Virus record (IMG/VR): IMGVR_UViG_3300047552_001147
Location: 1 to 64,000 of that record
DNA: 64,000 nt
Strand: one strand, 5' to 3'
From: a virus
Position 1 is the stretch's first letter; each line of letters begins with the position of its first letter. The notes beneath the pieces were generated by a model that was given only the letters and a program-made list of their open reading frames with translations, did not search any database and was not told the origin of the DNA. Shown piece by piece: positions 1-64,000 of this stretch. The position numbers and the translations under genes were made by a program.

Positions 1-1
1 A

Positions 2-358
2 GTGCCTAAGGACATGATCACGATGGTTCTAGGCACAGCGTGCCCTGAAGGATTTGAAGAGGTCGGAGAAGATGGGAAGTTTGTTAGAAGTGGCGAGAAT
101 CGTGGAAGCTCGACGCACTCTGTAACGACAGAGGTCGGTGTGTTCAGAAATGGTACGCTAGACTTCGAGGGCTATCAAAGCAAGAGCTTCGTCACCACCT
201 TCAAGAACTCGGCGAACTATCCGCTATATGACCCGAACAATACAAACGATCCGGTTGACGTCCCAGATGAGAAGGGCGTAGCTAATCACAAACACACCAT
301 TGGGGACGGCGATTCAGTTCCTGTCGGTGTTTTACTCAGGATGTGCCAGAGAGTATGA
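2..358 (+). CDS. C-terminal end of a tail-fibre/tail-tip protein (probably 5'-truncated)
   Basis: The reading frame is open to the window edge. A GTG lies at base 2, but the protein probably begins upstream. It contains a GTACPEGF motif followed by a Gly/Ser-rich stretch, an NHKH motif and a short ending LLRMCQRV. The same TCPxGF start, His-x-His element and Cys-near-the-end layout recur in the next two genes, so these are paralogous domains of one tail-tip assembly. His-x-His motifs coordinate metal in several trimeric phage fibres; that role is inferred here. The stop overlaps the next start (ATGA). Confidence 0.6.
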   Translation: MPKDMITMVLGTACPEGFEEVGEDGKFVRSGENRGSSTHSVTTEVGVFRNGTLDFEGYQSKSFVTTFKNSANYPLYDPNNTNDPVDVPDEKGVANHKHTIGDGDSVPVGVLLRMCQRV

Positions 359-3300
359 CGCAAGAATTTCTGAAAACGACGCACGTCCAATCTATAGCTC
401 GTAATGGAAGCTTCAGTAGAGGACTCGCCCACTGGTTCGGGTGCTTCTCTAGACACAAACAAACAACAGGAAACACTACACAAGCGCTTCTAACAACCCC
501 GAGATATTCTGTAGAAATAGCGAGAGAATCAGATGCAATTTATCCCTCTGGAATTGATGCTGGTATACATCAGTTTATTGATCATCCTCATTACTATGTC
601 TTCCCGTCAAAACGACGAGTCGGAGGAGTAATAGCTGTTCCGGTTGCAAATGACCGGATGTACATCTATCTGTCGTCAACCGCTACGGTTGATGGCCAGC
701 GTGTTGTAGCAGCCAGCCAAGCATACGCTGGTCCAGGTGATGCTGTTCCTGGCTCAACATACACAACACCCAGAGACATTCGTCAATACTTCCAGCACCC
801 GTTCCTCTATAGAGACGAATCACACAGAGTCAAGGTTGAGGTCGGAAGCGAGATCAGTTACTCGGATAACAACCTCTCAGAGAGAACAGGGCTGTATCGC
901 GCTGGTCGTGTTATCGAGAACTACCCTGGAGCGCTTTGGGCGGTATCTAACCACATTCTAGAGGTGCTCGACCCGCTGTCTCGTTTAACCGCTAAAGTCG
1001 GGTCCAGCGATGAGCAGATCTCGTCCGTAAGTATTACGCAGATCAATAACAACATAGCTACGGTAGTGTTCGCTGGAAACACGCAGCTGTTTGTTGATAG
1101 AAACGTGGCGCGAGGCGACGTGCTTCGTTGCTATGATGACGGCACGGATATGGCCGGTATCGTGAGTCAGATAACGTACGGAACATCGACGGTTACTGTC
1201 GACGTTCGACCGCTTGAGAACCGAAACGTCAGATACTTCCCGTTCTTTAACACCACGGTTAACCTGACCTTGTGGGACATCTTTGAAACGTCCACAGGCA
1301 CGGCAACGGTCATAAAGAACACCTTTGATTACGACCTAACGCTCGCGTACTCGTGCAGCGTCTTACAGGGGTATGACGCGCCAATCAGCTCAACGCTTCA
1401 GTTTCGTCGGTGGTCCGATGGTCTGATCGATGAAACATTCACTACAGACGGCCCTGGATACCCTGGAGAGGTTATACCTAGGATCGATGGATCGTGCTCC
1501 GCGCTCTCGCTCGTCGATGCGAACGGTGTTACTAACCTAAGCTGGGAGCGAAGAATTGAGCGATTTGCAAGAGAGTCAGCAGAGCCGCTAGACGGTCGGC
1601 TGATGCTATCGATCACTCCCCAAAGACATAACTACGATAACCTTGGGTGGTTCATTGTTACTGACTTCACAGTAGTTAGTAACACGCTGACACTGACGTG
1701 CTCTGGAACAGCGCCGGCTCACTTCACAGTTGGTCAGAGGATTAGAGTTGAGGCTGATAACCCTAGTCTACTACCGAGCGGTTGGACGACGTCTGCGCTT
1801 TACACGCTGCTGTTCGCTGACGACGCTTATCTCGACATTGTAACGATCACGCCGGGGTCCGGAACATTCACAATTACCGCGAGCGTGCCCGGTATCCTAG
1901 ATACTAGCTATACACCTGAGACGAATCACCGTCACTATCTATTTGGTGCAGCTGATACTGGCAAGGCACTTGTTGGCGATGTTCGATTGTTCGTTGGTAA
2001 TCGTTCGCAGAGATTTGGATTCTCAGATGTACCTGTTGCCGCAGAACCGTCGAACTCCGTTAGGGATCAACTGTTAGGCGGTATCGACATTGTGGACAAC
2101 GTGGTACCCGCTGGCTTGATCGTGCTATACACTGGTGGTGGGACATGCCCTGCCGGGTTCAAACCCGTGGACGGTTTCGCAAACAGCGCTTCGGCAGGAC
2201 TATCCTACTACCAAATACCAATCCCTGATGCTGTAACGTACGACGCGACCACAGACAGAACACAGCTCGACTGGTCCACAACTAACTTCCCCATCTACGA
2301 TTCAGATGGAAACGTCATCAAGCTTGACGAGCTTCAACAGGTGTTGCGAGTAACGTTGCCGACAACGAGCGGTGATGTGGTTACTGGCGTGGAGCCTCCG
2401 GCACAGGCAGCGCAGCCAGGAGTGTTCATCAAGGTTCCTAGCATAGCATCTGGAAGTACATCTGGCCTGGGTGCGATTGATAATCTCGGCGGAGATTACA
2501 GCACACAAGACTTTGAAGCAGTTTACGATGACCGCAGTAAGTCCTTTCTGATTACCGACTTAAAATACGACGCGGACGGTGTGGCTCCTAGCTACAACAA
2601 CGCTCAATCATCGCTGCCCTGGTCAGCTGTAGCCGGCACCACATATCCTCAAGCATCTGGTAAGGGCACGTTATCGTATCCCTACGTGATCGACATCTCG
2701 CTTGCCGAGCTACCAACATCGTCGCTAGACCAGACGTACCCGCCAATGGGTCCTGTCGGTGCTGAGCAGGATCAGATCTTCGAGTACAACAACTCATCGG
2801 GTGTTGTAGATGCCCTGATTCTTGAGGGAAACCCAGGCAATCCCGCTGGATCTAAAATTGGGTACTCAACAAGTACCCAGCTTAAGGATGACTTTGAAAG
2901 CCAGCTCCAAGTTGGCGACGTGTACTACTTTAGCTGGGCTGAGCGATATACCGGCTCAAGAACCGGAGCATTCATCGGTCGTGTCGTGTATGTGAAGAAG
3001 AGCGAGAACTACTTCAATGTCGTCAGATATGACGGCTATCCGCTTAACTACGAGGGCGTTCCGACTGCTGGCACCTGGGACATACCCGTGGATATCCGTC
3101 CTGCGAAGCTGTTTGGGGTAGGTAAGCATGCACTCGTGAACAGCACAGTTGTGCCGCAAGGCGTCTCTATCAATAGAACTAGCTTAGTAGACACGAACGG
3201 TATTGAGAAAGACTACTGGGTTGTTACACCTAACTCGGTTGCCATCTCTCTGATTGTTAAGGGCAACCTGACAATACCTGCCAACACACAATACTTGCGG

Positions 3301-3570
3301 CTAGAGTCGTCAGGATTCCTCAAGAGTGGGGAACCTCAAGCTGATCTAGACTATGGTAGCAATGGTCATACGCACTTGATGGAGGCAACAGACTCGTCAA
3401 TCACCGTGACGAACCTCGTTCCTCGTGTTAATGAGTCGACTGCGTCCGGTAACACATACGCGCAGCTACCTTGGTACTCTGTTCCGAGCGGCCACCATCA
3501 CGGTTATCTGCCAGTTTATCGTTGGCCGCTACCAAAATTCCACCTGTTCACGCTCTGTGAGAAGCTGTAA
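355..3570 (+). CDS. Large tail-fibre/tail-tip protein (1071 aa) with CPxGF domain
   Basis: Start chosen at ATG 355, which overlaps the preceding TGA; an in-frame GTG at 343 is possible. The protein is beta-rich with low Lys content, as in virion fibres. A GGTCPAGF motif lies near residue 597 and is followed by a TTNFPIYDSDG element, matching the ANYPLYDPN element of the preceding gene. His-rich motifs NHRH, GHTH and GHHH occur in the C-terminal half, and the end reads FTLCEKL, like its neighbours. No enzymatic motif was seen. Its role as a receptor-facing fibre or tail-tip protein is inferred from composition, paralogy and neighbouring fibre genes. Confidence 0.65.
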   Translation: MTQEFLKTTHVQSIARNGSFSRGLAHWFGCFSRHKQTTGNTTQALLTTPRYSVEIARESDAIYPSGIDAGIHQFIDHPHYYVFPSKRRVGGVIAVPVANDRMYIYLSSTATVDGQRVVAASQAYAGPGDAVPGSTYTTPRDIRQYFQHPFLYRDESHRVKVEVGSEISYSDNNLSERTGLYRAGRVIENYPGALWAVSNHILEVLDPLSRLTAKVGSSDEQISSVSITQINNNIATVVFAGNTQLFVDRNVARGDVLRCYDDGTDMAGIVSQITYGTSTVTVDVRPLENRNVRYFPFFNTTVNLTLWDIFETSTGTATVIKNTFDYDLTLAYSCSVLQGYDAPISSTLQFRRWSDGLIDETFTTDGPGYPGEVIPRIDGSCSALSLVDANGVTNLSWERRIERFARESAEPLDGRLMLSITPQRHNYDNLGWFIVTDFTVVSNTLTLTCSGTAPAHFTVGQRIRVEADNPSLLPSGWTTSALYTLLFADDAYLDIVTITPGSGTFTITASVPGILDTSYTPETNHRHYLFGAADTGKALVGDVRLFVGNRSQRFGFSDVPVAAEPSNSVRDQLLGGIDIVDNVVPAGLIVLYTGGGTCPAGFKPVDGFANSASAGLSYYQIPIPDAVTYDATTDRTQLDWSTTNFPIYDSDGNVIKLDELQQVLRVTLPTTSGDVVTGVEPPAQAAQPGVFIKVPSIASGSTSGLGAIDNLGGDYSTQDFEAVYDDRSKSFLITDLKYDADGVAPSYNNAQSSLPWSAVAGTTYPQASGKGTLSYPYVIDISLAELPTSSLDQTYPPMGPVGAEQDQIFEYNNSSGVVDALILEGNPGNPAGSKIGYSTSTQLKDDFESQLQVGDVYYFSWAERYTGSRTGAFIGRVVYVKKSENYFNVVRYDGYPLNYEGVPTAGTWDIPVDIRPAKLFGVGKHALVNSTVVPQGVSINRTSLVDTNGIEKDYWVVTPNSVAISLIVKGNLTIPANTQYLRLESSGFLKSGEPQADLDYGSNGHTHLMEATDSSITVTNLVPRVNESTASGNTYAQLPWYSVPSGHHHGYLPVYRWPLPKFHLFTLCEKL

Positions 3571-4724
3571 TGGTTGTTTTCAATACATACACACCGTACG
3601 ACGGTGTTGCAGATGACAGCAGCGCGATCAACTGGATCAACAACGGTCTGTTCATGTTTTACGATCAGAGCCTCGCTGTTGTCGAGGACACCGGTCTAAC
3701 TCGCTGTGGAGCGGACAAAAACGCGATCACTCCGACTAAAGTGACGCGAGAATTTGATGTTCTTGACCCAACTTTCTACAAAAAGACCACGTTTTCGTTC
3801 AAAATCGCTGAAAATGGTCATCAAGAACTGATCTCTGGATGGAAATTCAGTGGAAATGGCGTCGTAACAGTCAATCCAGTCGAGAATGGAACGATTGTTC
3901 CGAGCTTTGATGGCGGAAACTTGCTCGTCATCAACGGGACACAATCTGGAACGATAACAATGGATCAAGAGATCGAGTACTTCTATCCACTGCTAGGCAG
4001 TGAGATAACACTCGCTCTTGGTGGAAGAAAAGTCGCCGGTCTGGTTAAAGTCGAGCTACAATTACTGGTAGACGACGCTGTTGTGCACCAAATATCGACT
4101 CAATCACAGTTCTTCGGCTCGTACCGCCGGTTTTCTAGCTACGGGAAGTGCCCGAAGACCGGAAAAACAGCGAAAATACGCATAAAACTGACCGGATCAG
4201 GCTTTTGGAGCGTCGGATTGTCTGGTATCACGCTCTTGATGGGCGCGATGACGTCATACACCGCCGTTCCTAGCCTAACTGACCTGCTAATCCCTAAAGG
4301 GACGACGTTCTTGACGCTAGGTGATGCGTGTCCAAGTGGTTATCAAGAGATTGCCACCGACCACATGGCCTTGGTGACGAGCGGACCGGCAAACTTCCTA
4401 CAACAAACAACAGACGCACTTGGAGTTACTAGATTTGAGCTTGAGACAGAAGGCGGCCACGATGTTCACGACCACAACCCGGATGGCCAGATTGATGCTC
4501 TCGATGAGCCCTCTGGAGACCGTCATGTTGGTCCTGTATCTGTCCCTGACGATGGCTATGCTCTCATTCATGGCGTTCCGTACCATTTGACAGGCACTGT
4601 AACGTCGTGGTTTCCTCACGATAGACCAACTGTGACGCTTTCAGTGGATCACTCGCACAGTTTGACGTCAGAAATGGCCGCTGTACCACCAAATTTCCGC
4701 GTCAAGTATTGTAAGAAGCTGTAA
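3570..4724 (+). CDS. Tail-tip/fibre protein with C-terminal CPxGF domain (384 aa)
   Basis: The ATG overlaps the previous stop by one base (TAATG). The first ~230 residues look like a beta-sandwich carbohydrate-binding-like region (alternating hydrophobic strands, FWSVGLSGITLLMG). The last ~140 residues are the shared domain: FLTLGDACPSGYQEI, a DVHDHNPDG stretch, DHSHSL and the ending KYCKKL. It is the third member of the paralogous tail-tip set at the left edge of the window. The carbohydrate-binding role is a guess from shape only. Confidence 0.6.
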   Translation: MVVFNTYTPYDGVADDSSAINWINNGLFMFYDQSLAVVEDTGLTRCGADKNAITPTKVTREFDVLDPTFYKKTTFSFKIAENGHQELISGWKFSGNGVVTVNPVENGTIVPSFDGGNLLVINGTQSGTITMDQEIEYFYPLLGSEITLALGGRKVAGLVKVELQLLVDDAVVHQISTQSQFFGSYRRFSSYGKCPKTGKTAKIRIKLTGSGFWSVGLSGITLLMGAMTSYTAVPSLTDLLIPKGTTFLTLGDACPSGYQEIATDHMALVTSGPANFLQQTTDALGVTRFELETEGGHDVHDHNPDGQIDALDEPSGDRHVGPVSVPDDGYALIHGVPYHLTGTVTSWFPHDRPTVTLSVDHSHSLTSEMAAVPPNFRVKYCKKL

Positions 4725-4751
4725 AACGCACCATTTTTGGCCGAAAAACGG

Positions 4752-4758
4752 CATAAGA
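4752..4758 (+). promoter_or_regulatory. CATAAGA promoter box (plus strand)
   Basis: GGCATAAGATAGG sits just after the tail-tip gene and before a run of small accessory genes. It is the only clear plus-strand copy of the box found upstream of minus-strand accessory genes elsewhere. An A-rich tract (GAAAAA) lies just upstream. Confidence 0.55.
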
Positions 4759-4791
4759 TAGGTGCAGATGACGGTCTGCGCCTTTTTTCAC

Positions 4792-5328
4792 ATGAAACAA
4801 CAGCGAAACTACACTAAAGAACAGCTTGTCGACCTCATTCTTTTACAGCAGATATTGGAGGAGTATTCGGATGTGAAAACCGGATGGGTAACCAGTGACC
4901 ACTACAGGCACGGCGACAACCCGGTTCTTTACATCAACGTCAATGATCTGTGGTGGTGGGGTTCCGCCGACGCAGAGGATGTTGAACCAGAAGACGCGAA
5001 GATACTGACTCAGCGCTTGAAAGAGCTACGCCATCTTCACTACGAAGCGACGCCAACTGATGTTGTTGGACTCGCTTGTGGTGAGATTGAGCCGCTCATC
5101 CTCGCGCGTACAGAAGTGCAATACCTCTGTACGCAGATGTACTATACCTGCCTAGCGTTCATATCTGTCCGCAGAGGGATGGACCCAGAGAACCTCTTTA
5201 AGTGCTTCAAGCGCGGGGATGATAATAAGTGGAGAAACATCAAAGAGTTCCCTGAATATCTGGAACTGTTCAACAGAGAGAAGACGTGGTGGCTAGAACA
5301 TGGTAATCTTTCGGTTCGACCTTCTTAG
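4792..5328 (+). CDS. Hypothetical protein, first gene of accessory operon
   Basis: 178 residues from ATG 4792 (MKQQRNYT). GTG 4762 and ATG 4768 are in frame, but they would lie almost at the expected transcript start, so the internal ATG is preferred. The protein is soluble and acidic, with many Trp and Tyr (DLWWWG, EKTWWLEH). No family was recognised. It opens a set of seven tightly packed genes to 7150, and its coding end overlaps the next gene. Confidence 0.6.
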   Translation: MKQQRNYTKEQLVDLILLQQILEEYSDVKTGWVTSDHYRHGDNPVLYINVNDLWWWGSADAEDVEPEDAKILTQRLKELRHLHYEATPTDVVGLACGEIEPLILARTEVQYLCTQMYYTCLAFISVRRGMDPENLFKCFKRGDDNKWRNIKEFPEYLELFNREKTWWLEHGNLSVRPS

Positions 5329-5686
5329 CTTGATGGCGCACCACGGTGAAGTAATCCCAGCTGCTGATGGTTGGGAAAGCAGACCACCACACCAGATCAA
5401 CGTCTCTTCAGTAAAGTGCGGACATTGTCGTGGTTGGTGCCTCCCCGGAGGAGCCGAGCGCGGTCACATGCTCGACAGCATCTTTATTAGGGGGCGCACG
5501 CACTACTACTGGTTAAGGGATCGTCAATGGCGGTGCCGCAATCTGCGCGGATGTACCTCACGCTACACCTCCTTTGATTTTCATCGTAGCAGCGGTAGAC
5601 GCCGGCTGCACGGTAGTGGGGATTACGACACTGAGATTGATGGACCGGCTGGCATTTATGAAGCGATTGACTACTACGGAGACTAA
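5300..5686 (+). CDS. Small protein with a CGHC motif
   Basis: 128 residues from ATG 5300, overlapping the preceding gene by 29 bases; ATG 5333 (MAHHGEV) is an alternative start. It contains CGHCRGWC and later WRCRNLRGC, a likely four-Cys metal site. The middle is very Arg-rich. The function is unknown. It lies within the CATAAGA-driven operon. Confidence 0.5.
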   Translation: MVIFRFDLLSLMAHHGEVIPAADGWESRPPHQINVSSVKCGHCRGWCLPGGAERGHMLDSIFIRGRTHYYWLRDRQWRCRNLRGCTSRYTSFDFHRSSGRRRLHGSGDYDTEIDGPAGIYEAIDYYGD

Positions 5687-5688
5687 CA

Positions 5689-5901
5689 ATGGTTGATTGT
5701 CACATCTGCAAAGAGGAACACAATCCTGTGAGCGAAACTAAGAGAACCTGTGTCGGCTGCGCCAATCCCGCAAAAGATCCGACGTCCCGCTGGTATGGCT
5801 GGACCAAAGAAGAATTGGTTGCGAAGATTGAGAAGCTTGAGCAAGAGAACAAGCAGCTGACCATTGAACTGATGGTGTCGAGGGCACCCTACCTTGAGTA
5901 A
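5689..5901 (+). CDS. Small zinc-knuckle protein with C-terminal coiled coil
   Basis: 70 residues. GGAG lies just before the ATG. Two Cys pairs (CHIC at the start, CVGC near residue 22) suggest one zinc site. Residues ~38-60 (KEELVAKIEKLEQENKQL) have a leucine heptad pattern, indicating a dimerising coiled coil. Its partner is unknown. Confidence 0.6.
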   Translation: MVDCHICKEEHNPVSETKRTCVGCANPAKDPTSRWYGWTKEELVAKIEKLEQENKQLTIELMVSRAPYLE

Positions 5902-6250
5902 CAAGGGCTACTATTACTGCAGAGTCTGTAATGAGGCGCACAGCAGAGAATACACTTGCAGTGTGCAACCAATATGTGGCCTATGCGGTGAGTTTGTCAA
6001 CGGCTTTCACGCATGCTGGACGGTGAAGCCGTCACAGAGCGTGCCAGATCCCGTCCACATCATTCCTCCGTACACCATGCCGTATCCATCTGATGGTGAT
6101 CCGCGTCCCCACACATGCCCGGTATGCCGAGGTTCGGGTATGGTATCAAGACCGCCGCATGTTGCAGGAGACATTGATACATGGTCAGACAATTCTATCG
6201 GTCCATATGCGTGTCGAGCCTGTAGCGGAAAGGGTGTTCTGTGGCGGTAA
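5894..6250 (+). CDS. DnaJ-type zinc-finger protein
   Basis: 118 residues from a TTG start that overlaps the previous stop by 8 bases. It has four Cys pairs: CRVC, CGLC, CPVCRGSGMV and CRACSGKGVL. The last two match the CxxCxGxG repeats of the DnaJ cysteine-rich domain, which bind zinc and unfolded chains. There is no J domain, so it is a stand-alone zinc module. The substrate is unknown. Confidence 0.6.
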   Translation: MSNKGYYYCRVCNEAHSREYTCSVQPICGLCGEFVNGFHACWTVKPSQSVPDPVHIIPPYTMPYPSDGDPRPHTCPVCRGSGMVSRPPHVAGDIDTWSDNSIGPYACRACSGKGVLWR

Positions 6251-6666
6251 ACAAAGATCTGATGAGACTCATTGCTAGTGGTCGACCGGTTCCTCCGGAA
6301 AAATATGAGAAGGCGACCTTCGATTTTGATGATTCGGATCTATTTGGTATCATCGAAGAGCTGGTAAAGCTGGAAGAACAGATCAAGAGTCTCGGATTGG
6401 TTGTTCCAAGACGACTCGACACCGACTCATACGACTTCTCTTTCTGGAAAACGACAGACAGCGACTACGGTGATAGAGCGTTTGTCTCAATAACGCTGCA
6501 CCTTGAGAAGACACCAGAAAGATTGGCACAAGACAAGAAGAAGTATGAAGAAGATCTGATCAAGTGGCAGCGATCAATGGAAAACACTAAGGAAGAGCGT
6601 GCTGAGCTCTTCCAAGAAGAGGTTGCTGCGTTGGCCAAGAAATACGGCCTTGAGGAATCAAAGTGA
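6241..6666 (+). CDS. Hypothetical acidic/charged helical protein
   Basis: 141 residues from a GTG start overlapping the previous gene by 10 bases. The C-terminal ~50 residues are highly charged and helical (DKKKYEEDLIKWQRS), suggesting a coiled coil. An N-terminal element LIASGRPVPPEKY precedes an acidic patch. No recognised family. Confidence 0.6.
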   Translation: MAVNKDLMRLIASGRPVPPEKYEKATFDFDDSDLFGIIEELVKLEEQIKSLGLVVPRRLDTDSYDFSFWKTTDSDYGDRAFVSITLHLEKTPERLAQDKKKYEEDLIKWQRSMENTKEERAELFQEEVAALAKKYGLEESK

Positions 6667-6893
6667 GTAAGTTCACGGACTCGGAGAAGGTCAAGATCTA
6701 CGAGGATCTCTTCCACCGAATCAATATGGCCGAAATCGCCTGTCGTACCGACATAATTCGTGCATACATCAGCCGAATCATAAATTGGTCATATGCTCAT
6801 CGTCGTGGCAACGGTGCGCCAACCGAGGAAGAGCAGCAGGCAATGATTGACCGAGAAACTGAAAAACTACTAGATCGGGTTGAGATAAAATGA
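6663..6893 (+). CDS. Hypothetical small helical protein
   Basis: 76 residues, GTG start overlapping the preceding stop (GTGA). It is predicted to be all helix. The middle (MAEIACRTDIIRAYISRIINW) could be a helix-turn-helix-like segment, but the pattern is too weak to call DNA binding. Confidence 0.55.
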   Translation: MSKFTDSEKVKIYEDLFHRINMAEIACRTDIIRAYISRIINWSYAHRRGNGAPTEEEQQAMIDRETEKLLDRVEIK

Positions 6894-7150
6894 ACCCTCC
6901 CATTCTGTACTACAGTCCATTCTGCCCGATCTGTCCGGGTGTTGTGGAGCGGTGCGTTGATTACTTTAATCAAAAACGTATCCTTTTGGTAGTCAGAATG
7001 CCCTCATTAGCTGAGAAAGCCAAACTGTCCGGTCTCCCGGCTCTCTTCGTCCCGAAGGAGCTTGGAGATCTGGACAGCGCCTATCTTTTAGTTGGAGAGG
7101 ACATTCCTGATTGGCTAGAATCGGTAAAAGATCGGATAGCAGCTAAATGA
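6890..7150 (+). CDS. Glutaredoxin/thioredoxin-like protein
   Basis: 86 residues, ATG overlapping the previous stop. The opening beta strand ILYYSPFCPICPG carries a CPIC redox motif at residues ~12-15, and SGLPALFVPKEL supplies the cis-Pro loop of the thioredoxin fold. The size fits a glutaredoxin-type protein. Phages often carry such proteins to supply electrons to ribonucleotide reductase or to control redox state; no reductase gene is in this window, so the partner is unknown. Confidence 0.7.
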   Translation: MNPPILYYSPFCPICPGVVERCVDYFNQKRILLVVRMPSLAEKAKLSGLPALFVPKELGDLDSAYLLVGEDIPDWLESVKDRIAAK

Positions 7151-8055
7151 GATCACCCGGAATCGTCAATATTCGCTTCAACTACGCGTCCCCGCCCTAC
7201 CTAGGTGTCGCGGTTGATCGTCTTACGGCGACAGTCAGAGATTCTGACGGACGGGTGTACTCAACATTTGTTGCTAGCCCTGCCTCTGCTCTACAAGAGG
7301 TAGTAGGCAGTGGGGACTACCCGGCGTACTACCAGATTAGCGACTTCAGCGCTACAGATACCACTAGATTCCGTGGCTCAAGCCTGTCAGTCGATTGGCA
7401 AGTAACGCAAGGAACAGCTAGCCCTTCTTTTACAACGACCCACTACTTTGTGCCGGTAGCTCCAAGGCGTATCAGGACTAGAGTGCTGAATTGGTCAGTA
7501 TCCACAGCTGAGCGGTTAGCTGGATACTACATCGAATCAAAAACCGAGTCTGACGCTCAGTTCAGTTTCCTCGGATCAACCGAGCTGACAACGTTTATTG
7601 ACGACACACAGTACCCCGCGCCGTATTGGACACACGGGGTACAGTACCAGGTGTACGACCTTGTTTGGGGACTAAGCCCCGGCTCGCCCGGCCCAACACT
7701 CGGAGACATGCGCTCACCGAGCTATGTAACATGGTTCACACCGTGCTGCCTAGTCAAAGGCCAGATTAGTCAGATCGATGGTACGATCGAAGAAGTCGAC
7801 TACATCCGGTTCTATGTTGACCACAGAGCTCAGCTGCCAATGTACGTTAGCGACACAGCTTATCTAGTGGATAGAGAGCTACGCGTTGATATCGACTCCA
7901 GCGGCGCTTTCGGAGTATGCTTACCTAGGGGACTAGTGGTAACAGCTGAGATCCCTCAAATCGGCTTGGTTCGTCGATTTGTTGTACCAGACACCAACGT
8001 TGTCAATCTGAGTGAAATTGACGGGACTACTTTTGAGACATACAGAGCACCCTAA
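7147..8055 (+). CDS. Virion protein, probably tail/fibre associated (302 aa)
   Basis: The start overlaps the preceding stop (ATGA) and the stop overlaps the next ATG, so it is translationally coupled to the giant fibre gene. It is beta-rich. The middle (SVSTAERLAGYYIESKTESD) resembles a fibronectin-III-like strand order, and the C-terminal ~100 residues form another beta domain. No catalytic motif seen. The structural role is inferred from composition and position. Confidence 0.5.
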   Translation: MRSPGIVNIRFNYASPPYLGVAVDRLTATVRDSDGRVYSTFVASPASALQEVVGSGDYPAYYQISDFSATDTTRFRGSSLSVDWQVTQGTASPSFTTTHYFVPVAPRRIRTRVLNWSVSTAERLAGYYIESKTESDAQFSFLGSTELTTFIDDTQYPAPYWTHGVQYQVYDLVWGLSPGSPGPTLGDMRSPSYVTWFTPCCLVKGQISQIDGTIEEVDYIRFYVDHRAQLPMYVSDTAYLVDRELRVDIDSSGAFGVCLPRGLVVTAEIPQIGLVRRFVVPDTNVVNLSEIDGTTFETYRAP

Positions 8056-11000
8056 TGACTGACAATTACGACTCAACGCCGAACCTAGACCTCAAGAAGC
8101 CGGAACACGGCTCTTATGAAGGGTACTGGGAAATCCCCGTCAATGAGAACTCGGACAAGGTTGATGCTGCGTTTGATCCCGCAAGTGGGCACAATCACGA
8201 TGGCTCTAGTCTGGGCAGCGGTAGCAAGGTTGATCATAACAACCTTCTCAGCATTGGTACGAACTCCCACGACGATATTGATGCTCACATCGCTGACACC
8301 GCGCTTCACCTCGACGGTGTGAAGGTCGGAACTGTTACTGGCATTGATCCAGCGATTACAGTAACAGACGTGTCAGAGATCGAGTTCGAGAACGCCGTTG
8401 TTACAGATATGGGCGGTGGCGTCGTACGTGTTGTTACCGCTAGTAGCTCTGGTCCTGGTTATACGGCACCGTTCTATGCAAAGCCCGAGAGCTCGGCTAT
8501 TGCGTACACAGACAACTTCAACTGGGCACCTGGTTCGGTATTAGCGGATCATTCTTGGTGCACGATCCTGTCGTATCCCAGCATGCACGATTGGGTTGTT
8601 GGTGGCGCTGTTGTCGGAAGCTACGCCTACATAAGAACAGAAGTGACGAACGGTCTGTTCGCTCAAGACGGTTTCGCCATCGCTCACTGCACTGGGCACA
8701 TTCCTCATGGTACTGCCCAAAGAGTCACTGTCAAGGTTGACAGTTTTCGTCCGTATAAGGATGTAGACGGCCTGATCGCCGATAATGATGGCCTGACATA
8801 TGTTGCTGGTAACGGGCTAGATGACGCAGTAACGCTGTCACTAGACCTGATGTCAGCCACTCAGGGCTTCGTAGCTGGCCGTCCATGCCTGTACGGTATT
8901 TCCCTACTGATCCGTAAGGTACCCGGAACAGCAACACTAAGCTACACGCTGAATGTTCGTAGCGACAGTACGCCGCCCGTCTCTGGTACGACAATGGGCG
9001 CTCTTTGGACAGACTTCTCTAACGGGCCTAACGGGGATCTGCAAGGTGCCCCATACTCAGATATTGAGGGATGGCACGAGCTGGCGCTGCGCCGTCACCC
9101 CACGATCACCGGTGCCTATTCAATTCACTACTACCACAACGAGGGTCTGTCGTGGTACAAGACATTCAATCCCGCAAGTACAGATGTTAATGAGGCGCGG
9201 ATTGCCGCAGAGATTGGGGCGCTGACTCAAACGCTTGCAACGAGCACTAACCCGTCAGAGCCTCCCTACGGACGTATCGGTTTCTCTCTTGGGTTCACGC
9301 TAGATAACCAAACATCTCATCACGTCTACGAGCTGCGTGTTCGTCACGCATCAATCGGTAGCCAAGATGATGAGCAGGCGGTCAAAGCCGTCGATATTCC
9401 GGAATCCACTGTCCCTGTCGTAAGTGTGCCTGTATGCTCATCCGGTCCGTTTACGGGATTTGATACTGGCGAACCTTTCCCTTACCAAGGTCAGTCCACA
9501 AATCCTGGACAATTCTGGATCTCAGCCAAGTTTACAGATCTTGGCATCAATCAGAACCAGTCAGGATTCCTTGTGTCCGGTGGACTCGTTAGCGATCTCG
9601 TATACTGTGCGTCACCGAGTCCTGGATCTCCTCCGGTCAACAACCAATCAGTCTTCTATTCTGATACGTTCATGCCTGGTGGTGAGACAGGTAGAGGCGT
9701 GTTCCTAGACGGTGGTCGTCTAGTAAGGGGCGATAAAGCTGGCGCAGCTGACAACCTCCTAGTAACCGTGACGGCGGTAAACAGCAACGAGATTCCGAGA
9801 GACTGGAATACTGCTGGCGCGTTCACAGCCGGGTATTACACAGCTGGAGAAGAGCTTCCGACATCGTTCATTGACGTATTCACAATCGACGCTCGCTGGG
9901 TGGATCCTGCATCGCAAGCCGAACGTATCCTATGCGGTTACGTATCAGGCCCTAGAATCCCCATCGGAGCAGAAGTCTCTGTCACAGTTACACCGAAATA
10001 CGAGCTCTCGTTCGACGCAACTTGGCAACCACTTCTGATTGCGCAGCCTGTCCCGTCTATTGAGAGCCACACAACACTGGTTTGGGATAGCGTTGGATTC
10101 TATTCTGACACAAACACCGGCGTTAACAGTAGATGGGTCGATGTCACGCCAGACGGTAACGGGGATCCGTACGTTCTGGAAGGAAGCACTGTTTGCTTTG
10201 GTGCATCAATCGATAAGCTACCGCTTGGCCTTGATTTCTGGCAAGGGGACGGATTCCTAGTACCAACCGACTTCGCTGGCACCATCAAGCACGTTGTTGT
10301 GGAGTCGTCCGATCTTGTTGGTACATACAGTGTTGCAATAACGCCGAATAGCACCAGCACATCAATCTTCAGAAATGTGTCTAGACCTTTCTTCATTACA
10401 GATGAGGCACGCATCACGAAGTACTTTGATGCGGTTCTTCCGTATGAACTAGGTGTTGGAACGGATATGCTTATTGCTACCGCCGTCGGCGTGCCTCCTC
10501 CGACAGCAGTAAACACTGATAAGGTGCTTGAGCATGCGAACGTTCAGTTCAACACCATTAGTCAGAATACTGAGAGCGTTGCACAGATCCATAAGCTATC
10601 TGACAGCATCGCTAACCTAGTCGTCAGGAGTGTTTCTATTCCGAACATGTTGAGCCTCAACATGGCGGATACGGTGTATCCAAGCGGCAACTCGCTCACC
10701 TTCCTACCGACCTCTGCTCAGAAATCTATCCCTATCTTGTCAAGTCTGCAGATCTTGCCGAGAAACCCTGAGGTAATCGCTCACGAGATCTCGGACCTGG
10801 CTGCTGGGGCATCTGTAACAATGCAGTTCATTGTTAGATACCATCACGATATCGACATCACCGGAGACCTGACAGCTACTGCTGTTGACGGTCTGACGTC
10901 GCTAACAGTTTCTAGCGCTCCGGTTTACTACGGCGGCATTGACAGCACACAGACTGATCCGACGTTGGTCACGCCTAGCGGCTATAACGCTTACCGCCGA

Positions 11001-13499
11001 CTGATCTGTACCGGCGTTCTAGACACGTCTGGTCCTGTTGTTGTACGTGTTAAAAAGACAGCAACATACAACTGGATCAATACGCAGCCTCAGGCTGTCC
11101 AAGACTTCCTAGATAGTAAGGGCATCGACGGTACAACACTGTCTGTCGGGGATATCACTCTCGGCATCATTGACGAAGTCGCTCATCCCACAGTAGTTAA
11201 CAGAGGCACTCCGCTCATTAAAGAGGGCGAGATCAGCACGCTGCGCTTCTACGTTGGCGGTGTTGACTTGTCAACGAAAACGCAGGATGAGATCATCAGC
11301 AATATCCAGCTGGTTGTTCCTGCTTACCTAGATCTGGTCAACTTACGGCCAGTAATCTACAAAGACGACGATACTGGCGCTCCCGCGTTCCACTACGGTA
11401 TCTATGTTGTAGTAAACTGCGGAGACGCTGGTGGCGACACTACAGCTGACCTTGAGTTCTTGAGTGCCGGCGTCCCAGGACCTGGAACAATCAAGACAAT
11501 CTCAATCGACCCCGCAGTGGCTCCTACTATCGTTGGAGGCGGCCTAAACTCAGCACTAACCCAGCACATCTGGACAGTAGATGGACAGCTCCTGCCAAGT
11601 GACGTGTACTTCACACTACAGGATGTGAAGCTTGGCGCCACTATCTCGATCGCACTAGTTTCTACAAATCCAAGTGCGTCGATTGATTACGATCCGATCG
11701 TTCCAGTTCCGTCTGCCGGCTCTCACACCTATCAGGTTCAGATTAGGTTGATATCTGATCAACCATACACTGGCGACTATCTGATGCTGTATACCAGCAA
11801 CACGTACATCAACAACCTCGTCAAGACGTCTGCTTTAGGTAATGGCGTTGCGACAGATTTTGTTGAGTTTGAGGAAGAGCAGGTCGTTGGTCCTACCAGC
11901 TACACTGTCGACTCTATTGTGTTCAGTCTCCCGCGTCAAGCCCAATACACGCCGTTCAAACTACCAGGGGTGTTCGACTTCACGGGTATTGACCCAACTG
12001 ACATGACAGAGGTCAACGCCAGGTTCTCTATTGATGTTGTTAGAGAAGATGATTTGACAACGATGCTGTGGGACTTCAACATCGCAGCCCTCGGCTCAGA
12101 AATTACTGATGCTTCTGACGGTATAACGAGTGACACGCTATATGGTTGGGTTGTTGTCACTAACAACAACACCAACGTTCTATCTGCCATCAAGGTCACA
12201 AATAACGATACCTCTGAGGTGACATATTACAGACCTAACATGTCGAGTGAGGAAGTAGTAAGCTCCTTCTACTTTGAGCAGGCGACTGTTCCTATCATCA
12301 ACCTTCAAGCGCCTATTCAGATTATTGAAGGAACATCCGGTATGCACTCTATTACCGGTACTGGGTTAATGGCGCCGGCTGCTCCAGCAGGGGAAACTGA
12401 GTTGCCCTTTGCCTACGCATACGAATACAGCGGTCTAACTGATCCGGTTAACACATATATTGCTAGCCCAAAAGACACCGGCAGAGTAGACATTACAATA
12501 GGTGTGGACGCGGCGTCAGCCGGACAGATCATCTCTCTTGTAATCAATGACGCTCTTGGTGGCACTAGAGCGCAGTTGCCCATCTTTGAGATCATTGCCG
12601 CTCCCGCTGGAACGCTCTCCATCGATGATGTTGTGATATATCCGTATACCGCAGCACATCAGTACGCGAATGACGAGACTATCACGGCGAGTACTATCCC
12701 GTACACGACGAACTCGGCGGAAGACATTCGTATTGTCGTTAGAGGCGATTACCTCGCCTACAACATCAAGTCAGCCTACATCACAGTGTGTGGAGACGAT
12801 AGTGTAGATGGACAGATGCCGCCTGCCTACGGCTGGTCAGTTGCTGACATCGCTAGCCGCAACGTTCAGCTAACTGTTGATGTGCCTATCTTCACGCCGA
12901 ACGGTATCGGAGAGACTATTGTCTACGTTGCTCCGAAGACCATTAGATGGTCGAGCCAACGAGTCAAGATCTTCTTCGAAGACGTTAACAACCCTGGAAC
13001 ATACTTCGATCCTAGCACAATAGACAACACCGGTGTAGGTACTGTGGGTACACTGGCGGACGCGGGCATGACAGTTAAGTACGGTCCCGCGTTCACGGAA
13101 ACCTTAAAGGTCAATACTGATCCTGGAGCCGGTCCTACCCCGTATGATTCTGCTAGAAGTGCACAGAACTCTGTAAGCGGCTGGTCAATTCCTCCCGATG
13201 AGCAGACGTTCACAGTGCCGCTACTACTAACAGAAGTTCCAGCCTCGAACCCGACAACATCATCGTTCACCATGGATGCCGATGGTAATGGTGCAATGGT
13301 TCGTTGTACCGGGGTTGCTCCTGATGGCGGAGGCGGTCTCGCGTGGAACGTCAGCTTCACAACAGTTGATGGTCTAGATGGTGTGAAGTGGCAAGCGGGC
13401 GCACACTTCGGTGTTAAGTTCCGCAGCGGTCAGCCTTGGTTCGCTGTTCGCGTTGGCGAGGCTGACTGGGGCAATGACGCAGATGACGTTGCGTTCTGA
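8055..13499 (+). CDS. Giant tail-fibre/virion protein (1814 aa)
   Basis: The N-terminal ~90 residues are a fibre attachment region common in phage tails: short NxD/HNHDGSS, DHNNL and HDDIDAHIADTALHLDG elements. The rest is nearly all beta structure with repeated Ig-like or jelly-roll-like blocks (GTVTVTF, SVTVTPKYEL). It is very low in Lys and rich in Thr, Val and Asp. The protein ends in a WFAVRVGEADWGND block. It is followed by an intrinsic terminator and is the last gene of the left structural block. No hydrolase site was recognised. Confidence 0.7.
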   Translation: MTDNYDSTPNLDLKKPEHGSYEGYWEIPVNENSDKVDAAFDPASGHNHDGSSLGSGSKVDHNNLLSIGTNSHDDIDAHIADTALHLDGVKVGTVTGIDPAITVTDVSEIEFENAVVTDMGGGVVRVVTASSSGPGYTAPFYAKPESSAIAYTDNFNWAPGSVLADHSWCTILSYPSMHDWVVGGAVVGSYAYIRTEVTNGLFAQDGFAIAHCTGHIPHGTAQRVTVKVDSFRPYKDVDGLIADNDGLTYVAGNGLDDAVTLSLDLMSATQGFVAGRPCLYGISLLIRKVPGTATLSYTLNVRSDSTPPVSGTTMGALWTDFSNGPNGDLQGAPYSDIEGWHELALRRHPTITGAYSIHYYHNEGLSWYKTFNPASTDVNEARIAAEIGALTQTLATSTNPSEPPYGRIGFSLGFTLDNQTSHHVYELRVRHASIGSQDDEQAVKAVDIPESTVPVVSVPVCSSGPFTGFDTGEPFPYQGQSTNPGQFWISAKFTDLGINQNQSGFLVSGGLVSDLVYCASPSPGSPPVNNQSVFYSDTFMPGGETGRGVFLDGGRLVRGDKAGAADNLLVTVTAVNSNEIPRDWNTAGAFTAGYYTAGEELPTSFIDVFTIDARWVDPASQAERILCGYVSGPRIPIGAEVSVTVTPKYELSFDATWQPLLIAQPVPSIESHTTLVWDSVGFYSDTNTGVNSRWVDVTPDGNGDPYVLEGSTVCFGASIDKLPLGLDFWQGDGFLVPTDFAGTIKHVVVESSDLVGTYSVAITPNSTSTSIFRNVSRPFFITDEARITKYFDAVLPYELGVGTDMLIATAVGVPPPTAVNTDKVLEHANVQFNTISQNTESVAQIHKLSDSIANLVVRSVSIPNMLSLNMADTVYPSGNSLTFLPTSAQKSIPILSSLQILPRNPEVIAHEISDLAAGASVTMQFIVRYHHDIDITGDLTATAVDGLTSLTVSSAPVYYGGIDSTQTDPTLVTPSGYNAYRRLICTGVLDTSGPVVVRVKKTATYNWINTQPQAVQDFLDSKGIDGTTLSVGDITLGIIDEVAHPTVVNRGTPLIKEGEISTLRFYVGGVDLSTKTQDEIISNIQLVVPAYLDLVNLRPVIYKDDDTGAPAFHYGIYVVVNCGDAGGDTTADLEFLSAGVPGPGTIKTISIDPAVAPTIVGGGLNSALTQHIWTVDGQLLPSDVYFTLQDVKLGATISIALVSTNPSASIDYDPIVPVPSAGSHTYQVQIRLISDQPYTGDYLMLYTSNTYINNLVKTSALGNGVATDFVEFEEEQVVGPTSYTVDSIVFSLPRQAQYTPFKLPGVFDFTGIDPTDMTEVNARFSIDVVREDDLTTMLWDFNIAALGSEITDASDGITSDTLYGWVVVTNNNTNVLSAIKVTNNDTSEVTYYRPNMSSEEVVSSFYFEQATVPIINLQAPIQIIEGTSGMHSITGTGLMAPAAPAGETELPFAYAYEYSGLTDPVNTYIASPKDTGRVDITIGVDAASAGQIISLVINDALGGTRAQLPIFEIIAAPAGTLSIDDVVIYPYTAAHQYANDETITASTIPYTTNSAEDIRIVVRGDYLAYNIKSAYITVCGDDSVDGQMPPAYGWSVADIASRNVQLTVDVPIFTPNGIGETIVYVAPKTIRWSSQRVKIFFEDVNNPGTYFDPSTIDNTGVGTVGTLADAGMTVKYGPAFTETLKVNTDPGAGPTPYDSARSAQNSVSGWSIPPDEQTFTVPLLLTEVPASNPTTSSFTMDADGNGAMVRCTGVAPDGGGGLAWNVSFTTVDGLDGVKWQAGAHFGVKFRSGQPWFAVRVGEADWGNDADDVAF

Positions 13500-13530
13500 T
13501 CCGTAAACACTGGATCAAGTCGAGCTAAAA

Positions 13531-13560
13531 GAAAGGGGCGTAAGCTCCTTTCTTGCTCTT
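13531..13560. terminator. Bidirectional intrinsic terminator
   Basis: The stem GAAAGGGGC/GCTCCTTTC with a GTAA loop is flanked by AAAA on the left and a T-rich stretch on the right, so it can end both the giant-fibre transcript (+) and the accessory transcript (-). Confidence 0.75.
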
Positions 13561-13955
13561 TAAGAGCACAGGTCCTTGTATCGCGATCTGAGAGCTTCGC
13601 GATCATACAAGAGGCCGGACAGGTACTGCTTTTTTGGAGCTGCTCGATACATCTCCAACACAGTTACGTGATGTAGCACTGAGCCAGAGAGCGTCAGGTA
13701 ATCCTCACAAGACTTGAATAGTCTTGCATCAATCGGCTCCACCCTCCGCCCAACGATCTTTAGCAGCTTGACCTTGTCGCGAAGGCGCTCAATCACCTGC
13801 TGCTTTTCTGCTAGCTCGATGCGTATGTCGGCTAACTTGCTCAATATTCTGGCGCTCTGAATCTCTAGAACGAGATTGTAGAGTATTGCTCCACAGACGG
13901 CAGCAGCCCCTAGTAATATGGAAAGGATTACCAAGTTCTGTAGTTTATCTTCCAT
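13560..13955 (-). CDS. Single-pass membrane protein with coiled coil
   Basis: 131 residues from ATG 13955 (MEDKLQNL), which has AAAGGTG just upstream; a longer frame reaches 14006 but would run into the promoter. Residues ~8-30 are a hydrophobic helix (LVILSILLGAAAVCGAILYNLV). Residues ~35-65 form a Leu/Ile heptad coiled coil. It resembles in layout the phage spanin or inner-membrane accessory proteins, but no lysis function can be shown. Confidence 0.6.
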   Translation of the reverse strand: MEDKLQNLVILSILLGAAAVCGAILYNLVLEIQSARILSKLADIRIELAEKQQVIERLRDKVKLLKIVGRRVEPIDARLFKSCEDYLTLSGSVLHHVTVLEMYRAAPKKQYLSGLLYDREALRSRYKDLCS

Positions 13956-13993
13956 GGCACACCTTTCTGATAAAAAAGAGGTTCCTCTATACG

Positions 13994-14000
13994 TCTTATG
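13994..14000 (-). promoter_or_regulatory. CATAAGA promoter box (minus)
   Basis: Minus strand reads GTGTCATAAGACG, about 39 bases before the ATG of the membrane-protein gene. An A-rich tract (AATAAAAG) lies roughly 16 bases upstream of the box. Confidence 0.6.
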
Positions 14001-14023
14001 ACACATAGACGGCCTCTTTTATT

Positions 14024-14392
14024 TCAGCTGTACTGTTTGAGTTCTCGTTCAGCCTCTTCGACCATCCCTCTTGTTTTAGCGAGGTCGGCGATGCCGCGAT
14101 CCTTCATGCGACGGCTGTACTCCACAAGCTCTTTGGCAGTATCAGATTGGTCATTACCAAACTTGCTTACCATTGCTTTGTGGAGCCCACCCGTCTCGTC
14201 GGCGATCGCTATGCTTCTGAGGTGAAGCTTCTCCACGACCAACAGATGATTGGTCCAGAAGACACGCATGCGCTCGCGGTGCTTCGCATTATCACTGCGA
14301 ACGATCTTGATGATTGAGACGATTGCCGTAACCAAGCAGAAAGCGATCACGACAATACCTACCACAGTGCAGGGTGCTCTTAGTATTTCCAT
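14024..14392 (-). CDS. Single-pass membrane protein
   Basis: 122 residues. AAAGGAGG lies just before the ATG, a strong ribosome site. Residues ~8-30 form a transmembrane helix (VVGIVVIAFCLVTAIVSIIKIV), followed by a charged helical tail. Its layout matches the next gene downstream (TM then helix), suggesting a functional pair. No named family. Confidence 0.6.
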   Translation of the reverse strand: MEILRAPCTVVGIVVIAFCLVTAIVSIIKIVRSDNAKHRERMRVFWTNHLLVVEKLHLRSIAIADETGGLHKAMVSKFGNDQSDTAKELVEYSRRMKDRGIADLAKTRGMVEEAERELKQYS

Positions 14393-14420
14393 GAGTCCTC
14401 CTTTTGTTGTGACTCATGTG

Positions 14421-14427
14421 TCTTATG
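14421..14427 (-). promoter_or_regulatory. CATAAGA promoter box (minus)
   Basis: Minus strand reads ACGTCATAAGACAC, 29 bases before the start at 14392. It lies directly after a terminator hairpin, so a new transcript starts where the upstream one ends. Confidence 0.6.
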
Positions 14428-14432
14428 ACGTA

Positions 14433-14464
14433 AAAGAAGAGCCTGGTTGTCCAGGCTCTTCTTT
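14433..14464 (-). terminator. Intrinsic terminator
   Basis: A 13-bp perfect stem AAGAAGAGCCTGG/CCAGGCTCTTCTT with a 4-base loop is followed on the minus strand by TTTT. It overlaps the stop codon of the gene at 14463-14828. Confidence 0.8.
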
Positions 14465-14828
14465 ACTCTGACACAATGGTCTCACACTCGATCTTCTTCC
14501 ATCCACGTGGAATCAGGACCTTTTCCGCGAACTCCGCGCACGCGTACATGTGTGTACCCGATGTAAGCTTGTCAAAGTGAACATACATCGGCGTGTCAGC
14601 TTTCTCTATCCAAGCATGCCAGGCCTTGCTGTCTTGAATGTCATAAGTTGGTTCTGGACCATAAATAGCTTCGACATGCTTTCTAGCCTCGTCTAGCATT
14701 TTAGACCGGAATTCCTTGTGGTTCTTCTCGAACTTCTCATATTCTTCTCGGATGTTGGCGTATCCGCCATCACCTTCACCATCCCAACCAAGAATAAAGC
14801 CCCACGTGGGGAAACTGATCAGTTTCAT
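14463..14828 (-). CDS. Hypothetical protein (121 aa)
   Basis: Soluble and acidic, with Trp-rich segments (FPTWGFILGWDG, KAWHAWIEKAD). The start overlaps the upstream stop by 4 bases, so it is coupled to the coiled-coil gene before it. No family was recognised. Confidence 0.55.
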   Translation of the reverse strand: MKLISFPTWGFILGWDGEGDGGYANIREEYEKFEKNHKEFRSKMLDEARKHVEAIYGPEPTYDIQDSKAWHAWIEKADTPMYVHFDKLTSGTHMYACAEFAEKVLIPRGWKKIECETIVSE

Positions 14829-15784
14829 TTGCAGGGTTCCCAGTTGAGTGCAACAGCGGCGTCTGCTCGGATGAAATGATCTTCCAGCTTCAAGGTTAGG
14901 CGGCAGTCGCGGGACGTTCTGTCGATGTGATCGAACCCTCTCCGCTTAGCCTCATCTATCGCCCACTGAAATGATCCATAAGGCCAAACAGTGGTGCCTT
15001 TGGCGAACTCTTCTAGTGTCACGAACTCGCCCTTAGCCAGCTGCTCTCTTGACTTCTCAACTCTCTCTTCTGAGAATACTGACCAGTCAATGGGCGACAC
15101 TTCATCAATCTTCTCGCTCTCAGGCTTTTGACCTGTCCATTCAGACTTCCAAAGAGCTTTCACGGTACGCTGGAGATCATCAAGCCAATCGAATTGGCGG
15201 CGCAGCTGCTCATCAATTTCCTGGAGCTGCTTTTCTCTGCGCTCACTGTCTACATCATGTCGGCTGACCTTATAGGTGAGACGTGTCGCAGCATCTCTAG
15301 ATGTTGACGCAACATCATTCAAACGCTTATCCAGCGAGGATACAGCATCATTAAGAGCACCAGCGGTTGCTTGGAGATGCACCTCTAGTGACTTCACACT
15401 ATCGGCCAGCTTCGCTACCTGCTCACGCAGATCCTCGGCCTTCTGCACTGTGCTAGGCTGGGCCATGCCTGCCTTAAGCTTCTCAGGAGACCATCCAGAA
15501 ACCTCATTGGCGGCCTTTTTGACAACCTCTTGGCGAGCTTTCTTCTCTACGTTCTCTTTGTAGTCAAATTGCTGCACTAGTGGCGCGTCGCCGGGCTTGA
15601 TGATGTGCCAACTGGACGTCATGTACTTGTCATATTGAGTAGCCAGTTGAGGATAATCTGAAAACGGCTCGTCGATGTACATGGTGCCGTTGCTCATGTA
15701 GTAGTGAGTTTTGCTGAGATCAGGATGGTCGCAACCACACAAGGCCCCAGCTTCCATTTCCTTTAGCGCTTCCCAGAATCGCAT
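14825..15784 (-). CDS. Coiled-coil protein with N-terminal DUF2829/Tad2-like region
   Basis: 319 residues, AGGAG before the ATG. The N-terminal ~65 residues (FWEALKEMEAG ... YYMSNGTMYI ... YMTSSWHII) follow the pattern of the DUF2829 family: an amphipathic F-x-E-A-L-x-x-x-x-x-G opening and a closing DW/SW strand. That family includes Thoeris anti-defence protein Tad2. Residues ~115-215 are a long coiled coil. The C-terminal ~80 residues form a separate domain (VTLEEFAKGTTVWPYG). The Tad2 relation is by eye and tentative. It is followed by an overlapping gene. Confidence 0.5.
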   Translation of the reverse strand: MRFWEALKEMEAGALCGCDHPDLSKTHYYMSNGTMYIDEPFSDYPQLATQYDKYMTSSWHIIKPGDAPLVQQFDYKENVEKKARQEVVKKAANEVSGWSPEKLKAGMAQPSTVQKAEDLREQVAKLADSVKSLEVHLQATAGALNDAVSSLDKRLNDVASTSRDAATRLTYKVSRHDVDSERREKQLQEIDEQLRRQFDWLDDLQRTVKALWKSEWTGQKPESEKIDEVSPIDWSVFSEERVEKSREQLAKGEFVTLEEFAKGTTVWPYGSFQWAIDEAKRRGFDHIDRTSRDCRLTLKLEDHFIRADAAVALNWEPCK

Positions 15785-16068
15785 TCTCGGATCTCCTCTT
15801 CTGTCATTTGGATGAACTGGTCTCTGAAGCTCTCATCGGTATATGCGTCATAATTAACCTCACCATCTTGCTCTTCAAATTTGACGACCCAATCACCATC
15901 ATCTAGCCCTATGTGGTAGGTGTCGTCGCCTGGTGTGGGGTATAGCCTGTATAGGCCATCGCGATTCTTGCACGGGCTCTCGCCGCGACGGGTAAAAGGC
16001 AGGCGGTATCCTTCACCTAGAAACTGCTCTGCCTCGATAGTTGACTTGAATTTGTACCGTACTCTCAT
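15763..16068 (-). CDS. Small phage protein of the 'GDWI/V' family
   Basis: 101 residues from ATG 16068, which overlaps the upstream stop (GCATGA). It contains EAEQFLGEGYRLPF and GLDDGDWVVKF, shared with its upstream neighbour (NAEQFLGPDHPLPF, ISIGDWILEN). This Q-F-G ... GDWI layout is common in small phage proteins of unknown function. The pair arose by duplication. Confidence 0.55.
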   Translation of the reverse strand: MRVRYKFKSTIEAEQFLGEGYRLPFTRRGESPCKNRDGLYRLYPTPGDDTYHIGLDDGDWVVKFEEQDGEVNYDAYTDESFRDQFIQMTEEEIRECDSGKR

Positions 16069-16358
16069 GCGTTGATCCACTTGCAGGTTGAGGGTTCAAA
16101 TTTGATGAAATTGCGCTCAACCTCAATAAATGTCCCCTTGAAGAGCTTCATCGGCACTACCATGTATCCGGCATCTGGGTTCTCAAGAATCCAATCACCA
16201 ATACTGATTGGAATACGCTTGGATGTGTATGGAAAGCCCATACTCCACTCACTATCAATAACGGCTAAGTGACCCCTGCAGCCACCGAAAGGCAGTGGAT
16301 GATCTGGACCTAAAAACTGTTCAGCGTTCAAAATCTCAGGTGTTCTAATTACTTTCAT
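16065..16358 (-). CDS. Small phage protein of the 'GDWI' family (paralogue)
   Basis: 97 residues. RTPEILNAEQFLG, then PISIGDWILEN, then VVPMKLFKGTFIEVE matches the widespread phage family whose consensus ends GDWI-x(n)-YP-x(3)-D-x-F-x-x-TY. The function is unknown. AGAAGGAAG lies before the ATG. No CATAAGA box is close, so it may be read through from 16.7 kb past a terminator. Confidence 0.6.
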   Translation of the reverse strand: MKVIRTPEILNAEQFLGPDHPLPFGGCRGHLAVIDSEWSMGFPYTSKRIPISIGDWILENPDAGYMVVPMKLFKGTFIEVERNFIKFEPSTCKWINA

Positions 16359-16382
16359 GTCTTCCTTCTGTTGGTTAGTAAA

Positions 16383-16401
16383 AGGAAGGCTTGCGCCTTC
16401 C
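16383..16401 (-). terminator. Intrinsic terminator
   Basis: Stem GGAAGGC/GCCTTCC with loop GCAA, followed on the minus strand by TTTTA. Confidence 0.7.
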
Positions 16402-16475
16402 GAGGATCTGGACCCTTGCGGGCGTTTCGCTTACACCAGTTGTGCGAGCTTAGTACCTATCCCGGTACCAAGTGC

Positions 16476-16739
16476 CTATTGTTGGGAGGCTCCCCACCGT
16501 ACTTCGTAGCCATCCTCATGGCCTCTGGCTTGAGTCCGCCAGGTTGCTATTTTCCGTGACTTTCCTTCGCGGCGGAGGTAGCCGTAGACTTCAACCAACA
16601 CGCCCGTAGACTCAATCGGGAACGTGCGAGTATCCATCATTTCGCAGAACGCTGCATACCCACAAGGCTGCGGCCCCTTGTGGCAGTCAACTCTCGCTGC
16701 CAAGACTGGTACTATTGGTTTCGCAGTCAAGCCAGGCAT
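16476..16739 (-). CDS. Hypothetical protein (87 aa)
   Basis: AGAGG lies before the ATG, 20 bases from a CATAAGA box. It contains three Cys (VDCHKGPQPCGYAAFC) that could bind metal, then a beta-rich middle (GVLVEVYGYLRR). No family was recognised. It is flanked by its own promoter and terminator, so probably monocistronic. Confidence 0.5.
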   Translation of the reverse strand: MPGLTAKPIVPVLAARVDCHKGPQPCGYAAFCEMMDTRTFPIESTGVLVEVYGYLRREGKSRKIATWRTQARGHEDGYEVRWGASQQ

Positions 16740-16758
16740 TCATCCTCTGGCTCATATA

Positions 16759-16765
16759 TCTTATG
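16759..16765 (-). promoter_or_regulatory. CATAAGA promoter box (minus)
   Basis: Minus strand reads AGGGCATAAGATAT, 20 bases upstream of the start at 16739. A CAAAAA tract lies about 15 bases upstream of the box. Confidence 0.6.
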
Positions 16766-16800
16766 CCCTAAAATAGCCCATTTTTGACCACTTTGGAGGT

Positions 16801-16846
16801 AAAAAACAGGCCGCTCCCCCGAAGTAAGGGGAGTGGTGGCCTGTTC
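16801..16846 (-). terminator. Strong intrinsic terminator
   Basis: A long stem AACAGGCC-CTCCCC / GGGGAG-GGCCTGTT with a short loop is followed on the minus strand by TTTTTT. It ends the transcript of the 60-residue gene upstream. Confidence 0.8.
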
Positions 16847-16904
16847 CAAAGATGACCATAACAACCCAATGGCCTTTCCACTGACCATCAGGTTGCAAGG
16901 GTTA

Positions 16905-17087
16905 CTACTTGGCGTTTACAGGTTCGGAGGGCATAGCAGGAGCTTTTTCCAACCACAGGTTGGGTTGCGCTACCGCGAGTGCTGTAACCTGGTCAACGTA
17001 GGCATCGATACCGGCTTTTAGACCGGTGGCTGCCGCCTTCGCAAACGCCAAACCCTCTAGGTAAGACCGTAAGTCATTATCCTTCAA
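16905..17087 (-). CDS. Hypothetical 60-aa protein
   Basis: TTG start with GGAG 7 bases upstream (GGAGTGACTC TTG). The protein is mostly helical and Ala-rich (LAFAKAAATGLKAGIDAYV) with a Pro-rich tail. It sits between the CATAAGA box at 17319 and the terminator at 16801, so it has its own transcription unit with a long (~225 base) leader. Confidence 0.5.
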   Translation of the reverse strand: MKDNDLRSYLEGLAFAKAAATGLKAGIDAYVDQVTALAVAQPNLWLEKAPAMPSEPVNAK

Positions 17088-17228
17088 GAGTCACTCCAAA
17101 AGAGTTAAGCAGTCTCTTTGTTCAGTTTTACATCCCGCTCTCGCAACGGAAGTTGCTTGGAGAGAAAGCTAGGATGGCGACTCTACTTCATTTGACGGAT
17201 CGCGCCGTAGGAGACTATGCGTTGCTTT

Positions 17229-17258
17229 TTGAGGCAATCACAGTACCCTTCTTATAGC
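17229..17258 (+). promoter_or_regulatory. Sigma-70-like promoter for 17361 gene
   Basis: TTGAGG, an 18-base spacer and TATAGC. The surrounding GTTGCTTTTTGA-G--AATCAC sequence is repeated before the gene at 20175. Confidence 0.4.
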
Positions 17259-17286
17259 TGTCGCGAGTCACTAGCTGCAGCTACGT

Positions 17287-17313
17287 GAGCAGAGAAAGGA
17301 GATTACTCTGCTC
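17287..17313. other. Hairpin with Shine-Dalgarno-like loop
   Basis: GAGCAGAG and CTCTGCTC pair perfectly around an 11-base loop. On the plus strand the loop is AAAGGAGATTA. On the minus strand it is TAATCTCCTTT and lies at the expected 5' end of the transcript from the 17319 box. Confidence 0.55.
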
Positions 17314-17318
17314 ATTGA

Positions 17319-17325
17319 TCTTATG
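17319..17325 (-). promoter_or_regulatory. CATAAGA promoter box (minus)
   Basis: Minus strand reads AAGTCATAAGATCA. A-rich tracts (CAAAAAAG, GAAAAC) precede it. Confidence 0.55.
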
Positions 17326-17360
17326 ACTTGTTTTCATCACTTTTTTGAGGCCAGCTGCCC

Positions 17361-18386
17361 ATGTTTAAACTAGCCGGTGCCGTGGTCGATTGCTATGACG
17401 ACCCCTCCTTTGTGTCATCAATCGCCGCCCAATCACTATTCGGTCATGAGCTTCTTGACCCCTCCCAGTTAGATAAGCTGGCTGACAAAGATTTCGCTGT
17501 CAAGATTGTTGATGGGAACGTAGTGGCAAGAAAGTACCCCATTTACAATGCAGCCATTACTAAGATTTCTTGCGCTTATCTATACGACATGGCTGATAAA
17601 CTTCCTCAGGAAGTCGTCAAAACCGCCGCCGCAAGACTAGCCGCTGCCTGTGAGAAATTTGACATCGGGATTCCTTCAGAATTTGAGCCTATTGCAAGAA
17701 CTGGACAATACACAGTAGTGGTAAAACAAGAAGAAACCCCAGCAGCTATCAGAGAAGAAGACGAGCTAGGAAAGTTCGCTGCCTGGGAAGCTGCCAAACA
17801 GTTCCCCCGAATGACTCCTGAAGATAAAGTGGTGCTAGCAGATGAGCTGCATAAGATCGGCGCCGCTCAGCACAGACCAGAAGTGATGGAATACGTTCCC
17901 ACTGACACATACGGATCACTTCTGAAACAAGCGATTAACGACCGCAAGTACATCCTACGAGGCGATGAATCTGATAATTCAATCATGATCGCTGCCCTAG
18001 ATGATATGTACAGCAGACGTGATCAAAAGTCGCCGCTAGAGTTCGCTGTAGAGCTAGCCAATTTTGATAAGATCGCTGGACTTCGCCCCAGATACAAGAA
18101 CGGACTAACAGATCCGTACAAGGCTAGTTTCGGTGGCAAGAAAGAAAAGTCCAGTGGACCAGTAGAACACGGGCATGCAAAGAACGATGTGTCTAACCAA
18201 GCGCCTGTACCCGTCGATGTGGAAGTCGGATCAAATCTGGCTAAAGAGGGCGCCGAGAAAATGACAGTCGCTGAACATCTTGAAGCGATTGCTAAACACT
18301 ATGGCCATGTTAAGTCCGCTGCCAAAGCTGATGAGACATACGGCAAGTCTTTCATGACCGCATGGAACCTTTACTTCAGGAAGTAG
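17361..18386 (+). CDS. Hypothetical virion-region protein (341 aa)
   Basis: Opens the long late-type plus-strand region, with GAGG 11 bases before the ATG. The protein is helix-rich and Ala-rich. It contains LDKLADKDFAVKIVDG near residue 40 and FDKIAGLRPRYKNG near residue 240, short elements reminiscent of the FFDELEKLA tag of the genes that follow, but not at its N-terminus. No catalytic motif was recognised. The stop is 1 base from the next ATG. A structural or scaffold role is inferred from position only. Confidence 0.5.
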   Translation: MFKLAGAVVDCYDDPSFVSSIAAQSLFGHELLDPSQLDKLADKDFAVKIVDGNVVARKYPIYNAAITKISCAYLYDMADKLPQEVVKTAAARLAAACEKFDIGIPSEFEPIARTGQYTVVVKQEETPAAIREEDELGKFAAWEAAKQFPRMTPEDKVVLADELHKIGAAQHRPEVMEYVPTDTYGSLLKQAINDRKYILRGDESDNSIMIAALDDMYSRRDQKSPLEFAVELANFDKIAGLRPRYKNGLTDPYKASFGGKKEKSSGPVEHGHAKNDVSNQAPVPVDVEVGSNLAKEGAEKMTVAEHLEAIAKHYGHVKSAAKADETYGKSFMTAWNLYFRK

Positions 18387-18387
18387 C

Positions 18388-18735
18388 ATGTTCACTGAAT
18401 CACTTTTTGATGAGTTAGAGAAGATCGCCGAGAGCCGAAGTGATCACAACGATCGCCGGATGTTCTCATCTCTAGGCAACGTCATTCTCCCTCCTTTTGG
18501 TTCAATCATGGCGGCCAAAGGTAAGAAGACGCGCAGCCTATTAGGTAGCTTAGGCGGCGGCGTTGTTGGCGCTGGCCTAGGTGGAGCAGCTGGCGCTGGA
18601 CTAGGCGCACTAACTGGCGGCCCTGCTGGGGCAGTTCTTGGCGGCATGTCAGGACTAAGTGTTGGCGGCCCAGTTGGCAGCGGCGTTGGATCATATCTAG
18701 CACACGGTAAGTACAAAGGTAAGAAGGAAGACTGA
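18388..18735 (+). CDS. FFDELEKLA-tagged glycine-zipper protein
   Basis: 115 residues. The N-terminus MFTESLFDELEKIAE is the tag shared by fifteen proteins in this window. Residues ~50-105 are extremely Gly/Ala-rich with GxxxG spacing (GAGLGGAAGAGLGALTGG), a glycine-zipper pattern typical of membrane-inserting helical hairpins. The tail is basic (KYKGKKED). The stop overlaps the next start (TGATG). I infer a minor virion component able to enter a membrane; the tag may direct packaging. Confidence 0.6.
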   Translation: MFTESLFDELEKIAESRSDHNDRRMFSSLGNVILPPFGSIMAAKGKKTRSLLGSLGGGVVGAGLGGAAGAGLGALTGGPAGAVLGGMSGLSVGGPVGSGVGSYLAHGKYKGKKED

Positions 18736-19004
18736 TGTTCACCGAAGCCCTATTTGATGAGTTACAAAAGCTGGCTGTCCGTATTGTCTATACGAAGCCA
18801 CAGACTAATGTACTCAATCCAATAGAGCACGGCGGCTCACTTCTGAGAGCAAACAAGAACGGCCTCTATCATCCTAAGAGTAATCCAAAGGGTGAGCCGG
18901 GTGTTTCGGCTGGTGCATTGAAGAACTACAAGGATGCTAGGGCGGCGAATAATCCACGCATGGAGGGTGAAATCGCCCGCATGCGTTATGGGATCAAACT
19001 CTAA
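18735..19004 (+). CDS. FFDELEKLA-tagged small basic protein
   Basis: 89 residues. The tag is MFTEALFDELQKLA. The rest is basic, Asn/Gly-rich and mostly without clear domains (SNPKGEPGVSAGALKNYKDARAANN). The start overlaps the previous stop. A terminator follows at 19007. The role is unknown beyond the shared tag. Confidence 0.6.
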   Translation: MFTEALFDELQKLAVRIVYTKPQTNVLNPIEHGGSLLRANKNGLYHPKSNPKGEPGVSAGALKNYKDARAANNPRMEGEIARMRYGIKL

Positions 19005-19006
19005 CT

Positions 19007-19039
19007 AAAAGAACAGTCCATTGCTGGATTGTTCTTTTT
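19007..19039. terminator. Bidirectional intrinsic terminator
   Basis: AAAAGAACAGTCCA TTGC TGGATTGTTCTTTT forms a stem whose arms end in A4 and T5, serving both the plus gene before it and the minus gene after it. Confidence 0.8.
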
Positions 19040-19041
19040 GA

Positions 19042-19461
19042 TTACTGTGTATTCCGGTGGCTGCGCGTCAGCACGTCCACAAGCATACACAGGAACATTT
19101 CCCCATGTTTACGCGTCTCAGGCGTATCGAAGATGATAGCTGAGAGCGCCATTTGCTTGGCCACACCCAGCGTTTTGGCATCCCATGAGGCAATCGTATC
19201 GTAGTGCCTCTGAAGGATATCCTTCGGCTCCTTGGCTGTGAAAAACAAGGATGCGAAGCTCTCACGAGACTGAGGCTTATCACTGCCTTCCAGTACGTGA
19301 TTGATATCCAGCACAACCCTGTCCGTGTTATCGAACAGTTCACTAAGCTGCTGCTCCTTCACCTCATCGCTCAATTCATTATTGAATACGATGTGATTGA
19401 CAGCATACGTTGCTTCGGTCAGCAGGATTGCCTGGATGACACTGCTGTCTCTGATTGTCAT
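19042..19461 (-). CDS. Hypothetical helical protein, one of a paralogous pair
   Basis: 139 residues, all helical. It has the same length as the protein at 19647-20066 and shares the order VVLD-I-xx-V, RESFASLF and KTLGVAKQMALSA. The pair brackets a membrane microprotein in one minus-strand cassette driven from 20100. No known family; no catalytic residues stand out. Confidence 0.55.
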   Translation of the reverse strand: MTIRDSSVIQAILLTEATYAVNHIVFNNELSDEVKEQQLSELFDNTDRVVLDINHVLEGSDKPQSRESFASLFFTAKEPKDILQRHYDTIASWDAKTLGVAKQMALSAIIFDTPETRKHGEMFLCMLVDVLTRSHRNTQ

Positions 19462-19494
19462 GTGGGATCCTTTTAGTGGACTAGCTCGAAGCCG

Positions 19495-19629
19495 TCAGTG
19501 GATACTGATCCCGAACATCTTGAATGTGAGTATGGCTGTCACGAGTATAGTGAAAAACAGCGTGGCCATGAAGACGATAAGTCCAATCGCTTCGATGATG
19601 CGACGCTGGTACGATTTCAGAAGATCCAT
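19495..19629 (-). CDS. Single-transmembrane microprotein (44 aa)
   Basis: ATG at 19629 is preceded by AAAGGAAC. The protein starts MDLLKSYQRRIIEAIG and continues with a ~24-residue hydrophobic helix (LIVFMATLFFTILVTAILTF). It is too short for common gene-calling cutoffs, but it lies neatly between two coupled genes on the same strand. Other single-TM microproteins of similar form occur at 24234, 38235 and 62018. Confidence 0.6.
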   Translation of the reverse strand: MDLLKSYQRRIIEAIGLIVFMATLFFTILVTAILTFKMFGISIH

Positions 19630-19646
19630 AGCGGTTCCTTTGCTCC

Positions 19647-20066
19647 TTAGTTGAGGGCGGCGGCCTGTTCGGTGATCTTGCCGATCTCCGCATGGATGGT
19701 GGCGGCCAACAGCATGTTGGCGGTTGAGTCGTCATTCACCTCGGCGATGATGGCGAGACGCTTCATCAGTCGGAGACGGTTCGGGTCGAATTTGTTGATC
19801 AATTCGAACATCTGTCTCGCGACATCAGCGGGACCGAGATCCGTGTCGGGGAAGGTTTGGCGGAATGACTTGATCGACTCCTCGGATGTACATTGATCCG
19901 CTATGAACGAATCAAGATCGAGGACGATGTCGTCCGGGTTCTGTGCCAGCCGCTTGAGTTCCACGACAACCTCGTCGTCGGTGTGCGTCTTGGTGTAGTT
20001 GAGGAGGTGGGTCGTGACGATGGCGCCGAGGAATACGTGGACCAGGTGGGTGTTTGTGGGCTTCAT
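19647..20066 (-). CDS. Hypothetical helical protein, paralogue of 19042 gene
   Basis: 139 residues. It shares IVLDLDSFI, EESIKSFRQTF and RLRLMKRLAIIAEV with the neighbour, by position and spacing. An AAGGAGC site lies before the ATG, which is 34 bases from the CATAAGA box. Base composition is more GC-rich than in adjacent plus-strand genes. The function is unknown. Confidence 0.55.
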   Translation of the reverse strand: MKPTNTHLVHVFLGAIVTTHLLNYTKTHTDDEVVVELKRLAQNPDDIVLDLDSFIADQCTSEESIKSFRQTFPDTDLGPADVARQMFELINKFDPNRLRLMKRLAIIAEVNDDSTANMLLAATIHAEIGKITEQAAALN

Positions 20067-20099
20067 GTTTTGCTCCTTGGTTAGTTGGACCTGTCATAG

Positions 20100-20106
20100 T
20101 CTTATG
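20100..20106 (-). promoter_or_regulatory. CATAAGA promoter box (minus)
   Basis: Minus strand reads GCGTCATAAGACTA. A TCAAAAAG tract lies about 16 bases upstream of the box. Confidence 0.6.
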
Positions 20107-20125
20107 ACGCGCCCGCTGTTGCTTT

Positions 20126-20154
20126 TTGAAGAAATCACGCTACTCTTTTAGTAG
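20126..20154 (+). promoter_or_regulatory. Sigma-70-like promoter for 20175 gene
   Basis: TTGAAG, a 17-base spacer and TAGTAG. The block TTGCTTTTTGAAGAAATCAC is nearly the same as the one before the 17361 gene. Confidence 0.35.
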
Positions 20155-20174
20155 TCCTTCACTGAGAATAGTAC

Positions 20175-20675
20175 ATGTTCACAGAATCGTTTTTTGATGA
20201 GTTGGAGAAGATCGCGCTAACACTAAGAGGCGCGGTAGCTAGTGGCACAGCAAGATCAGCTGCCGGACACTCTCTGTTTAGACCAACTGGCCAATCCTCA
20301 GGATACGCTACACGTGCGAACCTGGCGAATGTTGGTAGACAGGACGTAGCCAAACGTAACATCCCTCCGATTGAGGAGCGGGCTAAGGTGCCTAGCCATC
20401 AGCTATCTCGCAACCAGATTGGGCAAGCTTTCCACGCTAAGAAGAGCTTTGAGAGCCCTAACACATTCAAAGGTTTCACTCCTGCTACTACCTCAGGTGC
20501 TAAGCCGTTAAATTCTGGAGCAAAGGCTGACTTGAAATCACGGCTTGTCGGCTCATACAGAGATAGACATGGAATTGGTCCGCACGTATCGGACCAAAAC
20601 GTTACAGGCAGGATGCTGAATAACAACGAGCTCGCTCGCCGCCGCACTGCCAGAGCAATGTTCAAAGGAAAGTAG
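20175..20675 (+). CDS. FFDELEKLA-tagged basic protein (166 aa)
   Basis: The tag is MFTESFFDELEKIA. The remainder is basic, Ser/Arg/Asn-rich and low in hydrophobics (ARSAAGHSLFRPTGQSSG, RRRTARAMFKGK), which suggests a disordered or DNA-binding virion component. Three bases separate the stop from the next tagged gene. The function is unknown. Confidence 0.6.
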   Translation: MFTESFFDELEKIALTLRGAVASGTARSAAGHSLFRPTGQSSGYATRANLANVGRQDVAKRNIPPIEERAKVPSHQLSRNQIGQAFHAKKSFESPNTFKGFTPATTSGAKPLNSGAKADLKSRLVGSYRDRHGIGPHVSDQNVTGRMLNNNELARRRTARAMFKGK

Positions 20676-20678
20676 CAC

Positions 20679-21071
20679 ATGTTCACTCAAGCCCTTTTTG
20701 ATGAGCTAGACAAGCTCGCTGCTGTCGGTGTCCCTAAGCTTCTAAAGACTACAGCGTCACCATTCGGCAAGCGCTCTCGCGGCACTATCTCAAATCTTGT
20801 CCGCAAAGGTAAGAAGGGGTTCAAGCTACCGCTGCTGAAGACAGCCGAAGAGACTGTTGAATCACTTTTCGGCGGCAAGGGCGATGGTAAAGATGACGAC
20901 GACTTCGACCGAAAAGAGCTATCTAAGGGTAAGAAGGTCGAGCGTGAGCATACCAAGAGCAAGAAGAAGGCTGGGGAAATCGCCCGCGATCACCTGACTG
21001 AAGATAAGAAGTACTACTCAAAGCTCCACAAAGCTGGGCTAGCAGATGAGCTAAAAGCAAAGCCTATATGA
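20679..21071 (+). CDS. FFDELEKLA-tagged Lys-rich protein (130 aa)
   Basis: The tag is MFTQALFDELDKLA. The body is very Lys-rich (RKGKKGFK, SKGKKVEREHTKSKKKAG) with an acidic patch (GKGDGKDDDDFDRKE). High positive charge fits a DNA-associated internal protein. It converges with the minus-strand GLHAS cassette 14 bases after its stop, with no clear terminator between them. Confidence 0.6.
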   Translation: MFTQALFDELDKLAAVGVPKLLKTTASPFGKRSRGTISNLVRKGKKGFKLPLLKTAEETVESLFGGKGDGKDDDDFDRKELSKGKKVEREHTKSKKKAGEIARDHLTEDKKYYSKLHKAGLADELKAKPI

Positions 21072-21084
21072 CTTTGCTGTAACG

Positions 21085-21636
21085 TTAGACTGGCGGAAGC
21101 TCAACAGCCAGTTCAGGGTAGCGGATGCGGATCTGCTCCAGCAACCACTTCTCTTGCTCCATCTTTGCTTGTCGGAATAGAATGGATTTCGCGTCAAGCG
21201 GTTGAGAACGGGTGGCGCTGTGTGAAGCGCACAGATCAGACGATCTCCTCACGTAAAGTAGGAATTCGTCACAATACGCATTTTTGTAATGATATGCAGC
21301 ACGCGTATGTTCGTTATCAGGACCGAATTCGTCGGTAAAGTCCAGTAGTAGCCGCCCTATGTCGGCTGTTCCAAGAACCTGTCGTTCGGTACAAACGAAC
21401 TTGTCGTCATCGCGACTGATGCTGCCTGCGCAGCGTACACGCCGCAGAATTACTCCTGGGGCGTGCATAATAGCATCAATTAGGCGCTCACTTGCGTGAA
21501 GCCCTGAGCGACACAACAGTATCGCTCCGTGGTGTGTTTCGGTCTCAAAAGCTTCTTTCGCTTGACGAGGTTCGGACCAGTTGTAACTGGCCATCTTGCC
21601 ACGTTCAGCGATGAAGTGCCAACCTAGTACGGCCAT
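21085..21636 (-). CDS. GLHAS-family protein, paralogue 3
   Basis: 183 residues from ATG 21636 (MAVLGWHFIAE), overlapping the upstream gene. It carries LGWHFI at the start, ILLCRSGLHASERLIDAIMHAPG near residue 45 and LRRVRCAGSISRDDDKFVCTERQVL after it. The same blocks in the same order occur in the two genes upstream. The layout recalls a common phage family with a 'C-x-x-G-[FL]-H-A-[CS]' motif (DUF7666-like in my reading) of unknown function. Confidence 0.6.
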   Translation of the reverse strand: MAVLGWHFIAERGKMASYNWSEPRQAKEAFETETHHGAILLCRSGLHASERLIDAIMHAPGVILRRVRCAGSISRDDDKFVCTERQVLGTADIGRLLLDFTDEFGPDNEHTRAAYHYKNAYCDEFLLYVRRSSDLCASHSATRSQPLDAKSILFRQAKMEQEKWLLEQIRIRYPELAVELPPV

Positions 21637-22229
21637 TCGATCCCTTCTCCTTTCCGAACAAAGAGGTGTTGGTAGGTTTTGCTGAGTAGCCATTCGTTGG
21701 CGTAGCGACTCATTTGATCACGAACTGCTCTGTTGCCACCCGCATAAGCGTCCAGGCAATTTACGGCGTAACGTGCTATGAGCAAGAGAGACTTGTTGTA
21801 CCATAGCTCACTTCCCAGCGGTTCTTTTTGAAATTCTGGTCTATTGTTGAACCACTGCTTCAACTCAATAACCCGATTTTTCGGGCTATTCCAGAAGAAC
21901 GACGGTGTTCTTTCCTCGTATCTCACCTTATCAGTGACATACGAGGCGAACTCCTCCAAGATCTTGGTGAAGTCCAGCGTGTGTACGATCTCTCGACGAG
22001 AGCACACAAGCTTGTCGCGTTCGGTAATGGCGTTGAACACCTTGACCAGCCGCAGAGTTGTGCCGGGGGCGTAAGCGACGGCATCAATCAGACGAACACT
22101 TGCGTGTAGACCTTTCTCACATATGATGAGTTCACCATCGTATGTTTCAGCTTCACCGTCTGCGGCGGCTTTTGATCCATCCCTCAGTAAGCCGGTGCTG
22201 GTGATGAAGTGCCAGGCGTAATCAGACAT
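21624..22229 (-). CDS. GLHAS-family protein, paralogue 2
   Basis: 201 residues from ATG 22229 (MSDYAWHFITS), which overlaps the upstream stop by 8 bases; a longer open frame to 22325 is unlikely. It has YAWHFI, ICEKGLHASVRLIDAVAYAPG and LRLVKVFNAITERDKLVCSRREIV. The C-terminal half has diverged from its paralogues, so only the ~110-residue N-terminal domain is conserved. No enzymatic motif is known for the family. Confidence 0.6.
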   Translation of the reverse strand: MSDYAWHFITSTGLLRDGSKAAADGEAETYDGELIICEKGLHASVRLIDAVAYAPGTTLRLVKVFNAITERDKLVCSRREIVHTLDFTKILEEFASYVTDKVRYEERTPSFFWNSPKNRVIELKQWFNNRPEFQKEPLGSELWYNKSLLLIARYAVNCLDAYAGGNRAVRDQMSRYANEWLLSKTYQHLFVRKGEGIEWPY

Positions 22230-22836
22230 ACACACCTTCCTTCTTGGCCTTGGCGATGACCGCCTTTTTGATGTAGTTGATGTGCCACCGGATGGTGGAG
22301 GTCGTGCAGACGTCATTGCCAGCACATGCCTGTATGGCCTCGACTGTTTCCGTCCAGTCGGGATACCACATCTCGTTGTTGGTACGGTCTGCTTTATTGT
22401 AAGCAGCCATAACCTGACGTTTGGTAGCCTTGCCCTTACGCCAGCGTTTTGCGACTCGGTACAGGTCGCCGAAAGGCTTGCTCAGCTTGCAGCCATCCTT
22501 TCTCTGCAATTTGATGAGACGATCCACTTCCATGAACAGGACATTGTTGAGGATGTCCTCGATGTTGATGGTGTAGAGGATCTTCCGCTCGGTGCAGACG
22601 AGCTTGTCATCACTTTCGACGACGTATCCGCTGCACTGTACGCGGCGAAGATACGGTCCTTTGTGGTACCTCGAGGCGTCCTCCAGTTTCCTGGACGCAT
22701 GTAGCCCGTAGTTGCACAAAGACACGTGAAGCCCGAGGTGCTTCTCGACGCCGGGGGCCTGCTTGGCTGGCCCGCCATTGTGGCTGAGCTTACGGCGGTT
22801 GCCGATCAAGTGCCAGGCAAGAATTGATTTGGTCAT
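22222..22836 (-). CDS. GLHAS-family protein, paralogue 1
   Basis: 204 residues from ATG 22836 (MTKSILAWHLIG), with AGGAGGACC upstream. It has LAWHLI, LCNYGLHASRKLEDASRYHKG and LRRVQCSGYVVESDDKLVCTERKIL. The basic C-terminal half (KRWRKGKATKRQVMAAYNKADR) differs from the other two copies and may bind nucleic acid. It is the first gene after the CATAAGA box at 22867. Confidence 0.6.
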   Translation of the reverse strand: MTKSILAWHLIGNRRKLSHNGGPAKQAPGVEKHLGLHVSLCNYGLHASRKLEDASRYHKGPYLRRVQCSGYVVESDDKLVCTERKILYTINIEDILNNVLFMEVDRLIKLQRKDGCKLSKPFGDLYRVAKRWRKGKATKRQVMAAYNKADRTNNEMWYPDWTETVEAIQACAGNDVCTTSTIRWHINYIKKAVIAKAKKEGVYV

Positions 22837-22866
22837 TGGTCCTCCTTTGTGACCTTGGTTCAATCA

Positions 22867-22873
22867 TCTTATG
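22867..22873 (-). promoter_or_regulatory. CATAAGA promoter box (minus)
   Basis: Minus strand reads GTGGCATAAGATGA, 31 bases before the start at 22836. A GAAAAT tract lies about 16 bases upstream of the box. Confidence 0.6.
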
Positions 22874-22939
22874 CCACACTCGGGGCGCATTTTCATCACT
22901 TTGCGTTAGAATTAGAAGGTGAGTACACTCGGAGAACAC

Positions 22940-23176
22940 ATGAGCTTTCAGAACGCCTTTTTTGATGAATTGACGAAGATCGCCGGCGATGACAAGTACA
23001 TCAAGCGGAAGCCTATGCAAGGCCCATCAGGGTTCACGCCCGGCTCAGTACTGGAACAAGAGCGTTCATTCAGAAGAATGAGCCGCCCAGTATCCTCAGG
23101 AAGAGCTGTTGGCAGTCTGAGCCAGCCGACTAGCGCTAGTGCGCGTAGGCCAGCTCCTAAATTGGTGCCTAGATAA
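22940..23176 (+). CDS. FFDELEKLA-tagged basic small protein (78 aa)
   Basis: ATG 22940 is chosen because it has CGGAG upstream and because MSFQNAFFDELTKIAG then matches its paralogues; an in-frame GTG lies at 22919. The rest is basic and Ser/Pro-rich (RPVSSGRAVGSLSQ, ARRPAPKLVPR), probably disordered. Confidence 0.6.
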   Translation: MSFQNAFFDELTKIAGDDKYIKRKPMQGPSGFTPGSVLEQERSFRRMSRPVSSGRAVGSLSQPTSASARRPAPKLVPR

Positions 23177-23184
23177 CACAGCCG

Positions 23185-24207
23185 ATGTCGTTCCAATCTA
23201 CGTTTTTTGATGAGTTGGAGAAGCAAGCTGTAATAGGTACCGCTATTACGGGGGCAGCGGCCCATCTAGGGATGAACGCCGCTGTTAAAGCCATTGGAAC
23301 TAAAAGAACAGGGCTGGCTGGTAAGCTGCTGAACCCGGCGCATAATTGGGTGCACAAGAAGAAAACTGAGGGGATGGCTGAAGGCATCCGCCGAGGATTG
23401 AAAGGTGAGAGCCCGCTGACCACTAAGGGGAAGATCACGCGATCTTGGGGCGTTCCTGAGCTAACGGCGGGGGCCGAACCTGGCCACAAGATTGGTGATG
23501 AGTTAGCCACTATACGGCCATCCCACAGATACCGCAGACTTCGTAAAATGCGCCAGGCGATGCTCAAGAGTGATCATGCCAAGCATGCGCCTATTGGTGA
23601 GAACGCCGTTGGCGCCATCACAAAGACTTTAGCGGATAAGGACGCTATGCGCTCACCCCGCAGGAGTCGGCCCGGACACACTAAGAAAGATGTCGCCGGT
23701 CATATTGGTGCTGTCGCAGCAGGACTACCCACCATACCGCTTACAGCAGGTAAGTCAGCTATCCACGGTGCGCTGAATGTCGCGAGAGTTGGTACAGCGA
23801 AATCAAAGGTTGGGCGCGACTTCGCGGCTAAGGGATTCAAGGAAGGCTTGAAGGGTAAACTACCGAGCAAAGGTAAGCAGCGCTTCTATGACTACGCTGT
23901 CTCGCCTTCAGCTCTAGATAGCCACCGGCTTGGCCACGCTGTTAGTAAAGAGACGCCGGCTAACCAGCTAAGATTGGCTCACTCATACGGTCGTGTTACA
24001 CCACACAGCACTAAAGTGCAATCTAGATCAATCGCCTCTAAGGTTCACTCGTTAGCGCACAAGACGCCGATTGAGCAAGCACGTCTAAAGAGCAAGGCTG
24101 AGAAAGCGCTCTCTGAAGTTCCGTCAAAAGTGAAGAACAAGTTCAAGGAATACGGCGGCAAGATGCTTGAGAAGAAGCTAAGCCACTTCCAGAACAAGAA
24201 AGACTAA
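23185..24207 (+). CDS. FFDELEKLA-tagged large basic protein (340 aa)
   Basis: The tag is MSFQSTFFDELEKQA, followed by a short hydrophobic Ala/Gly segment (VIGTAITGAAAHLGMNAAV) and a long basic region rich in Lys, His and Arg (RPSHRYRRLRKMRQAML, SPRRSRPGHTKKD, KAEKALSEVPSKVKNKFKEY). It is the longest of the tagged proteins. Charge and size would suit an internal head protein or DNA-binding ejection protein; that is inference. A hairpin follows the stop. Confidence 0.6.
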   Translation: MSFQSTFFDELEKQAVIGTAITGAAAHLGMNAAVKAIGTKRTGLAGKLLNPAHNWVHKKKTEGMAEGIRRGLKGESPLTTKGKITRSWGVPELTAGAEPGHKIGDELATIRPSHRYRRLRKMRQAMLKSDHAKHAPIGENAVGAITKTLADKDAMRSPRRSRPGHTKKDVAGHIGAVAAGLPTIPLTAGKSAIHGALNVARVGTAKSKVGRDFAAKGFKEGLKGKLPSKGKQRFYDYAVSPSALDSHRLGHAVSKETPANQLRLAHSYGRVTPHSTKVQSRSIASKVHSLAHKTPIEQARLKSKAEKALSEVPSKVKNKFKEYGGKMLEKKLSHFQNKKD

Positions 24208-24229
24208 AATACTGGTTGAACCAGTATTC
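24208..24229. terminator. Hairpin terminator between convergent genes
   Basis: AATACTGGT and ACCAGTATT form a 9-bp stem with a 3-base loop directly after the plus stop and just beyond the minus microprotein. The T-runs are short, so it is weaker than others here. Confidence 0.55.
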
Positions 24230-24233
24230 TACG

Positions 24234-24356
24234 TCATTGCACCATATCGTACAAATGAGTCAGAACAAAATACACGATGAACCACATGGCGGCGATTGCT
24301 ACAACAGGTGCCACAATCTCCCGCCAAATGTGCTTCAGCTTTTCTAGAGTGTTCAT
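24234..24356 (-). CDS. Single-transmembrane microprotein (40 aa)
   Basis: AGAAGGAGATAAC lies before the ATG at 24356, a near-ideal ribosome site. The protein begins MNTLEKLKHIWREIVAP and has a hydrophobic helix VVAIAAMWFIVYFVLTHLY. It has its own CATAAGA box 18 bases upstream and a hairpin after the stop, so it is a complete single-gene transcription unit within a late region. Function unknown; membrane location inferred. Confidence 0.7.
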   Translation of the reverse strand: MNTLEKLKHIWREIVAPVVAIAAMWFIVYFVLTHLYDMVQ

Positions 24357-24373
24357 GTTATCTCCTTCTAGTA

Positions 24374-24380
24374 TCTTATG
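24374..24380 (-). promoter_or_regulatory. CATAAGA promoter box (minus)
   Basis: Minus strand reads CAGTCATAAGATAC, directly before the microprotein gene. A plus-strand ATG inside the box (24378) is a false start for the next plus gene. Confidence 0.65.
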
Positions 24381-24410
24381 ACTGATTATACCCTGAAAAT
24401 GGAAGCACAC

Positions 24411-24671
24411 GTGACATTCGAGAGAGCACTGATCTCAGAGCTAACTAAGCTCGCTATGGCAGCGAGCAATGCGGCGGATTACTGGGCCAATAAGGACGCC
24501 GCCGGCTTATCCAACAAACAACTACAGCCGGCTCACCGCAATCTGGATTATCTAGGTAAGCGGCCTAAGCCCAGGCAGTTAGACTTACCGTTCCCCAAGA
24601 AGCGGCCTATCCCACCAGCTGGGCCGGCGAAACAAGAGTTCGATTACATCAAGCGGAGACAGGGCCGCTAA
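24411..24671 (+). CDS. FFDELEKLA-variant tagged small protein (86 aa)
   Basis: GTG 24411 is preferred because it has GGAAG upstream and because MTFERALISELTKLAM then aligns with the other tagged proteins; an ATG at 24378 lies inside the minus promoter. The tag is degenerate here (ALISELTKLA for FFDELEKLA). The rest is basic and Pro-rich (LGKRPKPRQLDLPFPKKRP). The stop overlaps the next ATG (TAATG). Confidence 0.55.
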   Translation: MTFERALISELTKLAMAASNAADYWANKDAAGLSNKQLQPAHRNLDYLGKRPKPRQLDLPFPKKRPIPPAGPAKQEFDYIKRRQGR

Positions 24672-25237
24672 TGCCTTTCAAATCAAAAGCACAGCAGCGG
24701 TTTATGTTCGCGGCGGAATCCCAGGGTAAGCTAAAACCTGGGACCGCGCGGAAGTGGGCACACGAGACCAAAGATATGAAGAAACTACCTGAGCACGTTA
24801 AGAAGGCAGCGTTCGCGGACGCTGTTTTTGATGAGCTTGAGAAGTTGGCTGACCTACGGTTCGGCGATCCGAAGCATCCGGTAACAAGCTTGGGTATCTT
24901 CCTCCACGCTGACGAGGGGAAAGAGCGAAAGGTGCACAAGGAGTGGATGGACCTATTCTCGAAACATAGGTCACCAATCAAAGCACTCTCGGCGTACACA
25001 AAGCGTCACCCGAATACGTTTACTACCGCACTAATCAAGCACGAGGCGCCTCCGGGACTACTGTCCTTCAAGCAGAAGGCGCTGTACGCGGATAAGGTCA
25101 AAAATCCGCGCCTGTTCGTGAGAATTGGTCCAGCCGGATCACACTCGCAACACGCTATGTACCAAGAGGCCATGCGCGGTCTCTACGACGATGAGTTGCA
25201 CCACGCACCTAAGGATCAGCGACATGTTTACGGCTAA
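24671..25237 (+). CDS. SKAQQRFMFA-domain protein with internal FDELEKLA motif
   Basis: 188 residues. The first ~45 (PFKSKAQQRFMFA ... KWAHETKDMKKLPEHVKK) match a short module seen in many phage proteins (SKAQxRxMFA ... K-x-LPE-xVKK). Immediately after it comes AAFADAVFDELEKLAD at residues ~46-61, the tag that is N-terminal elsewhere. The remainder (~125 residues) is a basic helical domain. This is a fusion of the two modules in one protein. Role unknown. Confidence 0.6.
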   Translation: MPFKSKAQQRFMFAAESQGKLKPGTARKWAHETKDMKKLPEHVKKAAFADAVFDELEKLADLRFGDPKHPVTSLGIFLHADEGKERKVHKEWMDLFSKHRSPIKALSAYTKRHPNTFTTALIKHEAPPGLLSFKQKALYADKVKNPRLFVRIGPAGSHSQHAMYQEAMRGLYDDELHHAPKDQRHVYG

Positions 25238-25499
25238 CTTCCAACAGGCATTCTTTGACGAGCTTGAGAAGCTCGCGTTCGTAGATCCGGCCACAATCAC
25301 CGCCGCGTCTACAGGCACACTCGCGGTACTAGGTCTTGGTAGTAAGTCTATCAAGACTGGTAAGTCGCTGTACAAGAAGTACAAGAGCTGGCGTAAGAAA
25401 GAGAAGAAGATGAAGCGCGGCAAGCTCAAGGAGTTCAGTAAGGCAATGCTGAGAGCGCCGGTTACCGTAGCTAATGAGGCGTCGGAGCATTTCGGATGA
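25224..25499 (+). CDS. FFDELEKLA-tagged protein with hydrophobic segment (91 aa)
   Basis: ATG 25224 overlaps the preceding gene by 14 bases. The tag FQQAFFDELEKLAF lies at residues 6-19. Next is a mildly hydrophobic Ala/Thr/Gly stretch (TITAASTGTLAVLGLG), then a strongly basic region (YKKYKSWRKKEKKMKRGK). That pattern would suit a membrane-proximal, nucleic-acid-binding virion protein. The function is unknown. Confidence 0.6.
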   Translation: MFTANFQQAFFDELEKLAFVDPATITAASTGTLAVLGLGSKSIKTGKSLYKKYKSWRKKEKKMKRGKLKEFSKAMLRAPVTVANEASEHFG

Positions 25500-25762
25500 G
25501 ATTCCAACAAGCACTATTTGACGAACTTGAGAAACTGGCCATTATGGCTGGTGGTAGCACACCTTCCGGACCATCTCCACGCACACCGTCACCTAGAGAG
25601 GTTAAGCTGATTAATAGCAACGCGGTTAACTTGCTGAAAGAGAAATTATCAACAGGTGACCACGGCACAGTTCATGGAATGTTCCCGAAATCTAAAGCAC
25701 GGCAGGACGGTATGCGTTGGCACCCACAAAACAGACTTAAAGGTCTGTTAGGTGATAAATGA
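25496..25762 (+). CDS. FFDELEKLA-tagged small protein (88 aa)
   Basis: The tag is MRFQQALFDELEKLAIM. The body is polar, with a Pro/Ser-rich linker (GGSTPSGPSPRTPSPRE) followed by a basic end (KSKARQDGMRWHPQNRLKG). Start and stop both overlap neighbours by 4 bases (ATGA), so translation is coupled along this chain. Confidence 0.6.
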   Translation: MRFQQALFDELEKLAIMAGGSTPSGPSPRTPSPREVKLINSNAVNLLKEKLSTGDHGTVHGMFPKSKARQDGMRWHPQNRLKGLLGDK

Positions 25763-26022
25763 CTTTCCGCCAGGCCTTTTTTGATGAATTAGATAAGCAA
25801 GCTGCCTCGTGGACGGAACACGTGGGTGTGGCTGCTGAGGCAGCTGATGCTATTCGGCACTCTGGCGCTATCGGTGCAGCGAAACAGTACATCAAATCGT
25901 CTGGTGGCGTAATACCGGCGGCGAGGATTGCAGGCTCAATAGCATTGCAGGGAGCAGGTAAGGCTGCTAGAAGAGTTGGTCTGCTACCGCCCCAGCGTAG
26001 ACCTAAGATGGTGAAAGTCTGA
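25759..26022 (+). CDS. FFDELEKLA-tagged small protein (87 aa)
   Basis: The tag is MTFRQAFFDELDKQAAS. It is followed by Ala-rich amphipathic helices (VAAEAADAIRHSGAIGAAKQYI) and a basic tail (KAARRVGLLPPQRRPKMVKV). The start overlaps the preceding stop. Confidence 0.6.
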   Translation: MTFRQAFFDELDKQAASWTEHVGVAAEAADAIRHSGAIGAAKQYIKSSGGVIPAARIAGSIALQGAGKAARRVGLLPPQRRPKMVKV

Positions 26023-26026
26023 GTAA

Positions 26027-26635
26027 ATGATCGAGCAAATCTTCAAATCTAAACACATCCTGCCCCAAGCCTATAAGCTTGTGCTGGATCAGACCATGCC
26101 TGAGGGGTGGGCGACTTGGGAGCCGGAAGCCCTGTGGGATGAGATCCAGCGTGTCCACGGAGTGCGACCTATCGAGGAAGTAGCGAACAAGATCAACGCG
26201 ATCAAGACGCTGCTGACTACCGAGCTCTATTACATGGACGCGACCGTATTTGAGAACATGATACTGGCCGCGAACGATTTGATGGTTCAGCCATCATCTT
26301 TCCAGATGTGCTCACCAGAGGAACTGGTGTACGGTATTAGGGCCTTCCGCCCCATTGAAAACCGCCCCCAGTCTTGGGGTAAAGAGATCCGGGCGTATGT
26401 TGACGCCTGCTGCCAGTTCTACGGGCTTTTGAAATATCCAGCTGAGCTAGAATTTGCACAGCCGCAATATGATGGTGAGCTGGCGAACCTGGCCAAACAG
26501 ATCACAATTAGGTATACTGATCCGAAAACACTGGATCAGAAGGACGTGGTGGCTGTTCAAGGTAACAAGCTCTACCATATCGCTGAGTATTGCGCAGTTA
26601 AGCTAGGTATGATGAGTGAGGAGAGCTTGAAATGA
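26027..26635 (+). CDS. Hypothetical protein without the tag (202 aa)
   Basis: A soluble, acidic, mostly helical protein embedded in the chain of tagged genes but lacking the tag. It contains Trp and Tyr clusters (PEGWATWEPEALWDEI) and repeated helices. It may be a structural or tail-completion protein, but no family was recognised. The stop overlaps the next tagged gene (ATGA). Confidence 0.5.
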   Translation: MIEQIFKSKHILPQAYKLVLDQTMPEGWATWEPEALWDEIQRVHGVRPIEEVANKINAIKTLLTTELYYMDATVFENMILAANDLMVQPSSFQMCSPEELVYGIRAFRPIENRPQSWGKEIRAYVDACCQFYGLLKYPAELEFAQPQYDGELANLAKQITIRYTDPKTLDQKDVVAVQGNKLYHIAEYCAVKLGMMSEESLK

Positions 26636-27030
26636 CGTTTTCTGATAGCTTGCTAGACGAGCTAAACAAACTGGCATATGACTACGGCTACGAGGCCCGC
26701 CGGTCAGAAGACCGTCATCGTTACAACCAACACACCAAGCCGCCCAAGTGGAAACACGCCCTATTGACGGGCGTAGTTATTGGTGCGGGACTGGGTGGTA
26801 TCCTAGCTAGCAAAGGTAAGCGGATGAGGGGTGCTGGTATCGGTGCAGCCGGTGGTGCTGTTGCTGGTGCTGTGTACAAAGGTCTACGCCACGTGTCTAT
26901 TGCTGATAGCAAGCATGTGATGTCTATGCCGAAGAACCGCCGCCGCGATCTACTAAAGCATCGCTCAAGAGCACACGAACGCGCATACGACGACATCAAC
27001 CAGGAACTCCTAAACAGGATGGGTCGTTAA
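26632..27030 (+). CDS. FFDELEKLA-tagged glycine-zipper protein (132 aa)
   Basis: The tag is MTFSDSLLDELNKLAYD. Residues ~43-85 form a hydrophobic Gly/Ala-rich hairpin (LLTGVVIGAGLGGILASKG, GAGIGAAGGAVAGAVYKG) with GxxxG spacing, like the tagged protein at 18388. The flanks are basic and Arg/His-rich. It is likely to insert in a membrane; a role in genome ejection is speculative. Confidence 0.6.
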   Translation: MTFSDSLLDELNKLAYDYGYEARRSEDRHRYNQHTKPPKWKHALLTGVVIGAGLGGILASKGKRMRGAGIGAAGGAVAGAVYKGLRHVSIADSKHVMSMPKNRRRDLLKHRSRAHERAYDDINQELLNRMGR

Positions 27031-27031
27031 C

Positions 27032-27307
27032 ATGTTTCTAGAATCTTTCTTCGACGAGCTTGAGAAGCTCGGAGCCAAGTTTAACCCTAAACCGACGGTC
27101 GCCCACAAAGCACCTATTGGGCCAGCGGAGCCAACGGCAAATGCATACAAAAGAGGCTTCCAAGAGGCAGGGCGTCGTGTGCATAGCAACATGCAAAAAG
27201 GTCGCGGCACTCCCAAACAACCGTGGTATAAGAGCCCCGCTGCAATGATCGGTGGCGGTCTAGCTGGCGGATACGCGCTGTCTAGACTGACAAATAGGGA
27301 CGAGTGA
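27032..27307 (+). CDS. FFDELEKLA-tagged small protein (91 aa)
   Basis: The tag is MFLESFFDELEKLGAK, with Gly replacing the final Ala. A basic middle leads to a short C-terminal Gly/Ala hydrophobic stretch (AAMIGGGLAGGYALSRL). The stop overlaps the next ATG (TGATG). Confidence 0.6.
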   Translation: MFLESFFDELEKLGAKFNPKPTVAHKAPIGPAEPTANAYKRGFQEAGRRVHSNMQKGRGTPKQPWYKSPAAMIGGGLAGGYALSRLTNRDE

Positions 27308-27588
27308 TGTTCGCGGCAGCATTCTTCGACGAGCTAGAAAAGCTAGCCACCAACATCCTCACTAACAGTGTTGATGTGGTTAAGAAGCGCTGGAAAGAGG
27401 ATGTGGAAAAGCCGCGTCCTCCTGTTGTCAAGACAGCGATGCTTAATCCTGTCACATCTGCGTTGATGAAGAACAGCACTCCTGCCCAAGCATATCGCGG
27501 TATCCGTTCCGGCGTTAAAGCACTCGGTGGTGGAACATCCCGCATCGGCGGCGTCAGCGCACCTAAGCCCGCTACATTCAAGCTATGA
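27307..27588 (+). CDS. FFDELEKLA-tagged small protein (93 aa)
   Basis: ATG 27307 is chosen over the adjacent GTG. The tag is MFAAAFFDELEKLATN. The rest is basic (VVKKRWKEDVEKPRPPVVK) with no recognised domain. The stop overlaps the start of the fibre gene by 4 bases, tying the tag chain to the fibre genes in one operon. Confidence 0.6.
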   Translation: MFAAAFFDELEKLATNILTNSVDVVKKRWKEDVEKPRPPVVKTAMLNPVTSALMKNSTPAQAYRGIRSGVKALGGGTSRIGGVSAPKPATFKL

Positions 27589-29714
27589 GCAAACAAGTTA
27601 ATCGCCGCCGTGGTTCATCTGATCAGCACGCCGAATTTGTCGGCTCGGCTGGCGAATTAACTGTTGATACCACAAAGAACACTGTGGTTGTGCACGATGG
27701 CCAGACTCCTGGCGGCCATCCACTAGCTAAAGAATCAGAAGCTATTGTTCCTGCGCAGCAATTCATCCTACACGCTGGTGACTTATCTGAGTACATGAAG
27801 CGTGTGCCGATGATTGGTGCACGTCAGCCGAGAGAACTCGTAACAGCTACAGGTCTGTGGTATGGTGGACATACGACACACGGCGACTGGTCTGGTACGC
27901 TGCAAGAACGCAAAGACGGGACATTTGGCAGTGGCGGACCAGCAGAGCTAGACTACGCGCCTAGCGGGCAGTACACGCTGTTTAACTGTGGTAGAATGCC
28001 AGCAGATGGCTCGCCTCGCGGCTTCTTCACAGAAGGCGGACTGCCTTCACCTGACGTTGGCGCCACATACGGCGTCGCTGTTCGTAGAGCATTCGCTAGA
28101 CGCGCTAACTTCACTGGCGCAACCTGGTCACCCGCTAGCTTAACGCTCACGCTCGTGTCTTCACCAGCATACACGTTCACAGGAAATGACTGGATCGCGC
28201 TGCACTGCCTAACCAACCTAACTGATCAGCAGGTAATCGACAACGATGTCTGCACCGGTTGGTATCGCCCTGCGTCCTACAACAGTGCAACGAAGAAGGT
28301 AGTGCTGACAGCGGATGAAGAACTGAACGGCCCTACCTTCTGCCCTAACACACTAGCGGCAAAAGTTGACGGCACGTTGTTCCAGGCTAATGACTGCACG
28401 TACTACACTGGCGTAGCTTACAGCCCCGCTGGCTCACTGCGTAAGGCTGGCGCGAACTTCCCGTCTCCCGGTCCTGACGATACCGTTGAGATGGCCTTCG
28501 ATGATGGCACGTACAACTACGCCAAAATCCTAGGTAGAGTGTCGCCGGCCGAGCTGACAGTAAGTGATGAGATTGACGGCACCTTCACCGGCAATATGAG
28601 GCTGTTCACGCGCGGCTCATTCGAGAAGGTCGGTGTAATCAGTTGGACTGGCGCCAATGCCACCAACCACTGGGCCGATGCTGGTAGTCCTAGATACCAG
28701 GTGATGCACATCACGACATCGCCGCTCTCGTCCAGCCCTAAGTGGGGAGATCAGTACTTCGTCTACTACACTGGTGGCGTATCACCGCACCCCGACTCGC
28801 ACCCCGAGGATATCCCCACTAGAACAGCTGATTACACGCTCGCTAGCTGGTGGCCGTACTTCTCAGCGGTCAAATCGTCGCACACTAGTGGTAAGTCTGT
28901 CAGCGGCAACGGTAACAACCCCGCTGCTGAAGTCGGAAGTGATATGAGCCACTACTGGTGGGGTACTTTCTGCGTACCGCGCAGCACCTTCCTCAACGGA
29001 TCAATCATCGACGTAACTACAGTGATGGATGTGACGTACTTCGGTACGCCGTTCTTCATTGAAGTCCTTGTGATCCCGAACTTCGATCCCGAGGCGGATT
29101 GGATCAAGGACCACACCAGCGTCGGCAACAAGCTGCGCCTTAGCAACGATATGATCTACATGTTCCAGTCCTCGATTTTACGTGGAGTGGAGCAGCAGCA
29201 GACTATCGCGCCGATGTGGATCCGCCTAACAGGACAGGCCGGATACATCCAGACTATCGGCGTGCAGCAAGGGCTTAACCCAGGACCAGGTGATAACTCC
29301 TCACAACAGTGGCGCTGTGAGTTCCTTCTTGGTCCTCCGGGAAGTGATGGTGCTGAAGAATCACACTTCGACCGCTTCCCGAGTACTAAAGGTCCGCTGT
29401 CTCATATTCAGGAACTAGATGAAACAGCGGCGACAGACTTCACCAATGATGATGTAATGTACACCGTCCTCATCAAGTCTGAGCACGCATCTCTTTATGG
29501 ATACCCCGGCTACCACGGCCATTACAGCGGCGAACCGTACTCATGCACAACCGGAAACGGTGGCGTGTTGTTGCATCACCCAGGTAACCTGACTACTGCT
29601 GTTTACTCAGCAGGATCTCCGGCACCATTTAGTAGAGCGCTTCTATCACTGCCGTGGGGAGCCCGATTCCGTGTAGGAACCTTTAGAGCCGAGTGGCGTC
29701 CAGGCGGAGAATAA
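27585..29714 (+). CDS. Tail fibre protein (709 aa)
   Basis: Residues ~7-50 (RRRGSSDQHAEFVGSAGE, then TVDTTKNTVVVHDGQTPGG) match a short repeat at the N-terminus of many phage tail fibres and tropism proteins, with the consensus E-x-T-v-D-t-x-x-x-x-v-v-HDG-x-x-x-GG. The rest is beta-rich with many Gly, Thr and Trp and probably forms the receptor-contact part. It is followed by an esterase-like and a propeller gene, forming a host-recognition module. Confidence 0.7.
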   Translation: MSKQVNRRRGSSDQHAEFVGSAGELTVDTTKNTVVVHDGQTPGGHPLAKESEAIVPAQQFILHAGDLSEYMKRVPMIGARQPRELVTATGLWYGGHTTHGDWSGTLQERKDGTFGSGGPAELDYAPSGQYTLFNCGRMPADGSPRGFFTEGGLPSPDVGATYGVAVRRAFARRANFTGATWSPASLTLTLVSSPAYTFTGNDWIALHCLTNLTDQQVIDNDVCTGWYRPASYNSATKKVVLTADEELNGPTFCPNTLAAKVDGTLFQANDCTYYTGVAYSPAGSLRKAGANFPSPGPDDTVEMAFDDGTYNYAKILGRVSPAELTVSDEIDGTFTGNMRLFTRGSFEKVGVISWTGANATNHWADAGSPRYQVMHITTSPLSSSPKWGDQYFVYYTGGVSPHPDSHPEDIPTRTADYTLASWWPYFSAVKSSHTSGKSVSGNGNNPAAEVGSDMSHYWWGTFCVPRSTFLNGSIIDVTTVMDVTYFGTPFFIEVLVIPNFDPEADWIKDHTSVGNKLRLSNDMIYMFQSSILRGVEQQQTIAPMWIRLTGQAGYIQTIGVQQGLNPGPGDNSSQQWRCEFLLGPPGSDGAEESHFDRFPSTKGPLSHIQELDETAATDFTNDDVMYTVLIKSEHASLYGYPGYHGHYSGEPYSCTTGNGGVLLHHPGNLTTAVYSAGSPAPFSRALLSLPWGARFRVGTFRAEWRPGGE

Positions 29715-29715
29715 C

Positions 29716-30903
29716 ATGGCAGGCATTGTAGCTGAGTTCACCAGAGAGACATGTGATTTCCCTGGAACACGGGTGCAGCGGCTTTACTGGCCGCACAGTT
29801 CAGGACTGTGCCACATGGCAGCGTGGCTGCCCAGCACCGATTTCCAGAATGGTAAGGTAGCTGTGTTCGTTCATGGTGGTAACCTCGGCAACAACCCAGG
29901 TTGGGGCGCGATGCTCGGGCAGCTATCTGAAGCAAAGAACTTCGCTTTGGCCCAGAAGCTCAACCAAGAGGGTTGGGTCATTGTCACCATCGACTACCCA
30001 GTGTGCGGGATGTTCAAACACCAGATCGAGGGTGGAACAAACGGACTAGCACGTATCCTTGGATCGTGGGCCGAGATTCACCCGCTAGCAATGTGGCCAG
30101 AACAGGCAGCGTACGTTGCACTGGCTGTTCAGTATCTGAAGACCAACGCTTCAGCTGTTGAGGGAGAGATTGTTGGTCCGTTCGCTGAAGAACTGTGGGG
30201 CGCTGGTAACTCCATCGATCCTGAGCACATCTGGTTGATCGCGAATGACTGGGGAGCGACTCTCTCGTTGTTCGCTGCATTACAACCGTCGGGTGTGTAC
30301 AAGTACGACCAGATTGGTGCCTTTGCCATGGACTACTACATGCCCAGAGCGAGTCATCGCGTTAAGGGAGTTGTAGCGCGTAATCCGGGTCCGCTGGACT
30401 TCACACAGTTCCATGTACGCAAGAGCGGGTATATTGCGCCGACCCCGTCCTACTTACAGAACGACCGCTTCCATCCGATCACTAGATCAGAGTCTAACAC
30501 GAGATGGTCGACGACGCCGATGGCTGTCAAGCGCATCAGCCCGTGGTGGGCACTGAAAGCTAATCACGCTGAGAACAGCAATCTCAAGATCTTCACGGAG
30601 TTTGAGAACAACGGCTCTAGCGCCAGTGCTGGAACATATGACGCTCACCTTACAGCCGATCAGTGGACGCCTGGAGTTGTGTGCGATGGTAGTGGAACAC
30701 TACTAGGTGATGGCTACCAGTGGATCATGCCGGATGACGGTAGAATCCAGGCCGCCCCGTGGCGCACTGCGCTGCTAGAGTGGCCATATACTGGCACACC
30801 GATCACATCAAGCATCGTACGAGACAACACCACCAACTCTTCTGATCCGCTGATAACGGATCAAGAAGCTTGGGTCGAGGACGTGTACAACTTCATAGTG
30901 TGA
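29716..30903 (+). CDS. Alpha/beta-hydrolase-fold protein in tail-fibre cluster
   Basis: 395 residues. KVAVFVHGGNLGNN is the strand plus oxyanion loop (HGG) of alpha/beta hydrolases. WVIVTIDYPVCGM follows as the next strand. IWLIANDWGATLSLF occupies the nucleophile elbow, with Asp (N-D-W-G-A) where most esterases have Ser. D-W-G at this place is typical of haloalkane dehalogenases and epoxide hydrolases, which use an Asp nucleophile. A late His is not obvious. Its position among fibre genes suggests a virion-borne enzyme acting on host surface polymers. The substrate is unknown. Confidence 0.6.
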   Translation: MAGIVAEFTRETCDFPGTRVQRLYWPHSSGLCHMAAWLPSTDFQNGKVAVFVHGGNLGNNPGWGAMLGQLSEAKNFALAQKLNQEGWVIVTIDYPVCGMFKHQIEGGTNGLARILGSWAEIHPLAMWPEQAAYVALAVQYLKTNASAVEGEIVGPFAEELWGAGNSIDPEHIWLIANDWGATLSLFAALQPSGVYKYDQIGAFAMDYYMPRASHRVKGVVARNPGPLDFTQFHVRKSGYIAPTPSYLQNDRFHPITRSESNTRWSTTPMAVKRISPWWALKANHAENSNLKIFTEFENNGSSASAGTYDAHLTADQWTPGVVCDGSGTLLGDGYQWIMPDDGRIQAAPWRTALLEWPYTGTPITSSIVRDNTTNSSDPLITDQEAWVEDVYNFIV

Positions 30904-32282
30904 TGTGGCTCTTACTGCTACTACAAACAATGCTAACACCCTGGGCACCTAACTACGAGTTCCACATACCGGCCAACTCAACGACGACTGGCCTGTCGTG
31001 GACACGCGTGACGCCGACGCTGTACGATGATGTCGGTGGGTGGGCATTCACGTTTAAGACGGGTCAGCGTATTCGCGCCCGCCTATTTGACGACGTACTT
31101 GTTGGCACAGAGCCTAATGCGAAGCCGACAGCGTACACTGGTGATCTGACGATTGACACAACAGACGTTGGTAAGGATCACTACGAGCCGGACATCTGCT
31201 GGAACCCAACCACCAGAAACATCGCGCTCGCGTGGAACAACCGCCTGGCGCTTCCTGGTGATGCAATGGACGTTCGCTTCAGAGTCATCAATGAGGCGGG
31301 CGTTGCACAAATGTCGCAAGACGCTCTCGCCACTAGAAAGAAGCTAACGTCCCAGTGGCGTCCTATCCTAGAACCGTACGAAGACTCGTGGATCATGAGC
31401 TTCACTGGCAATGATAAGGACTCGGCGTTCTTCACAATGATCGACGCCTCAGCACCGTTTGCACTGACGTCTGATTACCCAGCGCAAGCAGTCGATATCA
31501 AGATGGCGCCGGTGATTGGTTCTCACCGACAAATCGATCAGCACGCTATCGCGCTACCTGATGGACGCATCCTGTGTGCGTGGAATCACTTTGAAGGTAA
31601 AGGCCGCGTCCGCTATCGGTTGTTCAACGCCGACTGCACGCCTACCGGTAACTATGTCGAGCTTCCTGCGCAGCTGACATACGGTAAAGATGAGCCGAGA
31701 CTCGCCTACAGCAACGGCTTCATCTGGTTGGTGTATCACCACGAGGTTAAGGGTGGAGAGTATTACGGTCTAGACGTTTACGCTACTGTGCTTAGCTACA
31801 ACAGCACGAGCGGCGCGATTTCTGTAGTAAAAGATGAATTTGCTATTCACCCAATCGACCGTCCTGGGTTACAATTAAAACCAGAGATCACCATCGTAGG
31901 CAATAAGGTGATCATCGTATTTGAAGACTATCCAAGCGCTTACGTACCAACAGGATATGGCGCAACACCTTATCCCGTAATGGTTGTGTCAGGCGGGTAC
32001 TCGCAGATTTGCTACAGAATATTCTCGATTGGTGGTGGCGCAAGAACACGCGTACTCCGCCTAGACAATCAGAGCGTATCCAATCCTAGCGGCAGTGTTC
32101 CGTATGCCTTGCGTCCGGACATTGCAGCCAGCGAAGACGGTGCACAGGCTGTAGTGTGTTGGACGCAGACAAATCTAATTCAGACAGCAATCGGTTCTAG
32201 ACCGAATGACATTTACAGCATACAATCAGGCACGCCGACGCGGCTGTATGCTAGAGTACTCGACCTGACAGCCTTACCTTAA
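30903..32282 (+). CDS. Beta-propeller-like virion protein (459 aa)
   Basis: The ATG overlaps the preceding stop (TGATG). The first ~12 residues are hydrophobic (MWLLLLLQTML), possibly a signal-like segment or simply fibre packing. The body shows repeated four-strand blades: PDICWNPTTRNIALAWNN, HAIALPDGRILCAWNH, PRLAYSNGFIWLVYHH, PDIAASEDGAQAVVCWTQ. The spaced P-x-[IL]-A ... WxN/H pattern is like sialidase-type or BNR-type propellers. Carbohydrate binding on the host surface is likely. No catalytic set was confirmed. Confidence 0.55.
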   Translation: MWLLLLLQTMLTPWAPNYEFHIPANSTTTGLSWTRVTPTLYDDVGGWAFTFKTGQRIRARLFDDVLVGTEPNAKPTAYTGDLTIDTTDVGKDHYEPDICWNPTTRNIALAWNNRLALPGDAMDVRFRVINEAGVAQMSQDALATRKKLTSQWRPILEPYEDSWIMSFTGNDKDSAFFTMIDASAPFALTSDYPAQAVDIKMAPVIGSHRQIDQHAIALPDGRILCAWNHFEGKGRVRYRLFNADCTPTGNYVELPAQLTYGKDEPRLAYSNGFIWLVYHHEVKGGEYYGLDVYATVLSYNSTSGAISVVKDEFAIHPIDRPGLQLKPEITIVGNKVIIVFEDYPSAYVPTGYGATPYPVMVVSGGYSQICYRIFSIGGGARTRVLRLDNQSVSNPSGSVPYALRPDIAASEDGAQAVVCWTQTNLIQTAIGSRPNDIYSIQSGTPTRLYARVLDLTALP

Positions 32283-32292
32283 GGAACACAAA

Positions 32293-32538
32293 ATGGCAAA
32301 TGCAGTTCTGACAAGACACAGCAGCGGAGATCCCGCACTCGTCATCACACTCCCCGCCGGAGTTAACTTCGCAGAGCATACGCAGCACGCTGTAGAAGCT
32401 CTCCGCATTCTGAACAATACACCGACTGCCCCGGCATCTTCGTTCTCGACACTAGAGATTGCAGAACAGATGCAGGAAGCTGTTCGCGAAGTAACGTGGC
32501 GCGCAGTTAACGATCATATCGACCTCAATGTTTTTTGA
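32293..32538 (+). CDS. Hypothetical small protein (81 aa)
   Basis: AAGGAAC lies before the ATG. Soluble, with a helical C-terminal half (TLEIAEQMQEAVREVTWRAV). It lies between the propeller and a small tagged gene, which overlaps its last 11 bases in another frame. Role unknown. Confidence 0.55.
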   Translation: MANAVLTRHSSGDPALVITLPAGVNFAEHTQHAVEALRILNNTPTAPASSFSTLEIAEQMQEAVREVTWRAVNDHIDLNVF

Positions 32539-32707
32539 TGGTTTTATCAAAGAGCTAGTGAAGCTAGCGAAGAACGACAAGGCTCAGCGCATGCAAGCTG
32601 CGTTGAGCCGAGTTGATCGTATGTACAGTAATCGCTCAGCAGCCGACAAAGTAAAAATGAAGAAGCAACGTATCGCCAACATGTCTGGCTTCTTCCGCTT
32701 GCGCTAA
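32528..32707 (+). CDS. FFDELEKLA-variant tagged microprotein (59 aa)
   Basis: ATG 32528 overlaps the preceding gene by 11 bases. MFFDGFIKELVKLAKN aligns with the tag (F-x-x-F-x-x-EL-x-KLA). The remaining ~43 residues are strongly basic (AQRMQAALSRVDRMYSN, KVKMKKQRIA). It falls just under a 60-residue cutoff, is easily missed, and lies directly before the portal gene. Confidence 0.6.
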   Translation: MFFDGFIKELVKLAKNDKAQRMQAALSRVDRMYSNRSAADKVKMKKQRIANMSGFFRLR

Positions 32708-32717
32708 AGGAACGTAG

Positions 32718-34682
32718 ATGGTACTGACCTCAGAGATGAATCGTCGAACCTCTGGTTCGATGAAGTCATTAAACACCTACCCGAGTCAATTCTTTGACAT
32801 CAGCTCGCAGTACATGCCGCCGAGCGTCAAGGAAATGTTCCGGTGGTGTCTTTATCTGTACATGACGCACTCCGAGATCGCTCCGGTGATCAACAAGAAG
32901 TGCGCGTATGTCATTACTGACCTGATTTATGAGTCCGGCGATCCTGAGAAGGACAAGCCGAGTGATAAGGTTGTAGATACTTGGCGAGAGCTGCTGGAAC
33001 GTATCCTCAAGATCAGTGAAGAAGAGTACAAGCTTCTCCTGGACTTTGAAGTCTACGGCAACGCCTTCTGCTCATTCTTCTTCCCATTCGAGCGTTACCT
33101 CAAGTGCCCGTCTTGTCAGAACGAGCATCTAGGCCGCGACGTTAAGTGGAAGTATGAGGCCCATGAGTTCCGTGGCGTGTGCGCAGACTGCAACGCGCAG
33201 ACAGCCTTCATTCCGCGTGATAAGATTGTCAAGAACCGCCGCCGCATTCGGCTGATTCGCTGGTTCCCTCAGTACATTGACATTCAACATAACCCATTCA
33301 CGGGCCAGGCTACGTACATCTACCGCATCCCAACATGGCTCAAGAAGCGTGTAGCGGATGTCACTCAGAATAAAGCACTGGTAGAAGAAACGCCGCTGAC
33401 GTTCCTCACTGCTATCAAGCAGAAGAAGAACATTCAGTTCGATCCAGACAACTTCTATCACATGAAGAACCCCTCTGTATCTACAGAGGACGATTCGTTT
33501 GGTATTCCCCCGCTGCTATGCGTGTTCAAAGACGCTTGGCTGTTCCAGACATATCGTAGAGCGCAGGAGGCGATCGCAATTGATCACATCCTCCCGATGA
33601 CTCTACTAATCCCCACACCACCGTCTGGTAACGTCAGCCCCCACATGAGCACTAACCTTGCTGAGTGGGCGAGCCGCATGCAGGTTATGATCAGTAAGTG
33701 GCGCCGCGACCCGAACGCCATCTTCACTGTTCCATTCGCAGCCACAGTTGAGAACATTCGTGGCGATGCTAAGGCTCTCGGTGTGCAAGCTGAGATGGAG
33801 CAGATTCGACAGCAGATTTGTGGTGGTCTAGACGTGCCGCAGGAGTTCATCTACGGTGGACTTAACTGGAGCGGAAGCTCTATCTCGCTGCGCGTACTTG
33901 AGAACCTATTCCTCGCCCGCATTTCTCAGCTCGATAACTTCTTGCGCGACTTCGTTGTCCCGTCGATGCAGCGCTTCTGCAGCCTACCGAAGATCGTTGT
34001 TCGCCACACCGACTTCAAGATGGCTGATGACGTGCAGCAGAAACAGCTGGCGATGAACCTGCGTCAAACGAACACGATCTCTGATCGTACTACTATTGAA
34101 GAACTCGGCTTCGACTACGAGCGCGAAATGAAGCGCCGTAAGGACGAAGAAGATGGTCGCGTTAACCAAATGAAGAAGCAGGCCCAGGCTCAAGCAGAGT
34201 CTCAAGGCCAGCAGATGATTATTCAGGCTAAGTACCAGGCTTTGGCCCAGATTGCTGGACAGAAGGCGGCGCAGGAAGCTGCGATGGCCGCTGCCAACAA
34301 TAACCCAATGACTGAACAGATGCCACCCAATATGACAATGCCGGGACAAGGAGCTGAACAAGGTGGTAAGCCAGGTGGCGCAAAGCCGGCTGGTGGAAGC
34401 GCTCCCGCTAAGCAAAGTGGGTCCGGTAGTAGCGGATCAAAAGGCGCACCGCAATCACAACCTCAGGAGATCTCTCCTGTGATGATGGACTCGGTCGTCA
34501 ATAATTTCTTGAAGGGTATCCCTGACGATCAGAAAGAGTCTGAGTTGATGGCCATGCGCAAGACTAACCCCTCGCTCGCGGTTCAGATTCAGAAGCGTAT
34601 GAAGCTTATCGATAAGCAGTCGAAGGATACTAAGCCATTACCCGAACAAAAACCGCCCAGAAGAAAGAACAGCCCAGTATGA
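32718..34682 (+). CDS. Portal protein with embedded zinc finger (654 aa)
   Basis: The portal forms the dodecameric ring through which DNA enters and leaves the head. The N-terminal part (SQYMPPSVKEMFRWCLYLYMTH) matches large-phage portals. FGIPPLLCVFKDAWLFQTYRRAQE and FIYGGLNWSGSSISLRVLEN are the wing/stem-type segments. After residue ~490 comes a long Gln/Ala coiled coil and a Pro/Gly-rich linker before a helical tail. A CPSC ... CADC pair at residues ~133-160 forms a zinc site not usual in portals. GTAG-type spacing to the upstream gene is short, and the stop overlaps the next start. Confidence 0.85.
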   Translation: MVLTSEMNRRTSGSMKSLNTYPSQFFDISSQYMPPSVKEMFRWCLYLYMTHSEIAPVINKKCAYVITDLIYESGDPEKDKPSDKVVDTWRELLERILKISEEEYKLLLDFEVYGNAFCSFFFPFERYLKCPSCQNEHLGRDVKWKYEAHEFRGVCADCNAQTAFIPRDKIVKNRRRIRLIRWFPQYIDIQHNPFTGQATYIYRIPTWLKKRVADVTQNKALVEETPLTFLTAIKQKKNIQFDPDNFYHMKNPSVSTEDDSFGIPPLLCVFKDAWLFQTYRRAQEAIAIDHILPMTLLIPTPPSGNVSPHMSTNLAEWASRMQVMISKWRRDPNAIFTVPFAATVENIRGDAKALGVQAEMEQIRQQICGGLDVPQEFIYGGLNWSGSSISLRVLENLFLARISQLDNFLRDFVVPSMQRFCSLPKIVVRHTDFKMADDVQQKQLAMNLRQTNTISDRTTIEELGFDYEREMKRRKDEEDGRVNQMKKQAQAQAESQGQQMIIQAKYQALAQIAGQKAAQEAAMAAANNNPMTEQMPPNMTMPGQGAEQGGKPGGAKPAGGSAPAKQSGSGSSGSKGAPQSQPQEISPVMMDSVVNNFLKGIPDDQKESELMAMRKTNPSLAVQIQKRMKLIDKQSKDTKPLPEQKPPRRKNSPV

Positions 34683-34846
34683 GTCGCGACCCTGATGTAT
34701 ATGATGTGAAGCGCGAACTGGCGGTATTGAAGAATACGCTGGCAAACGTTAGATCCGATCTGATCGATATTGGCGACAGCATTAAGAAGAACAAAACAGA
34801 ACCGCCTAAAGTTGCAGCTAAAAAGTCTGCGGTGAAGCGGAACTAA
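34679..34846 (+). CDS. Small coiled-coil protein after portal (55 aa)
   Basis: The ATG overlaps the portal TGA (ATGA). DVKRELAVLKNTLANVRSDLIDIGDSIKK is an amphipathic helix with heptad Leu/Ile, followed by a Lys/Ala-rich tail. It is short, but the coupling, codon use and following terminator support it. It may be a portal-associated accessory. Confidence 0.6.
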   Translation: MSRDPDVYDVKRELAVLKNTLANVRSDLIDIGDSIKKNKTEPPKVAAKKSAVKRN

Positions 34847-34853
34847 AAAACAA

Positions 34854-34873
34854 GGGGGAGCGAAAGCTCCCCC
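34854..34873. terminator. Intrinsic terminator between convergent genes
   Basis: GGGGGAGC GAAA GCTCCCCC, a perfect 8-bp stem. On the minus strand it is followed by TTGTTTTTT; on the plus strand the T-run is poorer. Confidence 0.8.
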
Positions 34874-34879
34874 GAGTTG

Positions 34880-35344
34880 TTAGTTGAGGACGGGCTCACT
34901 GCTGTGGGCCGGCCTGCTGATGCCGTTGTAGTATCCGGCGATCATTCCCGCGAACTTGTCACGCCGGCTTGACGTCTTCTCGTCCGCGATGCCGCCCGTG
35001 ATGTACTCAAGCGATATGCTGATCGCCAGCATCTTCTTGAGTTCCGAGAACAGCTCGACGAGATTGGCTTCAGCGAACAGTGCGATCTCCCTGCCGACCT
35101 CGATAGAGATCTCGTCCTTGAAGACCTTGGTGACGTCATCGGACATGCTGGGAAGCTCCGCCACGAGATCATTCACGGTCGCCAGCGGGCAGCCGATGTA
35201 GTCTTCCGGCTTCACCATCATGATCAGGAAGTGCGTGTGGCCGGGATTTTCGTCGCACTTCTTGTTGAAGTGAGCCATCACGGCTCCGGCCGTGTACACG
35301 ATGAGAGCCGTCGCGTCGTTACGAATCTTCTGAGAAATGTTCAT
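34880..35344 (-). CDS. Hypothetical helical protein (154 aa)
   Basis: AGGAGAC lies before the ATG. All-helical with a hydrophobic N-terminal part (ALIVYTAGAVMAHF). Length and helix order resemble the 139-residue pair at 19-20 kb, but clear shared motifs are lacking. It forms its own unit from the CATAAGA box at 35401 to the terminator at 34854. Confidence 0.55.
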   Translation of the reverse strand: MNISQKIRNDATALIVYTAGAVMAHFNKKCDENPGHTHFLIMMVKPEDYIGCPLATVNDLVAELPSMSDDVTKVFKDEISIEVGREIALFAEANLVELFSELKKMLAISISLEYITGGIADEKTSSRRDKFAGMIAGYYNGISRPAHSSEPVLN

Positions 35345-35400
35345 CTATGTCTCCTTGTAGATGTGAGAAAACTCATGGAGCAGTATTCCTACTCCATGAG

Positions 35401-35407
35401 TCTTATG
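35401..35407 (-). promoter_or_regulatory. CATAAGA promoter box (minus)
   Basis: Minus strand reads GTGGCATAAGACTC, about 57 bases before the start at 35344, between two minus-strand genes. Confidence 0.6.
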
Positions 35408-35421
35408 CCACTTCAAGGGAG

Positions 35422-35940
35422 CTATTTTGCCTTCTTAGCTACGATCTTCTGGTAGTTTTCCCAGCCGACTTCCTTGGCTGTGAAGCAGTGCTTGATGACA
35501 GCCTCGAACATGGTCGCCGACGCGCGCTTGCCAGAAGCACGATCGATCCACTCAAGGAACTCTTCCGCAGCCACATTCTCGGCGCGGATCTTACCTTTCT
35601 TCTCTTCATCAGCCGTGAAGATCGGATCAGCATCCGGGTGACCTTCTAGCCACTCCAAACCCTTTGCGAACATGTTGCGGCAGGTCTGCTCATATGCTCC
35701 GCCGTATCCTGAGATCTCGTCCATCTCTGGTGTGAAGACGTATTTGGTTCTGACCTGCTGGACATCAGGAATATCCACACTCAAGTCAGGACCATATACG
35801 TCATCAGCATCCATGACAATCTTCTTGACGCATGTCAAGCATGTCGGGATAGACTCTCCCTTCACTACAGCTGTGACACCATCAATACCTTCCACGAAAG
35901 ACTTACCGCAATCACAGACTTGGTTTCTTACTCCTGACAC
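35422..35940 (-). CDS. Hypothetical protein with N-terminal Cys metal site (172 aa)
   Basis: VCDCGKSF near residue 9 and TCLTC near residue 34 suggest a zinc ribbon. The rest is helical and acidic, with a Lys-rich end. The start overlaps the upstream deoxyribosyltransferase-like gene by 13 bases. No family was recognised. Confidence 0.55.
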   Translation of the reverse strand: MSGVRNQVCDCGKSFVEGIDGVTAVVKGESIPTCLTCVKKIVMDADDVYGPDLSVDIPDVQQVRTKYVFTPEMDEISGYGGAYEQTCRNMFAKGLEWLEGHPDADPIFTADEEKKGKIRAENVAAEEFLEWIDRASGKRASATMFEAVIKHCFTAKEVGWENYQKIVAKKAK

Positions 35941-36404
35941 TGTCTTCTTATCTCCTCGATTAGTTCTGCTAGTGAGTTAACCTGTCGGGCGCCGAAGAAT
36001 TCAGCAGTGATGTCCACGTTGCCCTTCTTCCAGAATCCTTCTGGGCAACATAGTATAACACTGCTAGACTTGCGAGCGAGTGTAATGCCGAGCTCCATCA
36101 TCGAGATTGGCGATGTTGTGGCAGGATCGAAGTAGAACGCGACGATATCTGCTTGCTCTGCCAGGTGGGTAAGCTCCCAAGTGACCTGCTCTACGAATCG
36201 CTTATCTGTCCTATCCTGCCGCCAAGATGAGTCCCAATCCGGTCTTCTAGGATTGAAGATCATCAGGCCAGCAACATCAGCAAGAGCAGCAACTACTTTA
36301 GATTGCCACGGCTCTGCGTTGCCCATAGCAATGCTGCCAGCGAGGAATAGTGTCTTTTTGGCCTTCCACCACTCTGCGTAGTGCGGGGCAGTAACTTCTT
36401 TCAT
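35928..36404 (-). CDS. Nucleoside 2-deoxyribosyltransferase-like protein
   Basis: 158 residues. KTLFLAGSIAM is the first strand and substrate loop of the family (consensus hYLAGP). MIFNPRRPDWD is the next loop. DIVAFYFDPATTSPISMMELGITLA carries the catalytic Glu in the (S)PxxxxELG context. These enzymes cut or exchange N-glycosidic bonds of nucleosides or nucleotides. In a phage this may support nucleotide salvage or remove a nucleotide signal. Which nucleoside it uses cannot be read from sequence. Confidence 0.75.
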   Translation of the reverse strand: MKEVTAPHYAEWWKAKKTLFLAGSIAMGNAEPWQSKVVAALADVAGLMIFNPRRPDWDSSWRQDRTDKRFVEQVTWELTHLAEQADIVAFYFDPATTSPISMMELGITLARKSSSVILCCPEGFWKKGNVDITAEFFGARQVNSLAELIEEIRRQCQE

Positions 36405-36709
36405 TTTACTCCTAAGAGGTTCTCAACATCTACCAACGCATATCGAAGATTCTGGTAATCTGCTTCACTTTGATTGAAGTCCTGATAGCGGAATTTATCA
36501 CACATTTTCACTAGGATCTTGGTGCGGGCACGTAGTTCCCGCTCCTTGTCAAACTCTTCCCAACTGAGTGATGGACCGTATGATCCTGCGCGGCAAGAAC
36601 ATGGTCGTGTTTTAGGCGGGCCATATAACCCGACACCAATGACCTCTCCGTCCTCTCTAGGTAGTGTGACGATACCGGTGTTATCACACACTAGGCATTT
36701 GTGCCCCAT
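36401..36709 (-). CDS. Small zinc-binding protein (102 aa)
   Basis: KCLVCDNTGIVTLP and RPCSCRAGSYG give a CxxC ... CxC metal site in the CxxCxGxG style of DnaJ fingers. The C-terminal half is helical. The stop overlaps the start of the deoxyribosyltransferase-like gene (ATGA). Function unknown. Confidence 0.6.
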   Translation of the reverse strand: MGHKCLVCDNTGIVTLPREDGEVIGVGLYGPPKTRPCSCRAGSYGPSLSWEEFDKERELRARTKILVKMCDKFRYQDFNQSEADYQNLRYALVDVENLLGVK

Positions 36710-36710
36710 A

Positions 36711-37055
36711 TTATTCCTTGGTTAGTAGCCCGTTTAGTAGTTCATGTGCGCGAGCGGGATCACGCTCTTGAATCTCCCGCGCCCCTCGCTGCACAAACAA
36801 GTTCATAGTATCAGTTCGTGCTGACTTGTCTACTAGCTTGATGATCGATATCGCTGCCAATATGGAAGCTGTATCTAGTTTTGGCAGCTCAAGCTTTTGA
36901 AGGATCTGATCTCCTAGGCTGAAGTTGCACTCAGCCCATGTAGAGTCTAGGGCGCCAAGCAGCTGATCCATCGCTGCGAATGGTCGGCCATCCGCGAACT
37001 TGCGGTAGATGTCCGCAACAATGTCCTCAGCTAACAGATCACTGTATTCGTTCAT
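36711..37055 (-). CDS. Hypothetical helical protein (114 aa)
   Basis: Start at ATG 37055 (MNEYSDLL), overlapping the upstream stop; an earlier in-frame ATG at 37088 lies within that gene. The protein is acidic and all-helical (LLAEDIVADIYRKF, ILAAISIIKLVD). No recognised family. Confidence 0.55.
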   Translation of the reverse strand: MNEYSDLLAEDIVADIYRKFADGRPFAAMDQLLGALDSTWAECNFSLGDQILQKLELPKLDTASILAAISIIKLVDKSARTDTMNLFVQRGAREIQERDPARAHELLNGLLTKE

Positions 37056-37342
37056 AGTTGGAAGTCTTTCATTGCGTTCGCTATCCATGTTTCTTTATTT
37101 GGGTGGGTCTGTTTGAATAAGATGTGGTTGCCAATTGTGTGGGCAGCGGCTGCGTCCCAGCACTCCCGCAACATCCTGTTGACGGCCACCTGAACGGCGG
37201 CGCTTATTTTACGCTCTTCCGGTGTCCGAGGATCGTGCTCTGCACAGTACAGTCTTCCATTGTACCGTATAGTGCCGGGATTCCTGCACTGGATGGAGGT
37301 GGCGCTGTAATCAAGCTTACAACAGAAATCGATTTTGTTCAT
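37052..37342 (-). CDS. Hypothetical Cys/His-containing protein (96 aa)
   Basis: FCCKLDYSATSIQCRNPG and LYCAEHDP look like a four-ligand metal site (C-x(n)-C ... C-x-x-H). A helical C-terminal region with EERKISAAVQVAVNRML follows. Coupled to the next gene by ATGA overlap. Confidence 0.55.
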   Translation of the reverse strand: MNKIDFCCKLDYSATSIQCRNPGTIRYNGRLYCAEHDPRTPEERKISAAVQVAVNRMLRECWDAAAAHTIGNHILFKQTHPNKETWIANAMKDFQL

Positions 37343-37608
37343 TATACATCCTTTCCTTGTTCAAGGGCGCGGAGCTTGTCCTCCGCTGTATGCCACGCCC
37401 TGCTGAGGTAGTAAATATCTTGTCCCGTGTGGTCGACAGTCTCTATTGCTGCCTGCATAGCGCGTCTGGCCTTATGCGTCCTGATTGCTGCGTTGATGAC
37501 CAGATCGGCCCTATCCAGATCCTCTGCCTCCTGCACGCTCAGGCTGGACAAGCGGCGATAGTAGGTGCGGGTCAATGCCACGGCTTCCTCAAACGTCATC
37601 GGCTTCAT
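37342..37608 (-). CDS. Hypothetical helical protein (88 aa)
   Basis: ATG 37608 (MKPMTFEEAVAL) is preferred because it overlaps the upstream stop. ARRAMQAAIETV and the end KLRALEQGKDV resemble the end of the upstream protein (KLRALERGEDA), so the two are probably diverged copies. Confidence 0.55.
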   Translation of the reverse strand: MKPMTFEEAVALTRTYYRRLSSLSVQEAEDLDRADLVINAAIRTHKARRAMQAAIETVDHTGQDIYYLSRAWHTAEDKLRALEQGKDV

Positions 37609-37937
37609 GCGTCCTCCCCGCGTTCGAGGGCGCGAAGCTTCGCCAGCGACTCGAAGCACGCCTCAACACGCAGCAACCGCTCAGGTCTGTCCCCGCCCTC
37701 GTAATCGTCGAGGTAGCACCGCGCCTCATGCGCCTCTACCGCCGCGTCAACGATGGCGCGGGCGCGTTCCTTTGCTCTGTATTTGCCCTCTCGTTTCTTC
37801 TTCATCAAGGCCTCAGCCTGCTCGCGCGATATACCAGCTGGCGTAACAATGAAAACGTGCATACAGTACTTAGGATTTCGGTCAATTTCCACAGCCGTGC
37901 GTAAGTCCATCGGCGGGTGCTTCGGTTTGTCAGCCAC
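37605..37937 (-). CDS. Hypothetical helical protein (110 aa)
   Basis: GTG 37937 overlaps the upstream stop by 8 bases; ATG 37910 is an alternative. VFIVTPAGISREQAEALMKKKREG precedes a helical end with CYLDDYEGGDRPERLLRVEACFESLAKLRALERGEDA-type content, whose last ~12 residues match the next gene downstream. GC-rich codon use. Confidence 0.5.
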   Translation of the reverse strand: MADKPKHPPMDLRTAVEIDRNPKYCMHVFIVTPAGISREQAEALMKKKREGKYRAKERARAIVDAAVEAHEARCYLDDYEGGDRPERLLRVEACFESLAKLRALERGEDA

Positions 37938-38238
37938 TGGAAGACTTCTTTCTAGCTGCCTGTGCCGCCAAGTGAAGCTCCTTGAGGTTCGCTCCGTGAT
38001 TCGCGTCATCGCCAGTTCCCCAGCAACGGTCGCACTCTGCATCGGTCATTGCTGATCCACCAACGCCTCCGAAGTATGTTGCCGTGCTAGAGTACGCGCG
38101 CCTTCCTGTTCCGGTGCAGACGCGGCACGGGTATTCACCAATTCCGCGCAAGTCCCAGAAGCGGTTCCAGAACTCGGCCTCGGGGTGGCCCTTTCCGAGT
38201 AGTTCGTCGCGGGTCAACATTGCTTTGCTGTTTGTCAT
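37930..38238 (-). CDS. DnaJ-type zinc-finger protein (102 aa)
   Basis: ATG 38238 overlaps the upstream microprotein stop (TATGA). YPCRVCTGTGRRAY and CDRCWGTGDD are two CxxCxGxG zinc repeats as in the DnaJ cysteine-rich domain. No J domain. LHLAAQAARKK forms a basic end. Function unknown. Confidence 0.6.
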   Translation of the reverse strand: MTNSKAMLTRDELLGKGHPEAEFWNRFWDLRGIGEYPCRVCTGTGRRAYSSTATYFGGVGGSAMTDAECDRCWGTGDDANHGANLKELHLAAQAARKKSSSG

Positions 38239-38327
38239 ACGATCACCGTCCCAGTAAACAGTCCTAAGACTACGGCTAAAAGCATAATCGTCCACCAATC
38301 CAATTCAGGGTCCTGTCGTTCCTTCAT
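38235..38327 (-). CDS. Single-transmembrane microprotein (30 aa)
   Basis: ATG 38327 with GAAGA upstream. MKERQDPELDWWTIM leads into LLAVVLGLFTGTVIV, one short membrane helix. It fits exactly between, and overlaps, both neighbours (ATGA with the next gene). Its small size makes this less certain than larger genes. Confidence 0.5.
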   Translation of the reverse strand: MKERQDPELDWWTIMLLAVVLGLFTGTVIV

Positions 38328-38496
38328 CGTCTTCCTCCTCTTCTCTACCGTATAGCGACCATTGCGCTATCTTCCGCAGAGCGCCGGTTAGTTCTACACA
38401 ACCCATTCCGCACACCGGGCAATTATCAGCCGCTCTAAATCGCTCACAATCGAAGCACCACTTGTAGTGCTGGTACTTAGGACCAGTGCTTGTCAT
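38305..38496 (-). CDS. Zinc-ribbon microprotein (63 aa)
   Basis: WCFDCERFRAADNCPVCGMGC forms a CxxC ... CxxC ribbon. The C-terminus is acidic (GREEEEDDEG). Overlaps both neighbours. Function unknown. Confidence 0.6.
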   Translation of the reverse strand: MTSTGPKYQHYKWCFDCERFRAADNCPVCGMGCVELTGALRKIAQWSLYGREEEEDDEGTTGP

Positions 38497-38659
38497 CGAC
38501 GGCCTTCGTCAGTTTCTTGAGTAGGGTCTCCGCATGTTCCATTTCATTGGACGCGCGGTTACCCCACTCTATTTGACCTATTCTGACCTTAATTGTGCGA
38601 AGAAGCCACGAGGCCTGTTCGTCAGTCAATGATAGTGTAATCGGCTGGTCTTTGCTCAT
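38477..38659 (-). CDS. Hypothetical small helical protein (60 aa)
   Basis: ATG 38659 (MSKDQPITLSL). ITLSLTDEQASWLLRTIKV resembles the 'L-x-L-T-x-E-E-x-x-x-L-x-x-a-L' helix common to small phage proteins. Overlaps the next gene by 20 bases. Confidence 0.5.
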   Translation of the reverse strand: MSKDQPITLSLTDEQASWLLRTIKVRIGQIEWGNRASNEMEHAETLLKKLTKAVDDKHWS

Positions 38660-38661
38660 TA

Positions 38662-38865
38662 TCAGTCGTCCTCCTGTAAGTCGCACACGCCAGAGTCATC
38701 CACCCGTGTTTTATCCAACCAGGTGAAGTACTCATTTGTGTACTTCGTTGGCCGGTCCTTCAAAAGATTGCAGTGTCTCGTATCGCTCCACTGATCAGAA
38801 TCGGTTACGCTGTGCTTACAGGATGCGCATGTCTTCAAAACACGGTAGTTGTTCTTCCCAATCAT
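38662..38865 (-). CDS. Small Cys-rich protein (67 aa)
   Basis: TCASCKHS, RHCNLLKD and VCDLQEDD give four Cys in the order C-x2-C-x(n)-C-x(n)-C, a metal site like that of phage 'CxxCxH/C ... C ... C' proteins that bind zinc or a cluster. Overlaps the upstream gene by 4 bases. Confidence 0.55.
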   Translation of the reverse strand: MIGKNNYRVLKTCASCKHSVTDSDQWSDTRHCNLLKDRPTKYTNEYFTWLDKTRVDDSGVCDLQEDD

Positions 38866-39164
38866 TGTTTTACCTTCTGGATTGTTTCAAGAAGATCCTG
38901 TGCTGTACAACCTATGCACCAATGAGATTGTTCATTAGGGTAGCTTTCACGACAATCAGGGAGAGTATTGTGTAGCCCGATGTCACACTTAAACTGGCTG
39001 ACGCGAATCACCAATTGCTGGAGGTTTTGCTTTTGCTTCCGCAACTGCGCTACTTCTTTACCAGTCTCCGCCAACATATCTAGGGCCTCATGATATCGCC
39101 GCTCTTGCCATACGGGATTACATCGCCGCAGGAAAGAGCCGATTCTCCACCATAGCTTCTTCAT
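38862..39164 (-). CDS. Coiled-coil small protein (100 aa)
   Basis: A basic N-terminus (KKLWWRIGSFLRR), then a coiled coil (LDMLAETGKEVAQLRKQKQNLQQ), then a Cys-rich end (CDIG ... DCRES ... WCIGC). Possibly a zinc-stabilised dimer. Function unknown. Confidence 0.55.
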   Translation of the reverse strand: MKKLWWRIGSFLRRCNPVWQERRYHEALDMLAETGKEVAQLRKQKQNLQQLVIRVSQFKCDIGLHNTLPDCRESYPNEQSHWCIGCTAQDLLETIQKVKQ

Positions 39165-39388
39165 GTACCCTCCTTAGCTTGCTGAGCCAGTGCAAACTGC
39201 CAACTGCTTGTAGCGGTTAGCAGCTTATTGCGGGCGCTCAGGTATTCCGGTACATCACCACGCATAAAGGCACGTTGATACTCGTCCGCCGCCTTCACCA
39301 CGCCCTCGGCGGCGAGGCGGACGGCGTCGTCTAGCTTGCGAAGTTCAGAGCGGTCGTACTCCTCGCGATCGTAATCGTAGTAGCTCAC
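39161..39388 (-). CDS. Hypothetical small helical protein (75 aa)
   Basis: An acidic, Tyr/Asp-rich start (SYYDYDREEYDRSE) followed by Ala-rich helices. GC-rich. Coupled on both sides by 4-base overlaps. Confidence 0.55.
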   Translation of the reverse strand: MSYYDYDREEYDRSELRKLDDAVRLAAEGVVKAADEYQRAFMRGDVPEYLSARNKLLTATSSWQFALAQQAKEGT

Positions 39389-39663
39389 GTTCCGATCTCC
39401 TTCTCGACCGCCGCGAGGGCGTCCCTAAGTCTGAAGCAGTACACGCAATCACAGTTCTCGGAAGCCCGCTTACTTGCCTCCACCAGCCGCGCGACGGCAT
39501 CGCTGCGCGCAGAGACGCGGCGGTTCCAGTTGTCCGCGCAGATCCACGTAATGTGGCCCTCGCACCCAGTGCTTGAGCAGCACGCCATCAGCCCGAATAC
39601 GCGGTGTTCTTTGGAATCCGCTTTTGCGCCGCAGAACGGGCACGCCTTGAGTTCGCTCGTCAC
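39385..39663 (-). CDS. Lar-like zinc-ribbon protein (92 aa)
   Basis: ELKACPFCGAKA, CCSSTGCEGH and DNWNRRVS follow the order of the Lar restriction-alleviation family (LxPCPFCG ... C ... C ... A-x-x-x-WNxR). In the Rac prophage, Lar modulates type I restriction. Many phage members are uncharacterised, so anti-restriction activity is only possible here. The C-terminal CDCVYC adds another Cys pair. Confidence 0.6.
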   Translation of the reverse strand: MTSELKACPFCGAKADSKEHRVFGLMACCSSTGCEGHITWICADNWNRRVSARSDAVARLVEASKRASENCDCVYCFRLRDALAAVEKEIGT

Positions 39664-40175
39664 GACTGCACCTCCTTATCAACGCGTAACTTCCTGATCC
39701 GATGAAGTAGGATCACAACAGCATCAACCGGATGGCTTTTGAAGCCTTCCCATCCGTTTGCTTGCATGTCCTTCTGAATTGTCTGGCTTTGGCCATACCA
39801 CAGCTGCTCAGTCATTTTCAACTTCTTGATTTCCTCGGCATCAGCAGCAGCTTTATGCTTCAGCTCTGCAATCTCGTCATAGAGTGTCTCAATCCTGTGG
39901 TCAACCTCCGAAACATGCTGAGACGCGGTATCGTACCAAGATCTGAGCTTCTCAAGCTCCGCCCTATGCTCATCCCGCTCTCGCCGAGCAGATCTGACAT
40001 CTTCCTTTGCTGCTTTTGTTTTAGCCTGTTCAGCTGACAGCAAATCCTGAATAGCGACAAAGACGTCCTTCACCAGGTAATCGCCGTAGTTATTGCGCAT
40101 ATGCCACGAGCGTGACATATCGCAGGGAATATCCTTGAGAATCATCTCCAGGATCTCTTTGTGTGTTTTTTTCAT
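39660..40175 (-). CDS. Long coiled-coil protein (171 aa)
   Basis: ATG 40175 directly follows the upstream stop; a longer frame to 40220 is unlikely. Residues ~45-130 have continuous heptads (DVRSARRERDEHRAELEKL, IETLYDEIAELKHKAAADA). The ends are small helical caps. Probably a dimeric scaffold. No partner known. Confidence 0.6.
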   Translation of the reverse strand: MKKTHKEILEMILKDIPCDMSRSWHMRNNYGDYLVKDVFVAIQDLLSAEQAKTKAAKEDVRSARRERDEHRAELEKLRSWYDTASQHVSEVDHRIETLYDEIAELKHKAAADAEEIKKLKMTEQLWYGQSQTIQKDMQANGWEGFKSHPVDAVVILLHRIRKLRVDKEVQS

Positions 40176-40176
40176 C

Positions 40177-40575
40177 TTAGTCCCATCCGTGGCAGCCGCA
40201 ATAGAAGCGGTCATAGCCACGATCGCCTCTTGGTTTGTAGTTCGTACATACGCCTTGACATTGCTTGGTGTGAGCTACTTCAGCGTAACCACACCACTTG
40301 CACAGGTTTGCTTCCCACGTACCGTCTACACAAGATTCGAAGAACGGCAACGAGGAATCCGACGGTCGCTCACAGGTGCATATCGCGTGGTTGGACTGGC
40401 CATAGTTGCACTCATTACCACCGCCGTATGCACCATGTCTCGCGGTTTTGCCTCCATAATGGGAGCAGCGAGCCATTCTAACCGGTAGCGGCGCACCAGC
40501 CGAAACTGATTCACACTTGTCTTCTAGATCAGCCATGTTTCTTACCCACTCCTCGCTGGGCCATTTAGGTTTCAT
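40177..40575 (-). CDS. Cys/His-rich protein (132 aa)
   Basis: ATG 40575 (MKPKWPSEE). About a dozen Cys residues (RCSHYGG, NECNYG, ICTCERP, LCKWCGY, QCQGVC, YCGCHG) suggest two or more zinc sites. First gene after the CATAAGA box at 40625. No family was recognised. Confidence 0.55.
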   Translation of the reverse strand: MKPKWPSEEWVRNMADLEDKCESVSAGAPLPVRMARCSHYGGKTARHGAYGGGNECNYGQSNHAICTCERPSDSSLPFFESCVDGTWEANLCKWCGYAEVAHTKQCQGVCTNYKPRGDRGYDRFYCGCHGWD

Positions 40576-40621
40576 TTTCAGGTACTCCAATTTGGTTGCT
40601 AAAACAATAGGACAGGTTCGC

Positions 40622-40650
40622 TTGTCTTATGCCTCAATTCGGATCATAAT
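40622..40650 (+). promoter_or_regulatory. Sigma-70-like promoter for polymerase operon
   Basis: TTGTCT, a 17-base spacer and CATAAT. The following ATG (40658) would leave almost no leader. The -35 part overlaps the minus-strand CATAAGA box. Confidence 0.4.
40625..40631 (-). promoter_or_regulatory. CATAAGA promoter box (minus)
   Basis: Minus strand reads GAGGCATAAGACAA, 50 bases before the start at 40575, back to back with the polymerase operon. Confidence 0.6.
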
Positions 40651-40657
40651 TTGATGC

Positions 40658-40993
40658 ATGTCTAGTCCCACAAACCAGTTATCGCAGCGCGTTAAGGACG
40701 GTCTGGCGCAACGCCTGGCCGAGTATCCCGCTGTCCTGCGTACCCGGACCTTGGGGGATATTGCTTCAACCAAGATGCGTAGAATTGAGCTCTTGGATTT
40801 GAACAAAGAAGCCGACAGATGCCGATGGCAGCTTCTCCACAATGACCCAGAGCGATTTGAGGTTATTAGCGAGAAGGAATCTCATCAAAAGCAAGAGTAT
40901 TTTGTTCGAATCATTTACAACGAGCTGGGCGACGACCAGTCAGTCGTAAAAACTAAGGAAGAGCTGCGATCCGAAGAAACCGGATCAGTTTAG
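40658..40993 (+). CDS. Hypothetical protein upstream of RNA polymerase (111 aa)
   Basis: A basic first half (QRVKDGLAQRLAEYPAVLRTR, TKMRRIELLDLNKEADRCRW) and an acidic end. It lies 2 bases before the polymerase start, so it is cotranscribed with it. It might be a small polymerase partner, but there is no similarity to alpha, omega or sigma that I can see. Confidence 0.5.
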   Translation: MSSPTNQLSQRVKDGLAQRLAEYPAVLRTRTLGDIASTKMRRIELLDLNKEADRCRWQLLHNDPERFEVISEKESHQKQEYFVRIIYNELGDDQSVVKTKEELRSEETGSV

Positions 40994-40995
40994 CA

Positions 40996-43900
40996 ATGCT
41001 AGATCATCAAAAATCCTTCGAGTCTGCGATTGTTCTTGCCGAGAAGATCGTCAAAGAAGCCTTCCCGATTGTCGGCAAACACCACACGGTTCAGGCCAGC
41101 AACTTCCGCTGGCAGGGTGTTGGGTCATCTGTATCATACGACATTGCCGCCCAAAAGAAAGCCAAGCTAGAAGACAAGTCGCTTCTCGCTACCCTCCTGG
41201 CCGATGTCCAGGTAGTTGACAAGACCGGCAAAGTGCTGGATCAGCGAGACGGCCACATCGTCCTCCAGATCCCACACATCACCTCTAGAGCTTCGTACAT
41301 CCTGCAAGGGACGGAGCGCCAGGTCATCAACCAGCTTAGATTGCGCCCAGGTATTTACGCCGACTTCACGCCGGACAACAACATCAAGGTGCGCATCAAC
41401 ACGTCAGCCGCAGGCACCTACGCTGTCCTTCTGGACAGAGAGAGCCTGATAATGACGTTTAGGGTTGGCACCTCGACCAACTTCCCAATCATCTCAGTTT
41501 TGAAGGTATTGGGCCTGAACGAGGTTGAGATCCGCCAGCTGCTGGGAGACAAGATCTTCGCGGTAAACCAGAAGAAGTCTAAGCCTGATATGGATGCGCT
41601 GAAGCTGATCAAGAAGCTCCGCCCATACCACGCCACAGCCAACGTAGACGACGCTAAGAAGATGGTCGTTGACTTCCTGGCATCAAAGCCGCTGGACCCG
41701 GAAGTTAACAAGGTAACGATTGGCAAGCCGATTGATAAGGTGGACCAGTCAGCAGTTGTTGAGTGTGTGCGCAAGGCAATTTCTCTTGCCACTGGTGCCT
41801 CTGAGCCGGATGACGTCGAATCGTTAGCGTTCAAGTCGATCCTATCATTTGACGACTTCGTGGCCGAGAGACTGCTAAAGGCCATCCCCGATATCAAGCG
41901 TAAGGTTGCGTCACTGGTTGATAGAAAGCCGCAGGTGCTGTTTGCCTTGCCGCCGTCAATGTTCACAGACACTATTGACAACTTCTTCAACAAGTCTGAG
42001 TTCACGCGACACGCTGACCAGAACAACCCGATTGACATTGCCGCCGTCAACTCCCTTGTCACTACGATGGGTGAGGGCGGTATCAAGAGCACGTACGCGG
42101 TGACTGACGAGGTCCGCACGATTCACCCGTCGCACTTAGGTATCCTCGACGTGGCGCACACCTCAGAAGGTGGCAACATCGGTATTACCAACCACCTGTC
42201 GCTGGGAGCGAAGAAGATTGGCAGTGCTTTGGGCATGTCTGTCTATGACGCCCGCACAGGTAAAAGAGAAGACCACACAATCCAGGCGCTCGTTAACAAG
42301 ACCATCGCATACCCGGACCAGTATGATAACCTTGGCAAGGGGATCCCGAAGCCCAGGGGTAAGGAGATCAAGGTAAGGGCTGGCAGCTCTTTCAAGGTCG
42401 TGTCTCCTAAAGAGGTAGACTACGTTTTTACGACGCCCGACTCCTTCTTCTCGTCAACAACCTCCGCTATCCCCTTCCTGCCGAACAACCACGTTAACCG
42501 CGTGTTGATGGGTGATAAGCACATTGAGCAGGCAGTTAATCTGACGAACCCCGATAAGCCGTTGGTCATGCACGAGATGACCAGTGGCCCGGATGCCCCT
42601 AAGAAGATCTCGGCGGGCTACGAAGAGCTGTTCGGTCAGATGTTCAACATCAAGTCACCGGTCAAGGGCAAGGTCACGAAGGTGACTGCCGACGCTATCT
42701 ACATCAAGCCTACAACAGGCAAGGCGGTTCCGGTAGCTATCCACAATAACTACCCGCTGAACTCGCACACGTTCTTCCACGACACGCCCAGCGTTAAGGT
42801 CGGCGATCGCGTCAAAGAGGGTCAACCGCTGGCTGAGAGTAACTTCACCAAGGACAATGTCCTGGCTCTCGGTAAGAACCTGAGAGTAGCGTATACCGCA
42901 TACAAGGGGTATAACTTCGAGGACGGTGTTGTTATCTCCGAAGCGGCTGCTCAAAAGCTCACATCTACCCACAAGCACGAGTACCGTGTTGACGTAGATA
43001 AGAACACTAAGACTGGCGCAGACATCTTCTTTGCCGCCTTCCCGCAAGACCTTAAGTACCTGCGCGAGCTGAAAGAGCGCTACGACTCTGACGGTATCAT
43101 CAAGAAGGGCATCAAGGTAGAGCCCGGCGATATCCTTATCCCGGCGTTCCAACAGATCCCGCTGCACGCGGAGTTCGACTACAAGAGACTCGGTAAGAAG
43201 CTCGGTGATAGAGCTATCGACATCTCTCAGCGGTGGGACGGCCTAGGTCCCGCTGAAGTTATTGACGTTGTCAAGTCCAGATCGTTCATCAAGGTCTTCC
43301 TAAAGTCGGAAGAGCCTATGAAGATCGGCGACAAGATCAGTATGCGTCACGGCGGTAAGGGTATCATTACCCACATCGTCCCAGACGATCAGATGTACAA
43401 GGACGAGTCGGGCAACATCGTTGACGTGCTTTTGAACCCTCTCGGTGTGCCTAGCCGTGTCAACACTGGCCAGCTGTTTGAGACAGCGGCAGGTAAGCTA
43501 GCACAGAAGACCGGTAAGCCGTACTATACGAAGAACTTCAACGAGACGCACGGCAATACCCTAGGGAAGCTGAAGAGCGACCTCGCTGCTGCCGGTGTTA
43601 AGGATGCTGAGACCCTAACTGATCCTGTGACTGGTCGCAAGCTGCCCGAGACCCTCGTAGGCATCACGCATATCTACAAGCTTAAGCATCAGGTTGACAC
43701 GAAGTTCAAGGCTCGTGGCGCAACTGATGAGAGCTTCACTCTTGATGAGCAGCCGGCAAAAACTGACGAATCGTCCGCACAACGTATCGGTATGCTCGAC
43801 ACGTTCTCGCTGCTCTCCGGCGATGCAACGCACTTCCTGAACGACGCCTACGGTATCAAGTCACAGAAGAACGACGAGTATTGGGTTGCCCTGCAACGCG

Positions 43901-46900
43901 GGGTCATGCCTCCGCCTCCAAAGGTACCGTTCATTACAGAACGCTTCGTGACGATGTTGCTTGGTGCGGGAATCAACCTTCGCCAGGAAGGTAGCAAGCT
44001 AACCGCTGCCCCGCTCACCGACAGTCAGATCAAGAACATGTCGCACGGTGAGATCGATAAGCCGCTAGTGGTTAAGTCTACCAACCTGATGCCTGAGAAG
44101 GGCGGGCTCTTTGACCCCGTCAAGACTGGCGGTATCGGCGGTAACCGGTTCAATCACATTGAACTTGTGACACCTATCCCTAACCCGTTGATGCTGGACG
44201 CGATCACGTCCGTCGCACGTCTTCCAAAGACTGATATCCTTACACAGATCATTGATGGTAACCTCGCTGTCAATGATCAAGGTGAGGTTGTTAAGGACTT
44301 GAACGACGGAGCCAGCTTCGGTAACGGCGTGATCAATCTACTCAAGAACATTGACGTTGAGAAGGAGATCACACGCACACAGGCGGAGATCAAGACGTCT
44401 AAGGCGGATAAGCTCAACGCAGCATATCGCCGACTCAAGTATCTGCGTGCTTTGAAAGAGCTTAAGCTAAAGCCGGTAGATGCCTACACAAACAAGTTCG
44501 TTCCGATCATTCCGGCGAAGTTCAGAAATGTTCAGCCAAGAACTGACGGGTCGCTAAACGTGGCTGATGCAAACTTCGGCTATCGCGAAGTGATCATGAT
44601 CAACAACCAGCTGAAGAAGCTGTCGACTGCCGGAATCTCGCAAGATAACCTCAAGACGCTGAACCGTGACCTGTTCCGGGCCGTGTCTGGTATTACTGGT
44701 GTGACTGCCCCTCTAACGAGAGCGGCGGACGTTTCCGGCTTCATTGAGAAAATCAAAGGACCTAGCCCGAAGATGGGCTTCTTCCAGTCTAGAGTACTAA
44801 CCAGAGCGCAAGATCTGTCAGCGCGTTCTACAGTTATCCCTAACCCCAAGCTTGGGCTGGACGAGATCGGTCTACCGTCTGAGATGGCGCTAACGATCTA
44901 CAAGCCCTTTGTTGTGAAGCGTCTAGTTGGTCTTGGATATGATCCGCTACGCGCCAGAGATATGGTTGAGAAGCGAGACGAGCTCGCAATCCGCGCGCTG
45001 CAGTCGGAGATCGAAGATCGTCCGGCGATCATGAACAGAGCGCCGTCTCTGCATAAGTTCAACCTACAAGCATTTAAGCCGCGTCTAATTGAAGGTAGAG
45101 CGGTAGAAGTCAACCCGCTGATCGTTGCGGGATACAACATGGACTTCGACGGCGATACAGCTGGTATCCACGTCCCCGTGTCTGAGGATGCGCGCAAAGA
45201 GGCCTGGGATAAGTTGATGCCTAGCCGCAACCTGTTTGCTACTAGAGAGGACTCGGTTATTCACGCCCCCTCAAGAGAAACGGTTCACGGCCTGTATCTG
45301 ATGACAACGCCCAAGGGCACGCCCGTACCTGTGAAGTCGGTCAAAGAACTGATGGACATGTACAAGGACGGGAAGATCGAGGTAAACGCAGCGGTCACTG
45401 TTGGCGGTCAAGTGCAATGTGCTGGGCAGTACTTAGTTGATGCGCTAATACCGGATCAAATCAAGCTCGGCCCTGTACAGATCACATCGAAGAACCTCAA
45501 GGATCTTCTGATCAGTGTTGCTAAGACACAAGAGTCTAACAAGGCTGGCGAGATCATCTCCAAACTGAAAGACCTTGGTAACCACTACGTCACGCACGTC
45601 GGCTTCTCGATTTCACTCAACGACCTGGAGATTGATAGAGGTCTACGCGACGACATCATGACCAAGGCTAAGCAGCGCATCAAGGAAGTCGGCTTCAATA
45701 CCGCTGCCAACGAGGCGTCTAAAGGTGTCAAGGATCTGGTCAGTAAGACCAAAGACAACCGGTTCGTAGAGGTTTCGGTAACATCCGGCGCCCTAGGAAA
45801 GCTCGACTCTCTCGCACAGATGGTCGGGTCGCCAGTCGCTGTTGAGGACCACAAAGGCCGCGTCGTTCCCATGCTGATCGAGAAGTCGTATGCAGAAGGA
45901 CACGACCTAGGATCGTATTTGGCAACAGCCCCCGGTGCTCGTAAAGGCCTGGTAGATAAGGGCTTATCGGTAGGTGAGACAGGTTACTTCAACAAGAAGC
46001 TTGTGAACACCACGATCGAGTATAAGATTGTCTCGCCTGATTGTAAGACAACGATCGGCATCGATATGCCGCTTTCATCGAGTGATATCTACGATAGGTT
46101 TGTGGCCGCCGGTCCTTACCGCAATAAGCAGTTGACTCCCGAGTTCGTAAGACAGCTAACAGCGAAGGGGAAGACGAAGATTCTTGTTCGTTCCCCAATG
46201 ACATGTGCCGCAATCGGTGGCCTGTGTCAGAAGTGCTTCGGCCTCGACTCCAGCGGAAAGCTTCCGCCGATTGGATCACATATCGGAGCTCTCGCTGGCC
46301 AGACGCTAGGAGAACGTGCAACGCAAACAACGCTGAAAGCCTTCCACACCGGCGGTACTATCGGCGGACCTAAGCTAGGATTTGATCGCATCTCCGAGAT
46401 CGTGGAGATGCCTGAAACGATTAAGAACAAAGCCACGCTGGCATCTGTTTCTGGAGCAGTCAGTAAAATAGAAGAAACGCCAACAGGCGGTTGGTTCGTT
46501 TATGTGAAGGACACCAAGCACTTCGTTCCGAAAGAACTCGGATTAGGGGTTAAGCTGCGACAAGTAGTTAAGGCTGGCGATAAGCTTAGCCAAGGAGGCA
46601 CAATCAAGCCTCAAGAGCTACTTGAATACACAGGCAGCATTAACACTGTCCGCAATTATCTAGTGAACGAGCTGGCGCAAAGCTACAGCAAAGAGCAAGG
46701 TGCTTACATCAAACGAAAGCTACTAGAAACTGTTGTTCGTCCATTAACTGACAAGGCCCAGGTAACAGATGCTGGCGGGGCACTCAACAAGTTCAACGTG
46801 TATCCTGGAGATGTTCTCTCTGTCAACCTGATTAAGGACTACAATAAGCAGCTGAGAGTTTCCAAGCAACCAGAGATCAAGTTCGAGCCGATGCTGCTTG

Positions 46901-47085
46901 GAATCAATAACGCACCTTATCACAGCCAGGACTTCATTGGTCCGCTATCTCACGAGCGGTTGAAGCAGACGATCGTGCGGGCACCGCAGTTCGGCATGTC
47001 AACCGACATCGAGAAGGGTCACCCGATGGCCCAGCTGGCCCTGAAGAACCTAAGAGACATCGAAAGTACCAGAGCTAGAACGTGA
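40996..47085 (+). CDS. Fused beta/beta-prime RNA polymerase (2029 aa)
   Basis: One chain holds both catalytic subunits of multisubunit RNA polymerase. Beta part: GTERQVINQLRLRPG at 105 (E. coli-type GSERVVVSQLHRSPG), GYNFEDGVVISE at 638-649, KIGDKISMRHGGKG at 776, NPLGVPSR at 814-821. Beta-prime part begins near 1010 (MSHGEIDKPLVV, GGLFDP at 1036-1041). NRAPSLHKF starts at 1347 and NMDFDGD at 1381-1387, with catalytic Asp 1383, 1385 and 1387. The second zinc site is C1683, C1737, C1744 and C1747, and GQTLGERATQTTLKAFHTGG is the trigger-loop region. The N-terminal beta-prime zinc domain is absent between GLFDP and the next strand. The fusion is shorter than the ~2750 residues of the two E. coli subunits together. 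No alpha, omega or sigma gene is in the window. Confidence 0.92.
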   Translation: MLDHQKSFESAIVLAEKIVKEAFPIVGKHHTVQASNFRWQGVGSSVSYDIAAQKKAKLEDKSLLATLLADVQVVDKTGKVLDQRDGHIVLQIPHITSRASYILQGTERQVINQLRLRPGIYADFTPDNNIKVRINTSAAGTYAVLLDRESLIMTFRVGTSTNFPIISVLKVLGLNEVEIRQLLGDKIFAVNQKKSKPDMDALKLIKKLRPYHATANVDDAKKMVVDFLASKPLDPEVNKVTIGKPIDKVDQSAVVECVRKAISLATGASEPDDVESLAFKSILSFDDFVAERLLKAIPDIKRKVASLVDRKPQVLFALPPSMFTDTIDNFFNKSEFTRHADQNNPIDIAAVNSLVTTMGEGGIKSTYAVTDEVRTIHPSHLGILDVAHTSEGGNIGITNHLSLGAKKIGSALGMSVYDARTGKREDHTIQALVNKTIAYPDQYDNLGKGIPKPRGKEIKVRAGSSFKVVSPKEVDYVFTTPDSFFSSTTSAIPFLPNNHVNRVLMGDKHIEQAVNLTNPDKPLVMHEMTSGPDAPKKISAGYEELFGQMFNIKSPVKGKVTKVTADAIYIKPTTGKAVPVAIHNNYPLNSHTFFHDTPSVKVGDRVKEGQPLAESNFTKDNVLALGKNLRVAYTAYKGYNFEDGVVISEAAAQKLTSTHKHEYRVDVDKNTKTGADIFFAAFPQDLKYLRELKERYDSDGIIKKGIKVEPGDILIPAFQQIPLHAEFDYKRLGKKLGDRAIDISQRWDGLGPAEVIDVVKSRSFIKVFLKSEEPMKIGDKISMRHGGKGIITHIVPDDQMYKDESGNIVDVLLNPLGVPSRVNTGQLFETAAGKLAQKTGKPYYTKNFNETHGNTLGKLKSDLAAAGVKDAETLTDPVTGRKLPETLVGITHIYKLKHQVDTKFKARGATDESFTLDEQPAKTDESSAQRIGMLDTFSLLSGDATHFLNDAYGIKSQKNDEYWVALQRGVMPPPPKVPFITERFVTMLLGAGINLRQEGSKLTAAPLTDSQIKNMSHGEIDKPLVVKSTNLMPEKGGLFDPVKTGGIGGNRFNHIELVTPIPNPLMLDAITSVARLPKTDILTQIIDGNLAVNDQGEVVKDLNDGASFGNGVINLLKNIDVEKEITRTQAEIKTSKADKLNAAYRRLKYLRALKELKLKPVDAYTNKFVPIIPAKFRNVQPRTDGSLNVADANFGYREVIMINNQLKKLSTAGISQDNLKTLNRDLFRAVSGITGVTAPLTRAADVSGFIEKIKGPSPKMGFFQSRVLTRAQDLSARSTVIPNPKLGLDEIGLPSEMALTIYKPFVVKRLVGLGYDPLRARDMVEKRDELAIRALQSEIEDRPAIMNRAPSLHKFNLQAFKPRLIEGRAVEVNPLIVAGYNMDFDGDTAGIHVPVSEDARKEAWDKLMPSRNLFATREDSVIHAPSRETVHGLYLMTTPKGTPVPVKSVKELMDMYKDGKIEVNAAVTVGGQVQCAGQYLVDALIPDQIKLGPVQITSKNLKDLLISVAKTQESNKAGEIISKLKDLGNHYVTHVGFSISLNDLEIDRGLRDDIMTKAKQRIKEVGFNTAANEASKGVKDLVSKTKDNRFVEVSVTSGALGKLDSLAQMVGSPVAVEDHKGRVVPMLIEKSYAEGHDLGSYLATAPGARKGLVDKGLSVGETGYFNKKLVNTTIEYKIVSPDCKTTIGIDMPLSSSDIYDRFVAAGPYRNKQLTPEFVRQLTAKGKTKILVRSPMTCAAIGGLCQKCFGLDSSGKLPPIGSHIGALAGQTLGERATQTTLKAFHTGGTIGGPKLGFDRISEIVEMPETIKNKATLASVSGAVSKIEETPTGGWFVYVKDTKHFVPKELGLGVKLRQVVKAGDKLSQGGTIKPQELLEYTGSINTVRNYLVNELAQSYSKEQGAYIKRKLLETVVRPLTDKAQVTDAGGALNKFNVYPGDVLSVNLIKDYNKQLRVSKQPEIKFEPMLLGINNAPYHSQDFIGPLSHERLKQTIVRAPQFGMSTDIEKGHPMAQLALKNLRDIESTRART

Positions 47086-48260
47086 GAAGTGTTCACGACA
47101 CCGCCAAAGGACGCTCTCCGGAGACGTCACTAACAACTGGAACAGTAGAGCAGTGTCTTCCGAGTAAGAAGGTCTACAAGGTTCTAGTAGACAACGATAC
47201 GATCCGCTACTGCCGGTTGGTCTATACCGGAGTACAGACGGCGCTCAAGCAGGGAGACCGCGTTGTCATAATCAAGTGCGGATCAGCGGATTGGCTGATC
47301 TTGGGAATGATTGACCCTGTTCCCGGACCGTCCGAGCCGTTCATTAACATCGACCTTGACGAGCAGTTCGCGGCAGATAGGGAAGAGTTCCTGTCAGGAA
47401 ATCAGGTTGGGAACGACCCTGACTTCCGCCCAGTAGATAAGTTGGGACAGAAGGAGCCGCCGATCATGCCGGGTGACGCGCAGCTAGAGAACAGGTCCAA
47501 GACCTTCATTGGCCGTTCGCTCGTCCGCGTCTACTCCTTCGGCGACATCTTTGTGAAGGCCAGCGACATCTGCTTCACATACTACAACAAGAACAAGAAC
47601 TGGATCTTGCAACGCGGTATGGGTCTTCTTCGAAGAACGTACGGCTACTCGGAAACGATCATAACGTCGATAGCCGGTCCGCTCAAAGGCAAGACGACTG
47701 TTACCGAGACGATCACCTTTGATCCAAAAACACTGGCACCGGATATATCGGTATCCGCCGGCGTCTCGTTACCTGAAACACCCGGCACCCTGCTAGAGGC
47801 CAGCCAGACAACTGCAGGATATCGTGCCGTCCACAAGGACGTGCTAGCTGTTGAGGTGGATCACAGTACCAAGACGCTTCGAGCATCAATGGCTGTTGGC
47901 GCCTCCAATATTGATCTCCAGGCTGGTACGTTCTTGAAAGAGAATGCTGGCACGTTCACAGACCCTGTGGTGATCGATACCGCTGTCGTCGCAAACGGCC
48001 TGCATCTTCGCCTTGGCGGCGGGTATGACATCGTCTATGACGAGCAAACGAACACGCTCGCTATCACAGGCATAAGCTCCAGAAACCAGGTTAAGCTGTC
48101 AGATCAGGCTTTATCCTTGGTGCGTGGAGAGCAGTCCTTAGTACTCTCGGACGATGGCCTGTCAGGAACTGTCCGGAATTTCCGGATGGTTGTCGAGGGC
48201 GAAAGTATCGAGACCGCTGGCACGAAGTCCATCCAGGCCACAACGATCAGGCTGAACTAA
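47082..48260 (+). CDS. Baseplate central-spike protein, OB-fold plus beta-helix (392 aa)
   Basis: GTG start overlapping the polymerase stop (GTGA). Residues ~18-80 (GTVEQCLPSKKVYKVLVDN, GDRVVIIKCGSADWLILGMI) are the OB-fold barrel of gpV/gp5-type spikes. The C-terminal half is a regular beta-helix-like repeat (LRASMAVGASNIDLQAGTF, LVLSDDGLSGTVRNFRMVV). The next gene is a PAAR tip, which sharpens such spikes. It pierces the host envelope in contractile tails. Confidence 0.7.
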   Translation: MRSVHDTAKGRSPETSLTTGTVEQCLPSKKVYKVLVDNDTIRYCRLVYTGVQTALKQGDRVVIIKCGSADWLILGMIDPVPGPSEPFINIDLDEQFAADREEFLSGNQVGNDPDFRPVDKLGQKEPPIMPGDAQLENRSKTFIGRSLVRVYSFGDIFVKASDICFTYYNKNKNWILQRGMGLLRRTYGYSETIITSIAGPLKGKTTVTETITFDPKTLAPDISVSAGVSLPETPGTLLEASQTTAGYRAVHKDVLAVEVDHSTKTLRASMAVGASNIDLQAGTFLKENAGTFTDPVVIDTAVVANGLHLRLGGGYDIVYDEQTNTLAITGISSRNQVKLSDQALSLVRGEQSLVLSDDGLSGTVRNFRMVVEGESIETAGTKSIQATTIRLN

Positions 48261-48553
48261 TGAATCTATCAAAAGTAGGCGATATCGGCGAGGGTGTCTG
48301 CCCTAACCACAAATCCGCCCAGGCGTATACCACTGTTTTTCAGACAGGCGCCCCGTCAGTGCTGATTAACGGCCAACCCGCTGCTACCGTCGAAACAGTG
48401 GGTATTGCGACCTGCGGACACCCAACAGTGGCCCTAACAGGCAGCGCAACCGTGTTTATTGAGGGGAAACCGGCCCACCGAGTGGGGGACACTGGGGCGA
48501 ACTACGGACCATATACGGCGGTATCTGGCTCTGGGAACGTTATACTTGGTTGA
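48260..48553 (+). CDS. PAAR-domain spike-tip protein (97 aa)
   Basis: The start overlaps the spike stop by one base. CGHPTVALTGSATVFIEGKPAHRVGD is typical PAAR sequence, and VLINGQPAATVETVG is the paired half. PAAR proteins form the cone at the end of the tail spike, usually holding a metal through His and Cys (here His 31 region and CGH). Confidence 0.85.
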   Translation: MNLSKVGDIGEGVCPNHKSAQAYTTVFQTGAPSVLINGQPAATVETVGIATCGHPTVALTGSATVFIEGKPAHRVGDTGANYGPYTAVSGSGNVILG

Positions 48554-48575
48554 ATCAACTTTTTAGCTCACTGAC

Positions 48576-48929
48576 ATGACACAAGCAAACACCGGCCGAA
48601 TCTTCTTCAATTCTGATAAGTCACCCTCAGCACCGTTGCAGGTAGCTCTAGGTAACTTCCCCACTAGTGGTGTTAAGAACGTCCTCTTCAGAAACGTGGG
48701 GGATTCTCTTATCTACGCCAGAGGGCGTGCAAACACTACAGCCACCTCACCAGACGTGTCATTGATGCCTAAGCATGGCGGAGTCATCTCCCTCATCGGC
48801 ACAGCCGGGCAGCCGGCGTACATCGAGTTCTGGAAGAGATTTGATCCGAGATTTGTCAACATTCACGACAGCTCGGCAGTTGTGAATGAGAAACCCGGTA
48901 TTGTAGAAATTGAAGGTATTCAAGGGTGA
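48576..48929 (+). CDS. Small virion protein, probably baseplate/decoration (117 aa)
   Basis: Beta-rich, with an Ig-like or jelly-roll-like strand order (VKNVLFRNVGDSLIYARGR, GGVISLIGTAGQPAYIEFW). It lies between the PAAR tip and a 562-residue structural gene. No catalytic residues. The baseplate role is inferred from the neighbours. Confidence 0.5.
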   Translation: MTQANTGRIFFNSDKSPSAPLQVALGNFPTSGVKNVLFRNVGDSLIYARGRANTTATSPDVSLMPKHGGVISLIGTAGQPAYIEFWKRFDPRFVNIHDSSAVVNEKPGIVEIEGIQG

Positions 48930-48933
48930 TTAG

Positions 48934-50622
48934 ATGAGTACTCACTTTAATGGCGAGCCGCTGTTCTTTGAGAAGGCCCCGATTGTTAAGCTGGCCCGCA
49001 CTAAGCTAGGGGATGATCCGAAGCAGTGGGAGTCCGACATCCTGGAAGTCCTTCACCAGCAGCACCCATACATGCTGGACACCAACATCAGCATCAACAT
49101 GAAGAAAGTTGATGCGGAGAGCGGTACAGGTATCGGCGCTATCGTGCTCGACGGTAAGATCAACGTTCCCATCGTCATTCATAACTACAGAATGGCGCCG
49201 CTGGACGTCTTCCTTAACGACACAGAAGTGGTCCCGCTAACTCGTGAGAGAATCGAGCGGGCCATGAAGACGCTGGCCATTGGTAAGCCGGTAACCCCGT
49301 CCAAGGGCGAGGCGACCGATAGTTCTATCACGCACATGACTACCCCGCCTTATGACGGGAAGTACACGTTCGCTAGCAACCTATCGTACACCAAAGCCGA
49401 GTTCGCTTCGGCAATCAACCACACATTCAATGAGACCGGCTTCGTCCTCGATATCGCCAACAACGATCTCTGGAAAGAGGCCCTGAACTCTTACCTGACA
49501 AGTGCTCTAGAACAAGAAAAGACCGCACAGACCGGTCCAAAGTACTTCCTTGAAGAAAAAGCTCCGTTCCAGCACCAGCTTACAAAAGAGGCTGGCATTT
49601 ATTCCGTACCGACTAGTAAGGGCGACAAAGTTGGCGTTCTCGTTCCTATCACAGAAAAGCTGGCAAGCTCTACAGATCGCTGGCTGTTTGTTTCCCTAGA
49701 CGGTGGATACATTCCGCTGGCTGATCCAACGATCCCGTTCAAACCGGTAGAACACGTAAAAGTTGCTAGAAAAGAACCCGTCAGCGGCTCCGGAATCTTC
49801 GTAGCCAATAACGGTAAGCTGCAAGCAACTGAGATATTCGATGTCATCTGCAAGCTCGGCTCTGGCGACGTTCTTCTCAAGGACATCCATGGGCGGGAAT
49901 GCCGGATGGTCAAGTCCGCTAATGTGGACCGCATTCAGATGGGCGGAGGCCTCCTAGTCGTGCCGGAGAACTATATGTTCCTGCCGACGACGGAGCGCCT
50001 GAGCCTGACGCACGTTAAGGTAGCAAACCTGCTTGAGGATGGTTCTGACCGCATCACGGTTAGAAACCAAAACTCTCGTTTGCTATTCAGCAGTGGCAAG
50101 CTTTGGGAGTTCGGTGATCTGCTGTCTAAAGAGGGCAGCTATCCTGATGAAGTTCTGAACGCGCTGTCACCTTATTTTGATGACCAATCTTTGCAACTGT
50201 TGCTGACGATTCCAACCGGCCAGCAACGTACGTTTACAGTTAAGACCGCCGGCATTGATAAGACAGCTTCAGCTGATGTAGCCGTTCCGGTTATCAGTCG
50301 CGAATCGATCGCGGCTATTAACCAGGCAGCCGCTGTTATCGATCGCAAGGCCGCTGGCTTCCTTAAGATCGCCGCCAATGAGGCGAGCGAAACTGTAGAC
50401 ACACTGCTAGGCCTCAACTTCCTCAACAAGTCCAATCTTCACAAATTCGTGGAGAACATGGACAAGGTTGGCGAAGCACGCCAAATCGTGGGACAGCTTC
50501 TCATAGCCTCCCGCCTTGGCCTGGATGTGGATGACGCTCCGCTACGGACGGCGTTCTTCGCTCTAGATGAAGTTGAACAGGACCTTCAGCAGCTGTATAA
50601 CGTTACTACCGTTAACAACTAG
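48934..50622 (+). CDS. Large structural protein, unknown (562 aa)
   Basis: Opens with LFFEKAPIVKLARTKLGDD, then a mixed alpha/beta region, a beta-rich middle (SGIFVANNGKLQATEIFDVI, CRMVKSANVDRIQMGGGLLVV) and a helical Ala-rich end (AAINQAAAVIDRKAAGFLKIAANEASETV). No known fold was recognised. It lies between baseplate-tip and terminase genes, so a baseplate or head-completion role is likely but unproven. Confidence 0.55.
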   Translation: MSTHFNGEPLFFEKAPIVKLARTKLGDDPKQWESDILEVLHQQHPYMLDTNISINMKKVDAESGTGIGAIVLDGKINVPIVIHNYRMAPLDVFLNDTEVVPLTRERIERAMKTLAIGKPVTPSKGEATDSSITHMTTPPYDGKYTFASNLSYTKAEFASAINHTFNETGFVLDIANNDLWKEALNSYLTSALEQEKTAQTGPKYFLEEKAPFQHQLTKEAGIYSVPTSKGDKVGVLVPITEKLASSTDRWLFVSLDGGYIPLADPTIPFKPVEHVKVARKEPVSGSGIFVANNGKLQATEIFDVICKLGSGDVLLKDIHGRECRMVKSANVDRIQMGGGLLVVPENYMFLPTTERLSLTHVKVANLLEDGSDRITVRNQNSRLLFSSGKLWEFGDLLSKEGSYPDEVLNALSPYFDDQSLQLLLTIPTGQQRTFTVKTAGIDKTASADVAVPVISRESIAAINQAAAVIDRKAAGFLKIAANEASETVDTLLGLNFLNKSNLHKFVENMDKVGEARQIVGQLLIASRLGLDVDDAPLRTAFFALDEVEQDLQQLYNVTTVNN

Positions 50623-50642
50623 CGTCTGCTTGTGAGGTTTCA

Positions 50643-51689
50643 ATGGGCCACTCTAGGCCCCAAATTGCTAAAGAGTTCCGCATCAATGAGCGGACACTCT
50701 GTTGGCTAGAACAGACTGGTCGGCTCCATCTTGAGTGGAAGCCGTTAAACGGCCTGCTAACTTGTGAGCTAGACGACGACGCTCGTCGAGTGCTCGCTTG
50801 TGCTGCCGTGTCTGTTACAGCGCTGGATAACGTCCTGCCTTTCCAGCGGTTCCTCATTCTCAGAACGCTCCAGCTTCCTGCCGACGAGCAGTACCAGGAG
50901 CTGCTAGACCGCAACATCTTTGCGCCAGCTGGCTTTAGCTTAGAAGCTATCACCGCTATCAGAGAGCAGATAATTGATCGGCTTCCGCTGGTTGTGCGCC
51001 GATTTGTGAAGACTAATCGCCCGCCAGAGACAGACGAAGAGCGGCAATGGCTAGACGGTGTGCTGGATGCGTGTGAGGTTCACCTCGCGTACCACCACCC
51101 AGACCTAGAGCAATCGTTCCAGTTCATGCCGAATCCGGAGTACAAGGAAGCGGTGGATTGCGCGGTTAGCACCAAATCGAGCTACGCAGACATTCAGAAA
51201 TTCTTGATTGATGTGCTAGGATTGCGGGTATCTGTGGAGGGAATCGCCTTCTATCAGCAGCTCTTCCACGACATCAACATCGTGTCGACAGACAATCTGC
51301 GGATGTACCTAAAGAAGGTCAAGCCTTCTCTCAGATCGCGCATGGCTCTTGCTGTTAGCAGCTCGATTGATACCTTCAGAGTCAAGAGCGGCATCGACGA
51401 CAAGTTTGAAGTCGACAAGGTCATGTCCGTCTTCAAGGACGACCTGATCAACGATCTGCTCAAGATGCTGAACAATAAAGCGCCAGAATCTGAGAAGGCA
51501 TTCAACAACACGCTGCGAAGTCTGGTTATTGTTTTGGACCGCATGGACCGGATCAAAAGCGCAAACACCAAGTCTGGCAACGGCGTCCCTCAGTTCTTCA
51601 AGACAATCAAAGTCTCAGCCCAACCATCTAACGAGATGAAGATCTTCCAGCTACCATCTCCTGTTAAGGACAGCGCACAGTCACAATGA
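50643..51689 (+). CDS. Hypothetical protein before terminase, possible small subunit (348 aa)
   Basis: The N-terminal ~35 residues (SRPQIAKEFRINERTLCWLEQTGRL) read as a helix-turn-helix like those of terminase small subunits and sigma-type regulators. The rest is all-helical. The stop overlaps the large terminase start by 4 bases. Size exceeds typical small subunits (~150-200). The call rests on position and the possible HTH only. Confidence 0.4.
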   Translation: MGHSRPQIAKEFRINERTLCWLEQTGRLHLEWKPLNGLLTCELDDDARRVLACAAVSVTALDNVLPFQRFLILRTLQLPADEQYQELLDRNIFAPAGFSLEAITAIREQIIDRLPLVVRRFVKTNRPPETDEERQWLDGVLDACEVHLAYHHPDLEQSFQFMPNPEYKEAVDCAVSTKSSYADIQKFLIDVLGLRVSVEGIAFYQQLFHDINIVSTDNLRMYLKKVKPSLRSRMALAVSSSIDTFRVKSGIDDKFEVDKVMSVFKDDLINDLLKMLNNKAPESEKAFNNTLRSLVIVLDRMDRIKSANTKSGNGVPQFFKTIKVSAQPSNEMKIFQLPSPVKDSAQSQ

Positions 51690-53506
51690 CTAGCTTTGGT
51701 GTGTCGCAAGTAATGCCGGTTGTTGATCTAATTGAACAACTGGCCGCAGCCGAAAACAGCGGAGAGATTGATGCAGACCGCTTCAACTGGGCAAAGTACA
51801 ATGAGGCTGCCGAGAGGCTAGCCGAAGAGCTGTCTGAAGAGGCGCAGAAGAACCAACAGGACGCGCTAGACAACCTGACACCAGAGTCGGTAGCGCTTAC
51901 GACATTGTCCGGTATTGTTGCCGGACTACTTACGGTAGATCAGCTGGCGTTCTCTTTCGAGGGCCGCGACTATATTCGTGGGCTATATGACCTTGTTGAG
52001 GAGTACCCGGTCGGATGCCGTAATCAGATATGGCAGGCTGGACGTCAGGTAGAGAAGTCAACGACCCAATCGGCCAAGTCTATCGCGCTGGGGATAGCGT
52101 ACCCGACATACAAGACGCTCTACATCGCGCCTAGATTCGACCAGGTCACTGTGTTCTCACAGCAGCGCTTCAAGCCCATGTGCGAGGATTCAAAAGACAT
52201 TGTCGGTCGCTGGATAGATCAGCACAGAATGCTGTGGCAGGTTGGTGCTAAGCAGTTTATGAACGGATCGTTCTTTAACTTCCGCTCCTGCTACTTGAAT
52301 GCCGACGGCGCTCGTGGTATTTCAGCTCACCATCTAATGATCGACGAGATCCAAGACGTTGTCTCAGATGCCGTACCTATTCTTGAACAAACCCAGTCGC
52401 ACGCCTCCAAGGAACTGAAGTTCAACACGTACGCCGGCACTCCAAAGACCAACAGTAACGTCATCACACGACGATTCAAGAACAGTTGTCAGTTCGAGTG
52501 GCTGATTAAGTGCGACCACTGCAACCACTGGAACTTCCCGGATGACAATATTGTCGGGGAGACGTTCTTCATGTGCGTCAGATGCTCTCGGGACATTCGT
52601 CCAGCTAACGGACAATGGGTTCCTGCGAGACCAGAGCTTCTAGACAAGTGCTGGGGATTCCGGCTACCACAGCTGATCGTACCATTCAAGACGCACGCGG
52701 ATATCCTTGCAACCAAGCACGACCCGCAGGTATCACGTCGCCAATACTTCAACGAGTGTCTTGGGCTGTCATATGACGAGGGCGAGCTCGTTCTGGTTGA
52801 GCGCGACCTTATCGAGGCTTGCGCCGCCGGTGATGGTCAACCTATGTGGGCGCCGTCTAGGGCGCACTCCATGACCATCCCCAAGTTTATGGGCGTGGAC
52901 TACGGAACTGCGGAAGGCGAGAAGCCGTCGTGGAGCGTGATAACCGTTGGCTTCATGAATGCTATGGGCCAATTCCAGGTCATCTTCATGGAGAAACTGG
53001 TAGGCGAGAAAGCCAACCTATCTAAGCAGCCGGAATACATCAACAAGGTTGCCCGATCGTTCGGTGTGACCTGGATGGGTACAGACTGGGGATTCGGCGC
53101 ACCGCTGAACCAGAGACTGGTCGATGAATTTGACTGGCCGCGATATGAGGGTCGACGTATCTTGATGGAAATGCAGTACGTCAAGCAGAAGCTTAAGGCC
53201 CAGTGGAACCCACAGGCCCAGCGGTACATGATCGACCGTAACCAGTCGATGACCGACTTCATTGACCGCATCCGAACTAAAAAAGTGGTCTTCTTCCACT
53301 ATGACCAGTTCAAACACTTCACAAGCGATTTCACGTCGATCTTCATTGAATTTGACCCTGACCATGGGACGATGAAGTACGATCACGATCTGCCGGACGA
53401 CGCCTTCCACTCTGCCAACTACGCGTACATGACAGCGCTGCAGTATTACGGCCAGCTGGTCAACACATCACTGCCAGATACGAACGGGTTCGAAGAGCCG
53501 TTGTAA
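51686..53506 (+). CDS. terL: Terminase large subunit (606 aa)
   Basis: The packaging motor and nuclease that cuts and pumps DNA into the head. The ATPase has Walker A GRQVEKST at 119-126 and Walker B LMIDE with D220/E221, followed by TYAGTPKTNSN as the coupling motif. The nuclease has metal-ligand Asp 405 (VDYG), 467 (TDWG) and 571/572 (PDDAFHSANYA). Between the domains sits a zinc site, C276/C279/C297/C300. An overlapping upstream gene may be the small subunit. Ends at a bidirectional terminator. Confidence 0.9.
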   Translation: MTSFGVSQVMPVVDLIEQLAAAENSGEIDADRFNWAKYNEAAERLAEELSEEAQKNQQDALDNLTPESVALTTLSGIVAGLLTVDQLAFSFEGRDYIRGLYDLVEEYPVGCRNQIWQAGRQVEKSTTQSAKSIALGIAYPTYKTLYIAPRFDQVTVFSQQRFKPMCEDSKDIVGRWIDQHRMLWQVGAKQFMNGSFFNFRSCYLNADGARGISAHHLMIDEIQDVVSDAVPILEQTQSHASKELKFNTYAGTPKTNSNVITRRFKNSCQFEWLIKCDHCNHWNFPDDNIVGETFFMCVRCSRDIRPANGQWVPARPELLDKCWGFRLPQLIVPFKTHADILATKHDPQVSRRQYFNECLGLSYDEGELVLVERDLIEACAAGDGQPMWAPSRAHSMTIPKFMGVDYGTAEGEKPSWSVITVGFMNAMGQFQVIFMEKLVGEKANLSKQPEYINKVARSFGVTWMGTDWGFGAPLNQRLVDEFDWPRYEGRRILMEMQYVKQKLKAQWNPQAQRYMIDRNQSMTDFIDRIRTKKVVFFHYDQFKHFTSDFTSIFIEFDPDHGTMKYDHDLPDDAFHSANYAYMTALQYYGQLVNTSLPDTNGFEEPL

Positions 53507-53509
53507 AAT

Positions 53510-53537
53510 AGATGGCAGGGTGTTACCCCCGCCATCT
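53510..53537. terminator. Bidirectional terminator
   Basis: AGATGGC and GCCATCT form the outer stem, with GGG/CCC inside. Minus side followed by ATTTT; plus side by GTATT. Confidence 0.65.
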
Positions 53538-53540
53538 GTA

Positions 53541-53708
53541 TTACTTGCTTGTCTCTTGGCTGCTGGTGTGGCAACTCACAGAGCAGCGCACACCAGTCAA
53601 AGACAGGAAGATGAGCGCGATGAGCAGTAGAACAATGCTCTCCACGAGAGACATGTTGTTTCTCCACATCTTACGCTCTTCTTGCCACCAGTCGCGCAGC
53701 TTCTTCAT
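53541..53708 (-). CDS. Single-pass membrane microprotein (55 aa)
   Basis: ATG 53708 overlaps the upstream stop. A basic, Trp-rich start (MKKLRDWWQEERKMWRNN) and a membrane helix (LVESIVLLLIALIFLSLTGV), then a short Cys-containing tail. Last gene of the right minus-strand block, before the terminator. Confidence 0.6.
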   Translation of the reverse strand: MKKLRDWWQEERKMWRNNMSLVESIVLLLIALIFLSLTGVRCSVSCHTSSQETSK

Positions 53709-54022
53709 CTGCTCTTGGCCTCGCAGTCGCAGCACACGGTTTGTTTGCCGATGTATCCCTGGTACAGGGCTTTAACCTCTACCGCATACTGTAGAGGTCT
53801 CCTTGTCCTGCAAACAGGGCAAACAAACGAGACACAACGAACAACCTCTTGTAGGAAGTTGTTAGCAATTCTGTCCGCCGACTTCTCATCACGAGAGACC
53901 ATCAAAGTCAGTACATCAATCAACTGCTGCGCTGAACCCGTCGGGTTGGCGAAATCACTGTCCCAAGGTAGAGAAGCAATTTCTCCAGCGCTTAGGCCAA
54001 TAACGTAGACGTCGCTACTCAT
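53705..54022 (-). CDS. Small zinc-finger protein (105 aa)
   Basis: FVCPVCRTRRPLQ and VCCDCEAKS form a C-terminal CxxC ... CxxC zinc site. The first ~60 residues are helical. Overlaps both neighbours by 4 bases. Confidence 0.6.
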   Translation of the reverse strand: MSSDVYVIGLSAGEIASLPWDSDFANPTGSAQQLIDVLTLMVSRDEKSADRIANNFLQEVVRCVSFVCPVCRTRRPLQYAVEVKALYQGYIGKQTVCCDCEAKSR

Positions 54023-54276
54023 TTCTTCCTCCGCTTTCTAGGGCGAATCAAGCGCACCTCGCTTTGCTTGGTGCAGCACTCCACGGTCTCCACAACGTTC
54101 CCGCTCCTCATCTCGATGTACAGTGGGATATGTCCGCACTCGCTGCGGAGCGCGTCCAGCACCCACATCTCAATCTGTCGCTTCGCCGCGTCGTTGTCCG
54201 CCTTCTTGTGGAAGGCCTCAAACGACACGTCGATGACAGCGGTCAATATCAGTCGGGACAGCTTGGCTTTAGCCAT
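54019..54276 (-). CDS. Hypothetical protein (85 aa)
   Basis: An alpha/beta start (LSRLILTAVIDVSFEAFHKKAD) and a basic end (LIRPRKRRKK). It could bind nucleic acid. Lies 8 bases after the NAD-salvage enzyme gene. Confidence 0.5.
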   Translation of the reverse strand: MAKAKLSRLILTAVIDVSFEAFHKKADNDAAKRQIEMWVLDALRSECGHIPLYIEMRSGNVVETVECCTKQSEVRLIRPRKRRKK

Positions 54277-54284
54277 TGGAGCGA

Positions 54285-55730
54285 CTACAATCCGCTCCGC
54301 ACGCGGTCACGGATCTCCGCGTACGTCTGCTCGTTGTGGAGCTGGCCGTTCGAGAACACCTTGCGGAACGCGCAGCTTGTCACGTCAGTCTTCTTCGCGT
54401 TCTGCTTCAACGTGAAACGACCGTTCTGATCGTGATAGACGGCCAAGAGGCCCTTGGCGGACTTCTTGGTACCGTTATCAGTCACAGGATTCTTGAAGAT
54501 CTCACGCGCCTCATTGCCGACTTCGACGTAGGTGGCCTTCATCGCCCAACCGAGAGTGTCTCTCGTGTTGTACTGGTAGGTGTAGCTACCGATTCCGGCC
54601 ACCCAGTTGGTCGACGCGAACCCCTGCTGCATCAGTCGCTCGCAGATAGCCGCCGCCAGCTCTCTGGTGATAGAGTCACCGTAGATCAGGCCGATGTGGG
54701 GATCGAGGACCTTGAATCCCTTGCTGTTCGTAGTGCCTCCGAAGAGTTCCCACAGCAGCTGGATTGAGCCCTTCTTCTCCACTTCGGTTTCCCCGTCAGG
54801 ATCGCCACAGATGATCTCCAGAGGAGTCTTCTTGGAGCTGTCTGGACGGATGACGACCTTGCCCGCACGGGCCATGATCTCCGACTTGAGCGTCGGAAGG
54901 ATCTCGGTCAAAACCTTCCAGTAGTCCCAGGTGTCCGAGACGATGGACACGATCCCCTTGGGGTACAGATCGAGGATGCGGCGGAACGTGTCCACCTCAG
55001 ACTCTCTCGTACCTGCACACATGACACTGTGTTCCGTCGCCGGAACAGAGAATCCTGTGATCCCTCTCGGAGCATGGTAGTACTTCGAGAGGAATGAGGT
55101 GGCCGGAACAGTGTCAGAGCCGTCGAAGGACAGGAGATGTCCCGCCCCGCTGGTCTTGGCCGTTTCGAGCGAGCTCATTCCACGGAAACTGAAGTCGTGC
55201 CCCTGGAAGTTGACGGACGCAGCTTCATCAGAGGTCATGTCAGCGTATCTGGTGAAGATCTGCCGATAGTGTCTTGCGATGGTTGCTGATGTGCACGGCT
55301 GCCAGATCGTAGCCGACATGATGGTTTCCAGGTAGTTGACCAACCAGAAAGCATCAGGTACCGTGTTCATCATGACAAGCGAGGGAACGCCGGCAGGAAC
55401 CACCGAACCTTCCGGCAACGCCCAGATCTCGATCGGCAGGCCTGAGTGTCTTCCCAGCAGCCGGAGGTGATAGTCGTTCGGTCTTACCCCGAGAGCTGCC
55501 TCCATCATATCCGCAAAATCGCCGATGTTCATTCGCTCCAAGAACGGGACCAGGTACTCCTTCAGGAAGTACTGCAGTCCGAAGAACACCACCGCTTCCT
55601 CGCCGGTAGGGTCCTTGATGCGACACTTCCGGGGAGTAAAGTTGGAGAACACCAACTTGGTGCCATCCGGGTATTGCCGACGGTGGTCGGCCTTGTACCA
55701 GTCAATCAGATTCAGTGAGTTGTCAGTCAC
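54285..55730 (-). CDS. nadV: Nicotinamide phosphoribosyltransferase-family enzyme
   Basis: 481 residues from GTG 55730, one base after the previous stop; a longer frame to 55838 only reads into that gene. Family motifs: LIDWYKADHRRQYPDG at the start (YKxxHxxQYP), ATEHSVMC with catalytic His, VIRPDSSKKTPLEIICGDPDG, GLIYGDS, and AGIGSYTYQYNTRDTLGWAMKATYVEV. NAMPT/NadV makes NMN from nicotinamide and PRPP. With the PRPP-synthetase-like gene in front it forms an NAD-regeneration pair. It may instead be the NARP1-type transferase (nicotinamide plus ADP-ribose pyrophosphate to NAD). Confidence 0.85.
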   Translation of the reverse strand: MTDNSLNLIDWYKADHRRQYPDGTKLVFSNFTPRKCRIKDPTGEEAVVFFGLQYFLKEYLVPFLERMNIGDFADMMEAALGVRPNDYHLRLLGRHSGLPIEIWALPEGSVVPAGVPSLVMMNTVPDAFWLVNYLETIMSATIWQPCTSATIARHYRQIFTRYADMTSDEAASVNFQGHDFSFRGMSSLETAKTSGAGHLLSFDGSDTVPATSFLSKYYHAPRGITGFSVPATEHSVMCAGTRESEVDTFRRILDLYPKGIVSIVSDTWDYWKVLTEILPTLKSEIMARAGKVVIRPDSSKKTPLEIICGDPDGETEVEKKGSIQLLWELFGGTTNSKGFKVLDPHIGLIYGDSITRELAAAICERLMQQGFASTNWVAGIGSYTYQYNTRDTLGWAMKATYVEVGNEAREIFKNPVTDNGTKKSAKGLLAVYHDQNGRFTLKQNAKKTDVTSCAFRKVFSNGQLHNEQTYAEIRDRVRSGL

Positions 55731-55731
55731 G

Positions 55732-56592
55732 CTAGCGTACCTTGCAGACGATGAGGTTGTTGGGAGGAGTTGTGTTCCAATATGCCGGAATGCTGTTGGT
55801 AACAGCAATCTTGGAGAAGTTGGCCATGAGTTCGTCAAAGCCCTTGGAGAAAATGCCGTGTGTGACGCACAAGGCGATATTGCTCACCGGGACTTTTGCG
55901 TCTTGTAGCGCCTTCGAGATCGCGATGAAGGTTGCGCCCCCATCACAGATGTCGTCGACGATGATGTAGTTGTGATCCGGAAATACCGGATCACATAGTT
56001 TGGCTGAAAGGCTGCGGACTCCGTCTTTTTCCGTGCGCTTCTTCAGCGCTTGGATCATCGGGTAGTCTCTGCCTTCGAGTACCTTGGGTACCCAAGAAGA
56101 TGCGCCAGCGTCAGGGATGACAATGGTGCAATCCTTTTTGCCCGCAGTAACCTCGCGCACGAGCCACGGGGTTACGTCATTTTCCTTAGCATTGTCCAGC
56201 AATGCCAGCATCGCCGGAGAGTGTGGACGCAGCACCCTCACCCGCTCGAATTTCATCGAGTTGATGATCCGGCAGTTGATGCGAAGGTCGTTCGCCTCCC
56301 CTGGCCTGAATGCTCTGTCAGATCTGCTGGCAGACATGTACGTGATTTCCAGGTCTGTCAGCGCCGGGTACGCTTCTTTGAGCTGAGCAAGCAACAAGAG
56401 ATAGTCCCCGGTCTGGATACCGGCAATTACGCGCGTAGCCCTGTGATTGAATTCGTTCAGGGACACGCGATCGCTTGGCTTTTCGAAGTGCACATGCCCG
56501 TCCGGGAATCGCGAAAAAGGGACCCTTTCCAGCTGTATAGGATTGTATACGGGATCAATGTCGTGATCATCCAGATCGTCGTAGTGACTCAT
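55732..56592 (-). CDS. prs: PRPP synthetase-family enzyme (possible ADPR-PP synthetase)
   Basis: 286 residues, short for the family (~315). FSRFPDGHVHFE is the ATP/FPDGE region. RSDRAFRPGE lies in the active-site loop region. CTIVIPDAGASSW is the pyrophosphate loop. LKKRTE fits the flexible catalytic loop. NYIIVDDICDGGATF is the PRPP-binding loop (VDDIIDTGGT-like). It makes PRPP from ribose-5-phosphate and ATP, or ADP-ribose pyrophosphate in the NARP1 pathway. It is one base upstream of the nicotinamide transferase gene. Confidence 0.85.
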   Translation of the reverse strand: MSHYDDLDDHDIDPVYNPIQLERVPFSRFPDGHVHFEKPSDRVSLNEFNHRATRVIAGIQTGDYLLLLAQLKEAYPALTDLEITYMSASRSDRAFRPGEANDLRINCRIINSMKFERVRVLRPHSPAMLALLDNAKENDVTPWLVREVTAGKKDCTIVIPDAGASSWVPKVLEGRDYPMIQALKKRTEKDGVRSLSAKLCDPVFPDHNYIIVDDICDGGATFIAISKALQDAKVPVSNIALCVTHGIFSKGFDELMANFSKIAVTNSIPAYWNTTPPNNLIVCKVR

Positions 56593-56903
56593 GCGCGTCT
56601 CCCTTTAGGGTATTTTTGGTGACGGCGCCTCTTGTTGATGAGGGCCTGGTTTGGGTTTCGTATGTTGTACTCTTTGCGGTACGCTTTGCTTTCTCTGTTT
56701 TCACAGCATCCGCTGCAATTGTGGATGCCTTTGATGTAGCCAGCGGCTATGGACCAGCATCCCCACTCCGGTGTGATGGCTTGTGGATAGTTACACCAGG
56801 TTGGCTGGCGGTACATTTTGATAAACTGCCCGACAGTTACGCCAGGCTGTTTATACGCAGCTTCCCGCTCTTCATCAGAGAGCTTGTGAAAGAAGGGTTT
56901 CAT
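56589..56903 (-). CDS. Hypothetical Cys-rich basic protein (104 aa)
   Basis: WCNYPQAI, WGCWSIAAGY and HNCSGCCENRESKAYRKEYNIRN-type content. The end resembles HNH/recombination-endonuclease-like zinc loops, with C-x-x-C-C then basic helices (NKRRRHQKYPKGRRA), but key His residues are not clear. Overlaps the synthetase gene by 4 bases. Confidence 0.45.
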   Translation of the reverse strand: MKPFFHKLSDEEREAAYKQPGVTVGQFIKMYRQPTWCNYPQAITPEWGCWSIAAGYIKGIHNCSGCCENRESKAYRKEYNIRNPNQALINKRRRHQKYPKGRRA

Positions 56904-57346
56904 CAGTAGTAGCCCACGATTTCTTTGCAGTCTCGACAGATCAGTGCCCAGTAGCCGGGCTTAGGTCTGCCGAATAGTCGCGCCCAGAAAGCTTTCCATC
57001 CCCACCAGTCACGGCACACCTGATTAGGGAGGAACTCTTCAAACGGGGCGTTGCACAGAGGACAAAAGTCCGGATCTTGCACAAGCACCGCAATCCGCGT
57101 GCTGCAGTGCAGCGTCAAAAACTCGGCCTCGTAGCGCTTGCTTTTAGACAGGACACAGATGTACACCTTACCGTTATCGGCGGTAAATCCCTGAACCTCG
57201 AAAATCTGTGTCGCTGACATCACCGGATCGTAGATGAGATCCCCGACATCTACGTCAGACGCATCAATAAGCTGAATATGATAGAGGCGGTCGCCGCTAG
57301 CATCTGCCTTCATCGTGCCGTCGAAGTATTCGCTGACACGAATCAT
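56903..57346 (-). CDS. Hypothetical zinc-binding protein (147 aa)
   Basis: ATG 57346 (MIRVSEYFDG) overlaps the upstream stop by 4 bases; a longer open frame is probably spurious. CPLCNAPFEEF and ICRDCKEIVGYY make a CxxC ... CxxC zinc site around a Trp-rich loop (RDWWGWKAFWARLF). Function unknown. Confidence 0.55.
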   Translation of the reverse strand: MIRVSEYFDGTMKADASGDRLYHIQLIDASDVDVGDLIYDPVMSATQIFEVQGFTADNGKVYICVLSKSKRYEAEFLTLHCSTRIAVLVQDPDFCPLCNAPFEEFLPNQVCRDWWGWKAFWARLFGRPKPGYWALICRDCKEIVGYY

Positions 57347-57537
57347 TTCTTCACCTTTTCCAGGTGCCGCTTGTTCCAGGCGGAGAGCTTCCAATCCCGC
57401 TGCGACCGTTTCGTGCACGTCTTGTTTCCACACTTGACGTACGCGATCTCGCCGTTGCCGAAGTAAGCGACAATCAGCGGGTGGTACCCGCAGTCGTGGC
57501 AATCCTCGACGTAGTTTGTGTGTTGTGTTCTAGTCAT
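57343..57537 (-). CDS. Small zinc-ribbon protein (64 aa)
   Basis: DCHDCGYHP and KCGNKTCTKRS with LSAWNKRHLEK. The order C-x2-C ... C-x(4)-C ... AWNKR is like the Lar/ead-type phage zinc ribbons. Overlaps both neighbours. Confidence 0.6.
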   Translation of the reverse strand: MTRTQHTNYVEDCHDCGYHPLIVAYFGNGEIAYVKCGNKTCTKRSQRDWKLSAWNKRHLEKVKK

Positions 57538-57746
57538 TTCTGACTCCTTTCTGAATAATCACAATACCACTCGAAATCGTTAGTCCACATTCTCTGTCTT
57601 CTAATGGCATAGTGGCGGGTGACCCACTCTAGCCACACAAGCGACCCGTCTTTCAGGAAGACAGGCAGCAGCGCGAATTGCTTCTTGACTATTTTGGTCT
57701 CTTTCGAGATCTTGTCTATTTGTGGGAATCCTTGGTACAGTTTCAT
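57534..57746 (-). CDS. Small paralogous protein A (70 aa)
   Basis: MKLYQGFP ... FALLPVFLKDGSLVWLEWVTRHY ... WYCDYSER. The same order is found in the next gene upstream (MKLWRGLP ... FALLPTKMSNGDIVWLETVRW ... WVCVRRER), so the two are tandem copies. Beta-rich; function unknown. Confidence 0.6.
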   Translation of the reverse strand: MKLYQGFPQIDKISKETKIVKKQFALLPVFLKDGSLVWLEWVTRHYAIRRQRMWTNDFEWYCDYSERSQK

Positions 57747-57754
57747 GGCTTTAC

Positions 57755-57949
57755 CTAGCCCTTAATGCGCTCGCGGCGCACACAGACCCACGAGGATTGG
57801 TCAAAGATACCGCGATCGAGCGTCCAGCGGACGGTCTCGAGCCAGACGATGTCGCCGTTCGACATCTTCGTTGGGAGCAGAGCAAATCGATTGATGATGA
57901 TCCTCTCGGGGCTGTGCTCAGCAATGGGGAGTCCTCGCCAGAGCTTCAC
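57755..57949 (-). CDS. Small paralogous protein B (64 aa)
   Basis: The copy of the gene at 57534, with more GC-rich codons. MKLWRGLP, FALLP, VWLETV and WVCVRRER are conserved between them. Overlaps the upstream stop by 4 bases. Confidence 0.6.
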   Translation of the reverse strand: MKLWRGLPIAEHSPERIIINRFALLPTKMSNGDIVWLETVRWTLDRGIFDQSSWVCVRRERIKG

Positions 57950-58503
57950 GACTGCACCTCGCCTTCCTTGCGGACAGCAGCGGATTTCAGGCTAACGATC
58001 AGGTCGAACGTTTTTCTGGTGACTACCGTGAACACCTCGCCCCGGTAGCTTCGCATACCGACCGTGCAGAGTCCCGGATCGTCTCCGGGGATCAAAAAGG
58101 TCGCGATCTCCCTCAGCGCGTTCCGCATCAGATCACGCTCAGACATGGTGCTGGAAAGTTCGCTCCGCAGCCGCTCCATCTCCAACCAATCTTTGTGCGC
58201 AGCTCCTTGCTGATCTCGATAGCTTGTATAGGTGACTTTCTGTAGCCGCTCGACCTCGGCCTTGAGGGCGTCGCGCTCGGCGTACAGCTCGCTCTGCGAC
58301 ATGAACCGCAGGCGTGTGTCGATGTCCTTCTTGAGTTCCGCAACCTCGGCGCGCAGCTTCTCGTTCTCCTCCGCCGCGTCGAGCAGCGCGGGGGCGGCGT
58401 TGAGGATCGTGAACGTCAGATCTTCGCGCAGCGTGACGTTCACCGGGCCTTTGAGGCGATCAAGCGCAGCCCGCAGCGCCTGCGTGTCGAGATTCGCGGT
58501 CAT
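57946..58503 (-). CDS. Coiled-coil protein (185 aa)
   Basis: ATG 58503 (MTANLDTQAL) overlaps the upstream stop. Residues ~43-110 form a long coiled coil (AAEENEKLRAEVAELKKDI, ERDALKAEVERLQKV). The C-terminal ~50 residues are a small beta-containing domain (VGMRSYRGEVFTVVTRKT). GC-rich. Confidence 0.6.
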   Translation of the reverse strand: MTANLDTQALRAALDRLKGPVNVTLREDLTFTILNAAPALLDAAEENEKLRAEVAELKKDIDTRLRFMSQSELYAERDALKAEVERLQKVTYTSYRDQQGAAHKDWLEMERLRSELSSTMSERDLMRNALREIATFLIPGDDPGLCTVGMRSYRGEVFTVVTRKTFDLIVSLKSAAVRKEGEVQS

Positions 58504-58763
58504 GATTGCTCCTTGGCGGCGAGGGCACGAATGAGTTGCGCCGCGTCGTATCCGCCCATTGGCCTCGACCATCCCATTCCCTCTAAGTGTGAGGCTATCT
58601 CCTCGAACGCCTGCCTGCGCGCCTCCCGCAGCGCGTCGAGCACGATGCGGAGGTCGGCGCACTCGATATGGCAATGCTGCGAGAGGCGACCGGGGCGCAG
58701 TCGCTTCTCTAGTCTCTCCCTCGCCTGCGCGAGCTCATCGTCCGGCTTACAGTGGTTTTCCAT
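58500..58763 (-). CDS. Hypothetical helical protein (87 aa)
   Basis: An Arg/Glu-rich helical protein (QARERLEKRLRPGRL, DALREARRQAFEEIASHLE) ending in DAAQLIRALAAKEQ. This helix pattern is common in small phage proteins with no known role. Confidence 0.55.
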   Translation of the reverse strand: MENHCKPDDELAQARERLEKRLRPGRLSQHCHIECADLRIVLDALREARRQAFEEIASHLEGMGWSRPMGGYDAAQLIRALAAKEQS

Positions 58764-58959
58764 TGTGTCTCCCTTGTGGTTGGTTGTAGCCCAGAGCGAA
58801 CGCCGCCGACAGCAACGACATCGTTGCCGGACTGATCGGTTTACGCTCCTTGATTGCTTCGCTGAACTGTTCGCGCTCCAGCCGCGCCTGTTCTTTGGCT
58901 AGCTGGCGGGCGATCTTGCGCTTTTCCTTGTCGCCACCGTGCTTGTAATCAATAGTCAT
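58747..58959 (-). CDS. Hypothetical basic helical protein (70 aa)
   Basis: ATG 58959 (MTIDYKHGGDKEK), overlapping the upstream stop. Lys/Arg-rich helix (KEKRKIARQLAKEQARLERE) followed by SPATMSLLSAAFALGY. Might be nucleic-acid binding. Confidence 0.5.
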   Translation of the reverse strand: MTIDYKHGGDKEKRKIARQLAKEQARLEREQFSEAIKERKPISPATMSLLSAAFALGYNQPQGRHNGKPL

Positions 58960-59167
58960 TGTAGTCCTTCTGCTCAAGTTTTACGGATAGCTGCTCAATC
59001 GACGATTTGATCAGCGCGTCGTACTCGTGAAAAAACGCTTGGTGAAGGGCCAGTGCCAGCGCCGCTTGTGACGGCACTGGCTGACCAGCCTTCTTCAATC
59101 TTCTTATGACCTTTTTCGCGCAATCTATTGCGTTGTGGCCAGGCCGCTGGTTCTTGCGTTTTACCAT
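58949..59167 (-). CDS. Hypothetical small helical protein (72 aa)
   Basis: A basic start (MVKRKNQRPGHN), then helices. A CATAAGA match inside this gene (59102-59108) may be chance. Overlaps neighbours on both sides. Confidence 0.5.
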   Translation of the reverse strand: MVKRKNQRPGHNAIDCAKKVIRRLKKAGQPVPSQAALALALHQAFFHEYDALIKSSIEQLSVKLEQKDYNDY

Positions 59168-59418
59168 TTGTTCTTTGGTAGGATCACCATATCACCGGTG
59201 TCAAAGTCAAGTTCAAGCACTACGCACTCACCGAAATCTGTCCAGGGTTCCAGCTTGTCCAGGATTCTATTCCGCCGACGCTCGATGATGTCCGCTCTCT
59301 CGTTATCGTCTAACAGCTCTGAATTACCTCCGCCGATGTCTCTCGCCAGTTTTTCTGCGGCCTGCACCGCCCCATCGTGGAACCCGTCGGGGTCCTTTAT
59401 GTAGAAACGTACCTTCAT
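59161..59418 (-). CDS. Hypothetical alpha/beta protein (85 aa)
   Basis: KVRFYIKDPDGFHDGA opens a strand and helix; CVVLELDFDTGDMVILPKNKW closes with two strands. FYIKDPDGFxD with a later strand pair is seen in small phage proteins of unknown role. Confidence 0.55.
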   Translation of the reverse strand: MKVRFYIKDPDGFHDGAVQAAEKLARDIGGGNSELLDDNERADIIERRRNRILDKLEPWTDFGECVVLELDFDTGDMVILPKNKW

Positions 59419-59729
59419 CTCTTCCTCAACTTCTCCAGCTTTTTCAGGTATTCTTGTTCCATCTCCTTGTATTCCACCACGAGGGCTTTCAGGGCCAGAT
59501 CGTAAGCATCTGTGTCTACATCTGGGTTACCGCTGTAGCGGTGTAGAACAGCGGCAGCGATCCGCTCATTTAAGCGGTTTCTATCTATGCGCAGAACTGA
59601 GCGTGTCATGCAGAGCTGCCTGTCGTGATACTCGCAGTAGTCATCCGAGTACTCGCAAACATCCCGCTCGCACTCCTTCCACTCCCTGAATATCCCAGCA
59701 GGTCCGTCATGTTTGCATTTACGTGACAT
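59415..59729 (-). CDS. Hypothetical Cys-containing protein (104 aa)
   Basis: KCKHDGPA, ECERDVCEYSDDYCEYH and LCMTRS supply five Cys and His for a possible metal site. A helical C-terminal end with EMEQEYLKKLEKLRKR follows. Confidence 0.55.
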   Translation of the reverse strand: MSRKCKHDGPAGIFREWKECERDVCEYSDDYCEYHDRQLCMTRSVLRIDRNRLNERIAAAVLHRYSGNPDVDTDAYDLALKALVVEYKEMEQEYLKKLEKLRKR

Positions 59730-60000
59730 TGGGTGGTAATCTCCATTTAAGGTGCCATTTCTCTAGGAAGGCCTTTGCAGGAGCAGGGTCGGCCCCTTCC
59801 TCTATGCTGCAATAGATCCCTTCCCAGAATTCGGTATCGTAGATGTACCACAGATCAAAGAAATCCATGGTAGCGTCAACTGATGGGAGAGAGTCCCACA
59901 GCGACTCAATCTCGTAGTTTGAGACACCCGCTAGTCTGCGGATGTAGTCAATACCTGACTCGTCTTCGTGTTGCGATAGTCGTCTAACGTTTAGTACCAT
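59719..60000 (-). CDS. Hypothetical acidic protein (93 aa)
   Basis: Acidic, Trp/Tyr-rich (FFDLWYIYDTEFWEGIYCSIEE). Overlaps neighbours by 11 and 17 bases. No family recognised. Confidence 0.5.
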   Translation of the reverse strand: MVLNVRRLSQHEDESGIDYIRRLAGVSNYEIESLWDSLPSVDATMDFFDLWYIYDTEFWEGIYCSIEEGADPAPAKAFLEKWHLKWRLPPNVT

Positions 60001-60322
60001 TTTTCCGTTGCCCGCTGATCCTCACATCACCCGCCTGAATTAGCTTCCATCCTTTCTTTGATAGGTCCTTACGAATTCGCCGACTGACGACAGCCGGAGT
60101 ACCAGACAGGTATTTGACGTAACCGTATTCCGTGGGGTCAGTGAAACCAGCAACGAACTTCGCGGCAACACGAAAGCTCATGTATTCAGTTCCATGGTCT
60201 TTGTGAAACCAGTCAACGTTGGCGAGAGCTGACCAAATCTCTTTGTCCAGCTCAGGCTCGTCGTAGATCTTCTCCCCGTAGAGGGCATCAAGATCGTTGA
60301 GTATTTGCAGTTTGTGCTTCAT
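59984..60322 (-). CDS. Hypothetical protein (112 aa)
   Basis: Mixed helical protein. The second half (GTPAVVSRRIRKDLSKKGWKLI) could be a small winged-helix-like segment with a basic recognition helix, but this is uncertain. Overlaps neighbours. Confidence 0.5.
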   Translation of the reverse strand: MKHKLQILNDLDALYGEKIYDEPELDKEIWSALANVDWFHKDHGTEYMSFRVAAKFVAGFTDPTEYGYVKYLSGTPAVVSRRIRKDLSKKGWKLIQAGDVRISGQRKNGTKR

Positions 60323-60681
60323 TCCAACGCCTTTATCAGTGCTTCTAGCTGATCTACTTTGACTTCTATTCTGGACTTACACGCCGACCTGGCATGTAGA
60401 ACCATGTTCTTTATGTATGTCAGGTCGGCTTTTGGTTTCCCGTTGTTGAAGATGATGGCGGTGAGTTTTGCAACTTCTTCACACATCTCTGTGTGCATTC
60501 GGCGAGAGTCCACAAGATCTCTCTCCAACTCCCTAACCAAGGTCATATGCTCATCGTACAGGACATAAGCACCGGCGCGGTTCTCTGTCATGTACGGCCA
60601 AGCGTGGAAGTTATCGTCGTGAGCAATTTCAGGATCGTATCGATCAATCCCGGCAGGGATACGGTCTTGATTACCACTCAC
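60319..60681 (-). CDS. Hypothetical helical protein (120 aa)
   Basis: GTG start at 60681 inside the upstream TGA (GTGA). The middle forms a coiled coil (TLVRELERDLVDSRRMHTEM). No family recognised. Confidence 0.5.
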   Translation of the reverse strand: MSGNQDRIPAGIDRYDPEIAHDDNFHAWPYMTENRAGAYVLYDEHMTLVRELERDLVDSRRMHTEMCEEVAKLTAIIFNNGKPKADLTYIKNMVLHARSACKSRIEVKVDQLEALIKALE

Positions 60682-60995
60682 GATACTTTACCTTCAGCCT
60701 TGGCGAGGGCGGCATTGATGACTGAGTAGAGTTCTGAATGTTCGTCAGAGTCGTCCCCAGCGAACATCTCAGCCACTTGTCGCAACGCCTCATACATCTC
60801 TGGTGCAGCGGCGATCAGGTCGAGGTTTGCGTTCTCTTCATCCGGACTACGCAGGTGCCGTGAATATTTTGAAGATGCCGGGCACGCAACTATCCCACGA
60901 TCCGCACCGCATATGAAAAACCGCGTTTCAGCCACTCCAACAGAGTTAAGCCAGCCGCGACGCCACGGCCCCTTTGTGAAGCCAGGTCTACTCAT
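60678..60995 (-). CDS. Small phage protein of the 'GPW ... LIAAAPEMYEAL' family (105 aa)
   Basis: FTKGPWRRG at the start and ANLDLIAAAPEMYEALRQV in the second half match a very widespread family of small phage proteins (TPGPW ... ANAxLIAAAPELLEAL). Their function is unknown. The family match is strong. Confidence 0.7.
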   Translation of the reverse strand: MSRPGFTKGPWRRGWLNSVGVAETRFFICGADRGIVACPASSKYSRHLRSPDEENANLDLIAAAPEMYEALRQVAEMFAGDDSDEHSELYSVINAALAKAEGKVS

Positions 60996-61192
60996 TTCAC
61001 CGGTTCCTTGATTTTGAACTGAGTCTCTCCTGTTTTCGGATCAACAACCCATTCGGCATATCCCTTCTCAATGAGCTCGTCCCTAATCTGCTTAACCTTG
61101 CCACAAGTGCCGGCTACGTGGAATAAGGCAAACAACGCAGATCCAGCTGCGAGTCCGACACAGATTCCGTTGATAAAGCGGGAGTCACTCAC
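60992..61192 (-). CDS. TM plus 'GYAEW' protein, copy 3 (66 aa)
   Basis: GTG 61192 overlaps the upstream stop (GTGA). One membrane helix (INGICVGLAAGSALFALFHV), then DELIEKGYAEWVVDPKTGETQFKIKEPVK-type ending shared with the next two genes upstream. The short C-terminal part (GYAEW ... TGxTxFKIKE) is a known small phage module of unknown role. Confidence 0.6.
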   Translation of the reverse strand: MSDSRFINGICVGLAAGSALFALFHVAGTCGKVKQIRDELIEKGYAEWVVDPKTGETQFKIKEPVK

Positions 61193-61404
61193 TTGAGGCA
61201 CTCCTTGATTTTGAGTTCCGTTCTGCCTGTCACCGAATCGACAACTACCCACTCGGCGTAGCCGCGCTCGATCAGGCGACGTTCCATCTGCTCGGCAGTC
61301 CAGTCACGGGCGCTCGACTTGCCTTGGTAGAAGCCAATCACGAACATCGCGACCAGCGCAACCGCAAACAGCGCAATGACCGACCAAGTAGTTTCGTACT
61401 TCAT
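61189..61404 (-). CDS. TM plus 'GYAEW' protein, copy 2 (71 aa)
   Basis: ATG 61404 (MKYETTWSVIAL) overlaps the upstream stop. Membrane helix SVIALFAVALVAMFVIGFYQ, then RLIERGYAEWVVVDSVTGRTELKIKECLK-type ending. One of three tandem copies. Confidence 0.6.
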   Translation of the reverse strand: MKYETTWSVIALFAVALVAMFVIGFYQGKSSARDWTAEQMERRLIERGYAEWVVVDSVTGRTELKIKECLK

Positions 61405-61604
61405 TTGACACACTCCTTGATTTTGAATTCTGTTTTTCCAGTGCGCGGATCTACGATGACCCACTCAGCATAGCCCCGATCCACTAGAACCTTGTTAAGT
61501 TCCCGACTCTTGCCGTCGAAGTGCGAGGTAGCGCAGATCATTGTGATGAAGAAGGTAAGCACGGCGCCTGTGACAAGCCCCGGAATGAACCCGTCGCTGC
61601 TCAT
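61401..61604 (-). CDS. TM plus 'GYAEW' protein, copy 1 (67 aa)
   Basis: Membrane helix IPGLVTGAVLTFFITMICAT, then VLVDRGYAEWVIVDPRTGKTEFKIKECVK-type ending. First of three tandem copies, all coupled by short overlaps. Confidence 0.6.
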   Translation of the reverse strand: MSSDGFIPGLVTGAVLTFFITMICATSHFDGKSRELNKVLVDRGYAEWVIVDPRTGKTEFKIKECVK

Positions 61605-61810
61605 TTCGCACCGTCCTTCGCCAGTTCCGCGAGTAGGGCGTCGGCGGCTTCCACCGCAAGACGCGCGTTGTTCTTTGCGAACCCATCGAAGTCCGCAGGA
61701 ACTCCAACATCAGCCAGCATGGCCTTCGCCATCTCCAGCGCAAACACTTCACGCTTTGTCATATCGCTTGCATAGCGATAGCCGTTGAATCCGTCTACTT
61801 CTTTGCTCAT
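61601..61810 (-). CDS. Small phage helical protein (69 aa)
   Basis: MTKREVFALEMAKAMLAD and KNNARLAVEAADALLAEL follow a common phage family (TLRDxFAxxAMxG ... A-x-x-AYxxADAML). Function unknown. Confidence 0.6.
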   Translation of the reverse strand: MSKEVDGFNGYRYASDMTKREVFALEMAKAMLADVGVPADFDGFAKNNARLAVEAADALLAELAKDGAK

Positions 61811-62016
61811 GATTTTTTACCTTCCTTGTTGCGTTGGTTTTCTTTACTCTTTTCGATGACCACTGTCAGGCAGTCACCACAGATATCCAATACCTGCCAT
61901 GTCTTAAAGAAGAACTCGTTCTCCCTTTTCTCCTGGAGGCGGAATTGGCCAGCGAGGTCCCACTCGTCGTCGACATCCTTACAGCAAAAATCACAAGAGA
62001 TGATCTTTGTTCGCAT
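61807..62016 (-). CDS. Small zinc-binding protein (69 aa)
   Basis: CDFCCKDV and ICGDC form a CxxC ... CxxC site. The end is Lys/Asn-rich. The start overlaps or abuts the microprotein upstream. Confidence 0.6.
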   Translation of the reverse strand: MRTKIISCDFCCKDVDDEWDLAGQFRLQEKRENEFFFKTWQVLDICGDCLTVVIEKSKENQRNKEGKKS

Positions 62017-62017
62017 T

Positions 62018-62134
62018 TTACAGGTTCCTACAGAATTTGATTAGGGCAGCGAAAGCTACCAGGACAGTGGTGAACAGGAAAAGTTCCGCAGCAATTGGTA
62101 GGATCAATTTTACGTAGTGCTTGATGACCGTCAT
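62018..62134 (-). CDS. Single-transmembrane microprotein (38 aa)
   Basis: ATG 62134 overlaps the upstream stop by 4 bases. MTVIKHYVKLILPIAAE leads into a membrane helix (LFLFTTVLVAFAALIKF). Fills exactly the gap between two coupled minus-strand genes. Confidence 0.6.
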   Translation of the reverse strand: MTVIKHYVKLILPIAAELFLFTTVLVAFAALIKFCRNL

Positions 62135-62325
62135 TTGGACTCTTGGTAGAACCAGCCACGGTCAAAGTCTTTGCCAGCCGCTTCCCGGTAGCCGGCAACA
62201 CGCTTCTCAGCGTAGTCCTCCATAGCACGGGCGACCTCTACATCGAGATCGGTGTACTTGTCCGCCAAGGTCCCAAGAGCCTTACGAGCGGCTGCAAGAG
62301 CCTTCAAACTTACTGTCTCTTTCAT
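62131..62325 (-). CDS. Hypothetical helical protein (64 aa)
   Basis: AGGAGCACATCAC before the ATG. An Ala-rich helix pair (SLKALAAARKALGTLADKY) and a C-terminal KDFDRGWFYQESK. First gene of the large right minus-strand block, driven from the CATAAGA box at 62367. Confidence 0.6.
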   Translation of the reverse strand: MKETVSLKALAAARKALGTLADKYTDLDVEVARAMEDYAEKRVAGYREAAGKDFDRGWFYQESK

Positions 62326-62366
62326 GTGATGTGCTCCTTAAAAGCAGAAAGTGTTCGGGATCTAAG

Positions 62367-62373
62367 TCTTATG
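62367..62373 (-). promoter_or_regulatory. CATAAGA promoter box (minus)
   Basis: Minus strand reads ATGGCATAAGACTT, 42 bases before the start at 62325. No second convincing box was found before the block ends near 53.5 kb. Confidence 0.6.
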
Positions 62374-62420
62374 CCATATTTGATCAGTTTATTAGTTGTG
62401 CAGTCGCTTTTTGACGGTAT

Positions 62421-62472
62421 CCTGAATTAGATCAGGATCTTTTTTTGTGATCCGCTCATTACGGATCAAAAA
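62421..62472 (+). promoter_or_regulatory. Leader with competing hairpins (attenuator-like)
   Basis: CCTGA/TCAGG (62421-62436) is followed by T7, like a weak terminator. GGATC (62435-62439) can pair with GATCC (62449-62453). GATCCG/CGGATC (62449-62467) is a third hairpin flanked by T7 and A5. Only one of the overlapping pairings can form at a time. The next gene starts at 62482. Confidence 0.4.
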
Positions 62473-62481
62473 GCGCTTTCT

Positions 62482-63654
62482 ATGAATTCAATCAGTTTTT
62501 ACCTGTTCGCTAAGCAAGCGGCGGGCGACTACATTGGGGCGAATAAAGACCTCAACGATTCGATCGCCAAGATTGCCGGGGATAACGGACTTTCGCAAGT
62601 CCAAATCCAGCGGATTGTCGAGCTTGCCAATCATGAGGTCAACGACCACCTACGTAAGCTGGCGTCAGAGAAGACGTTTACGTTTAACGTGGCAAGTGTC
62701 GACGGTGTCTTGTCAAAAATGCAAGGCATCCCTAAGGTCGCCGGCATCACCCACTCGCGGGTCGTTGATGCGATCCACGCGTACAACAGAGGAATCGGGG
62801 AAGAGTCGATTGACGCCAGAGTCCAGGAAATCATGGACGGCTCCAACAAGAAGGAGTTGCTGGAAAAGCAGGCGTCGCTGCACCAAAAACTGATTCTAGA
62901 GAAGCTGGCCGCCGTCCGCCGCAGAACTGAATCTGAAAAAATCGGCTCCCTCAACAAGGTCGCAGAAGAGCTGAGAGAGTTCTTACAGACGGCAAAACAG
63001 TTCGTGTACGGTGAGCAAGGCACGCTTGACGACCTGAAGAAATACGCGGAAGCCGTGGTACCTAACTGGAGCGGCTGGGACGTTGTGTTCGAGGTAGTGC
63101 AGGCAGAGCTTCGTAAAGTCGCCGGTAAGTACAACGCCAAGAACGCAGCAAAACTGAAGTTGTGCCACGTCGCTCCGCTAGCTGCTCGGTCAAATACCGA
63201 GGGAGAGACGCCTAAGGTTCGCGTGGTCAACGGTGCCCACAAACTTGGGTACCAGGTTAAGAAGGTTCATGAGCGGGTTACGGATGCGCAGATCCTCTCC
63301 AGCCGCCTAACAGAACTTGATAACTTCAAGGACGTTCTCACTAAGAACGTGACCAACTTCAACACCAGCGCCGACGTTGAAAAGTACCTTGGAACCTTAT
63401 ACAAGGTAGACAAGGCCGTATCTTCTGATCAGTTCTCCAATGATCTGTTGAAGAAACTGGGAGAAGACGAAGTAAAAAAACTGACAGCCGAAGAGACTCG
63501 TAAGGCCGCTCTTGGCCTCCTCTTCGGCGAAGCTGCAACAAGAGCATCTAAGGCGACTCTTGGATCTGCTGCAAAGCATTTGATCCACAACAAGACGCCC
63601 GCTGCCCACCAAGGGCCGATTAAGAACCTCCCACAATATGAAACTGGTCAGTGA
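62482..63654 (+). CDS. Hypothetical virion-region protein (390 aa)
   Basis: No clear Shine-Dalgarno site before the ATG. The N-terminus SFYLFAKQAAGDYIG is hydrophobic-basic. LRKLASEKT, LEKLAAVRR and LRKVAGKYN occur inside, echoing the tag of the 18-32 kb genes, but not at the N-terminus. All-helical, Lys/Ala-rich. Likely a structural or internal head protein by position and composition; no family recognised. Confidence 0.5.
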   Translation: MNSISFYLFAKQAAGDYIGANKDLNDSIAKIAGDNGLSQVQIQRIVELANHEVNDHLRKLASEKTFTFNVASVDGVLSKMQGIPKVAGITHSRVVDAIHAYNRGIGEESIDARVQEIMDGSNKKELLEKQASLHQKLILEKLAAVRRRTESEKIGSLNKVAEELREFLQTAKQFVYGEQGTLDDLKKYAEAVVPNWSGWDVVFEVVQAELRKVAGKYNAKNAAKLKLCHVAPLAARSNTEGETPKVRVVNGAHKLGYQVKKVHERVTDAQILSSRLTELDNFKDVLTKNVTNFNTSADVEKYLGTLYKVDKAVSSDQFSNDLLKKLGEDEVKKLTAEETRKAALGLLFGEAATRASKATLGSAAKHLIHNKTPAAHQGPIKNLPQYETGQ

Positions 63655-63656
63655 AC

Positions 63657-64000
63657 ATGAGCAAGATTTTTGACGAGTACGCTTTTGTCTATGGTGGCTT
63701 CCTTACTGAGCAGGAAAAGATTGAGCTAGGAAAGTTCGCGTCTCAGCTCCTCAATGCCAAGACTGCTAGCAATCGAACACAGGTCAACGAGATTATCAAG
63801 AACGCGGCTGCGGAAATTGATAACTACGAAGACTTCGAGGCCGTAGTTGGGTTGTTTGATTGGCTGGAAAAGGAAGCAGCAGTCAATCCTGGATACAAGA
63901 AAATGTCACCTGTGCTGGGAAACGTACTGGCGGCAGCGACAGCGGCATTTGCACTAGCCCCTGCAGTTGCCTCGATGTCAAGACACTCGAAGCGCCAGAA
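63657..64000 (+). CDS. Hypothetical protein, cut by window end
   Basis: ATG 63657, two bases after the previous stop; open to the edge (about 114 residues visible). SKIFDEYAFVYGGFLTEQEKIELGKFASQLL starts the protein, with FDEY and GKFA elements that vaguely recall the tag. A hydrophobic Ala-rich segment (VLGNVLAAATAAFALAPAVAS) ends the visible part. Function unknown. Confidence 0.5.
   Translation, partial: MSKIFDEYAFVYGGFLTEQEKIELGKFASQLLNAKTASNRTQVNEIIKNAAAEIDNYEDFEAVVGLFDWLEKEAAVNPGYKKMSPVLGNVLAAATAAFALAPAVASMSRHSKRQ

What the first reader, a model, noticed from the sequence alone, without database searches (positions are those of the whole stretch)
21085..22836. Three tandem GLHAS-family paralogues
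The same ~110-residue block, [LY]xWHxI ... C-x-x-GLHAS-x-[RK]LxDA ... LRxV ... DKxVCxER, occurs three times in overlapping genes with divergent C-terminal halves. Tandem duplication with tail divergence is what arms-race genes or multi-target inhibitors show.
Basis: seen in the sequence. Interest (0 to 1): 0.5.

Follow-up and report, generated by a model that had tools for sequence, protein, structure and literature searches.

The report
Three tandem phage DUF7666 ART-fold genes
A newly seen phage carries three overlapping sister genes of a family of unknown function, and predicted structures suggest that their shared front half is folded like enzymes that move ADP-ribose from NAD+ onto other molecules, so they may be small weapons or shields in the phage-host contest.

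Summary
In detail: three overlapping minus-strand genes (21085-21636, 21624-22229, 22222-22836) share an N-terminal domain of about 95 residues and have C-terminal halves with no detectable similarity. The domain is Pfam DUF7666 (PF24703), of unknown function, not named in the paper library searched. Relatives are mostly in phage contigs, 74 of 88 tails Ala-rich; the trio lacks such tails. Two AlphaFold models of different copies point to the ADP-ribosyltransferase (ART) fold: for the domain-only model all 50 listed rows are ART-fold (38 of them human PARP entries, 12 others: Tpt1/KptA, Arr, DUF2441, an Rhs toxin; best Z 7.4); for the other, 14 of 14 rows on that domain. No sequence or profile method finds the link, and Foldseek alone is not significant. 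One relative is already annotated as a putative ADP-ribosyltransferase in print. Best reading: NAD+- or ADP-ribose-acting phage proteins with diverged tails; activity and targets unproven. Local triplication is not shown. The phage also has NARP1-like NAD+-rebuilding genes.

The parts
22222..22836 (-). Copy 3, 204 aa, first gene of the array; DUF7666 domain about residues 5-98, diverged tail
   Evidence: Pfam PF24703 27.4 bits, cut-off 27; 28.5 bits; domain-only model m511c422231b9, mean pLDDT 85.6
21624..22229 (-). Copy 2, 201 aa; DUF7666 domain about residues 4-93, then a predicted helical tail
   Evidence: PF24703 25.0 bits, just under the cut-off of 27; 25.9 bits; model m6f69fbcdd192, mean pLDDT 83.1, blocks of 85-97 over residues 1-100
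21085..21636 (-). Copy 1, 183 aa; last gene of the array (the first-listed longer frame starts at 21693)
   Evidence: PF24703 26.7 bits, 28.1 bits; start by Shine-Dalgarno-like GGAAAGGAG
22203..22217 (-). First strand of copy 2 with the conserved Trp-His (residues 5-9, AWHFI)
   Evidence: translation; strand 4-9 in the model; His 94 of 98 in the family alignment
22098..22112 (-). GLHAS of copy 2 (residues 40-44), predicted second core strand
   Evidence: translation; strand 41-44 in the model; Gly 98 of 98, His 97 of 98 in the family alignment

Best explanation
The three genes look like one short operon of small phage proteins whose N-terminal DUF7666 domain has the ADP-ribosyltransferase (ART) fold, with a first-strand histidine (WH), a second-strand histidine (GLHAS) and a hydrophobic residue in the later strand that follows the conserved Asp-Lys, the layout called H-H-h in Tpt1/KptA-type ARTs. 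Most likely they bind NAD+ and transfer ADP-ribose to, or otherwise act on, host molecules or immune nucleotides during infection, with the diverged tails giving each copy its own target. Shown: genes, family, diverged tails, mostly viral distribution. Predicted: the fold. Inferred: operon, catalysis, targets, timing.
For: All three match DUF7666 at or near its cut-off. Model of copy 2: of the 50 rows listed, all 14 that align from residue 1 or 2 are ART-fold entries: 1wfx (Tpt1) Z 6.5, rmsd 3.2 over 78; Arr 6.3, 5.7 and 5.2; TreTu 5.2; PARP16 4.2; RCD1 4.0 and others (that 6yhn, CNFy domain 4, and TreTu/TreX are ART-like is recalled). Domain-only model of copy 3: 50 of 50 listed rows (of 124 chains with Z 2 or more) are ART-fold by title, recall or, for 2aua, by test; 38 are human PARP or tankyrase entries, 12 are Tpt1/KptA, Arr, 2aua and TreX; best 2aua Z 7.4, rmsd 2.9 over 81. 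2aua is a DUF2441 protein by sequence and DUF2441 is in Pfam's ART clan (passage of PMC7955679). Most of Foldseek's own top 50 for this model are other folds and none of those is among VIA's 50 rows. Two histidines and a hydrophobic residue fit the H-H-h description in PMC7955679: His 94 of 98, His 97 of 98. A relative (phage fLi-Aba02 gp30c) is annotated putative ADP-ribosyltransferase. The same phage encodes a Namat-like and a Prs-like enzyme, as in NARP1, which rebuilds NAD+.
Against: No sequence-level link to any ART: hmmsearch of PDB chains finds none; profile comparison with KptA, DUF952 and RES is no better than column shuffles (8, 6 and 19 of 40 shuffles as high). Foldseek gives no PDB match at E 0.001 or below for either model, and the tool warns that Z under 8 may be a common arrangement. 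Many of the 50 rows are the same few PARPs. The first-strand His is Lys in 9 of 9 more distant relatives examined, the Thr of the Tpt1 HGT motif is absent, and no catalytic Glu is evident. Site geometry was not measured. Both models use alignments of the same 95 relatives, so they are not fully independent, and no control model was run.
Confidence: 0.5

Rival explanations
1. ART fold without catalysis: the domain binds ADP-ribose-type nucleotides (a sponge or sensor for immune signals) and the tails bind partners.
For: The first-strand residue is Lys in 9 of 9 distant relatives while GxH stays; no evident Glu; phages use proteins that sequester ADP-ribose-type immune signals (search listing with start of abstract only, PMC12043709 and PMC13232231).
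Against: In the window's own subfamily both histidines are nearly invariant (94 and 97 of 98), which suggests a preserved site rather than a decayed one.
Confidence: 0.25
2. Toxin of a toxin-antitoxin or superinfection-exclusion module, as proposed for the Acinetobacter phages.
For: Badawy et al. [quoted passage not shown]
Against: No recurrent partner gene: among 755 neighbour ORFs in 89 distinct loci the largest real neighbour family occurs in 5 loci; a 17-locus cluster looks like antisense ORFs opposite the repeat tails (0 of 18 on the gene's strand) and was set aside.
Confidence: 0.1
3. The fold match is a coincidence of a small alpha/beta domain, and the proteins are binding adaptors or minor virion proteins with no NAD+ link.
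For: Z values of 4-7, no Foldseek E-value under 0.001, no profile match.
Against: Several separate ART families head both lists, and among the listed rows no other fold aligns to the domain alone.
Confidence: 0.15

Closest known systems
Pfam DUF7666 (PF24703)
   Same: All three copies match its model (25.0-27.4 bits, 25.9-28.5) and align with 95 relatives over the domain
   Different: Relatives usually carry Ala-rich, Asn-Thr-Gly-like or Gly-Tyr-Asp repeats; 74 of 88 tails have at least 30% Ala in the last 90 residues, the window copies 7-12%
Tpt1/KptA RNA 2'-phosphotransferase
   Same: Among the top structural matches (1wfx Z 6.5 and 5.6; several other Tpt1 entries about 5.5); two histidines and a hydrophobic residue in a similar layout
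   Different: No N-terminal RNA lobe, no HGT motif (WHF or WHL instead), no significant profile match
Arr rifampin ADP-ribosyltransferase
   Same: Small single-domain ART; Z 6.3 and 6.1 to 9iaf
   Different: Not found by the sequence profile search of PDB chains
fLi-Aba02 gp30c, 'putative ADP-ribosyltransferase' (Acinetobacter phage)
   Same: A distant relative with the GFHAC motif, reached through a related Vibrio phage protein
   Different: Has a long ATGDNSASS-type repeat and Lys in place of the first His; its length differs between sister phages (195, 291, 345 aa; table passage)

Membership tests
DUF7666 (PF24703) | Score over the curated cut-off | tested here: met
   Copies 1 and 3 over it (28.1, 28.5); copy 3 also (27.4), copy 1 just under there (26.7). 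Copy 2 just under in both (25.0, 25.9) but a clear homologue of the other two
DUF7666 (PF24703) | Conserved GxH and Asp-Lys motifs (as seen in the alignment made here) | tested here: met
   GLHAS and DK in all three; family counts G 98/98, H 97/98, D 92/97, K 95/97
ART superfamily | Split beta-sheet ART fold | tested here: met
   By predicted models only: 50 of 50 listed rows and 14 of 14 domain rows; but Z under 8 and no Foldseek E under 0.001
ART superfamily | Active-site triad (H-H-h, H-Y-[EDQ] or R-S-E) | tested here: inconclusive
   Two histidines and a hydrophobic residue in plausible strands of the window subfamily, but Lys for the first His in 9 of 9 distant relatives; geometry not measured
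ART superfamily | Recognisable sequence profile of a known ART family | tested here: inconclusive
   No signal against KptA, DUF952, RES or PDB chains
ART superfamily | NAD+-dependent transfer or hydrolysis | not testable with these tools
   needs biochemistry
Tpt1/KptA | N-terminal RNA lobe and HGT motif | tested here: not met
   The protein starts at the first core strand and reads WHF or WHL; lobe and motif from PMC6333775 passages
Toxin-antitoxin module | Conserved adjacent antitoxin gene | tested here: not met
   Largest real neighbour family in 5 of 89 distinct loci

The most novel reading that the evidence does not exclude
DUF7666 is an unrecognised, phage-centred clade of H-H-h-type ADP-ribosyltransferases; this phage fields three with different target-choosing tails and pays for, or is protected against, the NAD+ drain with its own NARP1 pathway.
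Probability: 0.25. Interest if true: 0.7.

Novelty: new member of a known kind. Interest (0 to 1): 0.45.

Why it matters
DUF7666 is found in many phages and in some giant-virus proteins, yet Pfam still calls it a domain of unknown function. Placing it in the ART fold turns an unknown phage family into a directly testable NAD+/ADP-ribose hypothesis, in a field where NAD+ is a contested resource between phages and bacterial defences.

Tried and rejected
Sequence routes to a function failed: PHROGs (best E 0.15), NCBIfam (one 12.8-bit match with a cut-off of 138), PADLOC (nothing for the trio), PDB sequences (best a dynein light chain, E 0.14). hhalign against KptA, DUF952 and RES was no better than shuffles. 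The KptA alignment, which paired GLHAS with HVHLS, was not significant and was not reproduced, so it is not used. Arr gave one locus only (1 of 150 genomes), too few for a profile.

Synteny with close relatives: none found; the terminase finds 8 viral contigs with best-segment identities of 23-24%. Selection analysis therefore not done. Promoter-like sites: 0 found; terminator-like sites: 3, shuffles 2.4. Neighbour genes: no conserved partner.

I first suspected the fold from the WH..GLHAS..DAxxYA pattern (noted) and then tested it; other folds were not excluded one by one. In one search the rows aligned to residues 86 onward (the helical tail) were not counted; one row (8etq, 53-165) spans both parts and is not an ART. 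Three of the 14 counted rows extend beyond the domain (to 161, 162 and 185). The weak link of copy 3's tail to family tails depends on which relatives are used.

One search kept 80 of 100 confirmed loci. Distribution in bacteria: 1 of 150 Pseudomonadota genomes, and that one was the centre chosen because it has the domain.

Full report
What is there. The window is bases 1-64000 of a 94,506-base virus record. On its minus strand three genes overlap end to start: copy 3 (22222-22836), copy 2 (21624-22229) and copy 1 (21085-21636), each with a Shine-Dalgarno-like site. They lie among plus-strand genes. The N-terminal halves are clearly homologous (0 of 500 shuffles as high for each pair), the C-terminal halves not detectably so.

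Family. All three match Pfam DUF7666 at or near its cut-off of 27 bits (25.0-27.4; 25.9-28.5). A full-text search of the paper library finds no paper with the name DUF7666. In annotated phages a more distant branch matches in 177 records, 115 of them Rheinheimera phages. In 150 Pseudomonadota genomes only the seed genome has it. The family is therefore mainly viral in what was searched. In most relatives the domain is followed by low-complexity repeats, Ala-rich in the window's branch (74 of 88 tails) and often NTG- or ATGDNSASS-like in the distant branch, or is preceded by Gly-Tyr-Asp runs. The trio has none of these.

History. Multi-copy contigs are common. In a tree of 98 domains the copies of each of 7 other multi-copy contigs fall on one side of a branch when held against the rows of the other groups (ungrouped rows may lie inside, as L075 does with L068 and L005 with L004), whereas the three window copies group in 0% of 200 bootstrap trees. 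But their branches are very long, only 101 columns were used, and the AU test does not reject one clade (p 0.178). Either they are an old, fast-diverging triplication or they came in separately; the data do not decide.

Fold. A model of copy 2 with 98 aligned sequences has mean pLDDT 83.1, blocks of 85-97 over residues 1-100. Re-aligned PDB candidates: the 14 listed rows that align from residue 1 or 2 are all ART-fold entries, from Tpt1 (1wfx, Z 6.5) and Arr (6.3) to PARP16 and RCD1 (CNFy domain 4 and TreTu counted as ART-like from recall). A separate domain-only model of copy 3 (pLDDT 85.6) gives 50 of 50 listed rows in the ART fold, with 69-87 of 100 residues aligned; 38 of the 50 are human PARP or tankyrase entries, so the number of separate families matters more than the count. 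Its best row, 2aua (Z 7.4), is titled 'unknown function'; two DUF2441 proteins match it at E 1.4e-8 and 2.2e-9, and PMC7955679 lists DUF2441 in Pfam's ART clan (passage). Foldseek alone gave no PDB hit at E 0.001 or below; its viral library returns DUF7666 proteins and giant-virus ankyrin proteins.

Active site. [quoted passage not shown] In the window's subfamily His is found at the first-strand site in 94 of 98 and at the GLHAS site in 97 of 98 rows; a mostly hydrophobic position follows the Asp-Lys pair, and an Arg is present in 97 of 97. In 9 of 9 distant relatives the first His is Lys while GxH is kept. The site is thus suggestive, not proven, and may be changed or lost outside this subfamily.

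Against. No sequence-based method links DUF7666 to an ART, and Z values below 8 are, by the tool's own note, not decisive. The case rests on several separate ART families heading both lists with no other fold on the domain alone among the listed rows.

Context. One relative, gp30c of Acinetobacter phage fLi-Aba02, is annotated 'putative ADP-ribosyltransferase' and suggested as one half of a toxin-antitoxin pair; passages only were read (PMC7354433). So the ART idea is in print for a relative, as an annotation, and in the passages seen no test of activity is mentioned. Recurrent neighbours that would mark a toxin-antitoxin module are absent (5 of 89 loci at most). Of 9 annotated regions viewed, 4 place the gene in or near lysogeny or early genes (after antitermination protein N in Salmonella phage S107; near CI and excisionase, a repressor, or an integrase in three others), which would fit early expression; the other 5 do not show this. 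A survey of viral NAD+ systems (PMC9503650; passages and two sections read) describes many phage ARTs; DUF7666 is not named in what I read.

NAD+ setting. The same phage encodes a NAMPT-family protein whose best solved matches are 9W5W and 9W5X (E about 1e-147), which PMC12774641 identifies as Namat of NARP1 (passage), and next to it a Prs-like protein. NARP1 rebuilds NAD+ from the products of NAD+ depletion (abstract). Whether this serves the trio or only defends against NAD+-depleting immunity is unknown.

Verdict. Real, correctly described: a diverged three-gene array of a known but functionless family, with a structural case for an ADP-ribosyltransferase-like domain. Arms-race and multi-target readings are plausible and untested.

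Noticed in passing
window 18403-27350, + strand: Thirteen matches, all at or near protein N-termini on the + strand, to a tag like F..[AS][FL]FDELEKLA on otherwise different small proteins; 0 in the rest of the record; trinucleotide-shuffled windows give a mean of 0.04, at most 1. Possibly a virion-targeting or head-protease signal.
   Followed up: partly
window 54285-56592, - strand: NARP1-like pair: Namat-like NAMPT-family protein (closest solved structures 9W5W/9W5X) and Prs-like protein
   Followed up: partly
window 19042-19461 and 19647-20066, - strand: A second pair of minus-strand paralogues in the same plus-strand region (28% over 79 residues, E 3e-6; no Pfam match)
   Followed up: partly
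window 27585-29714, + strand: 709-aa protein starting with a Major tropism determinant N-terminal domain (Mtd_N, 45 bits; PHROG tail protein)
   Followed up: no
window 35928-36404, - strand: Nucleoside 2-deoxyribosyltransferase-like protein (109.6 bits)
   Followed up: no
L170 960-15064 and L169 14897-15730 (rest of the phage record): Replication and expression genes: DNA polymerase A, RecA-like, helicase, RuvC, Toprim, thymidylate kinase-like and a sigma-70-like factor
   Followed up: no
L159 5959-6996: Repeat tail of a DUF7666-like protein; in the sister phages fEg-Aba01, fLi-Aba03 and fLi-Aba02 the protein is 195, 291 and 345 aa, which looks like repeat-number variation
   Followed up: no
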